Source: Chloroflexota bacterium
GTDB taxonomy: Bacteria > Chloroflexota > Dormibacteria > Dormibacterales > Dormibacteraceae
Direction: 5' to 3'
NCBI GenBank assembly: GCA_005882115.1
Contig: VBEG01000046.1
Location: 1 to 41,076, forward strand
Length of the DNA stretch: 41,076 bases
Every line of letters starts with the position of its first letter. The stretch's first letter is position 1. The notes below the pieces were generated by a model. That model was given only the letters and a program-made list of their open reading frames with translations, was not told where the DNA came from and made no database searches. The position numbers and the translations under genes are program-made. This document shows positions 1 to 41,076 of the stretch, piece after piece.

Positions 1-126
1 TGACGAGTTCATCAAACATGTCGCGATTATACGAACTTTAGTTTGGTATGTCCATATATTTTCAGTAAATTTATATTCACGGCAGACGTGCCTTCAACGC
101 CGCCACGCCCGCCCTTCACACCCTCT
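1..126. other. AT-rich gene-free left edge
   Basis: This stretch lies downstream of the methyltransferase stop. Roughly the first 90 bases are clearly AT-rich, with runs such as atatatttt and aaatttatatt, while the rest of the window is GC-rich. No gene, tRNA or clear hairpin was seen. It may hold the far end of an intergenic region or a boundary of acquired DNA, but the window edge cuts it off. Confidence 0.5.
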
Positions 127-732
127 TCACCGCCTTCCAATGACAAGGATCGGAACCTGACGTCCCAACCCCGCCACCAGACGCTGCGATGTGACGCCCA
201 AGTCCACCTCGGCCAGCATCCGGTCAAGCACCGGGTGGCGCGCAAACCGTCTCGACATGACGAGCCGGAAGAGCCCTTTCGGCACGAAGTCCGCCAGCAT
301 CCACCTGCCATCCGCCCCGAGTCCCCGCCTCACCTCCGCCACGCCTCTTCGCTGATCCGCCCAGTGGTGAAACGTCATCGAGCTGAAGACGAGGTCGAAC
401 TCCCCATCCCCAAACGGCAGCTCCTCCGCGGTCCCCTGCCGCACCGTGATCCTGCTCTCGGCACCCAAGGCGCCCTTCGCGGTGGCGACCATCTCCGGCG
501 CGGGGTCGACTCCCTCGAGCCGAGCATTCGGAAACAAGGATTCCGCGGACCGCAACAACCGACCTGTGCCGCAACCCACATCGAGGATCGCCTTCGCCGA
601 CGACGCCTCGGTGACAGCTACCTCGAGCAGTGTCTTGTGCACCGGCTCGAAGACCTTCCGCTGCAGGTAGTGCCGGTCGTAGGTCGCCGCCCAACGGTTG
701 AACCGGCCCAGGTCGCGCTCTGAGGACTTCAG
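127..732 (-). CDS. class I SAM-dependent methyltransferase
   Basis: About 201 residues. The glycine-rich SAM-binding motif I (ILDVGCGTG) lies at residues 49-57, the acidic end of strand 2 (GVDPAPEM) at 74-81, and the TAEELPFGDGEFDLVFSSM segment typical of UbiE/MenG-like methyltransferases at about 101-119. The substrate cannot be read from the sequence. The N-terminal FNRWAATYD block is usual in this family and lies right after the upstream gene's stop, where no ATG, GTG or TTG exists in frame. The only sensible start is a CTG at 732-730 that overlaps the stop of the iron-sulfur gene as CTGA. A longer reading from an ATG at 891 would run through the upstream gene in a basic, low-complexity frame and is unlikely. 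It is co-transcribed with the iron-sulfur protein gene. Confidence 0.8.
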   Translation of the reverse strand: MKSSERDLGRFNRWAATYDRHYLQRKVFEPVHKTLLEVAVTEASSAKAILDVGCGTGRLLRSAESLFPNARLEGVDPAPEMVATAKGALGAESRITVRQGTAEELPFGDGEFDLVFSSMTFHHWADQRRGVAEVRRGLGADGRWMLADFVPKGLFRLVMSRRFARHPVLDRMLAEVDLGVTSQRLVAGLGRQVPILVIGRR

Positions 733-1229
733 TCGATGCGCCGCGGGTCCTCGGTCTTGGTGATCGGCCGGTCCAGCCGAACCCGCACCTCGCTGAGGTG
801 GATCTTGTACGGTCGCCCGGGGGCTCGGAAGTTGATCGACAGGTGCGTGTTGTCGCAAAACGGCGCGTGCTCCGAGTGACCGCACCGGCACAGGGTCGCC
901 CTTGGCATCGTCTCCACCGCCCCGTCCTCCCGCGTGACCTCGATCCTCCCGGTGACGAGCAGCGGGCCATCGCGCACCGGAGTGACCTTGGTCCCGGGAC
1001 CGACCTTTTCCTGTGGCCCTCCGTCTAGCCGCCGGTACTGCAGCGCACCGCTAGGACATCGCTCCACGACCTGCGCCACGACCTCGGCGCTCGCCTCGTC
1101 CGCCAGCACCCAGGGCCGCCGCTTCAGCTGGAAGACCGCTGTATCACCGCGCAGGCATTCCCCGATGTGGACGCACTGGTCGAGGTCGAAGCTGACCTCG
1201 ATGTCCTTCCCGCGATAGACCTTCCTCAT
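729..1229 (-). CDS. iron-sulfur protein: divergent 4Fe-4S (Fer4_19) domain plus CDGSH domain
   Basis: The protein has 166 residues from the ATG at 1229-1227. The N-terminal half resembles the Fer4_19 mono-cluster domain: Cys19 and Cys25, then Cys58 followed by PSGAL. The C-terminal half carries a CDGSH-type 2Fe-2S motif, with Cys114, Cys116, Cys125 and His129 in a C-x-C-x2-S-x3-P-x-C-D-N-T-H pattern (N-T in place of the usual G-S). Proteins with this pair of domains are small redox or cluster-storage proteins of uncertain role. An upstream ATG at 1358 would run back into the divergent hpt region and encodes a basic tail, so the internal start is preferred. The gene precedes the methyltransferase, with a CTGA overlap. 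Confidence 0.82.
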   Translation of the reverse strand: MRKVYRGKDIEVSFDLDQCVHIGECLRGDTAVFQLKRRPWVLADEASAEVVAQVVERCPSGALQYRRLDGGPQEKVGPGTKVTPVRDGPLLVTGRIEVTREDGAVETMPRATLCRCGHSEHAPFCDNTHLSINFRAPGRPYKIHLSEVRVRLDRPITKTEDPRRID

Positions 1230-1240
1230 CTTCGCAACAC

Positions 1241-1246
1241 TAGACT
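1241..1246 (+). promoter_or_regulatory. candidate -10 box for leaderless hpt
   Basis: TAGACT lies eight bases before the ATG at 1255, and there is no Shine-Dalgarno sequence between them. The spacing suits a transcript that begins at or next to the start codon. No convincing -35 element is visible. The call rests on the same arrangement at codA (TAGCAT, eight bases) and several other genes in the window. Confidence 0.35.
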
Positions 1247-1254
1247 CTCCGTGA

Positions 1255-1836
1255 ATGCCTGACGCCGTGGCATCGCATCCACGCCTTCCTCCTCTACGAG
1301 CCCGCGGCTCGAGGCCCGCGCCGGGCAGGGCGATGATCTCGTCCGAGCGAATCTCCAAACGAGTGCGCCAGCTCGGCCGAGAGATCTCCGAGGTCTACGC
1401 GAACATCGACACTCCTCTCGTCCTGGTCGCGATCCTCAAGGGCGCCACCGTCTTCTCGGCGGACCTGTTGCGCACCCTCAACATCCCGGCCGAGCTCGAG
1501 TTCGTGCGGGCCGCCAGCTACGGCGCGGGGACGAAGACCTCCGGCCGCGTGAAGATCGCCCACATGGTTGAGGGCTCACTCGAGGGACGCCATGTCCTCC
1601 TGGTAGAGGACATCGTCGACTCCGGCAGGACGATCGACACCATCCAGAGAAGGTTTCGCAGGATGAAGCCCGCATCGCTCCGAGTCGCCGCGCTTCTGGA
1701 CCGCCCCGCACGACGCGAGCTGCCGGTCCAGATCGACTTCACCGGCTTTGTCATCCCCGACCGCTTCGTCATCGGGTACGGCCTCGACTACGCCGGCCTC
1801 TATCGCGAGCTGCCCGGGATCTACTCCCTCAGCTAG
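1255..1836 (+). CDS. hpt: hypoxanthine phosphoribosyltransferase
   Basis: It converts hypoxanthine or guanine plus PRPP to IMP or GMP in the cytoplasm. The family signatures are present: LKG at residues 61-63, the PRPP-binding loop VEDIVDSGRT at 117-126, and the C-terminal FVIGYGLDYAGLYR at 171-184. The length is 193 residues from the ATG at 1255. The first 26 residues are Arg/Pro-rich and not family-like, so the ATG at 1333 (MISSERISKRV, 167 residues) is a real alternative. I keep 1255 because a TAGACT box eight bases upstream fits a leaderless transcript. The gene diverges from the iron-sulfur gene and converges on codA. As a salvage enzyme beside a purine-degradation locus, it competes for the same hypoxanthine. 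Confidence 0.9.
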   Translation: MPDAVASHPRLPPLRARGSRPAPGRAMISSERISKRVRQLGREISEVYANIDTPLVLVAILKGATVFSADLLRTLNIPAELEFVRAASYGAGTKTSGRVKIAHMVEGSLEGRHVLLVEDIVDSGRTIDTIQRRFRRMKPASLRVAALLDRPARRELPVQIDFTGFVIPDRFVIGYGLDYAGLYRELPGIYSLS

Positions 1837-1883
1837 CCCCATCCCCGCCTGCGGCGGGTACTTCCCCATGAATGGGGAAGAGT
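1837..1883. repeat. two-hairpin palindromic repeat, copy A (also a likely bidirectional terminator)
   Basis: The element fills the gap between the convergent stops of hpt and codA. It has a small hairpin CCCGCC-TGC-GGCGGG (1844-1858), then the perfect palindrome CTTCCCCATGAATGGGGAAG (1861-1880), ending in AGTT. The sequence and layout align with the element at 11871-11922: GCCCC-TCC lead, hairpin with TGC loop, CCCCA-TGGGG hairpin, GAGTT end. Its position suggests it ends transcription from both sides, although no clear U-run follows. Confidence 0.65.
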
Positions 1884-3155
1884 TCAGCTCCGAGCCGGCT
1901 TCAGAAAGTCGACCAGCTCCTCACGGTCGTTCCACATCACCGTCGTCCGTTCCGGCTCGGTCCGGGCGACGATCTTGCCGCCGCGCAGCACCAGCTTCCG
2001 CGGCGAGATGAGCCGGATCGCATCGTGCTCGGTGGGCGCGGTGAACGCGCAGAGGTCCGCCCGGCACCCCGGTAGCAGCCCGTACTTCTCCAGCCCGAGC
2101 GCGCTCGCCGGATTCCACGTGATCATGTCCATCAGCGTCCGCAGCTCACCGTGCCCGGACATCTGGCCGTAGTGCGCCAGCACGAACGCCGCCTGCACCG
2201 GATCCGCGTAGCCGAGCGGGTACCACGGATCCATCACCGAGTCGTGACCGATGCAGACGTTGATGCCCGCGGCGAGCAGTTCCTTCACGCGAGTGTGGCC
2301 CCGCCGGATCGGGTAGCTGTCGAAACGCCCTTGCAGCGTGGAGTTGTCGAGTGGGTTGGTGACCATGTGCATCTGCGCGCGCTTCAGGTTGTTGATGAGG
2401 CGGTACGCGTACGCGTTGTTGTACGAATGCATCGCGGTCGTGTGGCTCGCGGTAACCCGGCCGCCCATCCCGAGCCGGATCGTCTCCGCCGCCATCACCT
2501 CGACAAACCGCGACTGGTCGTCGTCCGTCTCGTCGCAGTGGATATCGACGCGCAGTCCCTTGTTCGCCGCGAGCGCGAACGCAAACTTGATCGACTGCTC
2601 ACCGTATTCGCGAGTCAGCTCGAAGTGTGGGATGGCACCGACCACGTCGACGCCGAGATCGATGGCCTCGCGCATCAGGTTCTCGCCGTCGTCGAACGAC
2701 ATGATCCCCTGCTGAGGAAACGCGACCAGCTGCAGCGTGATCTGATCGCCGACCTCCTTGCGGAGCTCCGTCAGAGCGCGGACCGCCTTCAGCTCCGGAT
2801 CGCACACGTCGACGTGGCTGCGAACGAACTGCACGCCGTTGGCGAGCTGCCAGCGCAGCACCGTGCGCACCCGCTGCTTGACATCGTCGACGGTCAGGCT
2901 CTTGACGCGGTCGGCCCAGATCGCGATCCCCTCGAACAGCGATCCCGTCTCGTTGTAGCGCGGCTCGCCCACCGTGAGCACGGCGTCGAGGTGGATGTGA
3001 GGCTCGACAAGCGCCGGGGTGACGAGCGCGCCGCCGAGGTCGATCGACTGCCGCGATTCCGGCTCCAGGTCGCTGATGAGCCCGTCTTTGATGCCGATGT
3101 CCCTGGTCTCGAGCTCCCCCGGCAAACGGGCGCCGCGGAGCAGCAAATCCAGCAT
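1884..3155 (-). CDS. codA: cytosine deaminase (amidohydrolase superfamily)
   Basis: It deaminates cytosine to uracil and ammonia; related members deaminate isoguanine or other oxopurines. The protein has 423 residues, close to E. coli CodA. The metal and catalytic residues are in place: His53 and His55 (EPHIHLD), the Gln148/149 pair, His206 and Glu209 (HCDE), His238 (SHTT) and Asp305 in GHDSVMDPWYPLG. Ser306 stands where E. coli CodA has Asp314, a position known to shape base specificity. The ATG at 3155 aligns with the family N-terminus (LLLRGARLPGE). There is no Shine-Dalgarno sequence; a TAGCAT box eight bases upstream suggests a leaderless mRNA. It diverges from an NCS1 permease that probably supplies its substrate. 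Confidence 0.9.
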   Translation of the reverse strand: MLDLLLRGARLPGELETRDIGIKDGLISDLEPESRQSIDLGGALVTPALVEPHIHLDAVLTVGEPRYNETGSLFEGIAIWADRVKSLTVDDVKQRVRTVLRWQLANGVQFVRSHVDVCDPELKAVRALTELRKEVGDQITLQLVAFPQQGIMSFDDGENLMREAIDLGVDVVGAIPHFELTREYGEQSIKFAFALAANKGLRVDIHCDETDDDQSRFVEVMAAETIRLGMGGRVTASHTTAMHSYNNAYAYRLINNLKRAQMHMVTNPLDNSTLQGRFDSYPIRRGHTRVKELLAAGINVCIGHDSVMDPWYPLGYADPVQAAFVLAHYGQMSGHGELRTLMDMITWNPASALGLEKYGLLPGCRADLCAFTAPTEHDAIRLISPRKLVLRGGKIVARTEPERTTVMWNDREELVDFLKPARS

Positions 3156-3168
3156 TCGACGGAATGCT
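3151..3168. promoter_or_regulatory. 18-bp inverted repeat over the codA start and -10 box (possible operator)
   Basis: AGCATTCGACGGAATGCT is a perfect 7-bp inverted repeat with a 4-bp centre. It covers the codA start codon (3155-3153) and most of the candidate codA -10 box (TAGCAT, minus strand, 3169-3164), and lies 60 bases before the permease start. A protein bound here would block codA directly and could affect the divergent permease. No regulator gene is nearby, and the repeat was not recognised elsewhere in the window. Confidence 0.35.
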
Positions 3169-3228
3169 AATTGACGCTTACACTTCGGGCGTACTTTCCG
3201 GCGGTTGTCCTAGGGAGGGGAAGCGCCT

Positions 3229-4707
3229 ATGCAGACGGTCCAGGAAGTCGAAAAGCACGTACCGGTTAGGGAGGGCGACTACGGGGAGAGGGTCGCCACC
3301 GTCGAGCCGGGCGGCGTCGAGTACATAGCGCTCAAAGAGCGCCACGGGAAACCCATCGATCTCTTCTGGACGTGGCTTTCCCCGAACCTCGAGTTTGCGA
3401 CCGTCTTCGTCGGCGTCCTCGGTGTAGCCGTCTTCGGCCTGAGCTTCTGGGAGACCGCGCTCGCGATCCTCATCGGAAGCGCGCTCGGGTCGGCGACCCA
3501 CTTCATCCTGTCGAGCTGGGGCCCCAAGTTCGGCGTGCCCATGATGGTCGAGAGCCGCGGCGCATTCGGCTTCCTCGGCAACATCCTGCCGGCCGGCCTG
3601 AACGCATTCACGGGCACGATCGGATGGTTCATCGTCAACAGCGTCAGCGGCGCGTTCGCGCTCCAGGCGCTGGGCGGGCTGATCAACCTCAACCTGCCAT
3701 TCGCGATCGCATTCCTCGTCATCGTCGTGGCGCAGGTCGCCATCGCGACCCTCGGCCACAACTTCATCCACGTCTTCGAGCGCTGGGCGCTGCCGCTTCT
3801 CGGCATCGTGTTCGCGCTTGCCACGATCTTCATCTTCAGCAAGGCGAATTTCGGCTTCCCCGCCAAGCCGATCCCGGTGGTCGGCGAGTTCGGCGGGTTC
3901 ATGCTGCTGTTCACCGCGACCTTCGGCTACGCCGCGGGCTGGAACCCGTACGCCGCCGACTACACGCGCTACCTGCCGCCGACGGTCAACCGCACGATGG
4001 TCGGCTTTTGGGCAGCGGCTGGCGTCTTTGTCTCGTGCGTCGTCATTGAGCTCGCCGGCGCGGCGCTGGCGACCGTGAGCGGTACCAAGTGGGGTCCTAC
4101 CGACATCCCCACGGTGCAGCTTCACGTGGCGATGCCGGACCTTCTCTACTACCTCACGTTGCTATGCATCGCGGTCGGGGCGGTCTGCGCCAACGCGATC
4201 AACATCTACAGCGGCACGATGTCGCTGGTCGCGCTCGGCATCCGGGAGATGGGCCTCACGCTTCGTCAGCGGCGCGCGCTTCTTGCCGTGACCGCCGGTG
4301 TGCTGGGCTACATCATCGGTCTTGTCGGCCAGGCCAACGTCGGCCCCGGGAGCAAGTACGAGTACTTCCTGCTCCTGATCAGCTACTGGATCGGCCCGTG
4401 GCTGGCCGTGGTGCTTACCGACTACTGGATTCGGCGCGGCGACTACGGCGACGAGTCGATGTTCTACGACACCAAGTACCAGCGCTGGCAGGGAGTCGCC
4501 GCCATGGGAATCGGACTCATCGTGTCAGTCGGCCTGTTCGCGAACGTGTTCTCCATCTACACAGGGCCGATACCTCAGAACAATCCGGGAATCGGCGACA
4601 TCACGTTCATCGTCGGTTTCGTCCTCACCGGCGTCCTGTACTACGCCTTCAACATGATGTCCCGGAGGGCGACAAGCCCCGCAGGGATGGCAGGCTCTCG
4701 GGCCTGA
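3229..4707 (+). CDS. NCS1-family cytosine/purine permease
   Basis: This inner-membrane transporter has 492 residues and about twelve hydrophobic helices. It belongs to the nucleobase:cation symporter-1 family (purine-cytosine permeases, including allantoin and hydantoin transporters). The family landmarks are visible: the N-terminal LFWTWLSPNLEF block, ATFGYAAGWNPYAADYTRYLP near the middle, and NAINIYSGTMS in a later helix. A strong Shine-Dalgarno sequence (GGGAGGGGAAG, 3212-3222) fixes the ATG at 3229. Next to codA on one side and the allantoin operon on the other, the substrate could be cytosine, a purine or allantoin; the sequence does not decide. It starts divergently from codA across 73 bases. 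Confidence 0.87.
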   Translation: MQTVQEVEKHVPVREGDYGERVATVEPGGVEYIALKERHGKPIDLFWTWLSPNLEFATVFVGVLGVAVFGLSFWETALAILIGSALGSATHFILSSWGPKFGVPMMVESRGAFGFLGNILPAGLNAFTGTIGWFIVNSVSGAFALQALGGLINLNLPFAIAFLVIVVAQVAIATLGHNFIHVFERWALPLLGIVFALATIFIFSKANFGFPAKPIPVVGEFGGFMLLFTATFGYAAGWNPYAADYTRYLPPTVNRTMVGFWAAAGVFVSCVVIELAGAALATVSGTKWGPTDIPTVQLHVAMPDLLYYLTLLCIAVGAVCANAINIYSGTMSLVALGIREMGLTLRQRRALLAVTAGVLGYIIGLVGQANVGPGSKYEYFLLLISYWIGPWLAVVLTDYWIRRGDYGDESMFYDTKYQRWQGVAAMGIGLIVSVGLFANVFSIYTGPIPQNNPGIGDITFIVGFVLTGVLYYAFNMMSRRATSPAGMAGSRA

Positions 4708-4728
4708 CCCCAACTTCGTCAATGAGAA

Positions 4729-4753
4729 GCGCCGCTGCCCGTGGCAGCGGCGC
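4729..4753 (+). terminator. hairpin after the permease gene
   Basis: GCGCCGCTGCC pairs with GGCAGCGGCGC across a CGT loop, giving an 11-bp perfect stem that begins 21 bases after the permease stop. No U-run follows, so it is a terminator candidate of the U-less kind or an mRNA-stabilising hairpin. Confidence 0.5.
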
Positions 4754-4760
4754 GACGAAT

Positions 4761-4791
4761 ATGAGAGGGAACCCAAATGGTTCCCTCTCAT
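4761..4791 (+). terminator. 13-bp perfect hairpin
   Basis: ATGAGAGGGAACC (4761-4773) pairs exactly with GGTTCCCTCTCAT (4779-4791) around a CAAAT loop. It follows the previous hairpin by seven bases. A tandem pair of strong hairpins suggests a double terminator for the permease transcript, although again without a U-run. Confidence 0.5.
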
Positions 4792-4792
4792 C

Positions 4793-4815
4793 GGCCGGTC
4801 GCTTCGCGACGGGCC
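4793..4815. repeat. third hairpin in the intergenic region
   Basis: GTCGC-TTC-GCGAC (4798-4810) forms a 5-bp stem, extended by GGCC/GGCC after one mismatch. It sits directly behind the 13-bp hairpin and is probably part of the same structured tail. Confidence 0.35.
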
Positions 4816-4893
4816 TGCTCTCCTTCCGGTATACGGTAGGGATTGTTTAAGAAGCCACTCGTCCCAACGATTGGCAGACGTTTAGAACAAAGA

Positions 4894-4916
4894 GCGGCCG
4901 GCATGAAGCCGGCCGC
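4894..4916 (+). promoter_or_regulatory. GC-rich hairpin just upstream of the allantoin operon
   Basis: GCGGCCGGC pairs with GCCGGCCGC around an ATGAA loop (9-bp stem). It ends 30 bases before the ATG at 4947 and so probably lies in the 5' leader or overlaps the promoter. It could act as a leader hairpin or an operator. No riboswitch family is recognised. Confidence 0.35.
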
Positions 4917-4946
4917 CACAGCGATGCTAGGCGTCGAGGTGTGCGC

Positions 4947-5360
4947 ATGGACGTAGAGATCAAGATCGGCAACCTGCGCTTCGTCGCTCGGCTCGAGGAA
5001 GAGGCGGCGCCCAAGAGCTGCCACGCATTCCAGGCGATGCTGCCGCTCGAAACACAGCTCATCCAGGCGCGCTGGAGCGGAGAAGCGGCCTGGATACCGA
5101 TGGGCGAGCTCGAACTGGGCCTCGGTTACGAGAACCAGACGAGCCATCCCGCGCCGGGGCAGCTCCTCCTGTACCCGGGCGGGATCAGCGAGACCGAGAT
5201 CCTTTTCCCCTACGGATCGACGCTGTTCGCCAGCAAAGTCGGACAGCTCGCGGGCAACCACTTCGCGACCATCTACGAGGGCAACGAGCAGCTCGCCGAC
5301 CTTGGCGAGCTCGTTCTGTGGAAGGGCGCCCAGGAGATCTCCTTCACCGCGATCGAATGA
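4947..5360 (+). CDS. DUF3830 family protein (cyclophilin-like)
   Basis: The protein has 137 residues and matches the DUF3830 family, whose fold is cyclophilin-like and whose function is unknown. Family features seen are the N-terminal DVEIKIGNLRFVARLEEE, a central LELGLGYENQTSHPAPGQLLLYPGG and the FASKVGQLAGNHFATI block near residues 90-107. The ATG at 4947 has a well-placed GAGG (4935-4938), whereas the GTG six bases earlier does not. It is the first gene of an operon with allantoate amidohydrolase (ATGA overlap) and allantoinase, so a role in ureide breakdown is likely. It might serve the ureidoglycine/ureidoglycolate step, for which no known enzyme is present, but that is inference. Confidence 0.8.
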   Translation: MDVEIKIGNLRFVARLEEEAAPKSCHAFQAMLPLETQLIQARWSGEAAWIPMGELELGLGYENQTSHPAPGQLLLYPGGISETEILFPYGSTLFASKVGQLAGNHFATIYEGNEQLADLGELVLWKGAQEISFTAIE

Positions 5361-6565
5361 ACCTGGCGCAGACGGTGATGGACAGGTGCGACGAGCTCGC
5401 GACCTGCTCCGAAGAGGAAGGCCGCCTGACACGGCCCTTCGCGTCGGACTCGATGCGTCGCGCCCACAAGCACGTCCGCAAGTGGATGCGGCAGGCGGGC
5501 ATGACCGTCACCCGCGACAACGTCGGCAACCTGCGGGGCCGCTACGAGGGAAGCGGGACCCGGACCCTGCTCCTCGGCTCGCATCTCGATTCCGTCCGCG
5601 ACGCCGGGAAGTACGACGGACCGCTCGGCGTCATGGTCGCGATCGCCGCGGTGCAGAAGCTGCACGACGCGGGCGAGCGCCTGCCGTTCGCGCTCGAAGT
5701 GCTCGCGTTCGCCGACGAGGAAGGCCTGCGCTTCGGCTCCACCTACCTCGGTTCGCGCTCCGTCGCAGGCCGGTTGGGCGAGGACGACCTTCGGCGCACG
5801 GACGGTGACGGTGTGACGATGGCCGAAGCGATCCGCAGGTTCGGAGGCGACCCGACAACGATCGCCGACGACCGCTGGAGCGGGGAGAGACCGCTCGGCT
5901 ACGTGGAGGTCCACATCGAGCAGGGGCCCGTGCTCGAAAAGCTCGGCCTGCCGGTCGGCGTGGTGTCGGCGATCGCGGGCCAGAGCCGGTTCGAGATCAC
6001 CTTCACCGGTGAGGCCGGCCACGCCGGAACCGTGCCGATGGGACACCGCCGCGACGCGCTGGTCGTCGCATCGTGGTTCGTCGACGGCGTGCGCGCCCGC
6101 GCCGAAGGCACCGAAGGCATGGTGGCCACGGTTGGAAGGCTGGAGGTCCGGCCCGGCGCCGCCAACGTCATCCCCGGCGAGGTCTTTCTGACACTCGATG
6201 TTCGGAGCGCCCACGATGAGGATCGCCGACTCGCCTGCGACGAACTCCTCGGCTTCGCGTCGAAGATCGCGGAGCACAAGAAGGTCGGCGTCGCGATCAA
6301 CCCGGTCAGCGAGCGGGCGGCGGTGGCGTGCTCGCCGAGCATCACTGGGCTGCTGCGCCAGGCAAGGGGTGAGGGCGCCGTCGAAGTGCCGAGCGGCGCG
6401 GGCCACGACGCCGTCTACATGTCGGAGATCACTGACATAGGGATGCTCTTCGTGCGCTGCAAGGGCGGCATCAGCCACAACCCGGCTGAGTCGGTCGAGA
6501 CCGAGGACGTCGCGGTCGCGATCGACGTGCTCGGCCGCTTCATGGAGCTGCTGGCCAGAGAGTGA
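5357..6565 (+). CDS. allC: allantoate amidohydrolase (M20 family)
   Basis: It hydrolyses allantoate to ureidoglycine, CO2 and ammonia with two metal ions; N-carbamoyl-amino-acid hydrolases are the close alternative. The 402-residue protein has the M20 metal ligands: His76 (GSHLDSV), Asp87 (GKYDGPLG), Glu121/Glu122 (ADEEG), His186 (VHIEQGP) and His374 (GISHNPAE). The dimerisation domain occupies roughly residues 205-320. The ATG at 5357 overlaps the DUF3830 stop as ATGA, and the end overlaps allantoinase as GTGA. The context of allantoinase and a urate-degradation operon favours allantoate over other carbamoyl substrates. Confidence 0.88.
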   Translation: MNLAQTVMDRCDELATCSEEEGRLTRPFASDSMRRAHKHVRKWMRQAGMTVTRDNVGNLRGRYEGSGTRTLLLGSHLDSVRDAGKYDGPLGVMVAIAAVQKLHDAGERLPFALEVLAFADEEGLRFGSTYLGSRSVAGRLGEDDLRRTDGDGVTMAEAIRRFGGDPTTIADDRWSGERPLGYVEVHIEQGPVLEKLGLPVGVVSAIAGQSRFEITFTGEAGHAGTVPMGHRRDALVVASWFVDGVRARAEGTEGMVATVGRLEVRPGAANVIPGEVFLTLDVRSAHDEDRRLACDELLGFASKIAEHKKVGVAINPVSERAAVACSPSITGLLRQARGEGAVEVPSGAGHDAVYMSEITDIGMLFVRCKGGISHNPAESVETEDVAVAIDVLGRFMELLARE

Positions 6566-7842
6566 TCGTCCGTGGCGGCACTGTGGTCACAGCGCGAGGA
6601 GTCGCGCGCGCGGACGTCGCCATCGTCGATGGACGTATCACCGAGGTCGGTCCCGACCTCGACGCCGACGCCGAAGACATCGATGCCACCGATCTGCATG
6701 TCTTCACCGGCGGCATCGATTCGCACGTTCACTTCAACGAGCCCGGACGCACCGAGTGGGAGGACATCGCCCATGGCTCGGCTGCCCTGGCCGCCGGCGG
6801 CTACACGACCTTTGTCGACATGCCGCTCAACAACCTTCCGGTCACGACGAGCGCTGAGGCATTCGACCTCAAGGTCGATGCGATGAAACGATGGGCAAAG
6901 GTCGACTTCGGACTCTGGGGTGGCCTGGTGCCAGGCAATCTCGACCAGCTCCGCGAACTCGTCGGGCGCGGCGCGATCGGGTTCAAGGCCTTCATGTGCC
7001 CCAGCGGAATCGACGAGTTCCCCGCCAGCGACGAGGGCACGCTGCGCGACGGCATGGCCCGCATCGCCGAGCTCGGCTCAATCCTGCTCGTCCACGCTGA
7101 GTTACCAGCGGCACTGCAAACCCCGCGAGGCACAGGAGCGGGCGACTTCATTCGCTCCCGCCCGCCGCAGGCCGAGCTCGAGGCAATCGGAGAGGCGATC
7201 GGTATCGCACGCGACACGGGTTGCCGCCTGCACGTCGTGCACGTGAGCACAGTGCAGGGGATGACGTTGATCCAGGAAGCGCAGCTGCACGGCGTCGACG
7301 TCAGCGGCGAGACGTGCCCGCACTACCTGCTCTACGCCGAAGAGGACCTGGCGCGCCTTGGAGGGATCGGCAAGTGCGCGCCTCCGTTCCGCAGCGCCGG
7401 CAATCGGGACGACCTTCTGTCGATGGTCGCCGCGGGCGAGATCGAGATGGTTGTGTCCGACCACTCGCCGAGCACCCTCGACCTGAAGCACGGTGATGAT
7501 TTCACCAGGATCTGGGGCGGCATCTCCGGCTGCCAGTCAACCCGGCAGTTGCTCCTCGCCCAGGACCGTCTCGAGCTGCCGACGATCGCGGCCATCACGT
7601 CATCAAACATCGCGCGAAGGTTCCGCCTCGCCAACAAGGGCGACATCGCGCCCGGCATGGACGCAGACCTCTGGCTCGTGGACCTGGCGCGCGAGGACGT
7701 GGTGCGCCGCGAGGACCTTCTCTACCGAAACCCGTTCAGCGCCCATGAAGGCCAGAGGATCCGCGGCCTCACGGTCAATACACTCGTGCGGGGAGAGGAG
7801 CCGACCGGCGGTCGGCTCATCCGGCCAGCCGCCGGCTTGTAG
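6562..7842 (+). CDS. allB: allantoinase
   Basis: It opens the hydantoin ring of allantoin to give allantoate. The 426-residue protein is a cyclic amidohydrolase with His55 and His57 (DSHVHFNEPGRTEWE), the carbamylated Lys142 (GFKAFMCPSG), His178 (LLVHAE), His227 (HVVHVS) and Asp300 (SDHSP). The NEPGRTEWE stretch is characteristic of allantoinase and differs from dihydropyrimidinase and dihydroorotase. The GTG start at 6562 overlaps the allC stop as GTGA. The 3' end overlaps the convergent 8-oxoguanine-deaminase-like gene by 26 bases, so no terminator fits between them. Confidence 0.92.
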   Translation: MIVRGGTVVTARGVARADVAIVDGRITEVGPDLDADAEDIDATDLHVFTGGIDSHVHFNEPGRTEWEDIAHGSAALAAGGYTTFVDMPLNNLPVTTSAEAFDLKVDAMKRWAKVDFGLWGGLVPGNLDQLRELVGRGAIGFKAFMCPSGIDEFPASDEGTLRDGMARIAELGSILLVHAELPAALQTPRGTGAGDFIRSRPPQAELEAIGEAIGIARDTGCRLHVVHVSTVQGMTLIQEAQLHGVDVSGETCPHYLLYAEEDLARLGGIGKCAPPFRSAGNRDDLLSMVAAGEIEMVVSDHSPSTLDLKHGDDFTRIWGGISGCQSTRQLLLAQDRLELPTIAAITSSNIARRFRLANKGDIAPGMDADLWLVDLAREDVVRREDLLYRNPFSAHEGQRIRGLTVNTLVRGEEPTGGRLIRPAAGL

Positions 7843-9145
7843 CCGCGATCTCGCGCGCGACTTGGTCTTCGTCAGCGGTCAGCAGCCGTCCGCCGCGCAC
7901 GACGGCTCGACCGTTGACGATCACGGTTTGAGCCCGAGCCGGCGGCGCGAGCGCCAGACCGGCAAGAAGGTCCTTGATTCCCGCGTGAGCCAGGTCGTCG
8001 ACGCGGAAACACACGACGTCCGCGCATTTGCCGGGCTCGAGGGTGCCGCAGTCATCTCGACCCAGGCATTCCGCGCCGCCCTTGGTGGCGAGGCGCCACG
8101 CGGTGCGCGCGTCCAGCGCCTGCGGCGAGGCGTTGCGCACCCGGGCCAGGAGCAACGCCTGGTGCGCCTCCATCGCGAGGTTTGCGTCTTCGTTGCTGGC
8201 CGAGCCGTCGACGCCGAGACCCACTCGCGCGCCCGCGCGGACCAGGTCTTCGACCCTGCACGCGCCCGCGCCCAGGCGCATGTTGCTCGACGGGCAGTGC
8301 GCCACGCCGGTGTGGACCTCCGCGATGCGGTCGACCTCGGCGTCGCTCAGGTGGATCGCATGCGCGTACCAGACGTCATCGCCCGTCCAGCCCAGGTCCT
8401 CCATCAGCTCGAAAGGGCGCATGCCGAACTTCTCGACGCAGAACCGCTCCTCGTCCAGCGTCTCCGCCAGGTGCGTGTGCAGCCGGACCTCGTGCCGTCG
8501 TGCGAGTTCCGCTGAGTCGCGCATCAGCTGCGGCGTGACCGAGAAGGGAGAGCACGGCGCGACCACGACCCGGCACATCGAGCCGGGCCTGGGATCGTGG
8601 TGGCGCGCGATGACCGCCTCGGTGTGGGCGAGGATGTCGTCCTCGTTCTCCACGACTGAATCCGGAGGCAGCCCACCCTGCGACTCGCCGAGCGACATGG
8701 AGCCGCGGCACGGATGAAAGCGCAGGCCCAGCTCCCGCGCCGCATCGACGAGCGCCTCGAAGATGCCAGGTCGCCGATGCGGGAAGACGTAGTGGTGATC
8801 CGTCGACAGCGTGCAGCCCGAGAGCAGCAAATTCGCTATGGCGGCGCGGGCAGCGACACGCACCGTGTCGGCGTCGATGCGCGCCCACACCGGGTACAGG
8901 GCGCGCAGCCACTCGAACAACGTGCCGTCGGGCACATAGCCTCGCGTCGCCCACTGATACATGTGGTCGTGAGCGTTGACGAGGCCGGGCATGGCGAGGC
9001 AGTTGGGCTCGTCGATCACCTCGTCGGCGGGCGGCGGCGGACCCGATCCGATCTCGGCGATCATCCCGTCGCGCGCGAGCACCCAGCCGTTATCGATCTC
9101 CTGGCTGCCTGTGAACAGCAGCCCCGCCTTGAGGAGAAGGGTCAA
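7817..9145 (-). CDS. 8-oxoguanine deaminase-like amidohydrolase
   Basis: The 442-residue protein belongs to the ATZ/TRZ-type amidohydrolases and resembles 8-oxoguanine deaminases, which turn 8-oxoguanine into urate and ammonia. Metal and catalytic residues are His59 and His61 (NAHDHMYQ), His223/His225/Glu228 (HTHLAE), His262/His265 (AHAIHL) and Asp313 (GVDGSASNED). The LFEWLRALYPVWARID block is typical of that subgroup. Guanine or another aminopurine is an alternative substrate. It is the last gene of the adenine-to-allantoin operon; the TTG start (9145-9143) overlaps the xdhA stop as TTGA. A urate-forming activity fits next to urate oxidase, and no separate guanine deaminase was seen. Confidence 0.82.
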   Translation of the reverse strand: MTLLLKAGLLFTGSQEIDNGWVLARDGMIAEIGSGPPPPADEVIDEPNCLAMPGLVNAHDHMYQWATRGYVPDGTLFEWLRALYPVWARIDADTVRVAARAAIANLLLSGCTLSTDHHYVFPHRRPGIFEALVDAARELGLRFHPCRGSMSLGESQGGLPPDSVVENEDDILAHTEAVIARHHDPRPGSMCRVVVAPCSPFSVTPQLMRDSAELARRHEVRLHTHLAETLDEERFCVEKFGMRPFELMEDLGWTGDDVWYAHAIHLSDAEVDRIAEVHTGVAHCPSSNMRLGAGACRVEDLVRAGARVGLGVDGSASNEDANLAMEAHQALLLARVRNASPQALDARTAWRLATKGGAECLGRDDCGTLEPGKCADVVCFRVDDLAHAGIKDLLAGLALAPPARAQTVIVNGRAVVRGGRLLTADEDQVAREIAATSRRLAG

Positions 9146-11430
9146 AGGGTGAGGTCGTGCGGCCGCACCGGTACGCGCCTGATGTCCCGGCCCGTGGCTG
9201 CCCGGATCGCGGCGACGATCGCCGGGCCGGACGAGATCGTCGGTGGTTCCCCCACGCCCTTCAGCCCGTAAGGAGAGTTGGGGTCGCCGAGCTCAAGGAT
9301 GTCCATCCGCAGCGGCGGCATGTCGAGGATCGTCGGCAGCAGATAGTCGGTGAACGACGCGTTGCGGATCACGCCGTCCTGAACCTGGATCTCTTCCATG
9401 ACCGCCAGGCCGAGGCCCTGGGCAGCCCCGCCCTCCAGCTGGCCCTGCACGGCGAGCGGATTGATCGCCTTGCCCACATCCTGCGCGGTCGCGAGCTCGA
9501 CGACCTTGACCAGTCCGAGCTCGGTGTCGACGTCGACCACGGCCCGATGCGCGGCGAAGGCGTACTGCATGTGGGCGTCGGCCTGGCCGGTCTCGGGATC
9601 GAGGCGATGCGTGGCGCGCGGGTGAAACTCGCGCGTCTCCTCGATCACCGCGTCACCCAGGAGCGTGGCCAGCGGAACGATCTGCCTGCCGTCTCCGCCT
9701 ACGACGTTGTCGTTCTCGATGCGCAGCTCGCTCGCCGGATGCAGCTCCGACTGAGCCAACCCGAGGACCCGCTGGCACACCGCTTCGGCGGCGGCCTTGA
9801 CCGCGCCTCCCGTGATGTAGGTCTGACGGGAGGCGGACGAAGAGCCTGCCGAGCCGACTCTCGTGTCGGCGTTGAGGACCACGATGTCGTTGACGCCCAG
9901 CTCGCTGCCGGCGATCTGGGCCTGCACCATCACCGTACCCTGCCCGACCTCGGCCGCGGCGGTATGCACCTCTACGCGGGGCCTTCCATCGATCACTGAT
10001 AGCCGCACGCGCGCGGTCGAGTGATCGTCGAAGCCTTCGGAGTAACCGATGTTCTTGAAACCGACGGCGTAGCCGATTCCGCGCTTCACGCCTTCGCCGT
10101 GGGTGGTGTTCGAGACGCCACCGGGCATGGCCGTGAGGTCGGCGGGCCCTACCGCCCCTCCCTTGCCCTCCCCGTAAACGGGGAGGGGCCTGGAGACGTT
10201 GGCGGGGAGGGGCATGGAGGACACTCGGGAGAGGAGTTCGGCGACTGGGACTGGGCCGTCGATTTTCTGGCCGGTGATCATCTCCGTGCCCGTTTCCATC
10301 GCGTTGCGGATGCGCAGCTCGACCGGGTCCATGCCCAACGCCGCGGCCAGCTTGTCCATCTGCGCCTCATGCGCATAGCAGTTCTGGACTGAACCGAATC
10401 CGCGCATCGCGCCGCAGGGCGGGTTGTTCGAGTACGCGACGATGCCATCGATCGTCGCGTTCGGACAGCGATAGGGCCCGACCGCAAAACACGAGGCGTT
10501 GGCGATCACCGCGGTCGAGCTCGACGCGTACGCGCCGCCGTCGAGCAGGATCCGCGCCCTGACATAGACAAGCATGCCGTCGGTGTTGGCTCCGTGCTCA
10601 TAGCTCAGGCGGCCCGGGTGTCGATGCACGTGCCCGACAAACGATTCGGGTCGCGAGTACGAGATCTTGACCGGGCGGCCGGTCTTAAGCGCCAGCAGGC
10701 AAGCGTGCGCCTGCATGGACAGGTCCTCGCGCGCGCCGAAGGCGCCGCCAATGCCGGCCATCGTGAGCCTGACCTTCTCGGGCTGCAGAGCGAGGATGTT
10801 CGCGAGCTGCTGCTGGTCGACGTGCAGCCACTGGGTCGCGATGTAGAGGTCGACTCCACCTTCGGCATCCGGAACCGCGAGCCCGGATTCCGGTCCGAGC
10901 GGCGCCTGGTCCTGCATGCCGATCTCGTACTCGCCACGGACCACGACATCGGCCCGCGCCACCTGGTCGCCGTGCCTGATCTTCACGTGGCGCGTCACAT
11001 TCCCGTCAGGGTGAAGCCGCGGTGCGTCCGGCCTGAGCGCGTCCTCGGCTTGCGTCACCGGACGCAAGACCTCGTATTCGACGCGCACCTTCTGCGTGGC
11101 ACGTCTTGCCTGCTCGGGATGGTCGGCCGCGACCAGCGCGACCGCCTCGCCCCCGTAGCGGACAAAGTCGAACGCGAGCACCGGCTGATCCTGGATCTCG
11201 AGGCCATAGAGCTTCATGCCTGGCACGTCCTCGTGAGTGAGCACCGCGTGAACGCCGGGCATCGCACGCGCTTCCGATGTGTCGATCGACGTGATCCGCG
11301 CGTAGGGATGCGGGCTGCGCACCGTCGAGCCCCACAGCATGTGTTCGGCATGAAGGTCGGACGAATAGGCGAATGTGCCGCGGACCTTGGATGGGCCGTC
11401 GACCCGCTGGACGCTTTCGCCGACCCTCAT
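9142..11430 (-). CDS. xdhA: xanthine dehydrogenase, molybdenum-binding subunit
   Basis: This large subunit hydroxylates hypoxanthine and xanthine to urate at a molybdopterin centre. It has 762 residues. The N-terminal domain (VQRVDGPSKVRGTFAYSSDL) and the molybdopterin-binding domain are complete, including GIGGAFGAREDL, GAMRGFGSVQNC and AAEVGQGTVMVQAQIA. The catalytic Glu728 lies in GVGEPPTISSGPA. Residues of about 403-430 are Pro/Gly-rich (PLPANVSRPLPVYGEGKGG) and are encoded by a palindromic element inserted in frame. The ATG at 11430 overlaps the stop of the iron-sulfur subunit as ATGA. Neighbouring urate, HIU and OHCU genes make xanthine the natural substrate. Confidence 0.88.
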   Translation of the reverse strand: MRVGESVQRVDGPSKVRGTFAYSSDLHAEHMLWGSTVRSPHPYARITSIDTSEARAMPGVHAVLTHEDVPGMKLYGLEIQDQPVLAFDFVRYGGEAVALVAADHPEQARRATQKVRVEYEVLRPVTQAEDALRPDAPRLHPDGNVTRHVKIRHGDQVARADVVVRGEYEIGMQDQAPLGPESGLAVPDAEGGVDLYIATQWLHVDQQQLANILALQPEKVRLTMAGIGGAFGAREDLSMQAHACLLALKTGRPVKISYSRPESFVGHVHRHPGRLSYEHGANTDGMLVYVRARILLDGGAYASSSTAVIANASCFAVGPYRCPNATIDGIVAYSNNPPCGAMRGFGSVQNCYAHEAQMDKLAAALGMDPVELRIRNAMETGTEMITGQKIDGPVPVAELLSRVSSMPLPANVSRPLPVYGEGKGGAVGPADLTAMPGGVSNTTHGEGVKRGIGYAVGFKNIGYSEGFDDHSTARVRLSVIDGRPRVEVHTAAAEVGQGTVMVQAQIAGSELGVNDIVVLNADTRVGSAGSSSASRQTYITGGAVKAAAEAVCQRVLGLAQSELHPASELRIENDNVVGGDGRQIVPLATLLGDAVIEETREFHPRATHRLDPETGQADAHMQYAFAAHRAVVDVDTELGLVKVVELATAQDVGKAINPLAVQGQLEGGAAQGLGLAVMEEIQVQDGVIRNASFTDYLLPTILDMPPLRMDILELGDPNSPYGLKGVGEPPTISSGPAIVAAIRAATGRDIRRVPVRPHDLTL
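10141..10220. repeat. in-frame palindromic element inside xdhA
   Basis: The core is a perfect palindrome: CCCTCCCCGT (10166-10175), AA, then ACGGGGAGGG (10178-10187). A second GGCGGGGAGGGG follows at 10201-10212, and GGCGG/CCGCC arms lie just before. In the reading frame of xdhA it encodes PLPANVSRPLPVYGEGKGG. This is low-complexity and foreign to the enzyme family, yet the frame is kept. The core resembles the CCCC-A-A-GGGG palindromes at 1861 and 11901. Confidence 0.6.
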
Positions 11431-11870
11431 CGCGCCGCCATGTTCACGGCCTCGATGATCTTCGCGTAGCCGGTGCAGCGGCAGACATTGCCCGCCAGCG
11501 CCTCGCGGATCTGCGCGTCGGAGGGCTGCGGGACCCGCCGCAGCAGATCGTGCGTGGCGACGATCAAACCCGGCGTGCAGAAGCCGCACTGGACCGCGCC
11601 TGCATCGACGAACGCCTGTTGGACGCCGGCTGCGTCGACGCCCTCGACGGTCACGACCTCCCGGCCGTTCGCTTGGCCTCCCAGGACGAGGCAGGCGCAC
11701 ACGAGCGAGCCGTCAAGGTAAACAGAGCACGAGCCGCACTCGCCCTGCTCGCACGCGTTCTTGGAGCCATACAGGCCGAATCTTTCACGGAGCACATAGA
11801 GCAGGCTCTCCCCCGCCCACACGTTTTCAGCGACCCGTGTGTGGCCGTTGACGGTGCAGGCGATCCTCAA
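11427..11870 (-). CDS. xdhC: xanthine dehydrogenase, [2Fe-2S] subunit
   Basis: This electron-transfer subunit carries electrons from the molybdenum site towards FAD. It has 147 residues. The plant-ferredoxin-type cluster uses Cys40, Cys45, Cys48 and Cys60 (CEQGECGSCSVYLDG...C). The second cluster uses Cys95, Cys98, Cys130 and Cys132 (CGFCTPG...CRCTGY). I start it at the TTG 11870-11868, which overlaps the FAD-subunit stop as TTGA and places the first residues (LRIACTVNGH) where the family begins. An ATG at 11933 would add 21 residues encoded by a palindromic repeat and is likely to be a false start. Confidence 0.88.
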   Translation of the reverse strand: MRIACTVNGHTRVAENVWAGESLLYVLRERFGLYGSKNACEQGECGSCSVYLDGSLVCACLVLGGQANGREVVTVEGVDAAGVQQAFVDAGAVQCGFCTPGLIVATHDLLRRVPQPSDAQIREALAGNVCRCTGYAKIIEAVNMAAR

Positions 11871-12760
11871 AGCCCCTCCGGCGCGCTGCGCGCGCCACCG
11901 CCCCACAAGTGGGGAGGAGTTGCCCAGGCCCACGCAAGGCAGCGACGCGACATGACCGCGAGCGCATGCCGGCGATAAGCGGCGGTGCCGCGGACATCGT
12001 CGATCGGCTTGGCGGCCGCTGCGACCAGCTCGCCGAAGCGGCTCAGGGTCGCATCACTGGGAGGTCGCCGCCCATCCCAGTCGAGCTCACCCGCAATGAA
12101 GGCCTCCGCGTCGACCGCGCGCAGAGGGGTCGGCCCCGCCGAGCCGATTCCCGTCCCGACTCGCCGCCGCGCCGGGTCGAGGGCCAGCGCGAAGGAGCAG
12201 ACGGCGATGACCATGGCGTTACGGGTGCCGACCTTGGAGAACTGCTGCGGCCCCGGCGCCGGCTCGACCAGAAACGCCGCGATCAGCTCGTCCTGGCGCA
12301 TCGTGTGGCGCTTGGGCCCGGTGAAGAACTCGCGGACCGGGACTCGGCGCGTTCCCGACGTGGAGGCGAGCTCGACTTCCGCGTCCGCCGCGAGGAGCGG
12401 CGGATGAGCGTCGCCGGCCGGCGAGGCGGTTCCGAGGTTGCCGCCGACCGTGCCGCGGTTCCGAATCTGCGGCGAGCCGACGGTACGTGACGCGATAGCC
12501 AGCCCCGGCAGCCGGTCGCCCAGCTCGTCGATGAGCCGCGTGTAGCTCACCCCAGCGCCGATGCGCAGCACGCCATCATCGGTCCCCCACTCCGTCAATT
12601 CGCGGATCGGGGTCAGGTCCATGACCGTCTCGGGCCGGCGGTGGTCCAGGTTGATCTCGACCATGACGTCGGTGCCGCCCGCGATGGGGACCGCCTCGGG
12701 GTGCGCGGCCTTCATCGCCAGGGCCTCCTCCCATGTCGCCGGCTGGAGGAACTCCATCAC
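11867..12760 (-). CDS. xdhB: xanthine dehydrogenase, FAD-binding subunit
   Basis: This CoxM/XdhB-type subunit binds FAD and passes electrons to NAD+ or another acceptor. The 297-residue protein has the two FAD loops PIAGGTDVM (residues 25-33) and TVGGNLGTASPAGD (104-117). The last 18 or so residues (PPHLWGGGARSAPEGL) are encoded by a palindromic repeat and are not family sequence; the native end is probably near VMSRRCLAWAW. The repeat supplies the stop, which still overlaps the next start (TTGA). The GTG start at 12760 overlaps the urate oxidase stop as GTGA, with an ATG three bases later. Confidence 0.88.
   Translation of the reverse strand: MMEFLQPATWEEALAMKAAHPEAVPIAGGTDVMVEINLDHRRPETVMDLTPIRELTEWGTDDGVLRIGAGVSYTRLIDELGDRLPGLAIASRTVGSPQIRNRGTVGGNLGTASPAGDAHPPLLAADAEVELASTSGTRRVPVREFFTGPKRHTMRQDELIAAFLVEPAPGPQQFSKVGTRNAMVIAVCSFALALDPARRRVGTGIGSAGPTPLRAVDAEAFIAGELDWDGRRPPSDATLSRFGELVAAAAKPIDDVRGTAAYRRHALAVMSRRCLAWAWATPPHLWGGGARSAPEGL
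11871..11922. repeat. two-hairpin palindromic repeat, copy C, in the 3' end of xdhB
   Basis: On the plus strand it reads GCCCCTCC, then hairpin GGCGCGC-TGC-GCGCGCC (11879-11895), then the palindrome CCCCAC-AA-GTGGGG (11901-11914), ending in AGGAGTT. Outer arms CCTCC and GGAGG can also pair, giving a cloverleaf-like shape. It aligns over its length with the element between hpt and codA (1837-1883). Here it lies inside coding sequence and gives xdhB a foreign C-terminal tail. Confidence 0.62.
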
Positions 12761-13608
12761 CAGGCCATGGGAGCCTCGCGCGCGTCGTCGCGGGTGATCG
12801 TGCCCTCGATCAATCCATACGGCCGGTCGGACGCGTAGAAGACCTCGTTGTCATTCGCCATCCCAAACGGCGAAAGGTCGACCACGAAATGGTGCTTGTT
12901 CGGCATCGTGATCCGCACCTCGGCGACTTCCGGACGCGCCTCGAGTGCAGCCTTGCCCATCGCGTAGAGCGTCTGCTGCAGGGAGAGGCTGTGCTTCGAA
13001 GCGAAGGTCTCGATGAGCAGGCGACGCACTTCCCCAAATGAATCGGCCCAATCGATCTGGGTATCGCGGTACCGCCACCTGGCCGTCATCGACGTCGCCA
13101 TGATCCGATCGCGGGTTTCGGGCAGCGTGGTGAAGCGGTCCTTGATGTAGCCGTGGAACTCGGAACCGGTGGATTTGAGGACGACCAGGTCCGCGACGCC
13201 GGCGACGACCCACGTGCCGTCATCGGTGCAAGTGACCGCGGCAAGTCGCTTCTCGGAACCTGCGCTGACGAAGGCGTGGTCGTGGACGCGGGACCACGGT
13301 TGTTCCTCGATCGCCACCCGCGCCCGGTAGACGGACGCGAACTCGCCGACAAAGTGACGCGCAAGCCGGATGGCGAAGTCTTCGATCTCGCCCATCGGTT
13401 CGTGAGCGAAGGCGAAGATGGTGTTCTTCTGCGTATCGGTCGGCACCACCTTGCTGTTGTCGCCCGTGAGGTGGGTGTCGGCGAAGTCGCCCGCGAGTGC
13501 GATGCTGACGTTCAGGTCTTTGATCTCATGCGTCCGGCCTTTCTTGGTGACACGCACGACATGGGTCTCCGACTTCCCGTACTGGTTGTCGCCAAGGACG
13601 ATCGTCAT
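12757..13608 (-). CDS. uox: urate oxidase (uricase)
   Basis: This cofactor-free enzyme oxidises urate to 5-hydroxyisourate and hydrogen peroxide. The 283-residue protein shows the family's landmarks: the N-terminal lysine in NQYGKSETHVVRV (Lys12), the catalytic Thr57-Asp58 in VVPTDTQKNTI, and the C-terminal MPNKHHFVVDLSPF block. The ATG at 13608 overlaps the HIU hydrolase stop as ATGA, and the 3' end overlaps xdhB as GTGA. A longer open frame upstream is only the shadow of the HIU hydrolase and OHCU decarboxylase genes. No catalase was seen nearby to deal with the peroxide. Confidence 0.94.
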   Translation of the reverse strand: MTIVLGDNQYGKSETHVVRVTKKGRTHEIKDLNVSIALAGDFADTHLTGDNSKVVPTDTQKNTIFAFAHEPMGEIEDFAIRLARHFVGEFASVYRARVAIEEQPWSRVHDHAFVSAGSEKRLAAVTCTDDGTWVVAGVADLVVLKSTGSEFHGYIKDRFTTLPETRDRIMATSMTARWRYRDTQIDWADSFGEVRRLLIETFASKHSLSLQQTLYAMGKAALEARPEVAEVRITMPNKHHFVVDLSPFGMANDNEVFYASDRPYGLIEGTITRDDAREAPMAW

Positions 13609-13934
13609 ATGCCTTTGTAGGTCGTGTACCCGTAGGCGCTGAGCAGCAGCGGCACGTGGAGATGGCCGCCCTCGAATGTGAAGACGACGGAGACCGAGGG
13701 ATAGAAGGCGTCCAGGCCGGAGCGCTCGAAGTACGGCTTCGTGTCGAACTCGAGGCGGTACTCGGCGGGATCGAGCGCCTCCTCTGTCAGCTCGCGAACC
13801 CTCCCCTCGGCGTCGGTCTCGGTTTGCGCGACCTCCTTCCAGTCGCCGTCGGGCTCGCGACGATGCAGGGCCACGGCAAGGCCCGCCGCCGGGGTGCCGC
13901 GCATCGTGTCGAGCACGTGGGTCGAGATGCTCAC
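13605..13934 (-). CDS. uraH: 5-hydroxyisourate hydrolase (transthyretin-like)
   Basis: It hydrolyses 5-hydroxyisourate to OHCU, the step after uricase. The 109-residue protein has the usual N-terminal STHVLDTMRGTPAAGLAV and a C-terminal HVPLLLSAYGYTTYKGI. HIU hydrolases normally end in the tetrapeptide YRGS, part of the active site; here it is YKGI. The last codon (ATA) lies in the stretch that also forms the uricase start (ATATGA), so the overlap may have shaped it. The GTG start at 13934 overlaps the OHCU decarboxylase stop as GTGA. Confidence 0.9.
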   Translation of the reverse strand: MSISTHVLDTMRGTPAAGLAVALHRREPDGDWKEVAQTETDAEGRVRELTEEALDPAEYRLEFDTKPYFERSGLDAFYPSVSVVFTFEGGHLHVPLLLSAYGYTTYKGI

Positions 13935-14425
13935 TCGGAGAGGGCCTTCTCCAGGCGCAGGCGGGCAATCCGGCGCTGCTCCCGCGCCGCCTCCTGCAGC
14001 TCGGTCGCCGAGTCGTTGTTCATGCGCCGCCGGAGCTCCGCCAGGATCTCCACCGCGCTGCGTCCGCTGGCCGCGATGAGAAAAACGTGGCCGAAACGCT
14101 CTTCATACCGCCGATTCTCCACCGCGAGCGCGCTCAGCGTGTCGGGCGAGGCGTCCATGACCCGGCGCTGCTCGCCTTCGGACGCCACCGGCGCATGTCC
14201 GCCACGCTCCCCGATCCTCGGGTGCGCCGCGAACGCATCCATCCATTCGCGATCGCTGAGCTCCGCGGAGGCGATATCCGCCATGGCCAGGAGGGACTCG
14301 AGGTCCTCGTAGGGCCTGTCCGCCGCGACGCGCTCCGCCCAGGTTCGATTCGCAAGACACCCGTAGAGGACGTTCTCCGCGTCAGCCTGCGCCAGGTCGT
14401 TGAACCACGGGAGGCGATCACTCAA
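13931..14425 (-). CDS. uraD: OHCU decarboxylase
   Basis: 2-Oxo-4-hydroxy-4-carboxy-5-ureidoimidazoline decarboxylase makes the S enantiomer of allantoin and CO2. The 164-residue protein has the catalytic His68 in AAHPRIGERGG, the SEGEQRRV helix, and FLIAASGRSAVEIL near residues 114-127, all standard for the family. The TTG start at 14425 overlaps the adenine deaminase stop by eight bases (TTGAGTGA). It is encoded just before HIU hydrolase and uricase, so all three urate-to-allantoin steps are consecutive. Confidence 0.93.
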   Translation of the reverse strand: MSDRLPWFNDLAQADAENVLYGCLANRTWAERVAADRPYEDLESLLAMADIASAELSDREWMDAFAAHPRIGERGGHAPVASEGEQRRVMDASPDTLSALAVENRRYEERFGHVFLIAASGRSAVEILAELRRRMNNDSATELQEAAREQRRIARLRLEKALSE

Positions 14426-16088
14426 TCCCCAGGGGCACCAGCTCGAAACGGCTCACGTCGACCAACCCGCGGTCGGTGATCTTCAGCTCAGGGATCACCG
14501 ACAGCGCAAGGAAACTCAGGGTCATGAACGGCGAGGCCATCGTCACACCCATCGCGTTGAGGCGGCGCTCCATCGAGCGCAGCCGCTCGTGGACCTCGGT
14601 CAGCGGGCGGTCGCTCATCAAGCCCGCGATGGGCAGCGGCAGCTCCTCGACCGCCCGCCCACCTTCTGCGACGACGATGCCGCCGCCGATCTCGGCGAGC
14701 CTCATCGCGCAAGCGGCCATATCGCGGTCGTCGACGCCGAGAATGACGATGTTGTGGGCGTCGTGCGCCACGGTCGACGCGAACGCTCCGCGCTTCAGGC
14801 CGACGTTGGTCGCGAACCCTAGGCCGACGCGCCCGCTCGCGTGGTGCCTTTCGACGACCGCGATCTTGACCAAATCGCGGGCCGGGTCCGCGACGACGCA
14901 GCCCTCCTTTACCCTCGGTTCGACCACCTCGACTCCGGTCAGGAGTTGCGCCGGGATCACGCGCATGACGCGGATCTTCTTCGGGCCGGCGGGGATCCGG
15001 AAGGAGGTGGCGTCGAGCGGCGCGAGGCTCACGGTCTGCCGCACCCATTCCGGCACGTCGACCTTGACGTGGCGGGGCGGCGCGCCGCGCTTCAAGACCT
15101 GACGCGGGTGGAACGACTTCAAGTCGTCGAGCACGAGGATGTCAGCCTGGTAACCGGGAGCGATCGCGCCGAGCTGCCACAGCCGGTGATAGGTGGCCGG
15201 GTTGATCGTCGCCATCACGAGCGCGTCCTCGGGGCTGATCCCCTCCTCGACCGCGACGCGGACCATCTGGTTGATGTGGCCCTGCTCGACGATGAAGTCG
15301 GGCTCCCGGTCGTCGGTGCAGAAAGCACAGCGGTCGGTGCCGTGTTGCTTGACCAGCGGGAGGAGGTCGCGCAGGTTGCGGGCGATCGAAGCCTCGCGGA
15401 GGAGGACCCACATGCCGAGGCGCCGCTTCTCCAGGGCTTCTTCGAAGGTGATCGCCTCGTGGTCGGAGCCGATGCCCGCGGCGATGTAGGCGTTGAGCGC
15501 GGGGCCGCGAACTCCGGGCGCGTGGCCGTCCACGTGGTTGGTCAGGCCGGTCGTCAGCTTCGCCAGCTCAGCCGCGTCGCCGGCGATGACGCCGGGGAAG
15601 TTCATCATCTCAGCGATGCCGATCGTGCGGCTCCGGCGCAGCAAGCTCTCGATGTCCCCCGTCGTGAACGGCCGGCGGGGTGACTCAAAGTGCGAGGCCG
15701 GTACGCACGACGAGGCCATCACGAAAACATCGAGCGGAATGTCCTCACAGCAGTCGAGGAGCCAGTGGATCCCGTCGGTGCCGAGCACGTTGGCGATCTC
15801 GTGGGGATCAGCGACCACGGCGGTCGTGCCATGAGCCAGAACCGCGCGCGCGAACTCGTCGACCATGAGCTTGGACGACTCGATGTGCATGTGGGCGTCG
15901 ACAAACCCGGGTACTAGATAGGCGCCCGCGACGTCGAGCGTTTGACGGCCGTCGTATTTGCCGAGACCGACGACGTGGCCATGCTGGACCGCGACGTCGA
16001 CGTCGAGCCACTCCTTGGTGAAGACCGAGAGGACATGGCCGCCGGACAGCACAAGGTCGGCCGGCTCGTCACCGCGCGCGACCGCCAT
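14418..16088 (-). CDS. ade: adenine deaminase
   Basis: It deaminates adenine to hypoxanthine and ammonia. The 556-residue protein has the AdeC layout: VPGFVDAHMHIESSKL metal site, HGTTAVVADPHEIANVLG, CAFCTDDREPDFI, and the C-terminal domain with GLKRGAFASTVAHDAHNIVILG and GGGIVVAEGG. The start at ATG 16088 (MAVARGDEPADLVLSGG) matches the usual beginning; a farther ATG at 16223 would run into the divergent molybdenum-hydroxylase gene. It is the first gene of the eight-gene purine operon. The gap to the divergent gene is 33 bases, with a TAAAGT box on the minus strand (16117-16112) as a possible -10. Confidence 0.9.
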   Translation of the reverse strand: MAVARGDEPADLVLSGGHVLSVFTKEWLDVDVAVQHGHVVGLGKYDGRQTLDVAGAYLVPGFVDAHMHIESSKLMVDEFARAVLAHGTTAVVADPHEIANVLGTDGIHWLLDCCEDIPLDVFVMASSCVPASHFESPRRPFTTGDIESLLRRSRTIGIAEMMNFPGVIAGDAAELAKLTTGLTNHVDGHAPGVRGPALNAYIAAGIGSDHEAITFEEALEKRRLGMWVLLREASIARNLRDLLPLVKQHGTDRCAFCTDDREPDFIVEQGHINQMVRVAVEEGISPEDALVMATINPATYHRLWQLGAIAPGYQADILVLDDLKSFHPRQVLKRGAPPRHVKVDVPEWVRQTVSLAPLDATSFRIPAGPKKIRVMRVIPAQLLTGVEVVEPRVKEGCVVADPARDLVKIAVVERHHASGRVGLGFATNVGLKRGAFASTVAHDAHNIVILGVDDRDMAACAMRLAEIGGGIVVAEGGRAVEELPLPIAGLMSDRPLTEVHERLRSMERRLNAMGVTMASPFMTLSFLALSVIPELKITDRGLVDVSRFELVPLGIE

Positions 16089-16121
16089 CCAGTGTGCGTC
16101 GATGACGGAGACTTTAGCGAC

Positions 16122-18350
16122 ATGGCAGAGGGTCCGATAGGCAGGAGCCTGAAGCGGGTCGAGGACCCTAGGCTTTTGCGCGGGGAGGGGCGGTTTGTCG
16201 ACGATCTCGCCGCCCCTCTGCACGTCGCGTTCGTGCGCAGCCCGGTCGCCAGCGGCAGGCTGAGAAGCATCGACGCGGCGGCGTCCCGCGTAACCGTGTT
16301 CACGGCGGCGGACATCGAGGGCTCATGCCTGCCGCTGGCGGTGCACCTGACGACCCCTGGCGCGGTCTCACCGGCGCGACCGATCCTCGCCATCGATCGC
16401 GTGCGCTTCGTCGGCGAGATGATCGCTGCGGTCGTCGCCGAGAACAGGTACGCCGCCGCCGACGCAGTCGAGCTGATCCAACCGGAGATCGATCCGCTGC
16501 CCGCTGTGGTCGGATTCGAGGAGGCGATGTCTGGCGGCGCGCCTCTCGTGCATGAAGTCGTGGCCGGAAATCTCTACTTCACCGGCCGGCGCAGATACGG
16601 CAACGTGGAAGCTGGTTTCGGGCGCTCTGATGTCGTCATCAAGGGACAGGTCACGCATCCCCGCGTCGCCGCCGCGCCTATCGAGACGCGGGGGGTGATG
16701 GCGCAGCCGGACGGCGATGGTGTGATTGTCTGGACATCGACGCAAGTGCCGCACCTCGTGGCTGATGCGATTGCCGAATGTCTGGGTCTCGATCGGTCGC
16801 GCGTGCGCGTGGTCGCGGCCGACGTCGGGGGAGGATTTGGCGGCAAGGCGCAGGTCTACCCCGAGGAGATCCTGCTGGCATGGATCGCGCGGCGCATGAA
16901 TGCGTCCGTGAAGTGGGTCGAGACTCGCTCGGAGCACATGCAGGCGGCCGGCCATGCGCGCGACCAGCGCGCCGAGTTCAGCGCCGCGGTGCGCAAGGAT
17001 GGTCGCGTCCTGGGGCTGCGCGCAAAGGTGCTCTCGAGCATCGGCGCCTACGGCATCCGTCCGTTCGGTCCGCTGCTCGACCCGCTCGGCACCGCCGGCC
17101 TGATCCCTGGCCCCTACGACATCCGCGACTACGAGTACGAGACGTACGCCGTCGCCACCAACAAGTCCCCCGAAGGCCCGTATCGCGGGGTCGGAATGGT
17201 CACGGCGGTCCTGGTCCACGAACGGCTTATGGACCTCATCGCCTCCAGGCTGTCTCTCGACCCGGCCGACGTGCGACGCGTGAACTTCGTCAAGGCGGCA
17301 CAGATGCCTTACATGTCGGTCACGCATCATCGCTATGACTCCGGCGACTACACCGAGGCGCTGGATGCGGCGCTGGCCAGTTTCGATTACGCGTCCGCAC
17401 GTGACGCGCAGCAGAGAGGGCGCACGGCCGGGCGCACACTCGGGGTCGGACTTGCCTCGTACGTCGAGTACACGGGCGCGGGGTCCTCGACCTTCAAGGG
17501 ACGCGGGATGACCGACATCCCGGGCGTCGACACGGCCCGGGCCTGGCTTGCGGAGGATGGTCGCATCCACCTCCAGACGAGCAGCCCGGGGATGGGCCAG
17601 GGCTCGCACACGACGTTCGCGCAGGTCGCGGCGGCCGGCCTGGGCGTGGAGCCTGAGAGAATCGTGGTCGAGCAGACCGACACCGCAAGAGTCGGAGGCG
17701 GGACGGGCTCGTTCATGAGCCGCGGCTCGGTCACCGCGGCGACGAGCACCTTTCGCGCCGCGCGTTTGCTCCGCGATGCAATCCTCGAGACGGCCTCCGA
17801 CAGGTTCAATCAACCCATCGACCGGATAGCAATCGACGGCGTCACCCTCTCCAGGCTCGCCGCCGACAACGGCGAGCTCGACATCTCGGTTACTTATGAC
17901 GCGGTGCAGGCCGCTCACCCATACGCCACGCATGCGTGCCTCGTCGAGGTCGACAAGATGACTGGCGAAGTGACCGTGCTGCGCTATGTCGTCGCCGAAG
18001 ACTGCGGCGTGCTGATCAACCCGATGATCGTCGAGGGACAGGTGGCCGGCGGCGTCGCGCAGGCGTTGGGAGCGGCCCTGTTCGAGGAGGTCGCCTACGG
18101 TCCGGACGGCGAGCTGCGCAGCGGAACGTTTCTCGACTACCTCATCCCGAGCATCGGCGAGGTGCTGACGGTGCAGATCACCCATCTCGTGACGCCCTCG
18201 ACCGTGCACGAGCTGGGCACCAAAGGCGCCGGCGAGGGCGGCACGATCGGCGGGACCGCCGCCATCGCGAATGCGATCGCGGACGCGCTCTCTCTCCACG
18301 ACGTGACTTTGCCGCTGTCGCCGGATCGCGTCGTTTCGCTGCTGCGGTGA
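16122..18350 (+). CDS. orphan molybdenum hydroxylase large subunit (CoxL/aldehyde oxidase family)
   Basis: The 742-residue protein is a molybdopterin-binding large subunit of the xanthine dehydrogenase/CO dehydrogenase family. It has the N-terminal IGRSLKRVEDPRLLRGEGRFVDD block, ADVGGGFGGKAQVYPEE, GMGQGSHTTFAQVAA and the catalytic Glu705 in GAGEGGTIGGTA. The loop that carries AYxCSFR in true CO dehydrogenase reads GPYRGVGM, so CO oxidation is unlikely. No medium (FAD) or small (2Fe-2S) subunit gene lies in this operon; it may borrow those of the divergent xanthine dehydrogenase. It leads a five-gene operon with a CoA ligase and a crotonase, pointing to hydroxylation of an aromatic or heterocyclic substrate. 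Confidence 0.85.
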   Translation: MAEGPIGRSLKRVEDPRLLRGEGRFVDDLAAPLHVAFVRSPVASGRLRSIDAAASRVTVFTAADIEGSCLPLAVHLTTPGAVSPARPILAIDRVRFVGEMIAAVVAENRYAAADAVELIQPEIDPLPAVVGFEEAMSGGAPLVHEVVAGNLYFTGRRRYGNVEAGFGRSDVVIKGQVTHPRVAAAPIETRGVMAQPDGDGVIVWTSTQVPHLVADAIAECLGLDRSRVRVVAADVGGGFGGKAQVYPEEILLAWIARRMNASVKWVETRSEHMQAAGHARDQRAEFSAAVRKDGRVLGLRAKVLSSIGAYGIRPFGPLLDPLGTAGLIPGPYDIRDYEYETYAVATNKSPEGPYRGVGMVTAVLVHERLMDLIASRLSLDPADVRRVNFVKAAQMPYMSVTHHRYDSGDYTEALDAALASFDYASARDAQQRGRTAGRTLGVGLASYVEYTGAGSSTFKGRGMTDIPGVDTARAWLAEDGRIHLQTSSPGMGQGSHTTFAQVAAAGLGVEPERIVVEQTDTARVGGGTGSFMSRGSVTAATSTFRAARLLRDAILETASDRFNQPIDRIAIDGVTLSRLAADNGELDISVTYDAVQAAHPYATHACLVEVDKMTGEVTVLRYVVAEDCGVLINPMIVEGQVAGGVAQALGAALFEEVAYGPDGELRSGTFLDYLIPSIGEVLTVQITHLVTPSTVHELGTKGAGEGGTIGGTAAIANAIADALSLHDVTLPLSPDRVVSLLR

Positions 18351-19768
18351 GAGAGCCGACGCCGTACCGGCCCCTGAGTTACCTGGAGTGGAACGCGGCC
18401 CGCCGCGGCTCTAGCCTCGCGATTTGGGACGACGGTCGGGAGATCACGTTCGAGGAACTGCTGGCTCATGTCCGTCGCATGCAGCTACAGCTCGCTGCAC
18501 GCGGCGTGCGTGAGGGCGACGTCGTGGGCGTGCAGATGGCCAACATCTGGCAGTACGTGGCGCTCGAGCTGGCCATCCCCGACCTGGGCGCCGTGATGCT
18601 GCCGATGCCGATGGGACTAGGCGAGCACGAGATGCGCTGGGTGCAGGAGAAGACACGCCCCGCCCTGGTGATCCGGGATCTGCTCCTCGACTCGGGTGAT
18701 TCGACCATCTCGCCTCGCCCCGCCGATCCCGACCCGGCGCGGATCGTCGAGATCGCGCTCACCTCGGGGACGACGGGGATGCCGAAGCTCGCCTCGCTGT
18801 CCGCCCGCCTCAAGCAGGTGACATTCGAAAGTTTCACGTCGAGGCTCGGGATCACCGAACACGACCGCGTCCTTCCCATGACACCGCTGACCCAGGGCAT
18901 CGGCGGCATGTGCCTTTACTGCTTACGGACCGGCGCGTCCCTGGTCATGCTGCACGAGCCCCACTGGACACCCGAGCACTGCGTCGGCACGGCGATGAGG
19001 TCGAGGGCTACCGTGATGGTCGGCGTGCCGACCAACGTGATCCGAATGCTCAACCATCCACTTCCGGCCGCCACGTCCCTGCGAGCGGTCGCCGTCGCGG
19101 GCGCGCCGCTGCCGCCTGAGATCGCGGAACGTTGGGAGACCCCGACCGGGATTCCCATCTCCAGCTTCTATGGCTCGATGGACGCTGGCCAGCTGGCGGT
19201 GGCGAGCCCGTCCGATCCGCAGGCAGCCCGTTGGACGACTGTGGGACGGCCGCACGATCGCGCCGAATGGAAGATCGACCAGGGCCTAGCAGCCGACACG
19301 GTCGGCCGCGGGATTGGAGAAATATGTATGCGCGGCGACCTGGTCCAGGGTCGCTATTGGGGCGAGGAGTCGGGCCCTTACTCCCCCGATGGCTGGGCAC
19401 ATATGGGCGACCTCGGCTTCGTCGACGAATCGGGCTTCCTGCACGTCGTCGGCCGGGTGAAGGACATCATCATCCGAGGCGGTTCCAACATCAATCCCTA
19501 CGAGGTGGAGTCGATGTTGCGCTTGCATCCCGAAGTGATCGACGCATGCGTCGTCGGCCGGCCGCACCCTGAGCTGGGCGAGGTGCCCGTCGCATTTGTC
19601 GTCGCGCGCTCGGATATCTCGAAGGCGATCGTCGATCGATTGATGCGGGAGCAGGGCCTGGCGCACTACAAGTGGCCCGTGGCGGTGCATCGCGTGGAGG
19701 AGCTGCCGCTTTCCGGACCCGGCAAGGTAAACCGCAAAGCGTTGCAAGAGCATGCGCTCGCGTTGTAA
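18347..19768 (+). CDS. AMP-dependent acyl-CoA synthetase/ligase (ANL superfamily)
   Basis: It activates a carboxylic acid to the acyl-AMP and probably the CoA thioester. The 473-residue protein has the ATP-binding motif ALTSGTTGMPK, the GWAHMGDLGFVDESGFLHVVGRVKD hinge region, RGGSNINPYEVE, and the catalytic lysine in SGPGKVNRKAL near the end. It is a little shorter than the usual 500-550 residues, mostly before the P-loop. The GTG start at 18347 overlaps the preceding stop as GTGA. The substrate is unknown; context suggests the acid made or modified by the molybdenum hydroxylase. Confidence 0.85.
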   Translation: MREPTPYRPLSYLEWNAARRGSSLAIWDDGREITFEELLAHVRRMQLQLAARGVREGDVVGVQMANIWQYVALELAIPDLGAVMLPMPMGLGEHEMRWVQEKTRPALVIRDLLLDSGDSTISPRPADPDPARIVEIALTSGTTGMPKLASLSARLKQVTFESFTSRLGITEHDRVLPMTPLTQGIGGMCLYCLRTGASLVMLHEPHWTPEHCVGTAMRSRATVMVGVPTNVIRMLNHPLPAATSLRAVAVAGAPLPPEIAERWETPTGIPISSFYGSMDAGQLAVASPSDPQAARWTTVGRPHDRAEWKIDQGLAADTVGRGIGEICMRGDLVQGRYWGEESGPYSPDGWAHMGDLGFVDESGFLHVVGRVKDIIIRGGSNINPYEVESMLRLHPEVIDACVVGRPHPELGEVPVAFVVARSDISKAIVDRLMREQGLAHYKWPVAVHRVEELPLSGPGKVNRKALQEHALAL

Positions 19769-20543
19769 CGACATCGAGGTGGCCTGGCACGAGGCGGGAC
19801 GAGGCGACCCGTTGATCCTGATCCACGGCCTCGCGGACGACCACCGCGCATGGCGCCGCGCTGTGCCCGACCTCATGCTGCACCATCGCCTTCTCATGTA
19901 CGACCTGCGCGGCCACGGGGAGACGAGCCTGGGCGCCGCGGATGGAACACTTCGCCAGCTCGGCGACGACCTCGTCACGCTGCTGGACGCGATCGAGGTC
20001 GAACGTGCTGACATCGCCGGCTTCTCACTCGGCGGGACAATCGCGATGCGCGTGGCAATCGACCATCCGGACAGGGCCCGGGGTATCGCGCTGGTCGCCA
20101 CGTCGAGCCGCGTCGGCCACAGCGCTGCCGGCTGGTACCGCGAGCGGGTGGAGATGGTCGAACGAAACGATCCCCATCTCCGCGACACTCTCGACAAGGA
20201 CACGGCCGATGTATACGCGGAGTCGCCCTCTGAGCTCGAGGGCGGACTCTTGATCAGACGGCAGTCCACCGAAGATCCGCGCGGCTACGGCAACGCGTGC
20301 GCCGCTATGGCGGGTCTCAACGCGAATCCTCTCGACCCGGAGCTGCCGCGCATCAGCGCGCCGACCTTGATCGTGGCTTCCGAGCTCGATCGGCACTGCC
20401 CGCCGAAAGCCGCGGAGGTCATCGCTTCTGGCATCAGGGGCAGCAAGCTGGAGGTCATGAGGGGCGCCGGCCACCCGATCCCGGTGGAAAAACCGCGCGA
20501 GCTCGCAAGCTCGATCAACTCATTCCTCGCCGAACTTGGCTGA
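19752..20543 (+). CDS. alpha/beta-fold hydrolase
   Basis: The 263-residue protein has the oxyanion segment LILIHGLADDHRAW, the nucleophile elbow GFSLGG with Ser92, an acidic residue in ASELDRHCP and the histidine in GAGHPIPVEKP, so the catalytic triad is complete. The overall pattern resembles the PcaD/RutD-like lactone or amide hydrolases. It overlaps the end of the ligase gene by 17 bases and the next gene by eight. In this operon it could open a lactone or lactam ring or hydrolyse a thioester; the substrate is not readable. Confidence 0.85.
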   Translation: MRSRCNDIEVAWHEAGRGDPLILIHGLADDHRAWRRAVPDLMLHHRLLMYDLRGHGETSLGAADGTLRQLGDDLVTLLDAIEVERADIAGFSLGGTIAMRVAIDHPDRARGIALVATSSRVGHSAAGWYRERVEMVERNDPHLRDTLDKDTADVYAESPSELEGGLLIRRQSTEDPRGYGNACAAMAGLNANPLDPELPRISAPTLIVASELDRHCPPKAAEVIASGIRGSKLEVMRGAGHPIPVEKPRELASSINSFLAELG

Positions 20544-21297
20544 CACGCTCCTCCGCGAGTGGGGGCCGCGCGACGTGCTTACGCTCACCCTCAACCGCCC
20601 GGAGCGCCGCAACGCGCTGGACCCTGAGCTGCTCGCGGCCCTCGCTGCGGCGTTGCAGGCCGACGGGGAGCGCGCGGGCGCTGTCATTCTTCGCGGTGCA
20701 GGCAGCGAGGCGTTCTCCGCCGGTTACGACCTGTCCCGCCTGACGGGAACGGCAGCCGACCTTGACGCGGACGGCGTCATCGGCGAAGCCGCCAGCGCGC
20801 TGCGGCAGTGTCCCTCGCCGGTGATTGCCCGACTGCAGGGCCACTGCCACGGAGCCGCGGTGGAGCTGGCGCTGAACTGCGACCTCCGCATCGCGTCGCC
20901 CGCGCTCCGCATGTCGGTGCCGGCGGTGGGCCTCGGAGTGGTCTATCGCTACCAGTTCGTCGCGCGCCTGGTCCAGACGTGCGGCCTGGCGCGGACAGCC
21001 GACCTGCTGCTCGGGATGTCCCAGCTCGACGGCGACCAGGCGCACACCTGGGGGATCGTGACCGAGGTCGTGCCTGAATCGGAGATCGATGCACGAGTGC
21101 AGGCGGTGGCCGACAAGCTCGCATCATCGCCGCGCGCCGCGGTGCGCGGGACGAAGGCAAGCCTGAATCTGCTCGGGTCGCGCGGCATCGCGGCGGAGGA
21201 CCTCGCAGCCGCAAGGCAGCTTCGTGTGACGGCGGCCTCGAGCCCCGAACGCCAGGAGGCGCTGAGGCGGCGGCAGAAGAAAGTGTCGGGCAATTGA
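20536..21297 (+). CDS. crotonase-fold protein (enoyl-CoA hydratase/isomerase family)
   Basis: The 253-residue protein has the crotonase framework: LNRPERRNALDPELL, the first oxyanion-hole segment EAFSAGYDL, and GHCHGAAVELALNCDLRIAS with the first acidic residue. The second catalytic glutamate of true hydratases (PExTLG) is replaced by alanine (PAVGLGVV), and the following GAGGTQRL is replaced by YRYQFVARL. A simple hydratase reaction is therefore doubtful, and isomerase, hydrolase or ring-opening activity is possible. The TTG start at 20536 lies eight bases inside the hydrolase gene. Confidence 0.82.
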   Translation: MADTLLREWGPRDVLTLTLNRPERRNALDPELLAALAAALQADGERAGAVILRGAGSEAFSAGYDLSRLTGTAADLDADGVIGEAASALRQCPSPVIARLQGHCHGAAVELALNCDLRIASPALRMSVPAVGLGVVYRYQFVARLVQTCGLARTADLLLGMSQLDGDQAHTWGIVTEVVPESEIDARVQAVADKLASSPRAAVRGTKASLNLLGSRGIAAEDLAAARQLRVTAASSPERQEALRRRQKKVSGN

Positions 21298-22223
21298 CAC
21301 CGTTCGACGTCAGCGTTGGCATAAGCCCGCGCCAGTCGTTCGAGAGTTGGGGATCCTTTGTCGCCCAGCTCGAAGCCGAAGGAGTGCAGCGTGTCTGGGT
21401 CATCGATTCGCAGCTCGCGATGAAGGACGTCTACGCCGGCCTCGTGGTGGCCGCGCTGAACACGTCTCGGATCGGTCTAGGTACCGGTGTCACGAATGCC
21501 GTCACCCGGCACCCGACCGTGACGGCCAACGCGATCGCCGCCGTCGCTGAGATCTCCCACGGCCGCGCGATCCTCGGCTTGGGCGCGGGCGACTCGGCCC
21601 TCTACGGTGTGGGGCTGAAGCCGCAGAAGGTGGCCGAGGTCGAAGAGGCGATCGACTTCTTTCGCTCTCACATCGACCAGAGCGTCCCGATTTACCTGGC
21701 CGTCTCCCAGGAGCGAATGTGCCAGCTTGCAGGGCGAAAGGCGGACGGCGCGATCGTGATGGGGCCCGCGCAGCCGGACATGGTCCGCCAGCAGGTCAAG
21801 TGGATCGAGGCCGGCTTGCGGGCCGCTGAGCGCGGTCGCTCGCTATTCGAGATTGGGCTCATGGCCACGACAGCCGGCGAGGTCGAGGATGTGCGCTCAT
21901 GGGCCTCCACCCAGGCTCGGCTCCTGAGTCACCATAAGGGGCTTCCCGAAAGCCTGGCTCGGTTTCAAAGCGAAATTCAGCGCAGCGCCGAGACGTACGA
22001 CTACACCGAGCACCTGTCGACCCACGCGGAGCACTCCGGCGCGGTTTCAGACGACCTCGTCCGCGCGCTGGCCGTGGTCGGCACGCCCGAGGAGTGCGCG
22101 TCGCGGCTTCGAGAGCTGCAGCGAACGGGAATCGACGCGCTCATCTTTCCCCTGGCGGGCCGCAACCGCGCCGAGCGGTGGCGGAAGCTTCGGGATGAGG
22201 TCCTGAGTCAGATCATCGTGTAG
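21294..22223 (+). CDS. LLM-class (F420-type) oxidoreductase
   Basis: The 309-residue protein is a luciferase-like monooxygenase-superfamily protein of the F420-dependent type, such as methylenetetrahydromethanopterin reductase and glucose-6-phosphate dehydrogenase relatives. Visible family parts are GVQRVWVIDSQL near the start, RIGLGTGVTNAVTRHPTVTANAIAAVAEISHGRAILGLGAGDSA, and AVVGTPEECASRLREL towards the end. The TTG start overlaps the crotonase stop as TTGA. It is the last gene of the molybdenum hydroxylase-ligase operon and overlaps the convergent SDR gene by 16 bases. The cofactor could instead be FMN. Confidence 0.83.
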   Translation: MTPFDVSVGISPRQSFESWGSFVAQLEAEGVQRVWVIDSQLAMKDVYAGLVVAALNTSRIGLGTGVTNAVTRHPTVTANAIAAVAEISHGRAILGLGAGDSALYGVGLKPQKVAEVEEAIDFFRSHIDQSVPIYLAVSQERMCQLAGRKADGAIVMGPAQPDMVRQQVKWIEAGLRAAERGRSLFEIGLMATTAGEVEDVRSWASTQARLLSHHKGLPESLARFQSEIQRSAETYDYTEHLSTHAEHSGAVSDDLVRALAVVGTPEECASRLRELQRTGIDALIFPLAGRNRAERWRKLRDEVLSQIIV

Positions 22224-22990
22224 CCGCCGCTGACCGAGAGCGTCTGGCCCGTGATGTACGAGGCGCGGTCAGAGGCGAGCAGCAGGACGGCGGGAACCAC
22301 ATCGTCGGCCGTGCCAAGGCGGCGGAGTGGATAGCCCTTGGCCGCCTTTTCACGGACCTCGGGCGTGAACTTCTCGGCTTGCTCCGACGACCACACCGAG
22401 TTGCTGCCCGAGGTCTCGGGCGAGCCGACGATCAGTCCCGGACATACCACATTCAAGGTGATGCCGTGCTTTCCAACCTCGCGTGCGATCGACTTGGACA
22501 TCGCGATCACGCTCGCCTTGGTGCCGCTGTAGACGGCCTCGCGCCACTCCCCCATCCGGCCGGCTTCGGAGCCGATGGACACGATCCGGCCGTAGCGGCG
22601 CTCGACCATCTTGTCCAGGACCGCACGGACGCAATTGATGAACCCCCAGACGTCGATCGCGATCTCTCGTTCCCATTCGGCGCGGGGCTTCTCCATGAAG
22701 AGGCGATCGATCGTCCAGCCCGCGCAGTTGACCAGCACGTCGACGCGGCCCATCGAGCTCTCCACGAAATCCACCGTCGATCTGACCGAGTCCCAGTCGG
22801 TGACATCCGTGTGACGCGCGACAATCGTGCCTGAGGGAGCCTCGCGCTCGACCTTCTTGGCCTGCGCGTCGTCCACGTCCGCGATGACTGCGCGCGCTCC
22901 CTCTTTTGCGAACCCCAGCGCGATCGCGCGGCCGAGGTTCGAAGCCCCGCCGGTGACGATGACGATGCGACCGCTGAGACCAAGGTCCAC
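22208..22990 (-). CDS. short-chain dehydrogenase/reductase
   Basis: The 260-residue classical SDR has the nucleotide-binding VTGGASNLGRAIALGF (residues 12-27), VNCAGW, the catalytic serine in SIGSEAGRMG, Tyr and Lys in VYSGTKAS, and the C-terminal YITGQTLSVSGGY. An aspartate after strand 2 (VIADVDD) suggests NAD(H). The start is a GTG at 22990 without a Shine-Dalgarno sequence. It is read alone, after the terminator of the SPFH gene. It may serve the neighbouring convergent CoA-ligase operon as a hydroxyacyl dehydrogenase, but that is only positional. Confidence 0.87.
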   Translation of the reverse strand: MDLGLSGRIVIVTGGASNLGRAIALGFAKEGARAVIADVDDAQAKKVEREAPSGTIVARHTDVTDWDSVRSTVDFVESSMGRVDVLVNCAGWTIDRLFMEKPRAEWEREIAIDVWGFINCVRAVLDKMVERRYGRIVSIGSEAGRMGEWREAVYSGTKASVIAMSKSIAREVGKHGITLNVVCPGLIVGSPETSGSNSVWSSEQAEKFTPEVREKAAKGYPLRRLGTADDVVPAVLLLASDRASYITGQTLSVSGGYTMI

Positions 22991-23017
22991 TGGAGCGAAA
23001 TTCTGGCGGAAGAGTGT

Positions 23018-23040
23018 GGAGGGCGGCGTGGCCGCCCTCC
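23018..23040 (-). terminator. terminator hairpin of the SPFH gene
   Basis: GGAGGGCGGC and GCCGCCCTCC form a perfect 10-bp stem around a three-base loop. It lies a few bases after the SPFH stop and before the SDR start, both on the minus strand. No U-run follows, as with the other hairpins here. Confidence 0.6.
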
Positions 23041-23045
23041 TGTGT

Positions 23046-25001
23046 CTACTTCTCCGACGCCTTGGCCTGGCTGTTGCCGTTCAGCGAGCGCATGAACGTG
23101 GCGGCGAGGCCTTCCAGAGCCCCACCTCCGCCCGTCACGAGCACCTCGGGCATGACGTCGAGATTGCCCTCGGACAACGCGTTGGCGATGGCCACAGCGG
23201 CCGTTGGCGTGGAGCCAAGGCTTTCGACCTGCGCCTGGTAGCCCTTCGCCTTCGCCAGGCCAAGCGCCTCGACGGCCGCCGCGTCGCCCAGGCCGATCGC
23301 CCTGCGCCGCGAGCCTTCCGCCTCACCAGTGACGCGGACGTAAGCCGCCTCACCGTCCGCCTCGGCCTTGCGCGCATTCGCCCGGGCGCGGTTGATGTCG
23401 ACGGACACCTGCGCCTTGGCCAGCTCAGCCTGCATGTCGGCGGTGCCGCGCGCCTTTTCGAGGTCGACGCGCACCGTCTGGGCGTCCTTCTGCTGCTCGA
23501 AGGTCGCCTTCTCCTGGTTGGCGATCTCGCGCCGCGTCAGGACGGCGACGAGTTCCTGCGGGAACGTCACATCCTGGATGTAGACGCCACGGGTCTCGAC
23601 CTCGTACGCGGCGAGGTAGCGGGAGATCGCCTCCAGCGCCGCGGCCTGGACCTGGTCGCGCGTCTCGATGAACCGCACGGCCTCGAGCCCCTGCAGCGTG
23701 TTGCGAAAGTGGTTGCCGACAGCTGCCTGCAGCACCTCGTTGACGAGGTTTTGCATCGAGCCGACCATCGAGATCACCTTCGGCGCCTTGGTGTCAGGCA
23801 CGTGGATCTGCACCTGCAGGTCGATCTTGAAGATGAATCCCTCGCGGCTCTTGCCTTCAATCGGGCTCAGCTGGGCGTCAAGGTTGTGCGCGACCGAGTT
23901 CGCCTCCGCCCAGTTAAGGGTGAGGATGAAGGTCGGCACCTTCTCGGCCGCGTAGATCCGCGGGTTCATCGGGTACTTGCCCGTGCGCAAAGCCTCGCGC
24001 CAGATGCCGCGGTGGCCTGGCTGGACGATCGAACCGAACTTGAACTCGGGCCCCGAGGTGTCGAGGGTAGGCAGTCCGACGTAGCCCTTGATCACGGCCA
24101 CCTCGCCCTGGTTCACGACCAGCATCGGCGCCGGCTCGACCCGAACCAGGAACGGGTTCAGCAGGTAGGCGCCGTACAGCAGCGGGTCGTGCTGCAGGCC
24201 GATCCGTCCGCCGTTGTCCAGGAACGCCTGGAAGTCCTGGTAGTTGTTGTGCAGCTCGTTCTTCTTGCCGAGCAAGGCCTCGATCAATTCCGAATCGCTG
24301 ATTCCAACCTGCTTCTCCAGCGCCTCGATGTCGCTGAAGCCGCCGATCCTGCACGCGATGTCGGCGGGGCCGAGCGGCGGGCCTTCGAGCGTGGTCACGA
24401 TGCCGACCACGTCCTGGGTGTTGTTCGGCGCGATCACGGTGACGCGGAACTGTTCCCCGCGCAGGCCGAAGGAAGCCGGCTCGAGCGGACCGCGGGCGAC
24501 GATCTGCGGATCCACCGGTAGCCCGTACGACTTGGTCGCCGTGATCACCAGGAATGCCACCGGGTGGATGGGGGCCAGAGTGCCCGGCGGGAGAACCGGC
24601 CGCTGGACGCCTTTCTGGCCACCGCCCGCGAGAAAAGCCCGCAGGTTCGTAAAGTTGCCGAACTCAGGCCGGTACGCGGCCGATTTGGCTCCGGTCGGGA
24701 GGGGCTCGCCGATCTGCGAGATGACGACGCCGATCTCGCCCGCCGGCACCTGGACCCACGGGTACCGAACGACGGCGTACGTCGGCCACAGCTTGAACCG
24801 GACGCCCGGCATCAGCAGCTCGGCCTGCCAGCCCGCTTCGCCCGCGAACGCGATCGGGGTATCGGTCGTGTTGTGCTGCCGCGACACCCGCTTGATGACC
24901 AGGCCGACCTCGGCCGGCCCGATCACGACGAACGACCGCAAGACCACGTAAAGCGCGAGCGCGGCCGCCACTACGAGGAGGGACTCCAGCAGAACACTCA
25001 T
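23046..25001 (-). CDS. SPFH/flotillin-like membrane protein
   Basis: The 651-residue protein begins with one membrane helix (MSVLLESLLVVAAALALYVVL), followed by a long extracytoplasmic or membrane-attached part. The SPFH (band 7) domain appears twice in outline: a first stretch near residues 25-120 (IGPAEVGLVIKRV, YPWVQVPAGEIGVVIS), and the main one at about 370-500 (FIFKIDLQVQIHVPDTKAPK, ...RGVYIQDVTFP). An Ala/Glu/Arg-rich coiled coil follows at about 500-600. Such proteins scaffold membrane microdomains. A Shine-Dalgarno sequence (GGAGG nine bases upstream) selects the ATG at 25001. It stands alone, flanked by its promoter region and a terminator. Confidence 0.85.
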   Translation of the reverse strand: MSVLLESLLVVAAALALYVVLRSFVVIGPAEVGLVIKRVSRQHNTTDTPIAFAGEAGWQAELLMPGVRFKLWPTYAVVRYPWVQVPAGEIGVVISQIGEPLPTGAKSAAYRPEFGNFTNLRAFLAGGGQKGVQRPVLPPGTLAPIHPVAFLVITATKSYGLPVDPQIVARGPLEPASFGLRGEQFRVTVIAPNNTQDVVGIVTTLEGPPLGPADIACRIGGFSDIEALEKQVGISDSELIEALLGKKNELHNNYQDFQAFLDNGGRIGLQHDPLLYGAYLLNPFLVRVEPAPMLVVNQGEVAVIKGYVGLPTLDTSGPEFKFGSIVQPGHRGIWREALRTGKYPMNPRIYAAEKVPTFILTLNWAEANSVAHNLDAQLSPIEGKSREGFIFKIDLQVQIHVPDTKAPKVISMVGSMQNLVNEVLQAAVGNHFRNTLQGLEAVRFIETRDQVQAAALEAISRYLAAYEVETRGVYIQDVTFPQELVAVLTRREIANQEKATFEQQKDAQTVRVDLEKARGTADMQAELAKAQVSVDINRARANARKAEADGEAAYVRVTGEAEGSRRRAIGLGDAAAVEALGLAKAKGYQAQVESLGSTPTAAVAIANALSEGNLDVMPEVLVTGGGGALEGLAATFMRSLNGNSQAKASEK

Positions 25002-25115
25002 CGGTCCTGCCTCCAAAGGGCTCGATCCTTGCCCTTCATGCGAGGGTGCGCCCAAACAGCCGGCGATTAACTAATTACATACCCATGTTCAGTCGGAGAC
25101 ATGCACGAGTTTTGG
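25002..25115. other. intergenic region upstream of the SPFH gene
   Basis: These 114 bases between the WGR gene's stop and the SPFH start contain an AT-rich patch (25068-25082, ttaactaattacata) that probably holds the SPFH promoter on the minus strand, and the SPFH Shine-Dalgarno sequence (minus strand, about 25011-25015). No gene or strong hairpin was seen. Confidence 0.4.
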
Positions 25116-26195
25116 CTAGTCGAACCAGAACTGCCATGTCGGGCTGCCCGCCAGCTCACGAGCGTACGCGGCGATGTTCCCGCTGCCCTGCCAGATGTTG
25201 TCGGAGCAGAAGGCGCAGTGTTCCGCTGCCACGGCGAGCGAAGTCTTGTCATCCCGCGGAGGGTTGCCGACGGTCAGGGTCAGCGTGTCGAATCCGACCT
25301 CGACCAGGTAAGCGTTCCACCGAACCTCCCAGGATCGCAGTACCGCAGACAGAAGCGCGGGATCGTCGTACACGTTTACGGCGCCGACCCAGCCGGTTGC
25401 CGCGAGGACTTCCGCCGGCCGCGCCGCGGCGATCAGCCCTATCCGGCGACCTCGGATCTGACTGAGTACATCAGAGTCGTCGATGATGTGATCCAGGCTC
25501 GCCGGCCGGGCCAGGCCCGGGAACGTCTTGCCAAAGGGCCGGACCGCGTCGAGACGTTCGGAGTCGAACTCATCATCGGTCTCGAAGTTGCCTCCCCACG
25601 CGCTGGCCAACTCCGCCCCGACGTCAACCAAGACAGCCCGGCGTGGGTCTGTTGGGCAGAACTCATGGCTGTCCCACGGGCGATTAGGCTCGTGCTCCAT
25701 GCCGGCGAGCAGGACGGGAACGAGATTCCTGGCGGAGGCCGGTTGGCGAAGGAGATGGAGCATGCGCCCCGCGTCCTCCACCAGGTCGTCGGTCGCCCAG
25801 ATCACCGGCTCGTCGATGGGGGTGACGCCCATCGGAGCGAACTCCGTACTCCCGCTCAACCGGCGTCCGCGCGGGAGCGAAACACCGCCCAGCTTCAGCG
25901 GTCCGTCGGCTGGCAGCAGTGGAACTTCGTAACGCGGCAAGACTGGGGGAGTCCTGAAACCCGGCTCGGTTTCGGGCCTGGGTCCTGAGCCCGCTACTTC
26001 CATGTAACCCTCCTTGAGCTTCTCGGCGACGAGCTTCCGTACCCGCTCGGCCGCGCCCTCCCAGGACCCGTAGTCCTTCGTCTGCGTCTGCCCCTCGCTG
26101 CCGATGCGCCCGAAACGGACGGTCACCTCCGTATCGCTCTGGCTGATCTCCCAGAACTTGTTCGAGGTACCCGCGACGAACTCGAAGCGGCGCAC
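25116..26195 (-). CDS. WGR domain-DUF4253 fusion protein
   Basis: The protein has 359 residues. Residues of about 1-70 form a WGR domain (RRFEFVAGTSNKFWEIS, VRFGRIGSEGQTQTKDY, KLVAEKLKEGYMEV), a fold found in PARPs and other DNA- or nucleic-acid-linked proteins. The C-terminal part matches DUF4253 (ATGWVGAVNVYDDPALLSAV, LRSWEVRWNAYLVEVGFDTL, AAEHCAFCSDNIWQG, WQFWFD). The middle is a proline-rich linker and an uncharacterised domain. The GTG start at 26195 lies two bases after the stop of the membrane-protein gene. The role is unknown; it is the last gene of the minus-strand run. Confidence 0.78.
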   Translation of the reverse strand: MRRFEFVAGTSNKFWEISQSDTEVTVRFGRIGSEGQTQTKDYGSWEGAAERVRKLVAEKLKEGYMEVAGSGPRPETEPGFRTPPVLPRYEVPLLPADGPLKLGGVSLPRGRRLSGSTEFAPMGVTPIDEPVIWATDDLVEDAGRMLHLLRQPASARNLVPVLLAGMEHEPNRPWDSHEFCPTDPRRAVLVDVGAELASAWGGNFETDDEFDSERLDAVRPFGKTFPGLARPASLDHIIDDSDVLSQIRGRRIGLIAAARPAEVLAATGWVGAVNVYDDPALLSAVLRSWEVRWNAYLVEVGFDTLTLTVGNPPRDDKTSLAVAAEHCAFCSDNIWQGSGNIAAYARELAGSPTWQFWFD

Positions 26196-26197
26196 GT

Positions 26198-26800
26198 TCA
26201 GCGCACGCTTTGCGCGTCCGCGACGGGTGTGCGTGTCGCCAGCAGCTTGATGCTGAACACGAGGACGAACGCGACGAAGGCGAGCGGCGCAACGAGGTCC
26301 AGCGCGGTCATGCCCAGCGGACCCCCCACCGCCCGGATCACCGCGACGAGTGCGACCGCGTAGCCGGCGATCCGGAGCCACAGCCGCTCGCCGAGGGTCA
26401 CCGCCGAGGCGAACAGGGCCATCGAGATGAAGAGCGCAGAGTCGGCGAGGTCTTCGACAAAAGTCAGGGTATGCGCGGTCTCGGCGGACGGATTCAGGGC
26501 GACGAGGGCCAGCGGAACGAGGTTTGTGACCAGCTCGGTCGCCACGAACAACCAGAGACCGACTCGCAGCCAGCGATTCGGCGGCAGGGATAGGGCAAAG
26601 GCGATGAACGCTGCCAGGGCGAGGACGCCGGCGATCTGCTGGACCACGATCACTGAAGCGTGGGCGCGGTAAAACGCCACGATGTGATCTCCAGACTCGC
26701 TCGCGGTAGGCACCGAGACCATGGCGGCGCTGACCAGTAGCAGGACGACGAAAACGATCCCCCACGCGCCGGCGGCACGCCGGGTGCCGAACAACCGCAT
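26198..26800 (-). CDS. integral membrane protein of unknown function
   Basis: The 200-residue protein has about six hydrophobic segments (for example GIVFVVLLLVSAAMVSV, VVQQIAGVLALAAFIAFAL, LVAPLAFVAFVLVFSIKLL) with short loops. The arrangement recalls DUF4386-like proteins, but no motif makes this firm. Its ATG overlaps the sensor gene's stop by one base (TGATG), and the WGR gene follows after two bases, so it is translated in an operon with both. Confidence 0.7.
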   Translation of the reverse strand: MRLFGTRRAAGAWGIVFVVLLLVSAAMVSVPTASESGDHIVAFYRAHASVIVVQQIAGVLALAAFIAFALSLPPNRWLRVGLWLFVATELVTNLVPLALVALNPSAETAHTLTFVEDLADSALFISMALFASAVTLGERLWLRIAGYAVALVAVIRAVGGPLGMTALDLVAPLAFVAFVLVFSIKLLATRTPVADAQSVR

Positions 26801-28185
26801 CAGTTGGGGACGAGCTCGGCCTGCCGCATCTGGCGTCCCAGGGTCAGGCCCACGGCGACCACGTCGGCCGCCCGCTGCAACCGGTCCCGCTCGCGCTCGG
26901 CGTACGGGAGGCCGTGCCGCCTCGGGCCCAGCGCGATGCGGCCCACCTCACGGTCCCCCGCCCGGAGCGGAACGACGAGCTCGGCCTGCCCGGTCCAGTC
27001 GCCAGATACGTAGCTGGGGTTGGTTGAGCCATCCAGGAACAGCGCGGCTCCGGTCGCGTCGGCACCTTCGCGGGCCGTGCGCACGAGCCGTTCGGCGAGC
27101 CTCTCGCCATCCATGACGTCGATCACCGCCCCCACCTCACTCTCGAGCGACTGCATCAGGCGTTCGAGGTCTCTGGTGTCCTTGAACCGGCTGTCGACCA
27201 GGCGCTGTAGCGAGTTGCGAACGGGAGTGAACAGGGTAGCGATCAAGGCGATCGTGATCACGATCGCGGCTTCCGATGACTGTCCCGTCAGGGCGACAAA
27301 AAGACGCTGAAGTGTCGCGGTGAACCCGGTGTACAAACCGGCCAGGATCGCGGTGAAGGCGATATAGACGATCGCGCGGTTGATGATGAAATCGATCGAG
27401 TAAAGGCCATAGCGAAGGATGGCGATCCCGGCTGCCACGGGCACCAGCGTGTAGGTGAGAGTGAACACGAGGAACTCGGCGTCGTTCTTGAGGAGATCGT
27501 GGTTCCAGATGTTGATGGCGATGTCGCCGATGAAGGCGACCACGACCACCACCGCGGCCGCGGCCATCCACTTGACCTGCTGTTTCAGGACAGAACCCCC
27601 GCGACGCCACCGCAACGCCAGCGAGGCCAGACCCGCAAGCGCGGAGCCCACCGTGAGCAGCACGCCGACATCCCCGAGGTCCAGCGCGGAGGAGTTTGGA
27701 TCGCTGACGGCGTCGCCGATGAGCCTCAGCACGAGGCCGAGCACCGCCGCAGCCGCCGCGATCCACCAGCGGGGGGACAGCAGGTGACCGTCTGGAAACA
27801 GCAAGAGGCCGAGGGTCAGCGGCAGGAAGATGCCGCCCTGGATCAGGATGTGAGAGACGTCCTGGGCAATCCCGCCCGCGGGTAGGCTCCAGCCCGGCGC
27901 GAGCGCCAGCTCGGCGTATGCGGCAAGGACGACGGCTCCGGCGGTCGCCAAGCCTGAGAGAACGAAGGCCCATCCGATGGCGTGACGCGCGTGTTGGGAC
28001 ACGATCAACGCGCCCGTCACCGAGAAAGCAGCCGCACCGACGAAGACAACCACCGTGCTCCAGAGGGATTCGGCCGGCAGGAAGCCTCTCAAGTGTTGCG
28101 AGAGCATCAGGGCCGTCAGGGGGATGCAGGCGAGCGTGACGGCGAAGGCGAGCCAGCCCAGCCGTCTGGCGCGTCGCGCGGTCAT
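26800..28185 (-). CDS. membrane sensor with GAF domain, lacking a kinase domain
   Basis: The 461-residue protein has about eight to ten transmembrane helices in the first 320 residues. They contain the block ILRYGLYSIDFIINRAIVYIAF that marks the membrane part of a group of actinobacterial/Chloroflexota sensor histidine kinases. A cytoplasmic GAF-like domain follows (about 330-455: ERLMQSLESEVGAVIDVMDGERLAERLVRTA, GAALFLDGS, AELVVPLRAGDREVGRIALGP). The usual HisKA and HATPase domains are absent; the gene ends cleanly in a TGATG overlap with the next gene. It might signal through a partner protein. The ATG at 28185 overlaps the end of the broken CPBP gene as ATGA. Confidence 0.78.
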   Translation of the reverse strand: MTARRARRLGWLAFAVTLACIPLTALMLSQHLRGFLPAESLWSTVVVFVGAAAFSVTGALIVSQHARHAIGWAFVLSGLATAGAVVLAAYAELALAPGWSLPAGGIAQDVSHILIQGGIFLPLTLGLLLFPDGHLLSPRWWIAAAAAVLGLVLRLIGDAVSDPNSSALDLGDVGVLLTVGSALAGLASLALRWRRGGSVLKQQVKWMAAAAVVVVVAFIGDIAINIWNHDLLKNDAEFLVFTLTYTLVPVAAGIAILRYGLYSIDFIINRAIVYIAFTAILAGLYTGFTATLQRLFVALTGQSSEAAIVITIALIATLFTPVRNSLQRLVDSRFKDTRDLERLMQSLESEVGAVIDVMDGERLAERLVRTAREGADATGAALFLDGSTNPSYVSGDWTGQAELVVPLRAGDREVGRIALGPRRHGLPYAERERDRLQRAADVVAVGLTLGRQMRQAELVPN

Positions 28186-28926
28186 GGGGTCGAATACACC
28201 GGCGCGACGCTCGGCGGCATCTTGGCGCCTGAGTAGCCGAGTCGACCGCGCGTGGCGACGATGAGCACCACGGCAATAATCACGATCGCCACCAGCGGTG
28301 CGACCTCGTTGTTCCTCGCGGCGGGAAACATGACCCCAGTCAGCCCCTGGGAGAAATTGATGCTCGAGTGGAGGAGGACCGCCATCAGGAGGCTTCCGCC
28401 CGTCCCGTTGTAGACCCAGGTCATCACCATCGAGAAGCTAACGGCGAAGATCGCGAAGACGGCGACGCCGCTGAGGGTGAAGCCGCCGTAGCCGGGGCAA
28501 CGCAAAGCCGCGCCAGCCGGGCTCCTCCGTGAGCGGTCCCCCCGTGATGCCGAGGAAGAGATACAGCACCGGAAGGAGCGCCACGTCGCCCAGGGACAGG
28601 GGCTTGTAGGAGGCAAGAGCGCCGGGCACCAGCGCGATGCTCACGATGTACATCAGCGGGAGCCCGATCAGCGCGAAGGCGTACCAGACGAGGCCAACCC
28701 GCCAGTGCACCAGTTGCTTGAGCAACCTCATGACACCGGCACGCCCGGCCAGCACAGCGGTCATCACCAACGCCCCGATCGTCGGCCCCAGGTCCCCCGG
28801 CAGCGTCCGGACGGGGTTGTCGGGGATCGGAAAGACGATCAAGAAAAGGATCACGTAGGCCCACGTCCAGGCGAAGGCGATGACCACAAACGAGATCACC
28901 GGCTGACGCCTGAGCAGTGCTGTCAC
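28182..28926 (-). pseudogene. CPBP-family intramembrane protease gene, frameshifted with an internal deletion
   Basis: The first part (GTG 28926 to about 28490) encodes several membrane helices and the first CPBP motif (EEPGWRGFALPRL), then runs into an Arg-rich out-of-frame tail that stops near 28438. The rest is in another frame (about 28495-28182): GGFTLSGVAVFAIFAVSFSMVM, then VYNGTGGSLLMAVLLHSSIN with the last motif. About 35 residues normally found between these parts, including the WHxP motif, are missing. A deletion whose length is not a multiple of three explains both. An assembly error at 28480-28500 is the alternative. The gene sits between an LLM oxidoreductase and a membrane sensor. 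Confidence 0.72.
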
Positions 28927-28953
28927 TCTGACGCGGATTGTGCGTCTTTCTAT

Positions 28954-29952
28954 CTAGTTCCGCTTGGCCCCGGTTTTCAGACCCACGCGAGGAAAGACCT
29001 CCTCCGCGAACCGGCTGATCACGCCGACCTCGAATGCATTCGGCAGGTTGACGATGAAGTAATCGATGCCGATCTCGGCGTATTCGTTGATGATCTCCGC
29101 GACCCGGTCTGCGTCGCCATGCAGAGGGTGCCATTCGCGGATGAACGACTCAGGCTGGCCCGTCCGCCGCGCGTGGTCGGCGACCACACGGTCGATCTCG
29201 CGCTTGTCGCCAAGCATCGTGTAGAACTCGACCGTCTTCACGACCGAGTCGTAGTCGCGGCCGACGGTATCGCAGTGCTGCCGCAAGACCTCGAGCTTGT
29301 GCTTGACCGTCTCGACGTCGGCGTTGAAGTTGCACGCGTCGCCGTACTGGGCGACGAGCTTTAGTGTGACCTTTTCGCCGGCACCGCCGATCCAGATGGG
29401 CGGGTGCGGTTTCTGCACAGGCTTGGGTTCGTTGATCGCGCCGCGGACCTGGTAGTACCGGCCGTCGAACGTCGCCTCGTCCTGCGTCCACATCGCCTTG
29501 ATCACCTGCAACGACTCGCGCAGCATGCGGAGACGTTCGGGAGTCTCCGGGTACTCGTAGCCGTACGCGTGGTACTCGTGGTCGTACCAGCCCGCGCCGA
29601 TCCCCAGGGTCAGCCGGCCATGGCTCATCACGTCGACGCAGCTGGCCATCTTCGCCAATAGGCTCGGCGATCGGTAGCTGTTGCACGTCACCATCTGGCC
29701 CAGGCGGATCGTCCTCGTGTCCCGCGCCAGCGCCGCCATCGACGTCCAGCACTCGAAGACGGACTCCAGGCGCGGTTCGGGAACCGTGTGGAAGTGGTCG
29801 TAGACCCAGATGGCGTCGTAGCCCGCCTGCTCGGCCTCGCGCGCGCAGCGGCTCATGGTCTCGTACTTCTCGATCGGGTCCGTCACGTCGGCGAGGTCCA
29901 TACGCCAGCCCTGAGGCACGAAGACGCCCAGCTTCAGAGCTTTGCCGGACAT
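28954..29952 (-). CDS. LLM-class F420-dependent oxidoreductase
   Basis: The 332-residue luciferase-like protein shows the family's AGYDAIWVYDHFHT, a RTIRLGQMVTCNSYRSPSLLAKMA block, DVMSHGRLTLGIGAGWYDHEY and KPHPPIWIGGAGE. It is typical of actinobacterial and Chloroflexota F420-linked oxidoreductases. It is a different subfamily from the one at 21294. The ATG at 29952 has no Shine-Dalgarno sequence but lies six bases after a TACATT box, which suggests a leaderless transcript. It may begin the minus-strand run that continues with the CPBP remnant, the sensor, the membrane protein and the WGR gene. Confidence 0.85.
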   Translation of the reverse strand: MSGKALKLGVFVPQGWRMDLADVTDPIEKYETMSRCAREAEQAGYDAIWVYDHFHTVPEPRLESVFECWTSMAALARDTRTIRLGQMVTCNSYRSPSLLAKMASCVDVMSHGRLTLGIGAGWYDHEYHAYGYEYPETPERLRMLRESLQVIKAMWTQDEATFDGRYYQVRGAINEPKPVQKPHPPIWIGGAGEKVTLKLVAQYGDACNFNADVETVKHKLEVLRQHCDTVGRDYDSVVKTVEFYTMLGDKREIDRVVADHARRTGQPESFIREWHPLHGDADRVAEIINEYAEIGIDYFIVNLPNAFEVGVISRFAEEVFPRVGLKTGAKRN

Positions 29953-29958
29953 TGGCTA

Positions 29959-29964
29959 AATGTA
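29959..29964 (-). promoter_or_regulatory. candidate -10 box for a leaderless LLM gene
   Basis: TACATT on the minus strand ends six bases before the ATG at 29952, with no Shine-Dalgarno sequence between. It lies in the 24-base gap after the lipoprotein gene's TAA stop. Confidence 0.35.
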
Positions 29965-29976
29965 GCTGTCGGGCGA

Positions 29977-30900
29977 TTACAGCTTGGTTGGTGGCGGCGC
30001 CTCAGTCGGCGGGCCGGGCCAAGCGGCAGAAGCCAGGTCCGCCGTTGGCGGGGGCTGCGGGGCGGGCGGTGCGCCAACGACGGCCGGGGCGAGACGGCGC
30101 AGGGGCAGCAAGCCACGCCAGGTGAGGAACATGCCGAGGAGGAATCCGACGGCAATCGCGATGAATCCGACGATGATCGCGGTCCGCGCGTCGCCCTGGA
30201 CCGGCGTGATGCTCGACACCAGGCCCGCGTCCTGACCTGTCGTCGCGGTCAAAGTCTGAGCGTGCAGCCAGGTCAGCTTCCAGATCGCCGTCTTCCGATC
30301 CAGCGAGAACAACGCGCCGGGCGCCGACGTGATCACATGCGGCACGGTTAGGGCGAAAGTGACTGTGAACATCGAAGCAAGCTCGTCCTGGGTCAGGACC
30401 TGCTGCGAGCCGGACGAAGGAGTCGGCTGCGCCGCCGGCGCCGTCTTGAACGTGTACGAATCAGAGTGGCCTGAGGTCGTGTGCGTGGCGGCCGTGAACA
30501 TGCCTCCGGTGTTCGACAGGTTCAGGCTCAGGCCGGAGCTGGAAGAGGACGCCGCCGGACTCAGCTTCGAGGGCTGCGTCATGAACGCGAAGGCGTCCTT
30601 CTCGGTCTTGAACGGAATGGTGATCAGGGCGCCGCTCTCGTCGCCTTCGGTGACCACCGTCACCTTACCTCCCGGGTACTTGGCCTGCAGCTTGGAGTTG
30701 GCGGACGCGATATCGGAGGGGCTGAATCCGGATACCGAGGTGCCGTTCCCCCCGGACATCAACGACTTGGGAAACAGGAACTTCAAGCCCACGGTGACCG
30801 AGCCGTCGCTTCCGAATGTCGCGCTGGTGTCGTAACCACACGCGGCGGTGGCGGCGATCACCGCCGCCGCCAGCATCACCCTAGAGATCGCCTTTGGCAC
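29977..30900 (-). CDS. LppM-like lipoprotein with a C-terminal membrane helix
   Basis: The 307-residue protein starts with a signal peptide and lipobox (MLAAAVIAATAAC, lipidated Cys21), so it is exported and anchored. The ectodomain resembles the LppM domain (FGSDGSVTVGLKFLFPKSLMSG..., KVTVVTEGDESGALITIPF) and includes Ser-rich stretches. A second hydrophobic helix (TAIIVGFIAIAVGFLLGMFLTW, about 240-261) is followed by a Pro/Ala-rich cytoplasmic tail. The start is taken as GTG 30900; an ATG at 30876 is possible but gives a signal peptide without basic residues. It starts seven bases from the divergent threonine dehydratase gene. Confidence 0.75.
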   Translation of the reverse strand: MPKAISRVMLAAAVIAATAACGYDTSATFGSDGSVTVGLKFLFPKSLMSGGNGTSVSGFSPSDIASANSKLQAKYPGGKVTVVTEGDESGALITIPFKTEKDAFAFMTQPSKLSPAASSSSSGLSLNLSNTGGMFTAATHTTSGHSDSYTFKTAPAAQPTPSSGSQQVLTQDELASMFTVTFALTVPHVITSAPGALFSLDRKTAIWKLTWLHAQTLTATTGQDAGLVSSITPVQGDARTAIIVGFIAIAVGFLLGMFLTWRGLLPLRRLAPAVVGAPPAPQPPPTADLASAAWPGPPTEAPPPTKL

Positions 30901-30907
30901 GGCCGAT

Positions 30908-31930
30908 ATGTTGAGTGAGCCGGCTCGATTTCGCGCCGCGTTAGCGGACTTCCCTAATCTGACACGCGTGCGTGAGCTGCCCGAGCCGACCTTTGCCGAC
31001 GTGCTCGACGCGGCGAGACAGATCCGCCCCTACCTCGGCGAGACGCCGCTCCGGCGCTACCCGGCGCTGGACCGGCTGGTCGGAGCCGAGGTTTATGTCA
31101 AGCACGAAAACCTGAATCCGACGGGCGCTTTCAAGGTGCGTGGCGGGGTCAACCTCGTGAGCCGCCTCAGCGAGGACGAGCGACGGCGGGGTGTGATCGC
31201 CGCCTCCACCGGCAACCACGGGCAGTCGGTCGCGTATGCCGCCAAGTTGTTCGGCGTGAGCGCGATCATCTGCGCGCCGGCGGCTGCCAACCCCGTGAAG
31301 GTCGAGTCGATGCAGGACCTGGGCGCCGAGGTCATCCTCGTGGGCGAGCGCTACGACGACTCGCGGCGCAACGCGGAACGGCTGGCGAAGGAGCACGGCT
31401 ATCGCTACATCCATTCCGGCGACGAGCCGCTGCTCGTCTCCGGGGTGGGAACCCACACGCTGGAGATCCTGCGCGAGCAGCCCGGCGTCGACACCATCCT
31501 GGTCCCGATCGGAGGCGGCTCGGGGGCGGCGGGCGCCGCCACGGTGGCCAAGGCCGTCAACCCGAAGATCCAGGTGATCGGCGTCCAATCGGACCAGGCG
31601 CCTGCGGCCTATCTCAGCTGGAAGAGCGGAGAGCTGCAGGAGTCACCCAACCACACCCGCGCCGAAGGCCTGTCGACCGCGACGTCATTCGCGCTGCCGC
31701 AGCGGATCATGCGCCGCCTGCTGGACGATTTCGTGCTCGTTTCGGACGACGAGATCGACGCGGCGACCGCGGTGATGATCGAGAAGACGCGGACGCTTGT
31801 CGAAGCCGCCGGGGCGGCCGCCCTCGCGGGCGCCTTGAAGCTGCGGGACCATCTCCGCGGCCGCAACGTCGCGCTGATCTGCAGCGGCGGCAACATCAGC
31901 CCGGCGCAGCTGAAGGCGTTGCTCAGCTGA
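30908..31930 (+). CDS. threonine/serine dehydratase (PLP-dependent)
   Basis: It deaminates threonine or serine to the 2-oxo acid and ammonia. The 340-residue protein has the fold-type II signature with Lys76 as Schiff base (NPTGAFKVRGG), ASTGNHGQSVAYAA, VPIGGGSGAAGAA for the phosphate, and SGGNIS near the end. There is no C-terminal ACT domain, so this is the catabolic type rather than biosynthetic IlvA; hydroxyaspartate or hydroxyectoine-pathway dehydratases are alternatives. The ATG at 30908 is seven bases from the divergent lipoprotein start; a GTG at 30968 is possible. The stop overlaps the redoxin gene as CTGA. Confidence 0.87.
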   Translation: MLSEPARFRAALADFPNLTRVRELPEPTFADVLDAARQIRPYLGETPLRRYPALDRLVGAEVYVKHENLNPTGAFKVRGGVNLVSRLSEDERRRGVIAASTGNHGQSVAYAAKLFGVSAIICAPAAANPVKVESMQDLGAEVILVGERYDDSRRNAERLAKEHGYRYIHSGDEPLLVSGVGTHTLEILREQPGVDTILVPIGGGSGAAGAATVAKAVNPKIQVIGVQSDQAPAAYLSWKSGELQESPNHTRAEGLSTATSFALPQRIMRRLLDDFVLVSDDEIDAATAVMIEKTRTLVEAAGAAALAGALKLRDHLRGRNVALICSGGNISPAQLKALLS

Positions 31931-32496
31931 ACGCGCAGACATCGGAGTTCCTGGAATATCCGGCGCCCCAGGACGACGGGGCGGCTCGCGGCCTGGAGGG
32001 CAAGAGCCTGCCTCAACTAAGCCTGATGTCGACGTCCGGCGCAGCCGTCAACCTCGCGACGGCGGCGCCAAGGCTCGTCCTTTATGTGTATCCGAGCGCG
32101 ACCGGCACAGCCGACCTGCCGGCACCGGGTTGGAAAGAGATACCCGGCGCGTTCGGCTGCACGTCGGAGAGCTGTGCTTTTCGCGACCGCAAGGCGTCGT
32201 TCGAAGCTCTTGGCGTGACGGTGATCGGCCTGTCCGCCCAATCCACCGAGGCGCAACTGGTCTTCGCCGCGCGCAAGGAGATCACCTTTCCCCTGCTCAG
32301 CGACCCCGAGCTGAACTTGTCCCGGGAGCTCGGTCTCCCCACCTTCACCGCGGGCGATCTGCGTCTCTACAAGCGGCTGACGTTGGTCGCCGAATCAGGA
32401 GGGATCGTCAAAGTGTTCTATCCGGTCTTTCCTCCGGATACCCATCCAGCCGAGGTCCTGGCCTGGGCGCAGAACCACTTCAAGGTTGTCGAGTGA
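31927..32496 (+). CDS. redoxin (peroxiredoxin-like, AhpC/TSA family)
   Basis: The protein has about 189 residues, with the peroxidatic motif IPGAFGCTSESCAFRD (Cys78, Cys83), FPLLSDPELNLSRELGLPTF, and VFYPVFPPDTHPAEVLAW near the end. It probably reduces hydroperoxides. The conserved N-terminal block (YPAPQDDGAARGLEGKSLPQLSL) lies upstream of the first ATG (32026), so translation must start earlier. The only start-like codon there is the CTG at 31927, which overlaps the dehydratase stop as CTGA. The 3' end overlaps the convergent HAD gene by 102 bases. Confidence 0.82.
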   Translation: MNAQTSEFLEYPAPQDDGAARGLEGKSLPQLSLMSTSGAAVNLATAAPRLVLYVYPSATGTADLPAPGWKEIPGAFGCTSESCAFRDRKASFEALGVTVIGLSAQSTEAQLVFAARKEITFPLLSDPELNLSRELGLPTFTAGDLRLYKRLTLVAESGGIVKVFYPVFPPDTHPAEVLAWAQNHFKVVE

Positions 32497-33087
32497 GGAG
32501 ATGACGGCGGCGGCATGGCTCAGCTCAGAAACGGCATGGGTGGTAGTGACGCCGATCACGGTCATGCCGGCGTCAAGCGCCGCCCGGATGCCGGCGGGGC
32601 TGTCCTCGATCGCCACGCAATCCCCGGGCGCAACGGCAAGCCGGTCCGCGGCCATTCGGTAACCGGCGGGATCCGGCTTGCCGCGAGGCGTCTGCTCGGC
32701 GGTGATGAGCACGTTTGGTACGGGCAGGCCCGCCATTGCGAGATGGCGCAGCGCCGGCTCGACCCGGGCTGACGTGACGATCGCCCATGCGTTGGAGGGC
32801 AACCGTTCGATGAGGTCGAGCGCACCGTCGAAACGATTGAGCGCGGTCTCGATGCTCGCCTGTCGCGCGGAGATCCTGCGTGCCTCGGCCAGCGGATCGA
32901 TGCCGGGCGCGAAGCGCTCGATCAGCTCGATGCCGGTGAGGTGGATCGAGGCAAGGACCTCCTCTGGCGCAAGTCCTCGCTCGGCCGCCCACTCGGCCCA
33001 CGCGGCGCGAATTGTGGGCATCGTGTCGACCAGGACGCCGTCGAGGTCGAACACGATTGCGCGCGCGTCGAATTGAAAGCCCGCCAC
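32395..33087 (-). CDS. HAD-family phosphatase (beta-phosphoglucomutase-like)
   Basis: The 230-residue protein has the HAD motifs: FDLDGVLVDT with the nucleophile aspartate, VTSARVEPAL (motif II), GKPDPAGY (motif III lysine) and CVAIEDSPAGIRAALDAG (motif IV). The cap domain has the subfamily I form. The last 34 or so residues run antisense to the redoxin gene. The start is a GTG at 33087 in GTG-GCG-GGC; a longer frame to 33183 would overlap the divergent gene. The substrate is unknown (a sugar phosphate is likely for this subfamily). Confidence 0.82.
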   Translation of the reverse strand: MAGFQFDARAIVFDLDGVLVDTMPTIRAAWAEWAAERGLAPEEVLASIHLTGIELIERFAPGIDPLAEARRISARQASIETALNRFDGALDLIERLPSNAWAIVTSARVEPALRHLAMAGLPVPNVLITAEQTPRGKPDPAGYRMAADRLAVAPGDCVAIEDSPAGIRAALDAGMTVIGVTTTHAVSELSHAAAVISSLDNLEVVLRPGQDLGWMGIRRKDRIEHFDDPS

Positions 33088-33096
33088 CTGCGTGGT

Positions 33097-33729
33097 GTGA
33101 TTTTCGACCTCGACGGGGTGCTCGCGATCTCTGAGCCCCTGCTGGCGGAGGCCGCGATCGAGCTCTTCGCCGAAAAGGGCCACGTCATGACCGCGGAGGA
33201 TTTCCGGCCCTTCATCGGGATGGGCGAGGACCGCTACATCGGCGGCGCGGCCGGAAGCCGCGGCATCGCGCTCGACCTGGAACGGGACAAGGCGCGGCTG
33301 TACGAGATCTACCTGCGGGTCATTCGCGGCCGGCTTCAGCCGCTGCCCGGGGCTCGCGATTTCGTCAGCGCCTGCAGGGATCGAGGGCTGGCCATCGCCG
33401 TCGCCTCCGGCGCGGACAAGGTGAAGGTGGTCGCGAACCTGCGCGAAATCGGGCTGCCGGAGACGGTCTTTGACGCGGTCGTCGACGGCAACGACGTCGT
33501 GCGCAAGAAGCCGGCCCCGGACATCTTTCTGGAGGCCTGCCGGCGCCTCGCGCTGCCCCCGGCGGATTGCATGGTGATCGAGGACGCGGTAAGCGGCGTG
33601 GCCGCCGCCCGGGCCGCCGGCTCGCGATGTCTCGCCCTGACGACCTCATTCAGCACCGCGGAGCTGGCCGGTGCGGACTGGTTCGCGACGGATCTGGCGC
33701 ACGTGCCCGACGAGGTGCTTGCCTGGTGA
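33097..33729 (+). CDS. HAD-family phosphatase (beta-phosphoglucomutase-like)
   Basis: The protein has about 210 residues, with FDLDGVLAISEP (motif I), VASGADKVKVVANL (motif II), RKKPAPDIFLEACRRL (motif III) and CMVIEDAVSGVAAARAAG (motif IV). The start is uncertain: GTG 33097 is used here, while CTG 33088 would add LRG and abut the divergent HAD gene exactly. No room for a separate promoter exists between the two genes. The 5' ends of both genes encode the same FDLDGVL motif, which makes an imperfect inverted repeat. The next gene, ppk2, follows after 25 bases. Confidence 0.8.
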   Translation: MIFDLDGVLAISEPLLAEAAIELFAEKGHVMTAEDFRPFIGMGEDRYIGGAAGSRGIALDLERDKARLYEIYLRVIRGRLQPLPGARDFVSACRDRGLAIAVASGADKVKVVANLREIGLPETVFDAVVDGNDVVRKKPAPDIFLEACRRLALPPADCMVIEDAVSGVAAARAAGSRCLALTTSFSTAELAGADWFATDLAHVPDEVLAW

Positions 33730-33754
33730 GCCGGAGGCCGTCAAACTCCCGGTG

Positions 33755-34600
33755 ATGGCTGTCGCCAAGAAGGAAAGGAAGCGCAAGAGGGAGAACGGGG
33801 AGTGGACCGGGAAGGCGCAGGCGCTCTCCAAGAAGGACTACGAGAAGGAATTGCGACGGCTCCAGGACGAGCTCGTCCGGCTCGAGGAGTGGGTCAAATA
33901 CCGTGGCTTGCGCGTCGTTGCGCTGTTCGAGGGCCGGGACACCGCCGGCAAGGGTGGCGTCATCAAGCGCATAACCGCGCTGCTGAATCCGCGCTTCGCG
34001 CGTGTCGTCGCGCTGCCGGCGCCGACCGAGAGGGAAAGGAGCCAGTGGTACTTCCAGCGCTACATCGCCCACCTGCCTTCGGCGGGCGAGATCGTCTTCT
34101 TCGACCGGAGCTGGTACAACCGCGCAGGCGTCGAGCACGTAATGGGCTTCTGCACGGACGAGGAGTACGACGAGTTCATGCGCACATGTCCGCAGTTCGA
34201 GCGCATGCTCGTGCGCTCTGGGATCGTCCTGGTCAAGTACTGGTTGTCAGTGAGCGACGAGGAGCAGGAAAAGCGATTCCTGGGCCGCATCAACGACCCG
34301 AGCAAGCGTTGGAAGCTGAGCCCGATGGACCTGCAAGCTCGTGCGCGCTGGGTCGACTACTCAGAAGCCAAAGACCAGATGTTTGCGTATACCGACATCC
34401 CCGAGGCCCCGTGGTACGTGGTCGAGACCGACAACAAGCGCTCTGCGCACCTGAACCTGATCAACCACTTCCTGGCCATGATTCCGTACGAGCAGGTCCC
34501 CCACGACGACATCAAGCTGCCGCCACGCCAGAAGCGCAGCTACCTGCGTCCCCCGAAGAGCTCGCAGCGGATGGTGCCAACCAAGTACGAGGTCGAGTGA
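33755..34600 (+). CDS. ppk2: polyphosphate kinase 2
   Basis: It transfers phosphate between polyphosphate and nucleoside di- or monophosphates. The 281-residue protein has the Walker A loop FEGRDTAGKGG (about 58-68), the Walker B FFDRSWYNRAGVE (115-127, Asp117) and the lid module KRWKLSPMDLQARARWVDYSEAKD. The N-terminus is a basic leader (MAVAKKERKRKRE). A GTG three bases before the ATG at 33755 is also in frame. The subclass, which sets the preference for GTP, ATP or AMP, cannot be settled by eye. Its stop overlaps the next gene as GTGA. Confidence 0.92.
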   Translation: MAVAKKERKRKRENGEWTGKAQALSKKDYEKELRRLQDELVRLEEWVKYRGLRVVALFEGRDTAGKGGVIKRITALLNPRFARVVALPAPTERERSQWYFQRYIAHLPSAGEIVFFDRSWYNRAGVEHVMGFCTDEEYDEFMRTCPQFERMLVRSGIVLVKYWLSVSDEEQEKRFLGRINDPSKRWKLSPMDLQARARWVDYSEAKDQMFAYTDIPEAPWYVVETDNKRSAHLNLINHFLAMIPYEQVPHDDIKLPPRQKRSYLRPPKSSQRMVPTKYEVE

Positions 34601-35118
34601 TCGTGAGCGTCGACCTCACGGCGCTCGAGCAGAGGGAGGCGAAGGTGCAGGAGCACATGGCGGCCGAGAACGCGCACGAGTTCGACCGCTGCATCGCAGT
34701 ATTTGCGCATCCCCGTTACGAGATCATCGCCACCGGCGAAGTTTGGGATGGCCACGATGGCGTCAACGCGCTGCTCCAGGAGAACAAGAGAGGATTTCCT
34801 GACTTCCGTTTCCACCCCGAGTCTTTCCATCACGCACCGGAAGCTGTGATCGTCGAGGGTCGGTTCACCGGCACCCATCTTGGAAACTGGCGCGGCCTAC
34901 CGCCGACTACACGCAAGGTCGATTTCCCGCTGATCATCGTCTTTCAGTTCGAGGGCGACCGCATGATCTGCGAGCGGACCTATTTCGACATTGGCACCCC
35001 GCTCAGACAGCTGGGGGTCGCGCGCGATCCCAACTCGCGCTCGGGAAAGGTCGCGACCGCTCTCAACCATCCGGTCGTGGTCGGCAGGGCGATGCTCCGG
35101 TCGGTGCTGCGACGGTAA
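34597..35118 (+). CDS. NTF2-like/SnoaL-like protein
   Basis: The 173-residue protein has the small alpha+beta cone pattern of SnoaL/NTF2-like proteins: an N-terminal helix with FDRCIAVFAHPRYEIIATGEVWDGHDGVNALL, then GFPDFRFHPESFHHAPEAVIVEGRFTGTHLGNWRGLPPTTRKVDFPLIIVFQFEGDRMICERTYFD in segments. Many members are ester cyclases or small hydrolases; others have no known activity. The GTG at 34597 overlaps the ppk2 stop as GTGA; a GTG six bases later is possible. It precedes a cupin and a Rieske oxygenase and may belong to the same catabolic unit. Confidence 0.75.
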   Translation: MIVSVDLTALEQREAKVQEHMAAENAHEFDRCIAVFAHPRYEIIATGEVWDGHDGVNALLQENKRGFPDFRFHPESFHHAPEAVIVEGRFTGTHLGNWRGLPPTTRKVDFPLIIVFQFEGDRMICERTYFDIGTPLRQLGVARDPNSRSGKVATALNHPVVVGRAMLRSVLRR

Positions 35119-35122
35119 GCGC

Positions 35123-35704
35123 GTGATCAAGCCAGGCACCATCATCGACAGCCCCCAGACCGGCGAGCGACTGATCATTCGGTCGACCGCGGAGTCTTCG
35201 CACGGCGAGCTGTTCCAGGCCGAGCTCATCGCCCAACCAGGCTCCTACGTGGTGCGTTCGCATTTGCACCCGAGCCAGGAGGAGAGGTTTGTGCTGCTGG
35301 AGGGAACGTACGGCTATCGCATAGGCGACAGGACGGGGACGGGCAGTCCGGGCGAGACGCTGGTGTGCCCCGCAGGCGTGCCTCATAGCCAGTGGAATGC
35401 GGGCTCAGGTGTGATGCGCCTTTATTACGAGCACCGGCCCGCCCTGGAATCGGCAGAGCTTTTCTTCGAGACTTATTTCGGGTTGAGCCGCGAGGGGAAG
35501 TTGCTTCCTTCAGGTGACATGCGTTTGTTGCAAGCGACCGTGCTCCTTACCGCGGTCGCCGATTTCATGCGCATCACGAGCCCGCCGTTGATCGTGCAAC
35601 GGCTCGGGTTCCCTCTAATGGCCGCGCTTGGCCGCGGTCGCGGCTACAGGGCACGCTACGCGAAATACGCAAGTTCCGCTGTCACGCTGGAAGGCAAACG
35701 ATGA
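35123..35704 (+). CDS. cupin-domain protein
   Basis: The 193-residue protein has one cupin barrel in the first 120 residues, with the metal-binding pattern SHLHPSQEERFVLLEG and, later, CPAGVPHSQWNAG. The rest is a helical, partly hydrophobic tail (ADFMRITSPPLIVQRLGFPLMAAL). The role is unknown. The GTG start lies four bases after the previous stop, and the end overlaps the Rieske gene as ATGA, so the two proteins are probably made together. Confidence 0.78.
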   Translation: MIKPGTIIDSPQTGERLIIRSTAESSHGELFQAELIAQPGSYVVRSHLHPSQEERFVLLEGTYGYRIGDRTGTGSPGETLVCPAGVPHSQWNAGSGVMRLYYEHRPALESAELFFETYFGLSREGKLLPSGDMRLLQATVLLTAVADFMRITSPPLIVQRLGFPLMAALGRGRGYRARYAKYASSAVTLEGKR

Positions 35705-36660
35705 TCGACGACCCAGTCCTCGTCGAGGATTGGCATCCGGTGGCCCGCGTCGAGGATCTTGGGGGCGGTGGGCCGCTAGCAGTCCGCCTGCTCGGTGAAG
35801 ACCTCGTCGTCTGGCGCTCCGGGGACGAAATTCATGCATGGCGCGACCTGTGCGTGCATCGCGGCACGCGCCTGTCGCTCGGCAAGGTCGTCGACGGCGT
35901 GCGCCTCGAGTGCCCCTATCACGGCTGGACGTATGCAACCGACGGGTGCTGCGTGCTGATGCCCGCTCATCCTGAGCAAAAGCCGCCGGCAAAGGCGCGG
36001 GTGACGACCTTTCACGCGCGGGAAGCGCATGGGGTCATCTGGGCGACGCTGGGCAGCGGGGCAGCCGAGATTCCGTCGTTCGAGCTCATGCGCGATCCCG
36101 CGCACCAGTTGCTGAGGTCCGGACCGTACCGCGTGCACGCCAGCGGTCCGCGCGTGGTCGAGAACTTTCTCGATGTCGGGCACTTTCCCTTCGTGCACGA
36201 GGGGATCCTCGGCGACCGGTCGCGGCCCGAGATCGAGGACTACGAGGCGGTCGTCAACGCCGACGGCGTGCTGGCGACCGGGGTGAAGGTTTACCAGCCT
36301 GATCCCTACGCGACCGGCCAGGGCTCGACGGTCACGTACACGTATCGCGTGCATCGGCCGCTCTCGGCCTCGTTCATCAAGCACGGCGAGCACTCTTTCG
36401 GAATGCTCCTGTCGGTCACGCCGCACGACGCGGTCGACAGCAGCGCGTGGATGTGGATGGCGATGAACTACGAACCGACCTCGGAGATGGTCGACTTCCA
36501 GGACCGGATCTTTGCGCAGGACCGGCCCATCCTCGAGTCGCAGCGACCCGAGCTGCTGCCCCTGGATCTCCAGGCCGAGCTTCACCTGCGAAGCGACCGG
36601 ACCGCGATCGCGTACCGCCGCTGGCTCCGCGAGCTCGGCGTGCGCACGGGAGCGTCCTGA
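35701..36660 (+). CDS. Rieske non-haem iron oxygenase, alpha subunit
   Basis: This oxygenase component hydroxylates or demethylates an aromatic or related substrate using electrons from a separate reductase. The 319-residue protein has the Rieske ligands Cys51-His53 and Cys71-His74 (CVHRG...CPYHGW), and the mononuclear iron site in VENFLDVGHFPFVHEG (Asp158, His161, His166). It resembles vanillate-O-demethylase-type enzymes. No reductase or ferredoxin gene was recognised nearby. The ATG overlaps the cupin stop as ATGA; the end overlaps the next gene as CTGA. Confidence 0.85.
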   Translation: MIDDPVLVEDWHPVARVEDLGGGGPLAVRLLGEDLVVWRSGDEIHAWRDLCVHRGTRLSLGKVVDGVRLECPYHGWTYATDGCCVLMPAHPEQKPPAKARVTTFHAREAHGVIWATLGSGAAEIPSFELMRDPAHQLLRSGPYRVHASGPRVVENFLDVGHFPFVHEGILGDRSRPEIEDYEAVVNADGVLATGVKVYQPDPYATGQGSTVTYTYRVHRPLSASFIKHGEHSFGMLLSVTPHDAVDSSAWMWMAMNYEPTSEMVDFQDRIFAQDRPILESQRPELLPLDLQAELHLRSDRTAIAYRRWLRELGVRTGAS

Positions 36661-37571
36661 GCTCAACCGACCGTGCGCTGGGGGCTCTCTATGGCCTGGC
36701 CATCGGCGACGCGCTCGGAATGCCGGCGCAGGAGTTCGATGGCGACCGCGCTCGGGCGATCCTGGGCACGCAACCTGATTTTCGCGACGGACCTCCGGAC
36801 AACCCGATCGCGCGGGGCCTTCCCGCGGGTTCCGTCACCGACGACACGATGCAGTGCGTCCTGGTCGCTGAGCTGCTTGTCGACGGCGCCGGAGTCATCG
36901 CGCCGCGCGCCCTCGCCGACGCGCTTATGCGATGGGAGCGCGAGATGGCGCGGCGTGGGCGCAGCGAGCTTCTCGGCCCGTCGACACGCCGCGCTCTCGC
37001 CGCCCTGAAACTCGGCTACGACCCCTTGGTCACCGGCACCGCCGGCACCACCAATGGGGCGGCCATGCGCATTGCTCCAGTAGGCATCGCCACACCGCTC
37101 GAGCGCCTCCTCGCCGCGGTGGTGGACGCGGATCGCGTCACGCACGACACGCCCATCGCGCACGCGGGAGCCGCGGTCGTGGCGACCGTCGTCTCCGCGG
37201 GTGTCGACGGCGCCGGCTTCAGCGAAGCCGCTCCTCTTGCGATCGAGGCCGCGAGCCACTTCGGTTTTGGGGAGCTATTTGAGGATGCAATGGGCAAGGG
37301 CAGCCTCGGCACGGGGGTCGAAGCCGCGGAGTCGGTGCCGACGGCGTTCAGCATCGCGAGCCGGTGGCCCAAAGACGCGTGGGCCGCAAGCGGGTACGCG
37401 GCCGCGCTCGGCGGCGACACAGACACCATCGCCGCGATGGCCGGCGCGATGGTAGGAGCGTGCACAGGTCTGTCGGCGTTGCCCGCGAACGCGGTGCGCA
37501 AGGTGAAGGAGGTGAACGAGCTCGCCTTCGAGTCATTGGTGGATCGTCTGCTCGCGCTGCGAAGCAGATGA
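36657..37571 (+). CDS. ADP-ribosylglycohydrolase-family protein (DraG-like)
   Basis: The 304-residue protein has the DraG/ARH metal site: LYGLAIGDALGMPAQ at the N-terminus, Thr61-Asp62-Asp63-Thr64 in GSVTDDTMQ, and GGDTDT at 252-257. These enzymes cleave N- or O-glycosidic bonds to ADP-ribose; some relatives act on other ribosides. The family start (DRALGALYGLAIGDA) lies at the Rieske stop. No ATG, GTG or TTG precedes it in frame, so the CTG at 36657, overlapping as CTGA, is the likely start. Placed before a PfkB sugar kinase and a base permease, it may act as a riboside hydrolase. Confidence 0.82.
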   Translation: MSSTDRALGALYGLAIGDALGMPAQEFDGDRARAILGTQPDFRDGPPDNPIARGLPAGSVTDDTMQCVLVAELLVDGAGVIAPRALADALMRWEREMARRGRSELLGPSTRRALAALKLGYDPLVTGTAGTTNGAAMRIAPVGIATPLERLLAAVVDADRVTHDTPIAHAGAAVVATVVSAGVDGAGFSEAAPLAIEAASHFGFGELFEDAMGKGSLGTGVEAAESVPTAFSIASRWPKDAWAASGYAAALGGDTDTIAAMAGAMVGACTGLSALPANAVRKVKEVNELAFESLVDRLLALRSR

Positions 37572-38479
37572 TCAAGCGGCTCGTTTCGCTCGGCAGCGTG
37601 ATCGTCGACCTGATGCTGGAACTTCCGGGTTTGCCGGAACGCGGCGGCGACGTCCTGGCCTCGCAACGCGGGATGGCGGTCGGCGGCGCGTTCAACGTGC
37701 TCTCGGCCGCGGCGAGGCTTGGACTGCCGGGCGTGTACGCCGGGCCGCACGGGAGCGGGCCGTTCGGCGATCTCGTGCGCGCCGAGCTGGCGCGCGAGGG
37801 AATCGACATGGCGTTGCTTCCCGATCTGCGATTGGACACCGGCTGGACGATCGCGATGATCGAACCCGATGGCGAGCGGACCTTCGTCACCGTGACCGGG
37901 GCGGATGCGATCGTCGAGTCGTCGGCATTGGCAACCATCGATTACGTCAACGGCGACGCGGTCTACGTGTCGGGCTATGACCTCGCTTATCCGGGCGCCG
38001 GGCAGGCCATCGCCGAGCACGTGGCGGCGCTCGATGCCTCGCTCTTCGTGGCGCTCGATCCAGGGCCGCTCGTCGCCGACATCGAGGTGGCGCGCCTGGG
38101 CGAGGTCTTGCGGCGCGCTGACATGCTGAGCTTGAACGAGCGCGAGCTGGCGGCCGCCGGCGGGATCGAATCGTTGGCCGAACGGATGCGGCCGGACGCC
38201 ACAATCGTCGTCCGCCAGGGTCCGCGCGGCGCGACCATCAACCGGGCGACCTCGGAGCCGACGACGATCCGCGCGGTTGCGGTCGGAAACGTCGTCGACA
38301 CGAGTGGCGCCGGTGACGTCCACGTCGGCGCCACGCTCGCTGGAATCGCGCACGCGATGAGCTGGGCTGATGCCGTCGAGCTGGCCAACCGTGCCGCGGC
38401 GTACGCCGTCTCTCTGGCAGGCCCGGCCAGCGGCCCCACCGCCGCCCAACTCGAAGATTTCGCCGCCGGACGCTGGTAG
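37568..38479 (+). CDS. PfkB-family sugar kinase (ribokinase-like)
   Basis: The 303-residue protein phosphorylates a sugar or nucleoside. PfkB features are the N-terminal GSVIVDLMLELPGLPERGGD, the GGAFNVLSAAARLGL block, and the C-terminal DTSGAGD (244-250), whose final Asp250 is the catalytic base. The segment after it (VHVGATLAG) departs slightly from the usual AFVGA. The ATG overlaps the preceding stop as ATGA. Ribokinase, pseudouridine kinase or another nucleoside kinase are all possible; the neighbouring hydrolase and base permease favour a ribose or nucleoside substrate. Confidence 0.83.
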   Translation: MIKRLVSLGSVIVDLMLELPGLPERGGDVLASQRGMAVGGAFNVLSAAARLGLPGVYAGPHGSGPFGDLVRAELAREGIDMALLPDLRLDTGWTIAMIEPDGERTFVTVTGADAIVESSALATIDYVNGDAVYVSGYDLAYPGAGQAIAEHVAALDASLFVALDPGPLVADIEVARLGEVLRRADMLSLNERELAAAGGIESLAERMRPDATIVVRQGPRGATINRATSEPTTIRAVAVGNVVDTSGAGDVHVGATLAGIAHAMSWADAVELANRAAAYAVSLAGPASGPTAAQLEDFAAGRW

Positions 38480-38485
38480 TAGGAT
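38480..38485 (+). promoter_or_regulatory. candidate -10 box upstream of the second NCS1 permease
   Basis: TAGGAT directly follows the PfkB stop and lies 35 bases before the permease ATG, leaving room for a short leader with a Shine-Dalgarno sequence. The same TAGGATTC occurs before the Ku gene (40672-40679). No -35 is evident. Confidence 0.25.
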
Positions 38486-38520
38486 TCGGCGCGTCGGCGC
38501 ATTCACTGGGGAGGGGAGCA

Positions 38521-40017
38521 ATGGCGACTGAGGTCATCGTCCGACCGCGGGAAGGCCTGTCGGTTGAGCTGAACGGAATCAACGTCATCTCATCGGGCGA
38601 GCGCAAGGGCAGCCCACGCGACCTGTTCTGGCCATGGTGCGCCGCGAACATCGCGGTCCTTGGCATCAGCTACGGATCGTTCTTCCTGGGCTTCGGTGTC
38701 TCGTTCTGGCAGGCGACGATCGCGGGCCTCCTGGGTACGGTTCTCTCGTTCCTTCTCGTCGGCCTGGTCTCGCTGGCCGGCAAGCGCGGCTCGGCGCCGA
38801 CGATGGTGCTCAGCCGGGCTGCCTACGGGGTCGAGGGCGGCAAGATCCCCGCGGCCCTGTCCTACATCCTCCTCGTCGGATGGGAGACGGTGCTGGTATC
38901 GCTTGCCACGCTCGCGACGGCAACCGTCTTCGACCGGCTCGGCTGGGGTGGCGGCGACGCGACGAAGATCATCGCTTTCATCCTCGTCGCCGGCGTCGTC
39001 GTGTTCTCCGGAATCTTCGGTTTCAACGTGATCATGCGTGTGCAGACGATCCTGACTGTCGCGCTCGCGATCCTCACCGTCGGCTACGTGCTGCTCACGG
39101 TCGGCCACATCAACTTCAGCGCGGTCACATCTGTGCCAGGTGGATCGCCGCAGGCGGTGCTCGGCACTCTGATCTTTGCCGCCACAGGCTTCGGGCTTGG
39201 CTGGGTGAACAGCGGCGCCGACTATTCGCGCTACCTGCCGCGCAATGCATCAAGCAGCGCGGTCGTTGCATGGACGACGTTCGGCGCCGCGATCGCGCCG
39301 GTGCTGCTGGTTGTCTATGGATTGCTACTCGCGGCGTCGGACTCGAAGTTGAACAGCGCGATCGCGTCCGACCCGGTAGGGGCGTTGACCACGCTGCTGC
39401 CGACCTGGTACCTGCTGCTATTCGCGCTGGTCGCCATCGGTGGCTTGATCGGCGGCGCGATCCTCGATATCTACTCGTCCGGCCTGGCGCTGCTCACGCT
39501 CGGACTGAGGATTCCGCGCTGGACGGCGGCGGGGCTCGACGGCGTGATCATGATCTTCGGCACGATCTACGTCGTCTGGATCGCGAGCAACTTCTTCTTC
39601 CCGTTCGAGGGATTTCTGATCACGCTGGGTGTGCCGATCGCAGCGTGGTGTGGCGTGTTCCTCGCCGACCTGCTTCTTCGCAAGCGCGACTACGCGGAAA
39701 CGGAGCTCTACGACTCGCGCGGCCGCTATGGACTGATCAACTGGGTCGCGGTCGGAACGACCGTCGTGGCTACGTTCCTCGGCTGGGGCCTCGTCACCAA
39801 CGGCTTCGCCGACTGGCTGCACTGGCAGGGGTATCTGCTGGAGCCGTTTGGGCTGGGGCCGAAGGACAACGGTCCGTGGACCTACGCCAACCTTGGCGTG
39901 TTCGTGGCGCTCGGCCTTGGGTTCCTCGGCCAGTTCGTGCTGGGCCGGTCGCAGATCGCCAAGCAGGAGGCAGCTGCCGACCCGGTTCACGCCCTGACCA
40001 AGGGCAGCGGCTCGTAG
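38521..40017 (+). CDS. NCS1-family permease (cytosine/purine permease)
   Basis: The 498-residue inner-membrane protein has about twelve helices. Family landmarks are SPRDLFWPWCAANIAVLGISYG near the start, VLSRAAYGVEGGKIPA, FGLGWVNSGADYSRYLP in the middle and GGAILDIYSSGLALL later. It resembles CodB-type transporters more than the permease at 3229 does. A strong Shine-Dalgarno sequence (GGGGAGGGGAGCA) precedes the ATG. It follows the ADP-ribosylglycohydrolase-PfkB pair by 41 bases and may import their substrate. The last 31 bases overlap the convergent HNH gene. Confidence 0.87.
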   Translation: MATEVIVRPREGLSVELNGINVISSGERKGSPRDLFWPWCAANIAVLGISYGSFFLGFGVSFWQATIAGLLGTVLSFLLVGLVSLAGKRGSAPTMVLSRAAYGVEGGKIPAALSYILLVGWETVLVSLATLATATVFDRLGWGGGDATKIIAFILVAGVVVFSGIFGFNVIMRVQTILTVALAILTVGYVLLTVGHINFSAVTSVPGGSPQAVLGTLIFAATGFGLGWVNSGADYSRYLPRNASSSAVVAWTTFGAAIAPVLLVVYGLLLAASDSKLNSAIASDPVGALTTLLPTWYLLLFALVAIGGLIGGAILDIYSSGLALLTLGLRIPRWTAAGLDGVIMIFGTIYVVWIASNFFFPFEGFLITLGVPIAAWCGVFLADLLLRKRDYAETELYDSRGRYGLINWVAVGTTVVATFLGWGLVTNGFADWLHWQGYLLEPFGLGPKDNGPWTYANLGVFVALGLGFLGQFVLGRSQIAKQEAAADPVHALTKGSGS

Positions 40018-40625
40018 CCGGGCTTCCACTGCTTGACGAAGCCTGGATTGCGAACCTTGATCTCGTCCCAGGTCGCGCCTGGTAGCAGCCGCTCCAGCGC
40101 CCGGCGCGTCTGGCAGTTCCGGCACACGCCGCCGGACCTCCTGCCGGCCCACGCGCCGCAGCCCGTGACGCAGGGTCGCAGCTGGTGGTGGCACGCAAAG
40201 CACAGGACCTGGAGGTTTTCCTCGCCATTGTCGCCGCCTTGCAGCACAGCGATGCGATGATGGACCTGGAGGGCGCGCACGACGCCTGAAACTCCGCACA
40301 CCTCGCACGCCCTGCCCCGACTTGCGATCAACGCTCGCCGTCGCGACGCAGTCATCGGCTCGACACCGGCGCGCCGGTTGTTGGTGGTGAGCATGCGGTC
40401 GCGCGTGCTCCGGGTGCGTACAAACGGCGCGAACTCGCCATCGTTATCCGCCGAACAGCTCCCGCACAGGACGGCCAGGTTGGCGGCGGTGCACCGGGCT
40501 GCCTCGTCGACGCGAAACACGTAGAGCGCCCAGCGCCACTCGAGGCCGCAGCGCTCGCATGCCCCGCGGCACCGGCGCTCCAGCGCGACGCGGACGCTAG
40601 GCGAAAGGCGCAGTCCTCCAAACAT
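39987..40625 (-). CDS. HNH endonuclease-type protein with a degenerate second HNH module
   Basis: The protein has 212 residues. The second half (about 93-150) is a full HNH module: CEVC (107-110), HH at 122-123, GEENLQVLCFACHHQ with Asn137 and Cys142/Cys145. The N-terminal half has the same zinc-knuckle frame (CERC 23-26, NLAVLCGSCSADNDGE with Cys54/Cys57) but FRVDEA replaces the HH, so it probably binds zinc without cutting. A further cysteine pair follows (Cys152/156, Cys168/171). The ATG at 40625 diverges from Ku, 61 bases away. Nuclease activity is inferred from the motif only. Confidence 0.8.
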   Translation of the reverse strand: MFGGLRLSPSVRVALERRCRGACERCGLEWRWALYVFRVDEAARCTAANLAVLCGSCSADNDGEFAPFVRTRSTRDRMLTTNNRRAGVEPMTASRRRALIASRGRACEVCGVSGVVRALQVHHRIAVLQGGDNGEENLQVLCFACHHQLRPCVTGCGAWAGRRSGGVCRNCQTRRALERLLPGATWDEIKVRNPGFVKQWKPGYEPLPLVRA

Positions 40626-40671
40626 GCGTTTGGCGCCCCCATCGTATCGCTGAATGGGCGATTCCGACGCT

Positions 40672-40677
40672 TAGGAT
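40672..40677 (+). promoter_or_regulatory. candidate -10 box for leaderless Ku
   Basis: TAGGAT lies nine bases before the Ku ATG at 40687, with no Shine-Dalgarno sequence between. This matches the pattern at hpt, codA and the LLM gene. Confidence 0.3.
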
Positions 40678-40686
40678 TCAATCGCA

Positions 40687-41076
40687 ATGGCAACGGCGGT
40701 CTGGACCGGCTCACTGTCCCTCGGTCTGGTCGTCGTCCCGGTCCGGCTCTACCCCGCGATTCACAAGAAGACCGTCCGCTTCCACGAGCTCGATCGCGCG
40801 GGTCGCCGGGTTCGTCACGTGCGGGTCGCCGAGCCCGATCTCGCCCCCGAAGCCTACGGGCGCGACGCAGTCGACCTCCAACGCGCACAACGATTCGACA
40901 CCACGGCACCGCCGACGCGTTTCTTCGAGGCGCCGCCACCGGCGCCCGAGGTCGCGTACCGGGAAGTTCGCAAGGGATACGAGGTCGCGCCTGGTGAGTA
41001 CGTGAGCATGAGCCGCGAGGAAGTCGCCGAGCTGGCCCCGGAGCGCAGCCGCGTCATCGACGTGCAGCAGTTCGTC
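40687..41076 (+). CDS. ku: Ku protein (non-homologous end joining), 5' part
   Basis: The first 130 codons are in the window and the gene runs off the right edge. Bacterial Ku binds DNA ends and recruits ligase D. The beginning is clear: MATAVWTGSLSLGLVVVPVRLYPAIHKKTVRFHELD, then KGYEVAPGEYVSMSREEVAELAPERSRVIDVQQF. The cysteine pair often found after the first block (CPxCG) is absent, and an unusual stretch of about 40 residues rich in Ala, Pro and Arg stands in its place. The start is well placed after a TAGGAT box. A ligase D gene would be expected beyond the window. Confidence 0.9.
   Translation, partial: MATAVWTGSLSLGLVVVPVRLYPAIHKKTVRFHELDRAGRRVRHVRVAEPDLAPEAYGRDAVDLQRAQRFDTTAPPTRFFEAPPPAPEVAYREVRKGYEVAPGEYVSMSREEVAELAPERSRVIDVQQFV

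What the first reader, a model, noticed from the sequence alone, without database searches (positions are those of the whole stretch)
16122..22223. Uncharacterised five-gene pathway led by an orphan molybdenum hydroxylase
The operon joins a molybdopterin-binding large subunit, an acyl-CoA/AMP ligase, an alpha/beta hydrolase, an atypical crotonase and an F420-type LLM oxidoreductase, all with overlapping genes. There is no FAD or 2Fe-2S subunit of its own. The active-site loop (GPYRGVGM) rules out typical CO dehydrogenase. The set looks like hydroxylation, CoA activation, ring cleavage and reduction of an aromatic or N-heterocyclic acid. It is divergent from the purine operon by only 33 bases, so the substrate may be purine-related, and the large subunit may borrow XdhB/XdhC. 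I know of no described pathway with this gene set.
Basis: partly seen in the sequence, partly recalled or inferred. Interest (0 to 1): 0.62.

Follow-up and report, generated by a model that had tools for sequence, protein, structure and literature searches.

The report
Six-gene ring-degradation cluster, orphan molybdenum enzyme
Uncultured soil bacteria of the phylum Dormibacterota carry a conserved, undescribed gene cluster that looks built to break down a nitrogen-containing ring compound, probably related to DNA/RNA bases, and its lead molybdenum enzyme lacks its usual electron-passing partner subunits and may borrow them from neighbours.

Summary
Window 16122-22223 encodes, head to tail with overlapping ends, a complete xanthine-oxidase-family molybdenum large subunit, an AMP-forming acyl-CoA ligase, an alpha/beta hydrolase, an atypical crotonase and an F420-type LLM enzyme. 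The order is intact in nine Dormibacterota genomes. A convergent SDR gene (22208-22990) belongs to the set, so it has six genes.

The large subunit is a real orphan: the genome has 11 large subunits but only six FAD and six 2Fe-2S subunits. It is not intrinsically subunit-free: sister genera carry the same ligase, hydrolase, SDR and LLM beside a complete Mo hydroxylase (LLM-FAD-FeS-L).

The surroundings are a nucleobase-catabolism island (cytosine deaminase, NCS1 permease, complete purine route; in relatives also an NCS2 uracil-type permease, a second Mo hydroxylase, an AtzD/barbiturase-family hydrolase and a malonyl-CoA-synthetase-like ligase). The set sits at different ends of this island in two genera.

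Best reading: a pathway for a nucleobase-like N-heterocycle by Mo hydroxylation, F420 redox, hydrolytic opening, CoA activation and crotonase cleavage or decarboxylation, with electron subunits borrowed within the island. Substrate and partner are unproven. I found no described pathway with this set. New variant of a known kind.

The parts
16122..18350 (+). Orphan molybdenum hydroxylase large subunit, 742 aa; MPT loops, YRGVG loop and catalytic Glu (GAGEGG) intact
   Evidence: Pfam PF01315+PF02738+PF20256; alignment and tree
18347..19768 (+). AMP-forming acyl-CoA ligase, 473 aa, both catalytic lysine motifs present; closest to MenE and malonyl-CoA synthetase types
19752..20543 (+). Alpha/beta hydrolase, 263 aa, GFSLGG nucleophile elbow, Asp and His present; PcaD/esterase-like
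20536..21297 (+). Atypical crotonase, 253 aa: Glu110 kept, second catalytic Glu replaced (Ala130), Tyr137 in LGVxY as in methylmalonyl-CoA decarboxylase
21294..22223 (+). LLM-class F420-type oxidoreductase, 309 aa, Mer-like
22208..22990 (-). SDR dehydrogenase, 260 aa, convergent with the LLM gene; sixth member of the set
   Evidence: (BadH-like, below cut-off)
16089..16121 (.). 33-base divergent intergenic region shared with adenine deaminase (33-54 bases in relatives)
9142..12760 (-). Xanthine dehydrogenase L, FeS and FAD subunits; one candidate source of borrowed FeS/FAD subunits
12757..16088 (-). Uricase, OHCU decarboxylase, adenine deaminase (context: purine route)
1884..9145 (.). Context: cytosine deaminase (-), NCS1 permease (+), DUF3830, allantoate amidohydrolase, allantoinase (+), 8-oxoguanine deaminase (-)

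Best explanation
A six-gene catabolic module for a nucleobase-like N-heterocycle (or a ring compound derived from nucleobases). Inferred order: (1) the Mo large subunit hydroxylates a ring carbon next to N, passing electrons to an FeS and a FAD subunit encoded elsewhere in the same island (from xanthine dehydrogenase or from the second Mo hydroxylase); (2) the F420-dependent LLM enzyme reduces or re-oxidises the hydroxylated ring; (3) the Ser-His-Asp hydrolase opens the ring or cleaves an amide or ester; (4) the ligase makes a CoA thioester; (5) the crotonase, which lacks the hydratase's second Glu, decarboxylates or cleaves that thioester; (6) the SDR interconverts an alcohol and a carbonyl. 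Shown: gene set, conservation, intact active sites, orphan status, F420 capacity, island context. Inferred: substrate, step order, subunit borrowing.
For: Set conserved in nine genomes and beside nucleobase genes in each; it sits at the adenine-deaminase/uricase end of the island in one genus and directly after the NCS1 permease, divergent from cytosine deaminase, in another. Related large subunits in Solirubrobacterales lie beside cytosine-deaminase-like genes. YRGVG loop shared with quinoline 2-oxidoreductase. Sister genera couple the same LLM, ligase, hydrolase and SDR to a complete Mo hydroxylase. cofD/cofE above cut-off; LLM model nearest to Mer, Z about 28. Crotonase residues. Six FAD/FeS sets for 11 large subunits.
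Against: In sister genera the pathway genes are not beside nucleobase genes. The island already holds complete purine genes and a candidate oxidative-pyrimidine operon, so the substrate of this third set is not obvious. The crotonase was not found in G020, G023, G029 and G034. One same-genus genome 95% complete (G008) lacks the set. All organisms are uncultured; no expression or enzyme data.
Confidence: 0.42

Rival explanations
1. The module degrades a non-nucleobase aromatic or heterocyclic acid; its place beside nucleobase genes is a neighbourhood effect of a large catabolic island.
For: In other genera the LLM-FAD-FeS-L, ligase, hydrolase and SDR genes lie among unrelated genes. Ligase, hydrolase and SDR resemble aromatic-acid enzymes (MenE, PcaD, BadH).
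Against: Two different positions within the same nucleobase island in two genera.
Confidence: 0.27
2. Oxidative pyrimidine route: the large subunit makes (5-methyl)barbiturate from uracil or thymine, and ligase plus crotonase turn (methyl)malonate into acetyl- or propionyl-CoA.
For: Cytosine deaminase and NCS1 neighbours; malonyl-CoA synthetase-like ligase hits; crotonase shares Glu and Tyr with methylmalonyl-CoA decarboxylase ScpB; the oxidative route ends in urea and malonate or methylmalonate (PMC7662398).
Against: The C60 operon of the same island (uracil-type permease, Mo hydroxylase with own FAD/FeS, AtzD-family hydrolase, malonyl-CoA-synthetase-like ligase) fits that route better, and the six-gene set has no AtzD-family hydrolase. 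LLM and SDR have no role in it.
Confidence: 0.13
3. A purine branch, the large subunit using XdhB/XdhC.
For: 33-54 base divergent junction with the purine operon in one genus.
Against: The purine route to ureidoglycolate is complete without it; in the second genus the set is at the cytosine deaminase/NCS1 end.
Confidence: 0.12
4. The large subunit works without FeS/FAD (non-redox hydration or transhydroxylation) or is no longer catalytic.
For: No dedicated partner subunits.
Against: All Mo-site, MPT and catalytic Glu motifs are conserved, and functionally equivalent relatives have FAD and FeS.
Confidence: 0.06

Closest known systems
Xanthine-oxidase-family N-heterocycle hydroxylases (quinoline 2-oxidoreductase QorL; nicotinate and xanthine dehydrogenases)
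   Same: Domain order, MPT loops, catalytic Glu; YRGVG loop as in QorL
   Different: No own FeS and FAD genes; scores below every NCBIfam equivalog cut-off
Oxidative pyrimidine degradation (uracil dehydrogenase, barbiturase, ureidomalonase)
   Same: Mo hydroxylase logic, cytosine deaminase neighbour, malonyl-CoA-type ligase and decarboxylase-like crotonase
   Different: No AtzD/barbiturase gene in the set; LLM and SDR extra
Rut pyrimidine pathway
   Same: LLM-family enzyme plus alpha/beta hydrolase near a nucleobase permease
   Different: LLM is closest to F420-dependent Mer, not to RutA (Z about 28 against 19); no RutB, RutC or RutF in the set
Methylmalonyl-CoA decarboxylase ScpB (E. coli)
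   Same: First Glu position kept, second Glu absent, LGVxY tyrosine
   Different: 24% identity; far below NF008506 cut-off (107 against 257 bits)
Mer, F420-dependent methylene-H4MPT reductase
   Same: Best sequence and fold match
   Different: 20-26% identity over the fold alignment, far below the equivalog cut-offs; no methanopterin pathway implied

Membership tests
Xanthine-oxidase-family Mo hydroxylase, large subunit | Ald_Xan_dh_C + MoCoBD_1 + MoCoBD_2 domains | tested here: met
   all above Pfam cut-offs
Xanthine-oxidase-family Mo hydroxylase, large subunit | MPT loop GGGFGxK, GQG loop, active-site Glu (GxGE) | tested here: met
   present in the orphan clade (G005 reads GGAFGGK)
Xanthine-oxidase-family Mo hydroxylase, complete enzyme | Cognate 2Fe-2S and FAD subunits encoded with it | tested here: not met
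   six sets for 11 large subunits, none here
Form I CO dehydrogenase | AYRCSFR active-site loop | tested here: not met
   GPYRGVGM here; AYRCSFR is on contig C123
Xanthine dehydrogenase | NCBIfam XdhA/PucD equivalog score | tested here: not met
   346 against 780 and 271 against 784 bits; the adjacent XDH passes PucD (842)
F420-dependent LLM oxidoreductase | Genome encodes F420 biosynthesis | tested here: met
   cofD 275.5>257.5 and cofE 282>181 bits
F420-dependent LLM oxidoreductase | Binds F420 rather than FMN | not testable with these tools
   fold nearest to F420 enzymes but no binding test
Mer (methylene-H4MPT reductase) | Equivalog score | tested here: not met
   130 against 276 and 125 against 349 bits
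Enoyl-CoA hydratase | Two catalytic Glu residues | tested here: not met
   second Glu replaced by Ala130
Methylmalonyl-CoA decarboxylase (NF008506) | Equivalog score | tested here: not met
   107 against 257 bits
Oxidative pyrimidine pathway | AtzD/barbiturase-family hydrolase in the same operon | tested here: not met
   present in most genomes of the genus but in the neighbouring C60-type operon

The most novel reading that the evidence does not exclude
These bacteria run a mix-and-match Mo hydroxylase system: several substrate-specific large subunits without partner genes dock onto a small pool of shared FeS/FAD subunits, and this orphan feeds an undescribed F420- and CoA-dependent route for a nucleobase-like heterocycle.
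Probability: 0.3. Interest if true: 0.65.

Novelty: new variant of a known kind. Interest (0 to 1): 0.45.

Why it matters
Purified Mo hydroxylases of this family work with dedicated FeS and FAD partners (general knowledge); a lineage with 11 large subunits and six partner sets makes subunit sharing directly testable. The set would also link F420 redox chemistry with Mo hydroxylation and CoA chemistry in heterocycle breakdown, and would give a nitrogen-scavenging role to an uncultured soil phylum. The neighbouring operon is a candidate for the uracil dehydrogenase of the oxidative pyrimidine route, for which I know of no assigned gene.

Tried and rejected
CO dehydrogenase: rejected, the loop differs and the true CODH is on another contig. 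The NCBIfam 'CODH group 5' label of the C60 large subunit is not followed either: its loop is PYRGAGR and its neighbours are a uracil-type permease and an AtzD-family hydrolase. RutA-like ring cleavage: LLM is closer to Mer. Fold search with the crotonase model did not discriminate (many crotonases tied at Z 18-20; mean pLDDT only 70). C89-type FAD/FeS as general partner: among the genomes checked it was seen only in G000, G022, G024 and G035, so it cannot serve the other carriers. Plasmid search gave only generic 36-39% large subunits, with own partners in the two records read. Literature searches for the same gene set, for F420 with Mo hydroxylases and for a uracil dehydrogenase gene found no match; the library holds open-licence papers only.

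Full report
What is there. The five genes are real, complete and run head to tail with overlapping ends at 16122-22223. Catalytic motifs are intact: MPT loops and GAGEGG in the large subunit, SGTTGMPK and the C-terminal GPGKVNRK lysine in the ligase, and a GFSLGG serine elbow with Asp and His in the hydrolase (read). The crotonase keeps the first catalytic Glu (Glu110), has Ala where hydratases have the second Glu (Ala130), and shares LGVxY with E. coli methylmalonyl-CoA decarboxylase ScpB. The divergent gap to adenine deaminase is 33 bases.

Where it comes from. The window is contig C80 of a 3.36 Mb draft genome. Named relatives are soil MAGs labelled Chloroflexi or Candidatus Dormiibacterota. 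The five genes are complete and in order in nine genomes, eight of one genus and one of a second genus, with 67-81% identical proteins. The set is patchy: G008 of the same genus lacks it. In a 400-genome sample of the phylum, large subunits over 60% identical occur only in this family.

A sixth gene. The SDR at 22208-22990 is convergent with the LLM gene and overlaps its end in all seven same-genus relatives tabulated. It is 82-87% identical. In sister genera its homologue (67-72%) is adjacent to the LLM gene (G407) or divergent from the ligase (G023, G020). It belongs to the pathway.

Orphan status. The genome has 11 large subunits, six FAD subunits and six FeS subunits; five large subunits have none, though one of these lies at a contig edge. 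A paralogue of the orphan (67%) on contig C89 is also without partners but is divergent from a complete L-FAD-FeS operon, an arrangement repeated in three other Dormibacterota genomes and, at lower identity, in an Actinomycetes MAG. A tree puts the C80 and C89 orphans together (100/100), next to actinobacterial large subunits (90/90), of which the Pseudonocardia one is followed by FAD and FeS genes. In genomes of other genera the LLM homologue heads or adjoins a FAD-FeS-L run, with ligase and hydrolase (51-64%) and SDR near by in the longer contigs (in G407 the Mo subunits precede the LLM gene, the large subunit is cut off in G025, and FAD was not detected in G023). Those large subunits form another clade (100/100) and share the RGVG loop. 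So the pathway is coupled to a full Mo hydroxylase elsewhere, and the missing partners here look like a derived state. Genomes with the set whose FAD genes were typed carry the XDH-type FAD, and C60-type FAD was confirmed in most of them, while the C89-type FAD is rare. Any borrowing would therefore most likely be from XDH or the C60-type enzyme. This is inference.

The island. In G003 and G005 the contigs corresponding to C60 and C80 are continuous. Order: AtzD/barbiturase-family hydrolase; Mo hydroxylase L, FeS, FAD; PF04199 cyclase; malonyl-CoA-synthetase-like ligase (415 bits); DUF4126; NCS2 uracil-type permease (RutG 371 bits); cytosine-deaminase-like genes; NCS1; DUF3830; allantoate amidohydrolase; allantoinase; 8-oxoguanine deaminase; XDH; uricase; OHCU decarboxylase; adenine deaminase; then the six-gene set (minor local differences between the two genomes). 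In G366 (second genus) the set instead follows NCS1 on the same strand with about 60 bases between, divergent from cytosine deaminase, where G022 has the C60-type Mo operon. Two positions in one island argue for a functional link to nucleobase catabolism, not to purines alone. Against this, the sister-genus modules are not in such islands.

Mechanism. F420 synthesis genes are present (cofD, cofE above cut-off) and the LLM model is closest to F420-dependent Mer (Z about 28, against 23 for FGD and 19 for RutA). The likely logic is hydroxylate, reduce or oxidise with F420, hydrolyse, activate with CoA, cleave or decarboxylate, with the SDR handling an alcohol/carbonyl step. The order and substrate are inferred.

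Comparison with the known. No curated NCBIfam equivalog cut-off is met by any of the six proteins in the matches listed. The oxidative pyrimidine route is known biochemically (PMC3758960, PMC7662398); its best candidate in this island is the C60 operon rather than this set. I found no published pathway with these genes.

Verdict. A real, conserved, uncharacterised catabolic module; the orphan claim stands for this genus but not for the pathway as a whole; nucleobase-like substrate likely but not shown.

Noticed in passing
G000:C60 = L141:1444-12116 (G003: L136/L137; G005: L139/L140; G022: L145): Operon with NCS2 uracil-type permease, malonyl-CoA-synthetase-like ligase, PF04199 cyclase and complete Mo hydroxylase, convergent with an AtzD/barbiturase-family hydrolase gene: a candidate gene set for oxidative uracil degradation, including the uracil dehydrogenase. 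NCBIfam would name its large subunit aerobic CO dehydrogenase (1141 bits), although the loop is PYRGAGR.
   Followed up: partly
L141:11001-12116 (-): The AtzD-family protein is closest to a 'ring-opening amidohydrolase' structure (5HY0, 390 bits; from Frankia, from memory), well above cyanuric acid hydrolases (184-284) and barbiturase (205). From memory that Frankia class has no identified substrate, which this operon context might supply.
   Followed up: partly
L039 (G000:C89:16001-36000), also L040-L042: Paralogous orphan large subunit (67%) divergent from GntR and a full Mo hydroxylase, with urea/branched-chain-type ABC transporter, DUF1989 (UAAP2-like), SDR, malonyl-CoA-synthase-like ligase, alpha/beta hydrolase and CynX-type transporter: a second undescribed N-compound locus.
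   Followed up: partly
L078:8382-13051 (G230:C50): Two Mo hydroxylase large subunits in tandem, one like the C89 full-set type and one like the C60 type; no FAD or FeS homologue was detected in the 19 kb fetched.
   Followed up: no
window 35701-36660 (+) and 38521-40017 (+): A Rieske oxygenase with VanA-type C-terminal domain and a second NCS1-family permease further along the window; possibly N- or O-demethylation of a nucleobase-like compound.
   Followed up: no
window 28954-29952 (-): A second LLM-family (Bac_luciferase) gene in the window, not part of the six-gene set; the genome gave 23 first-look LLM candidates.
   Followed up: no
G000:C133 (L085), C48 (L086), C41 edge (L087): Three further Mo hydroxylase large subunits without FAD/FeS neighbours; the C48 one lacks a stretch around the substrate loop that aligns in the others.
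   Followed up: no
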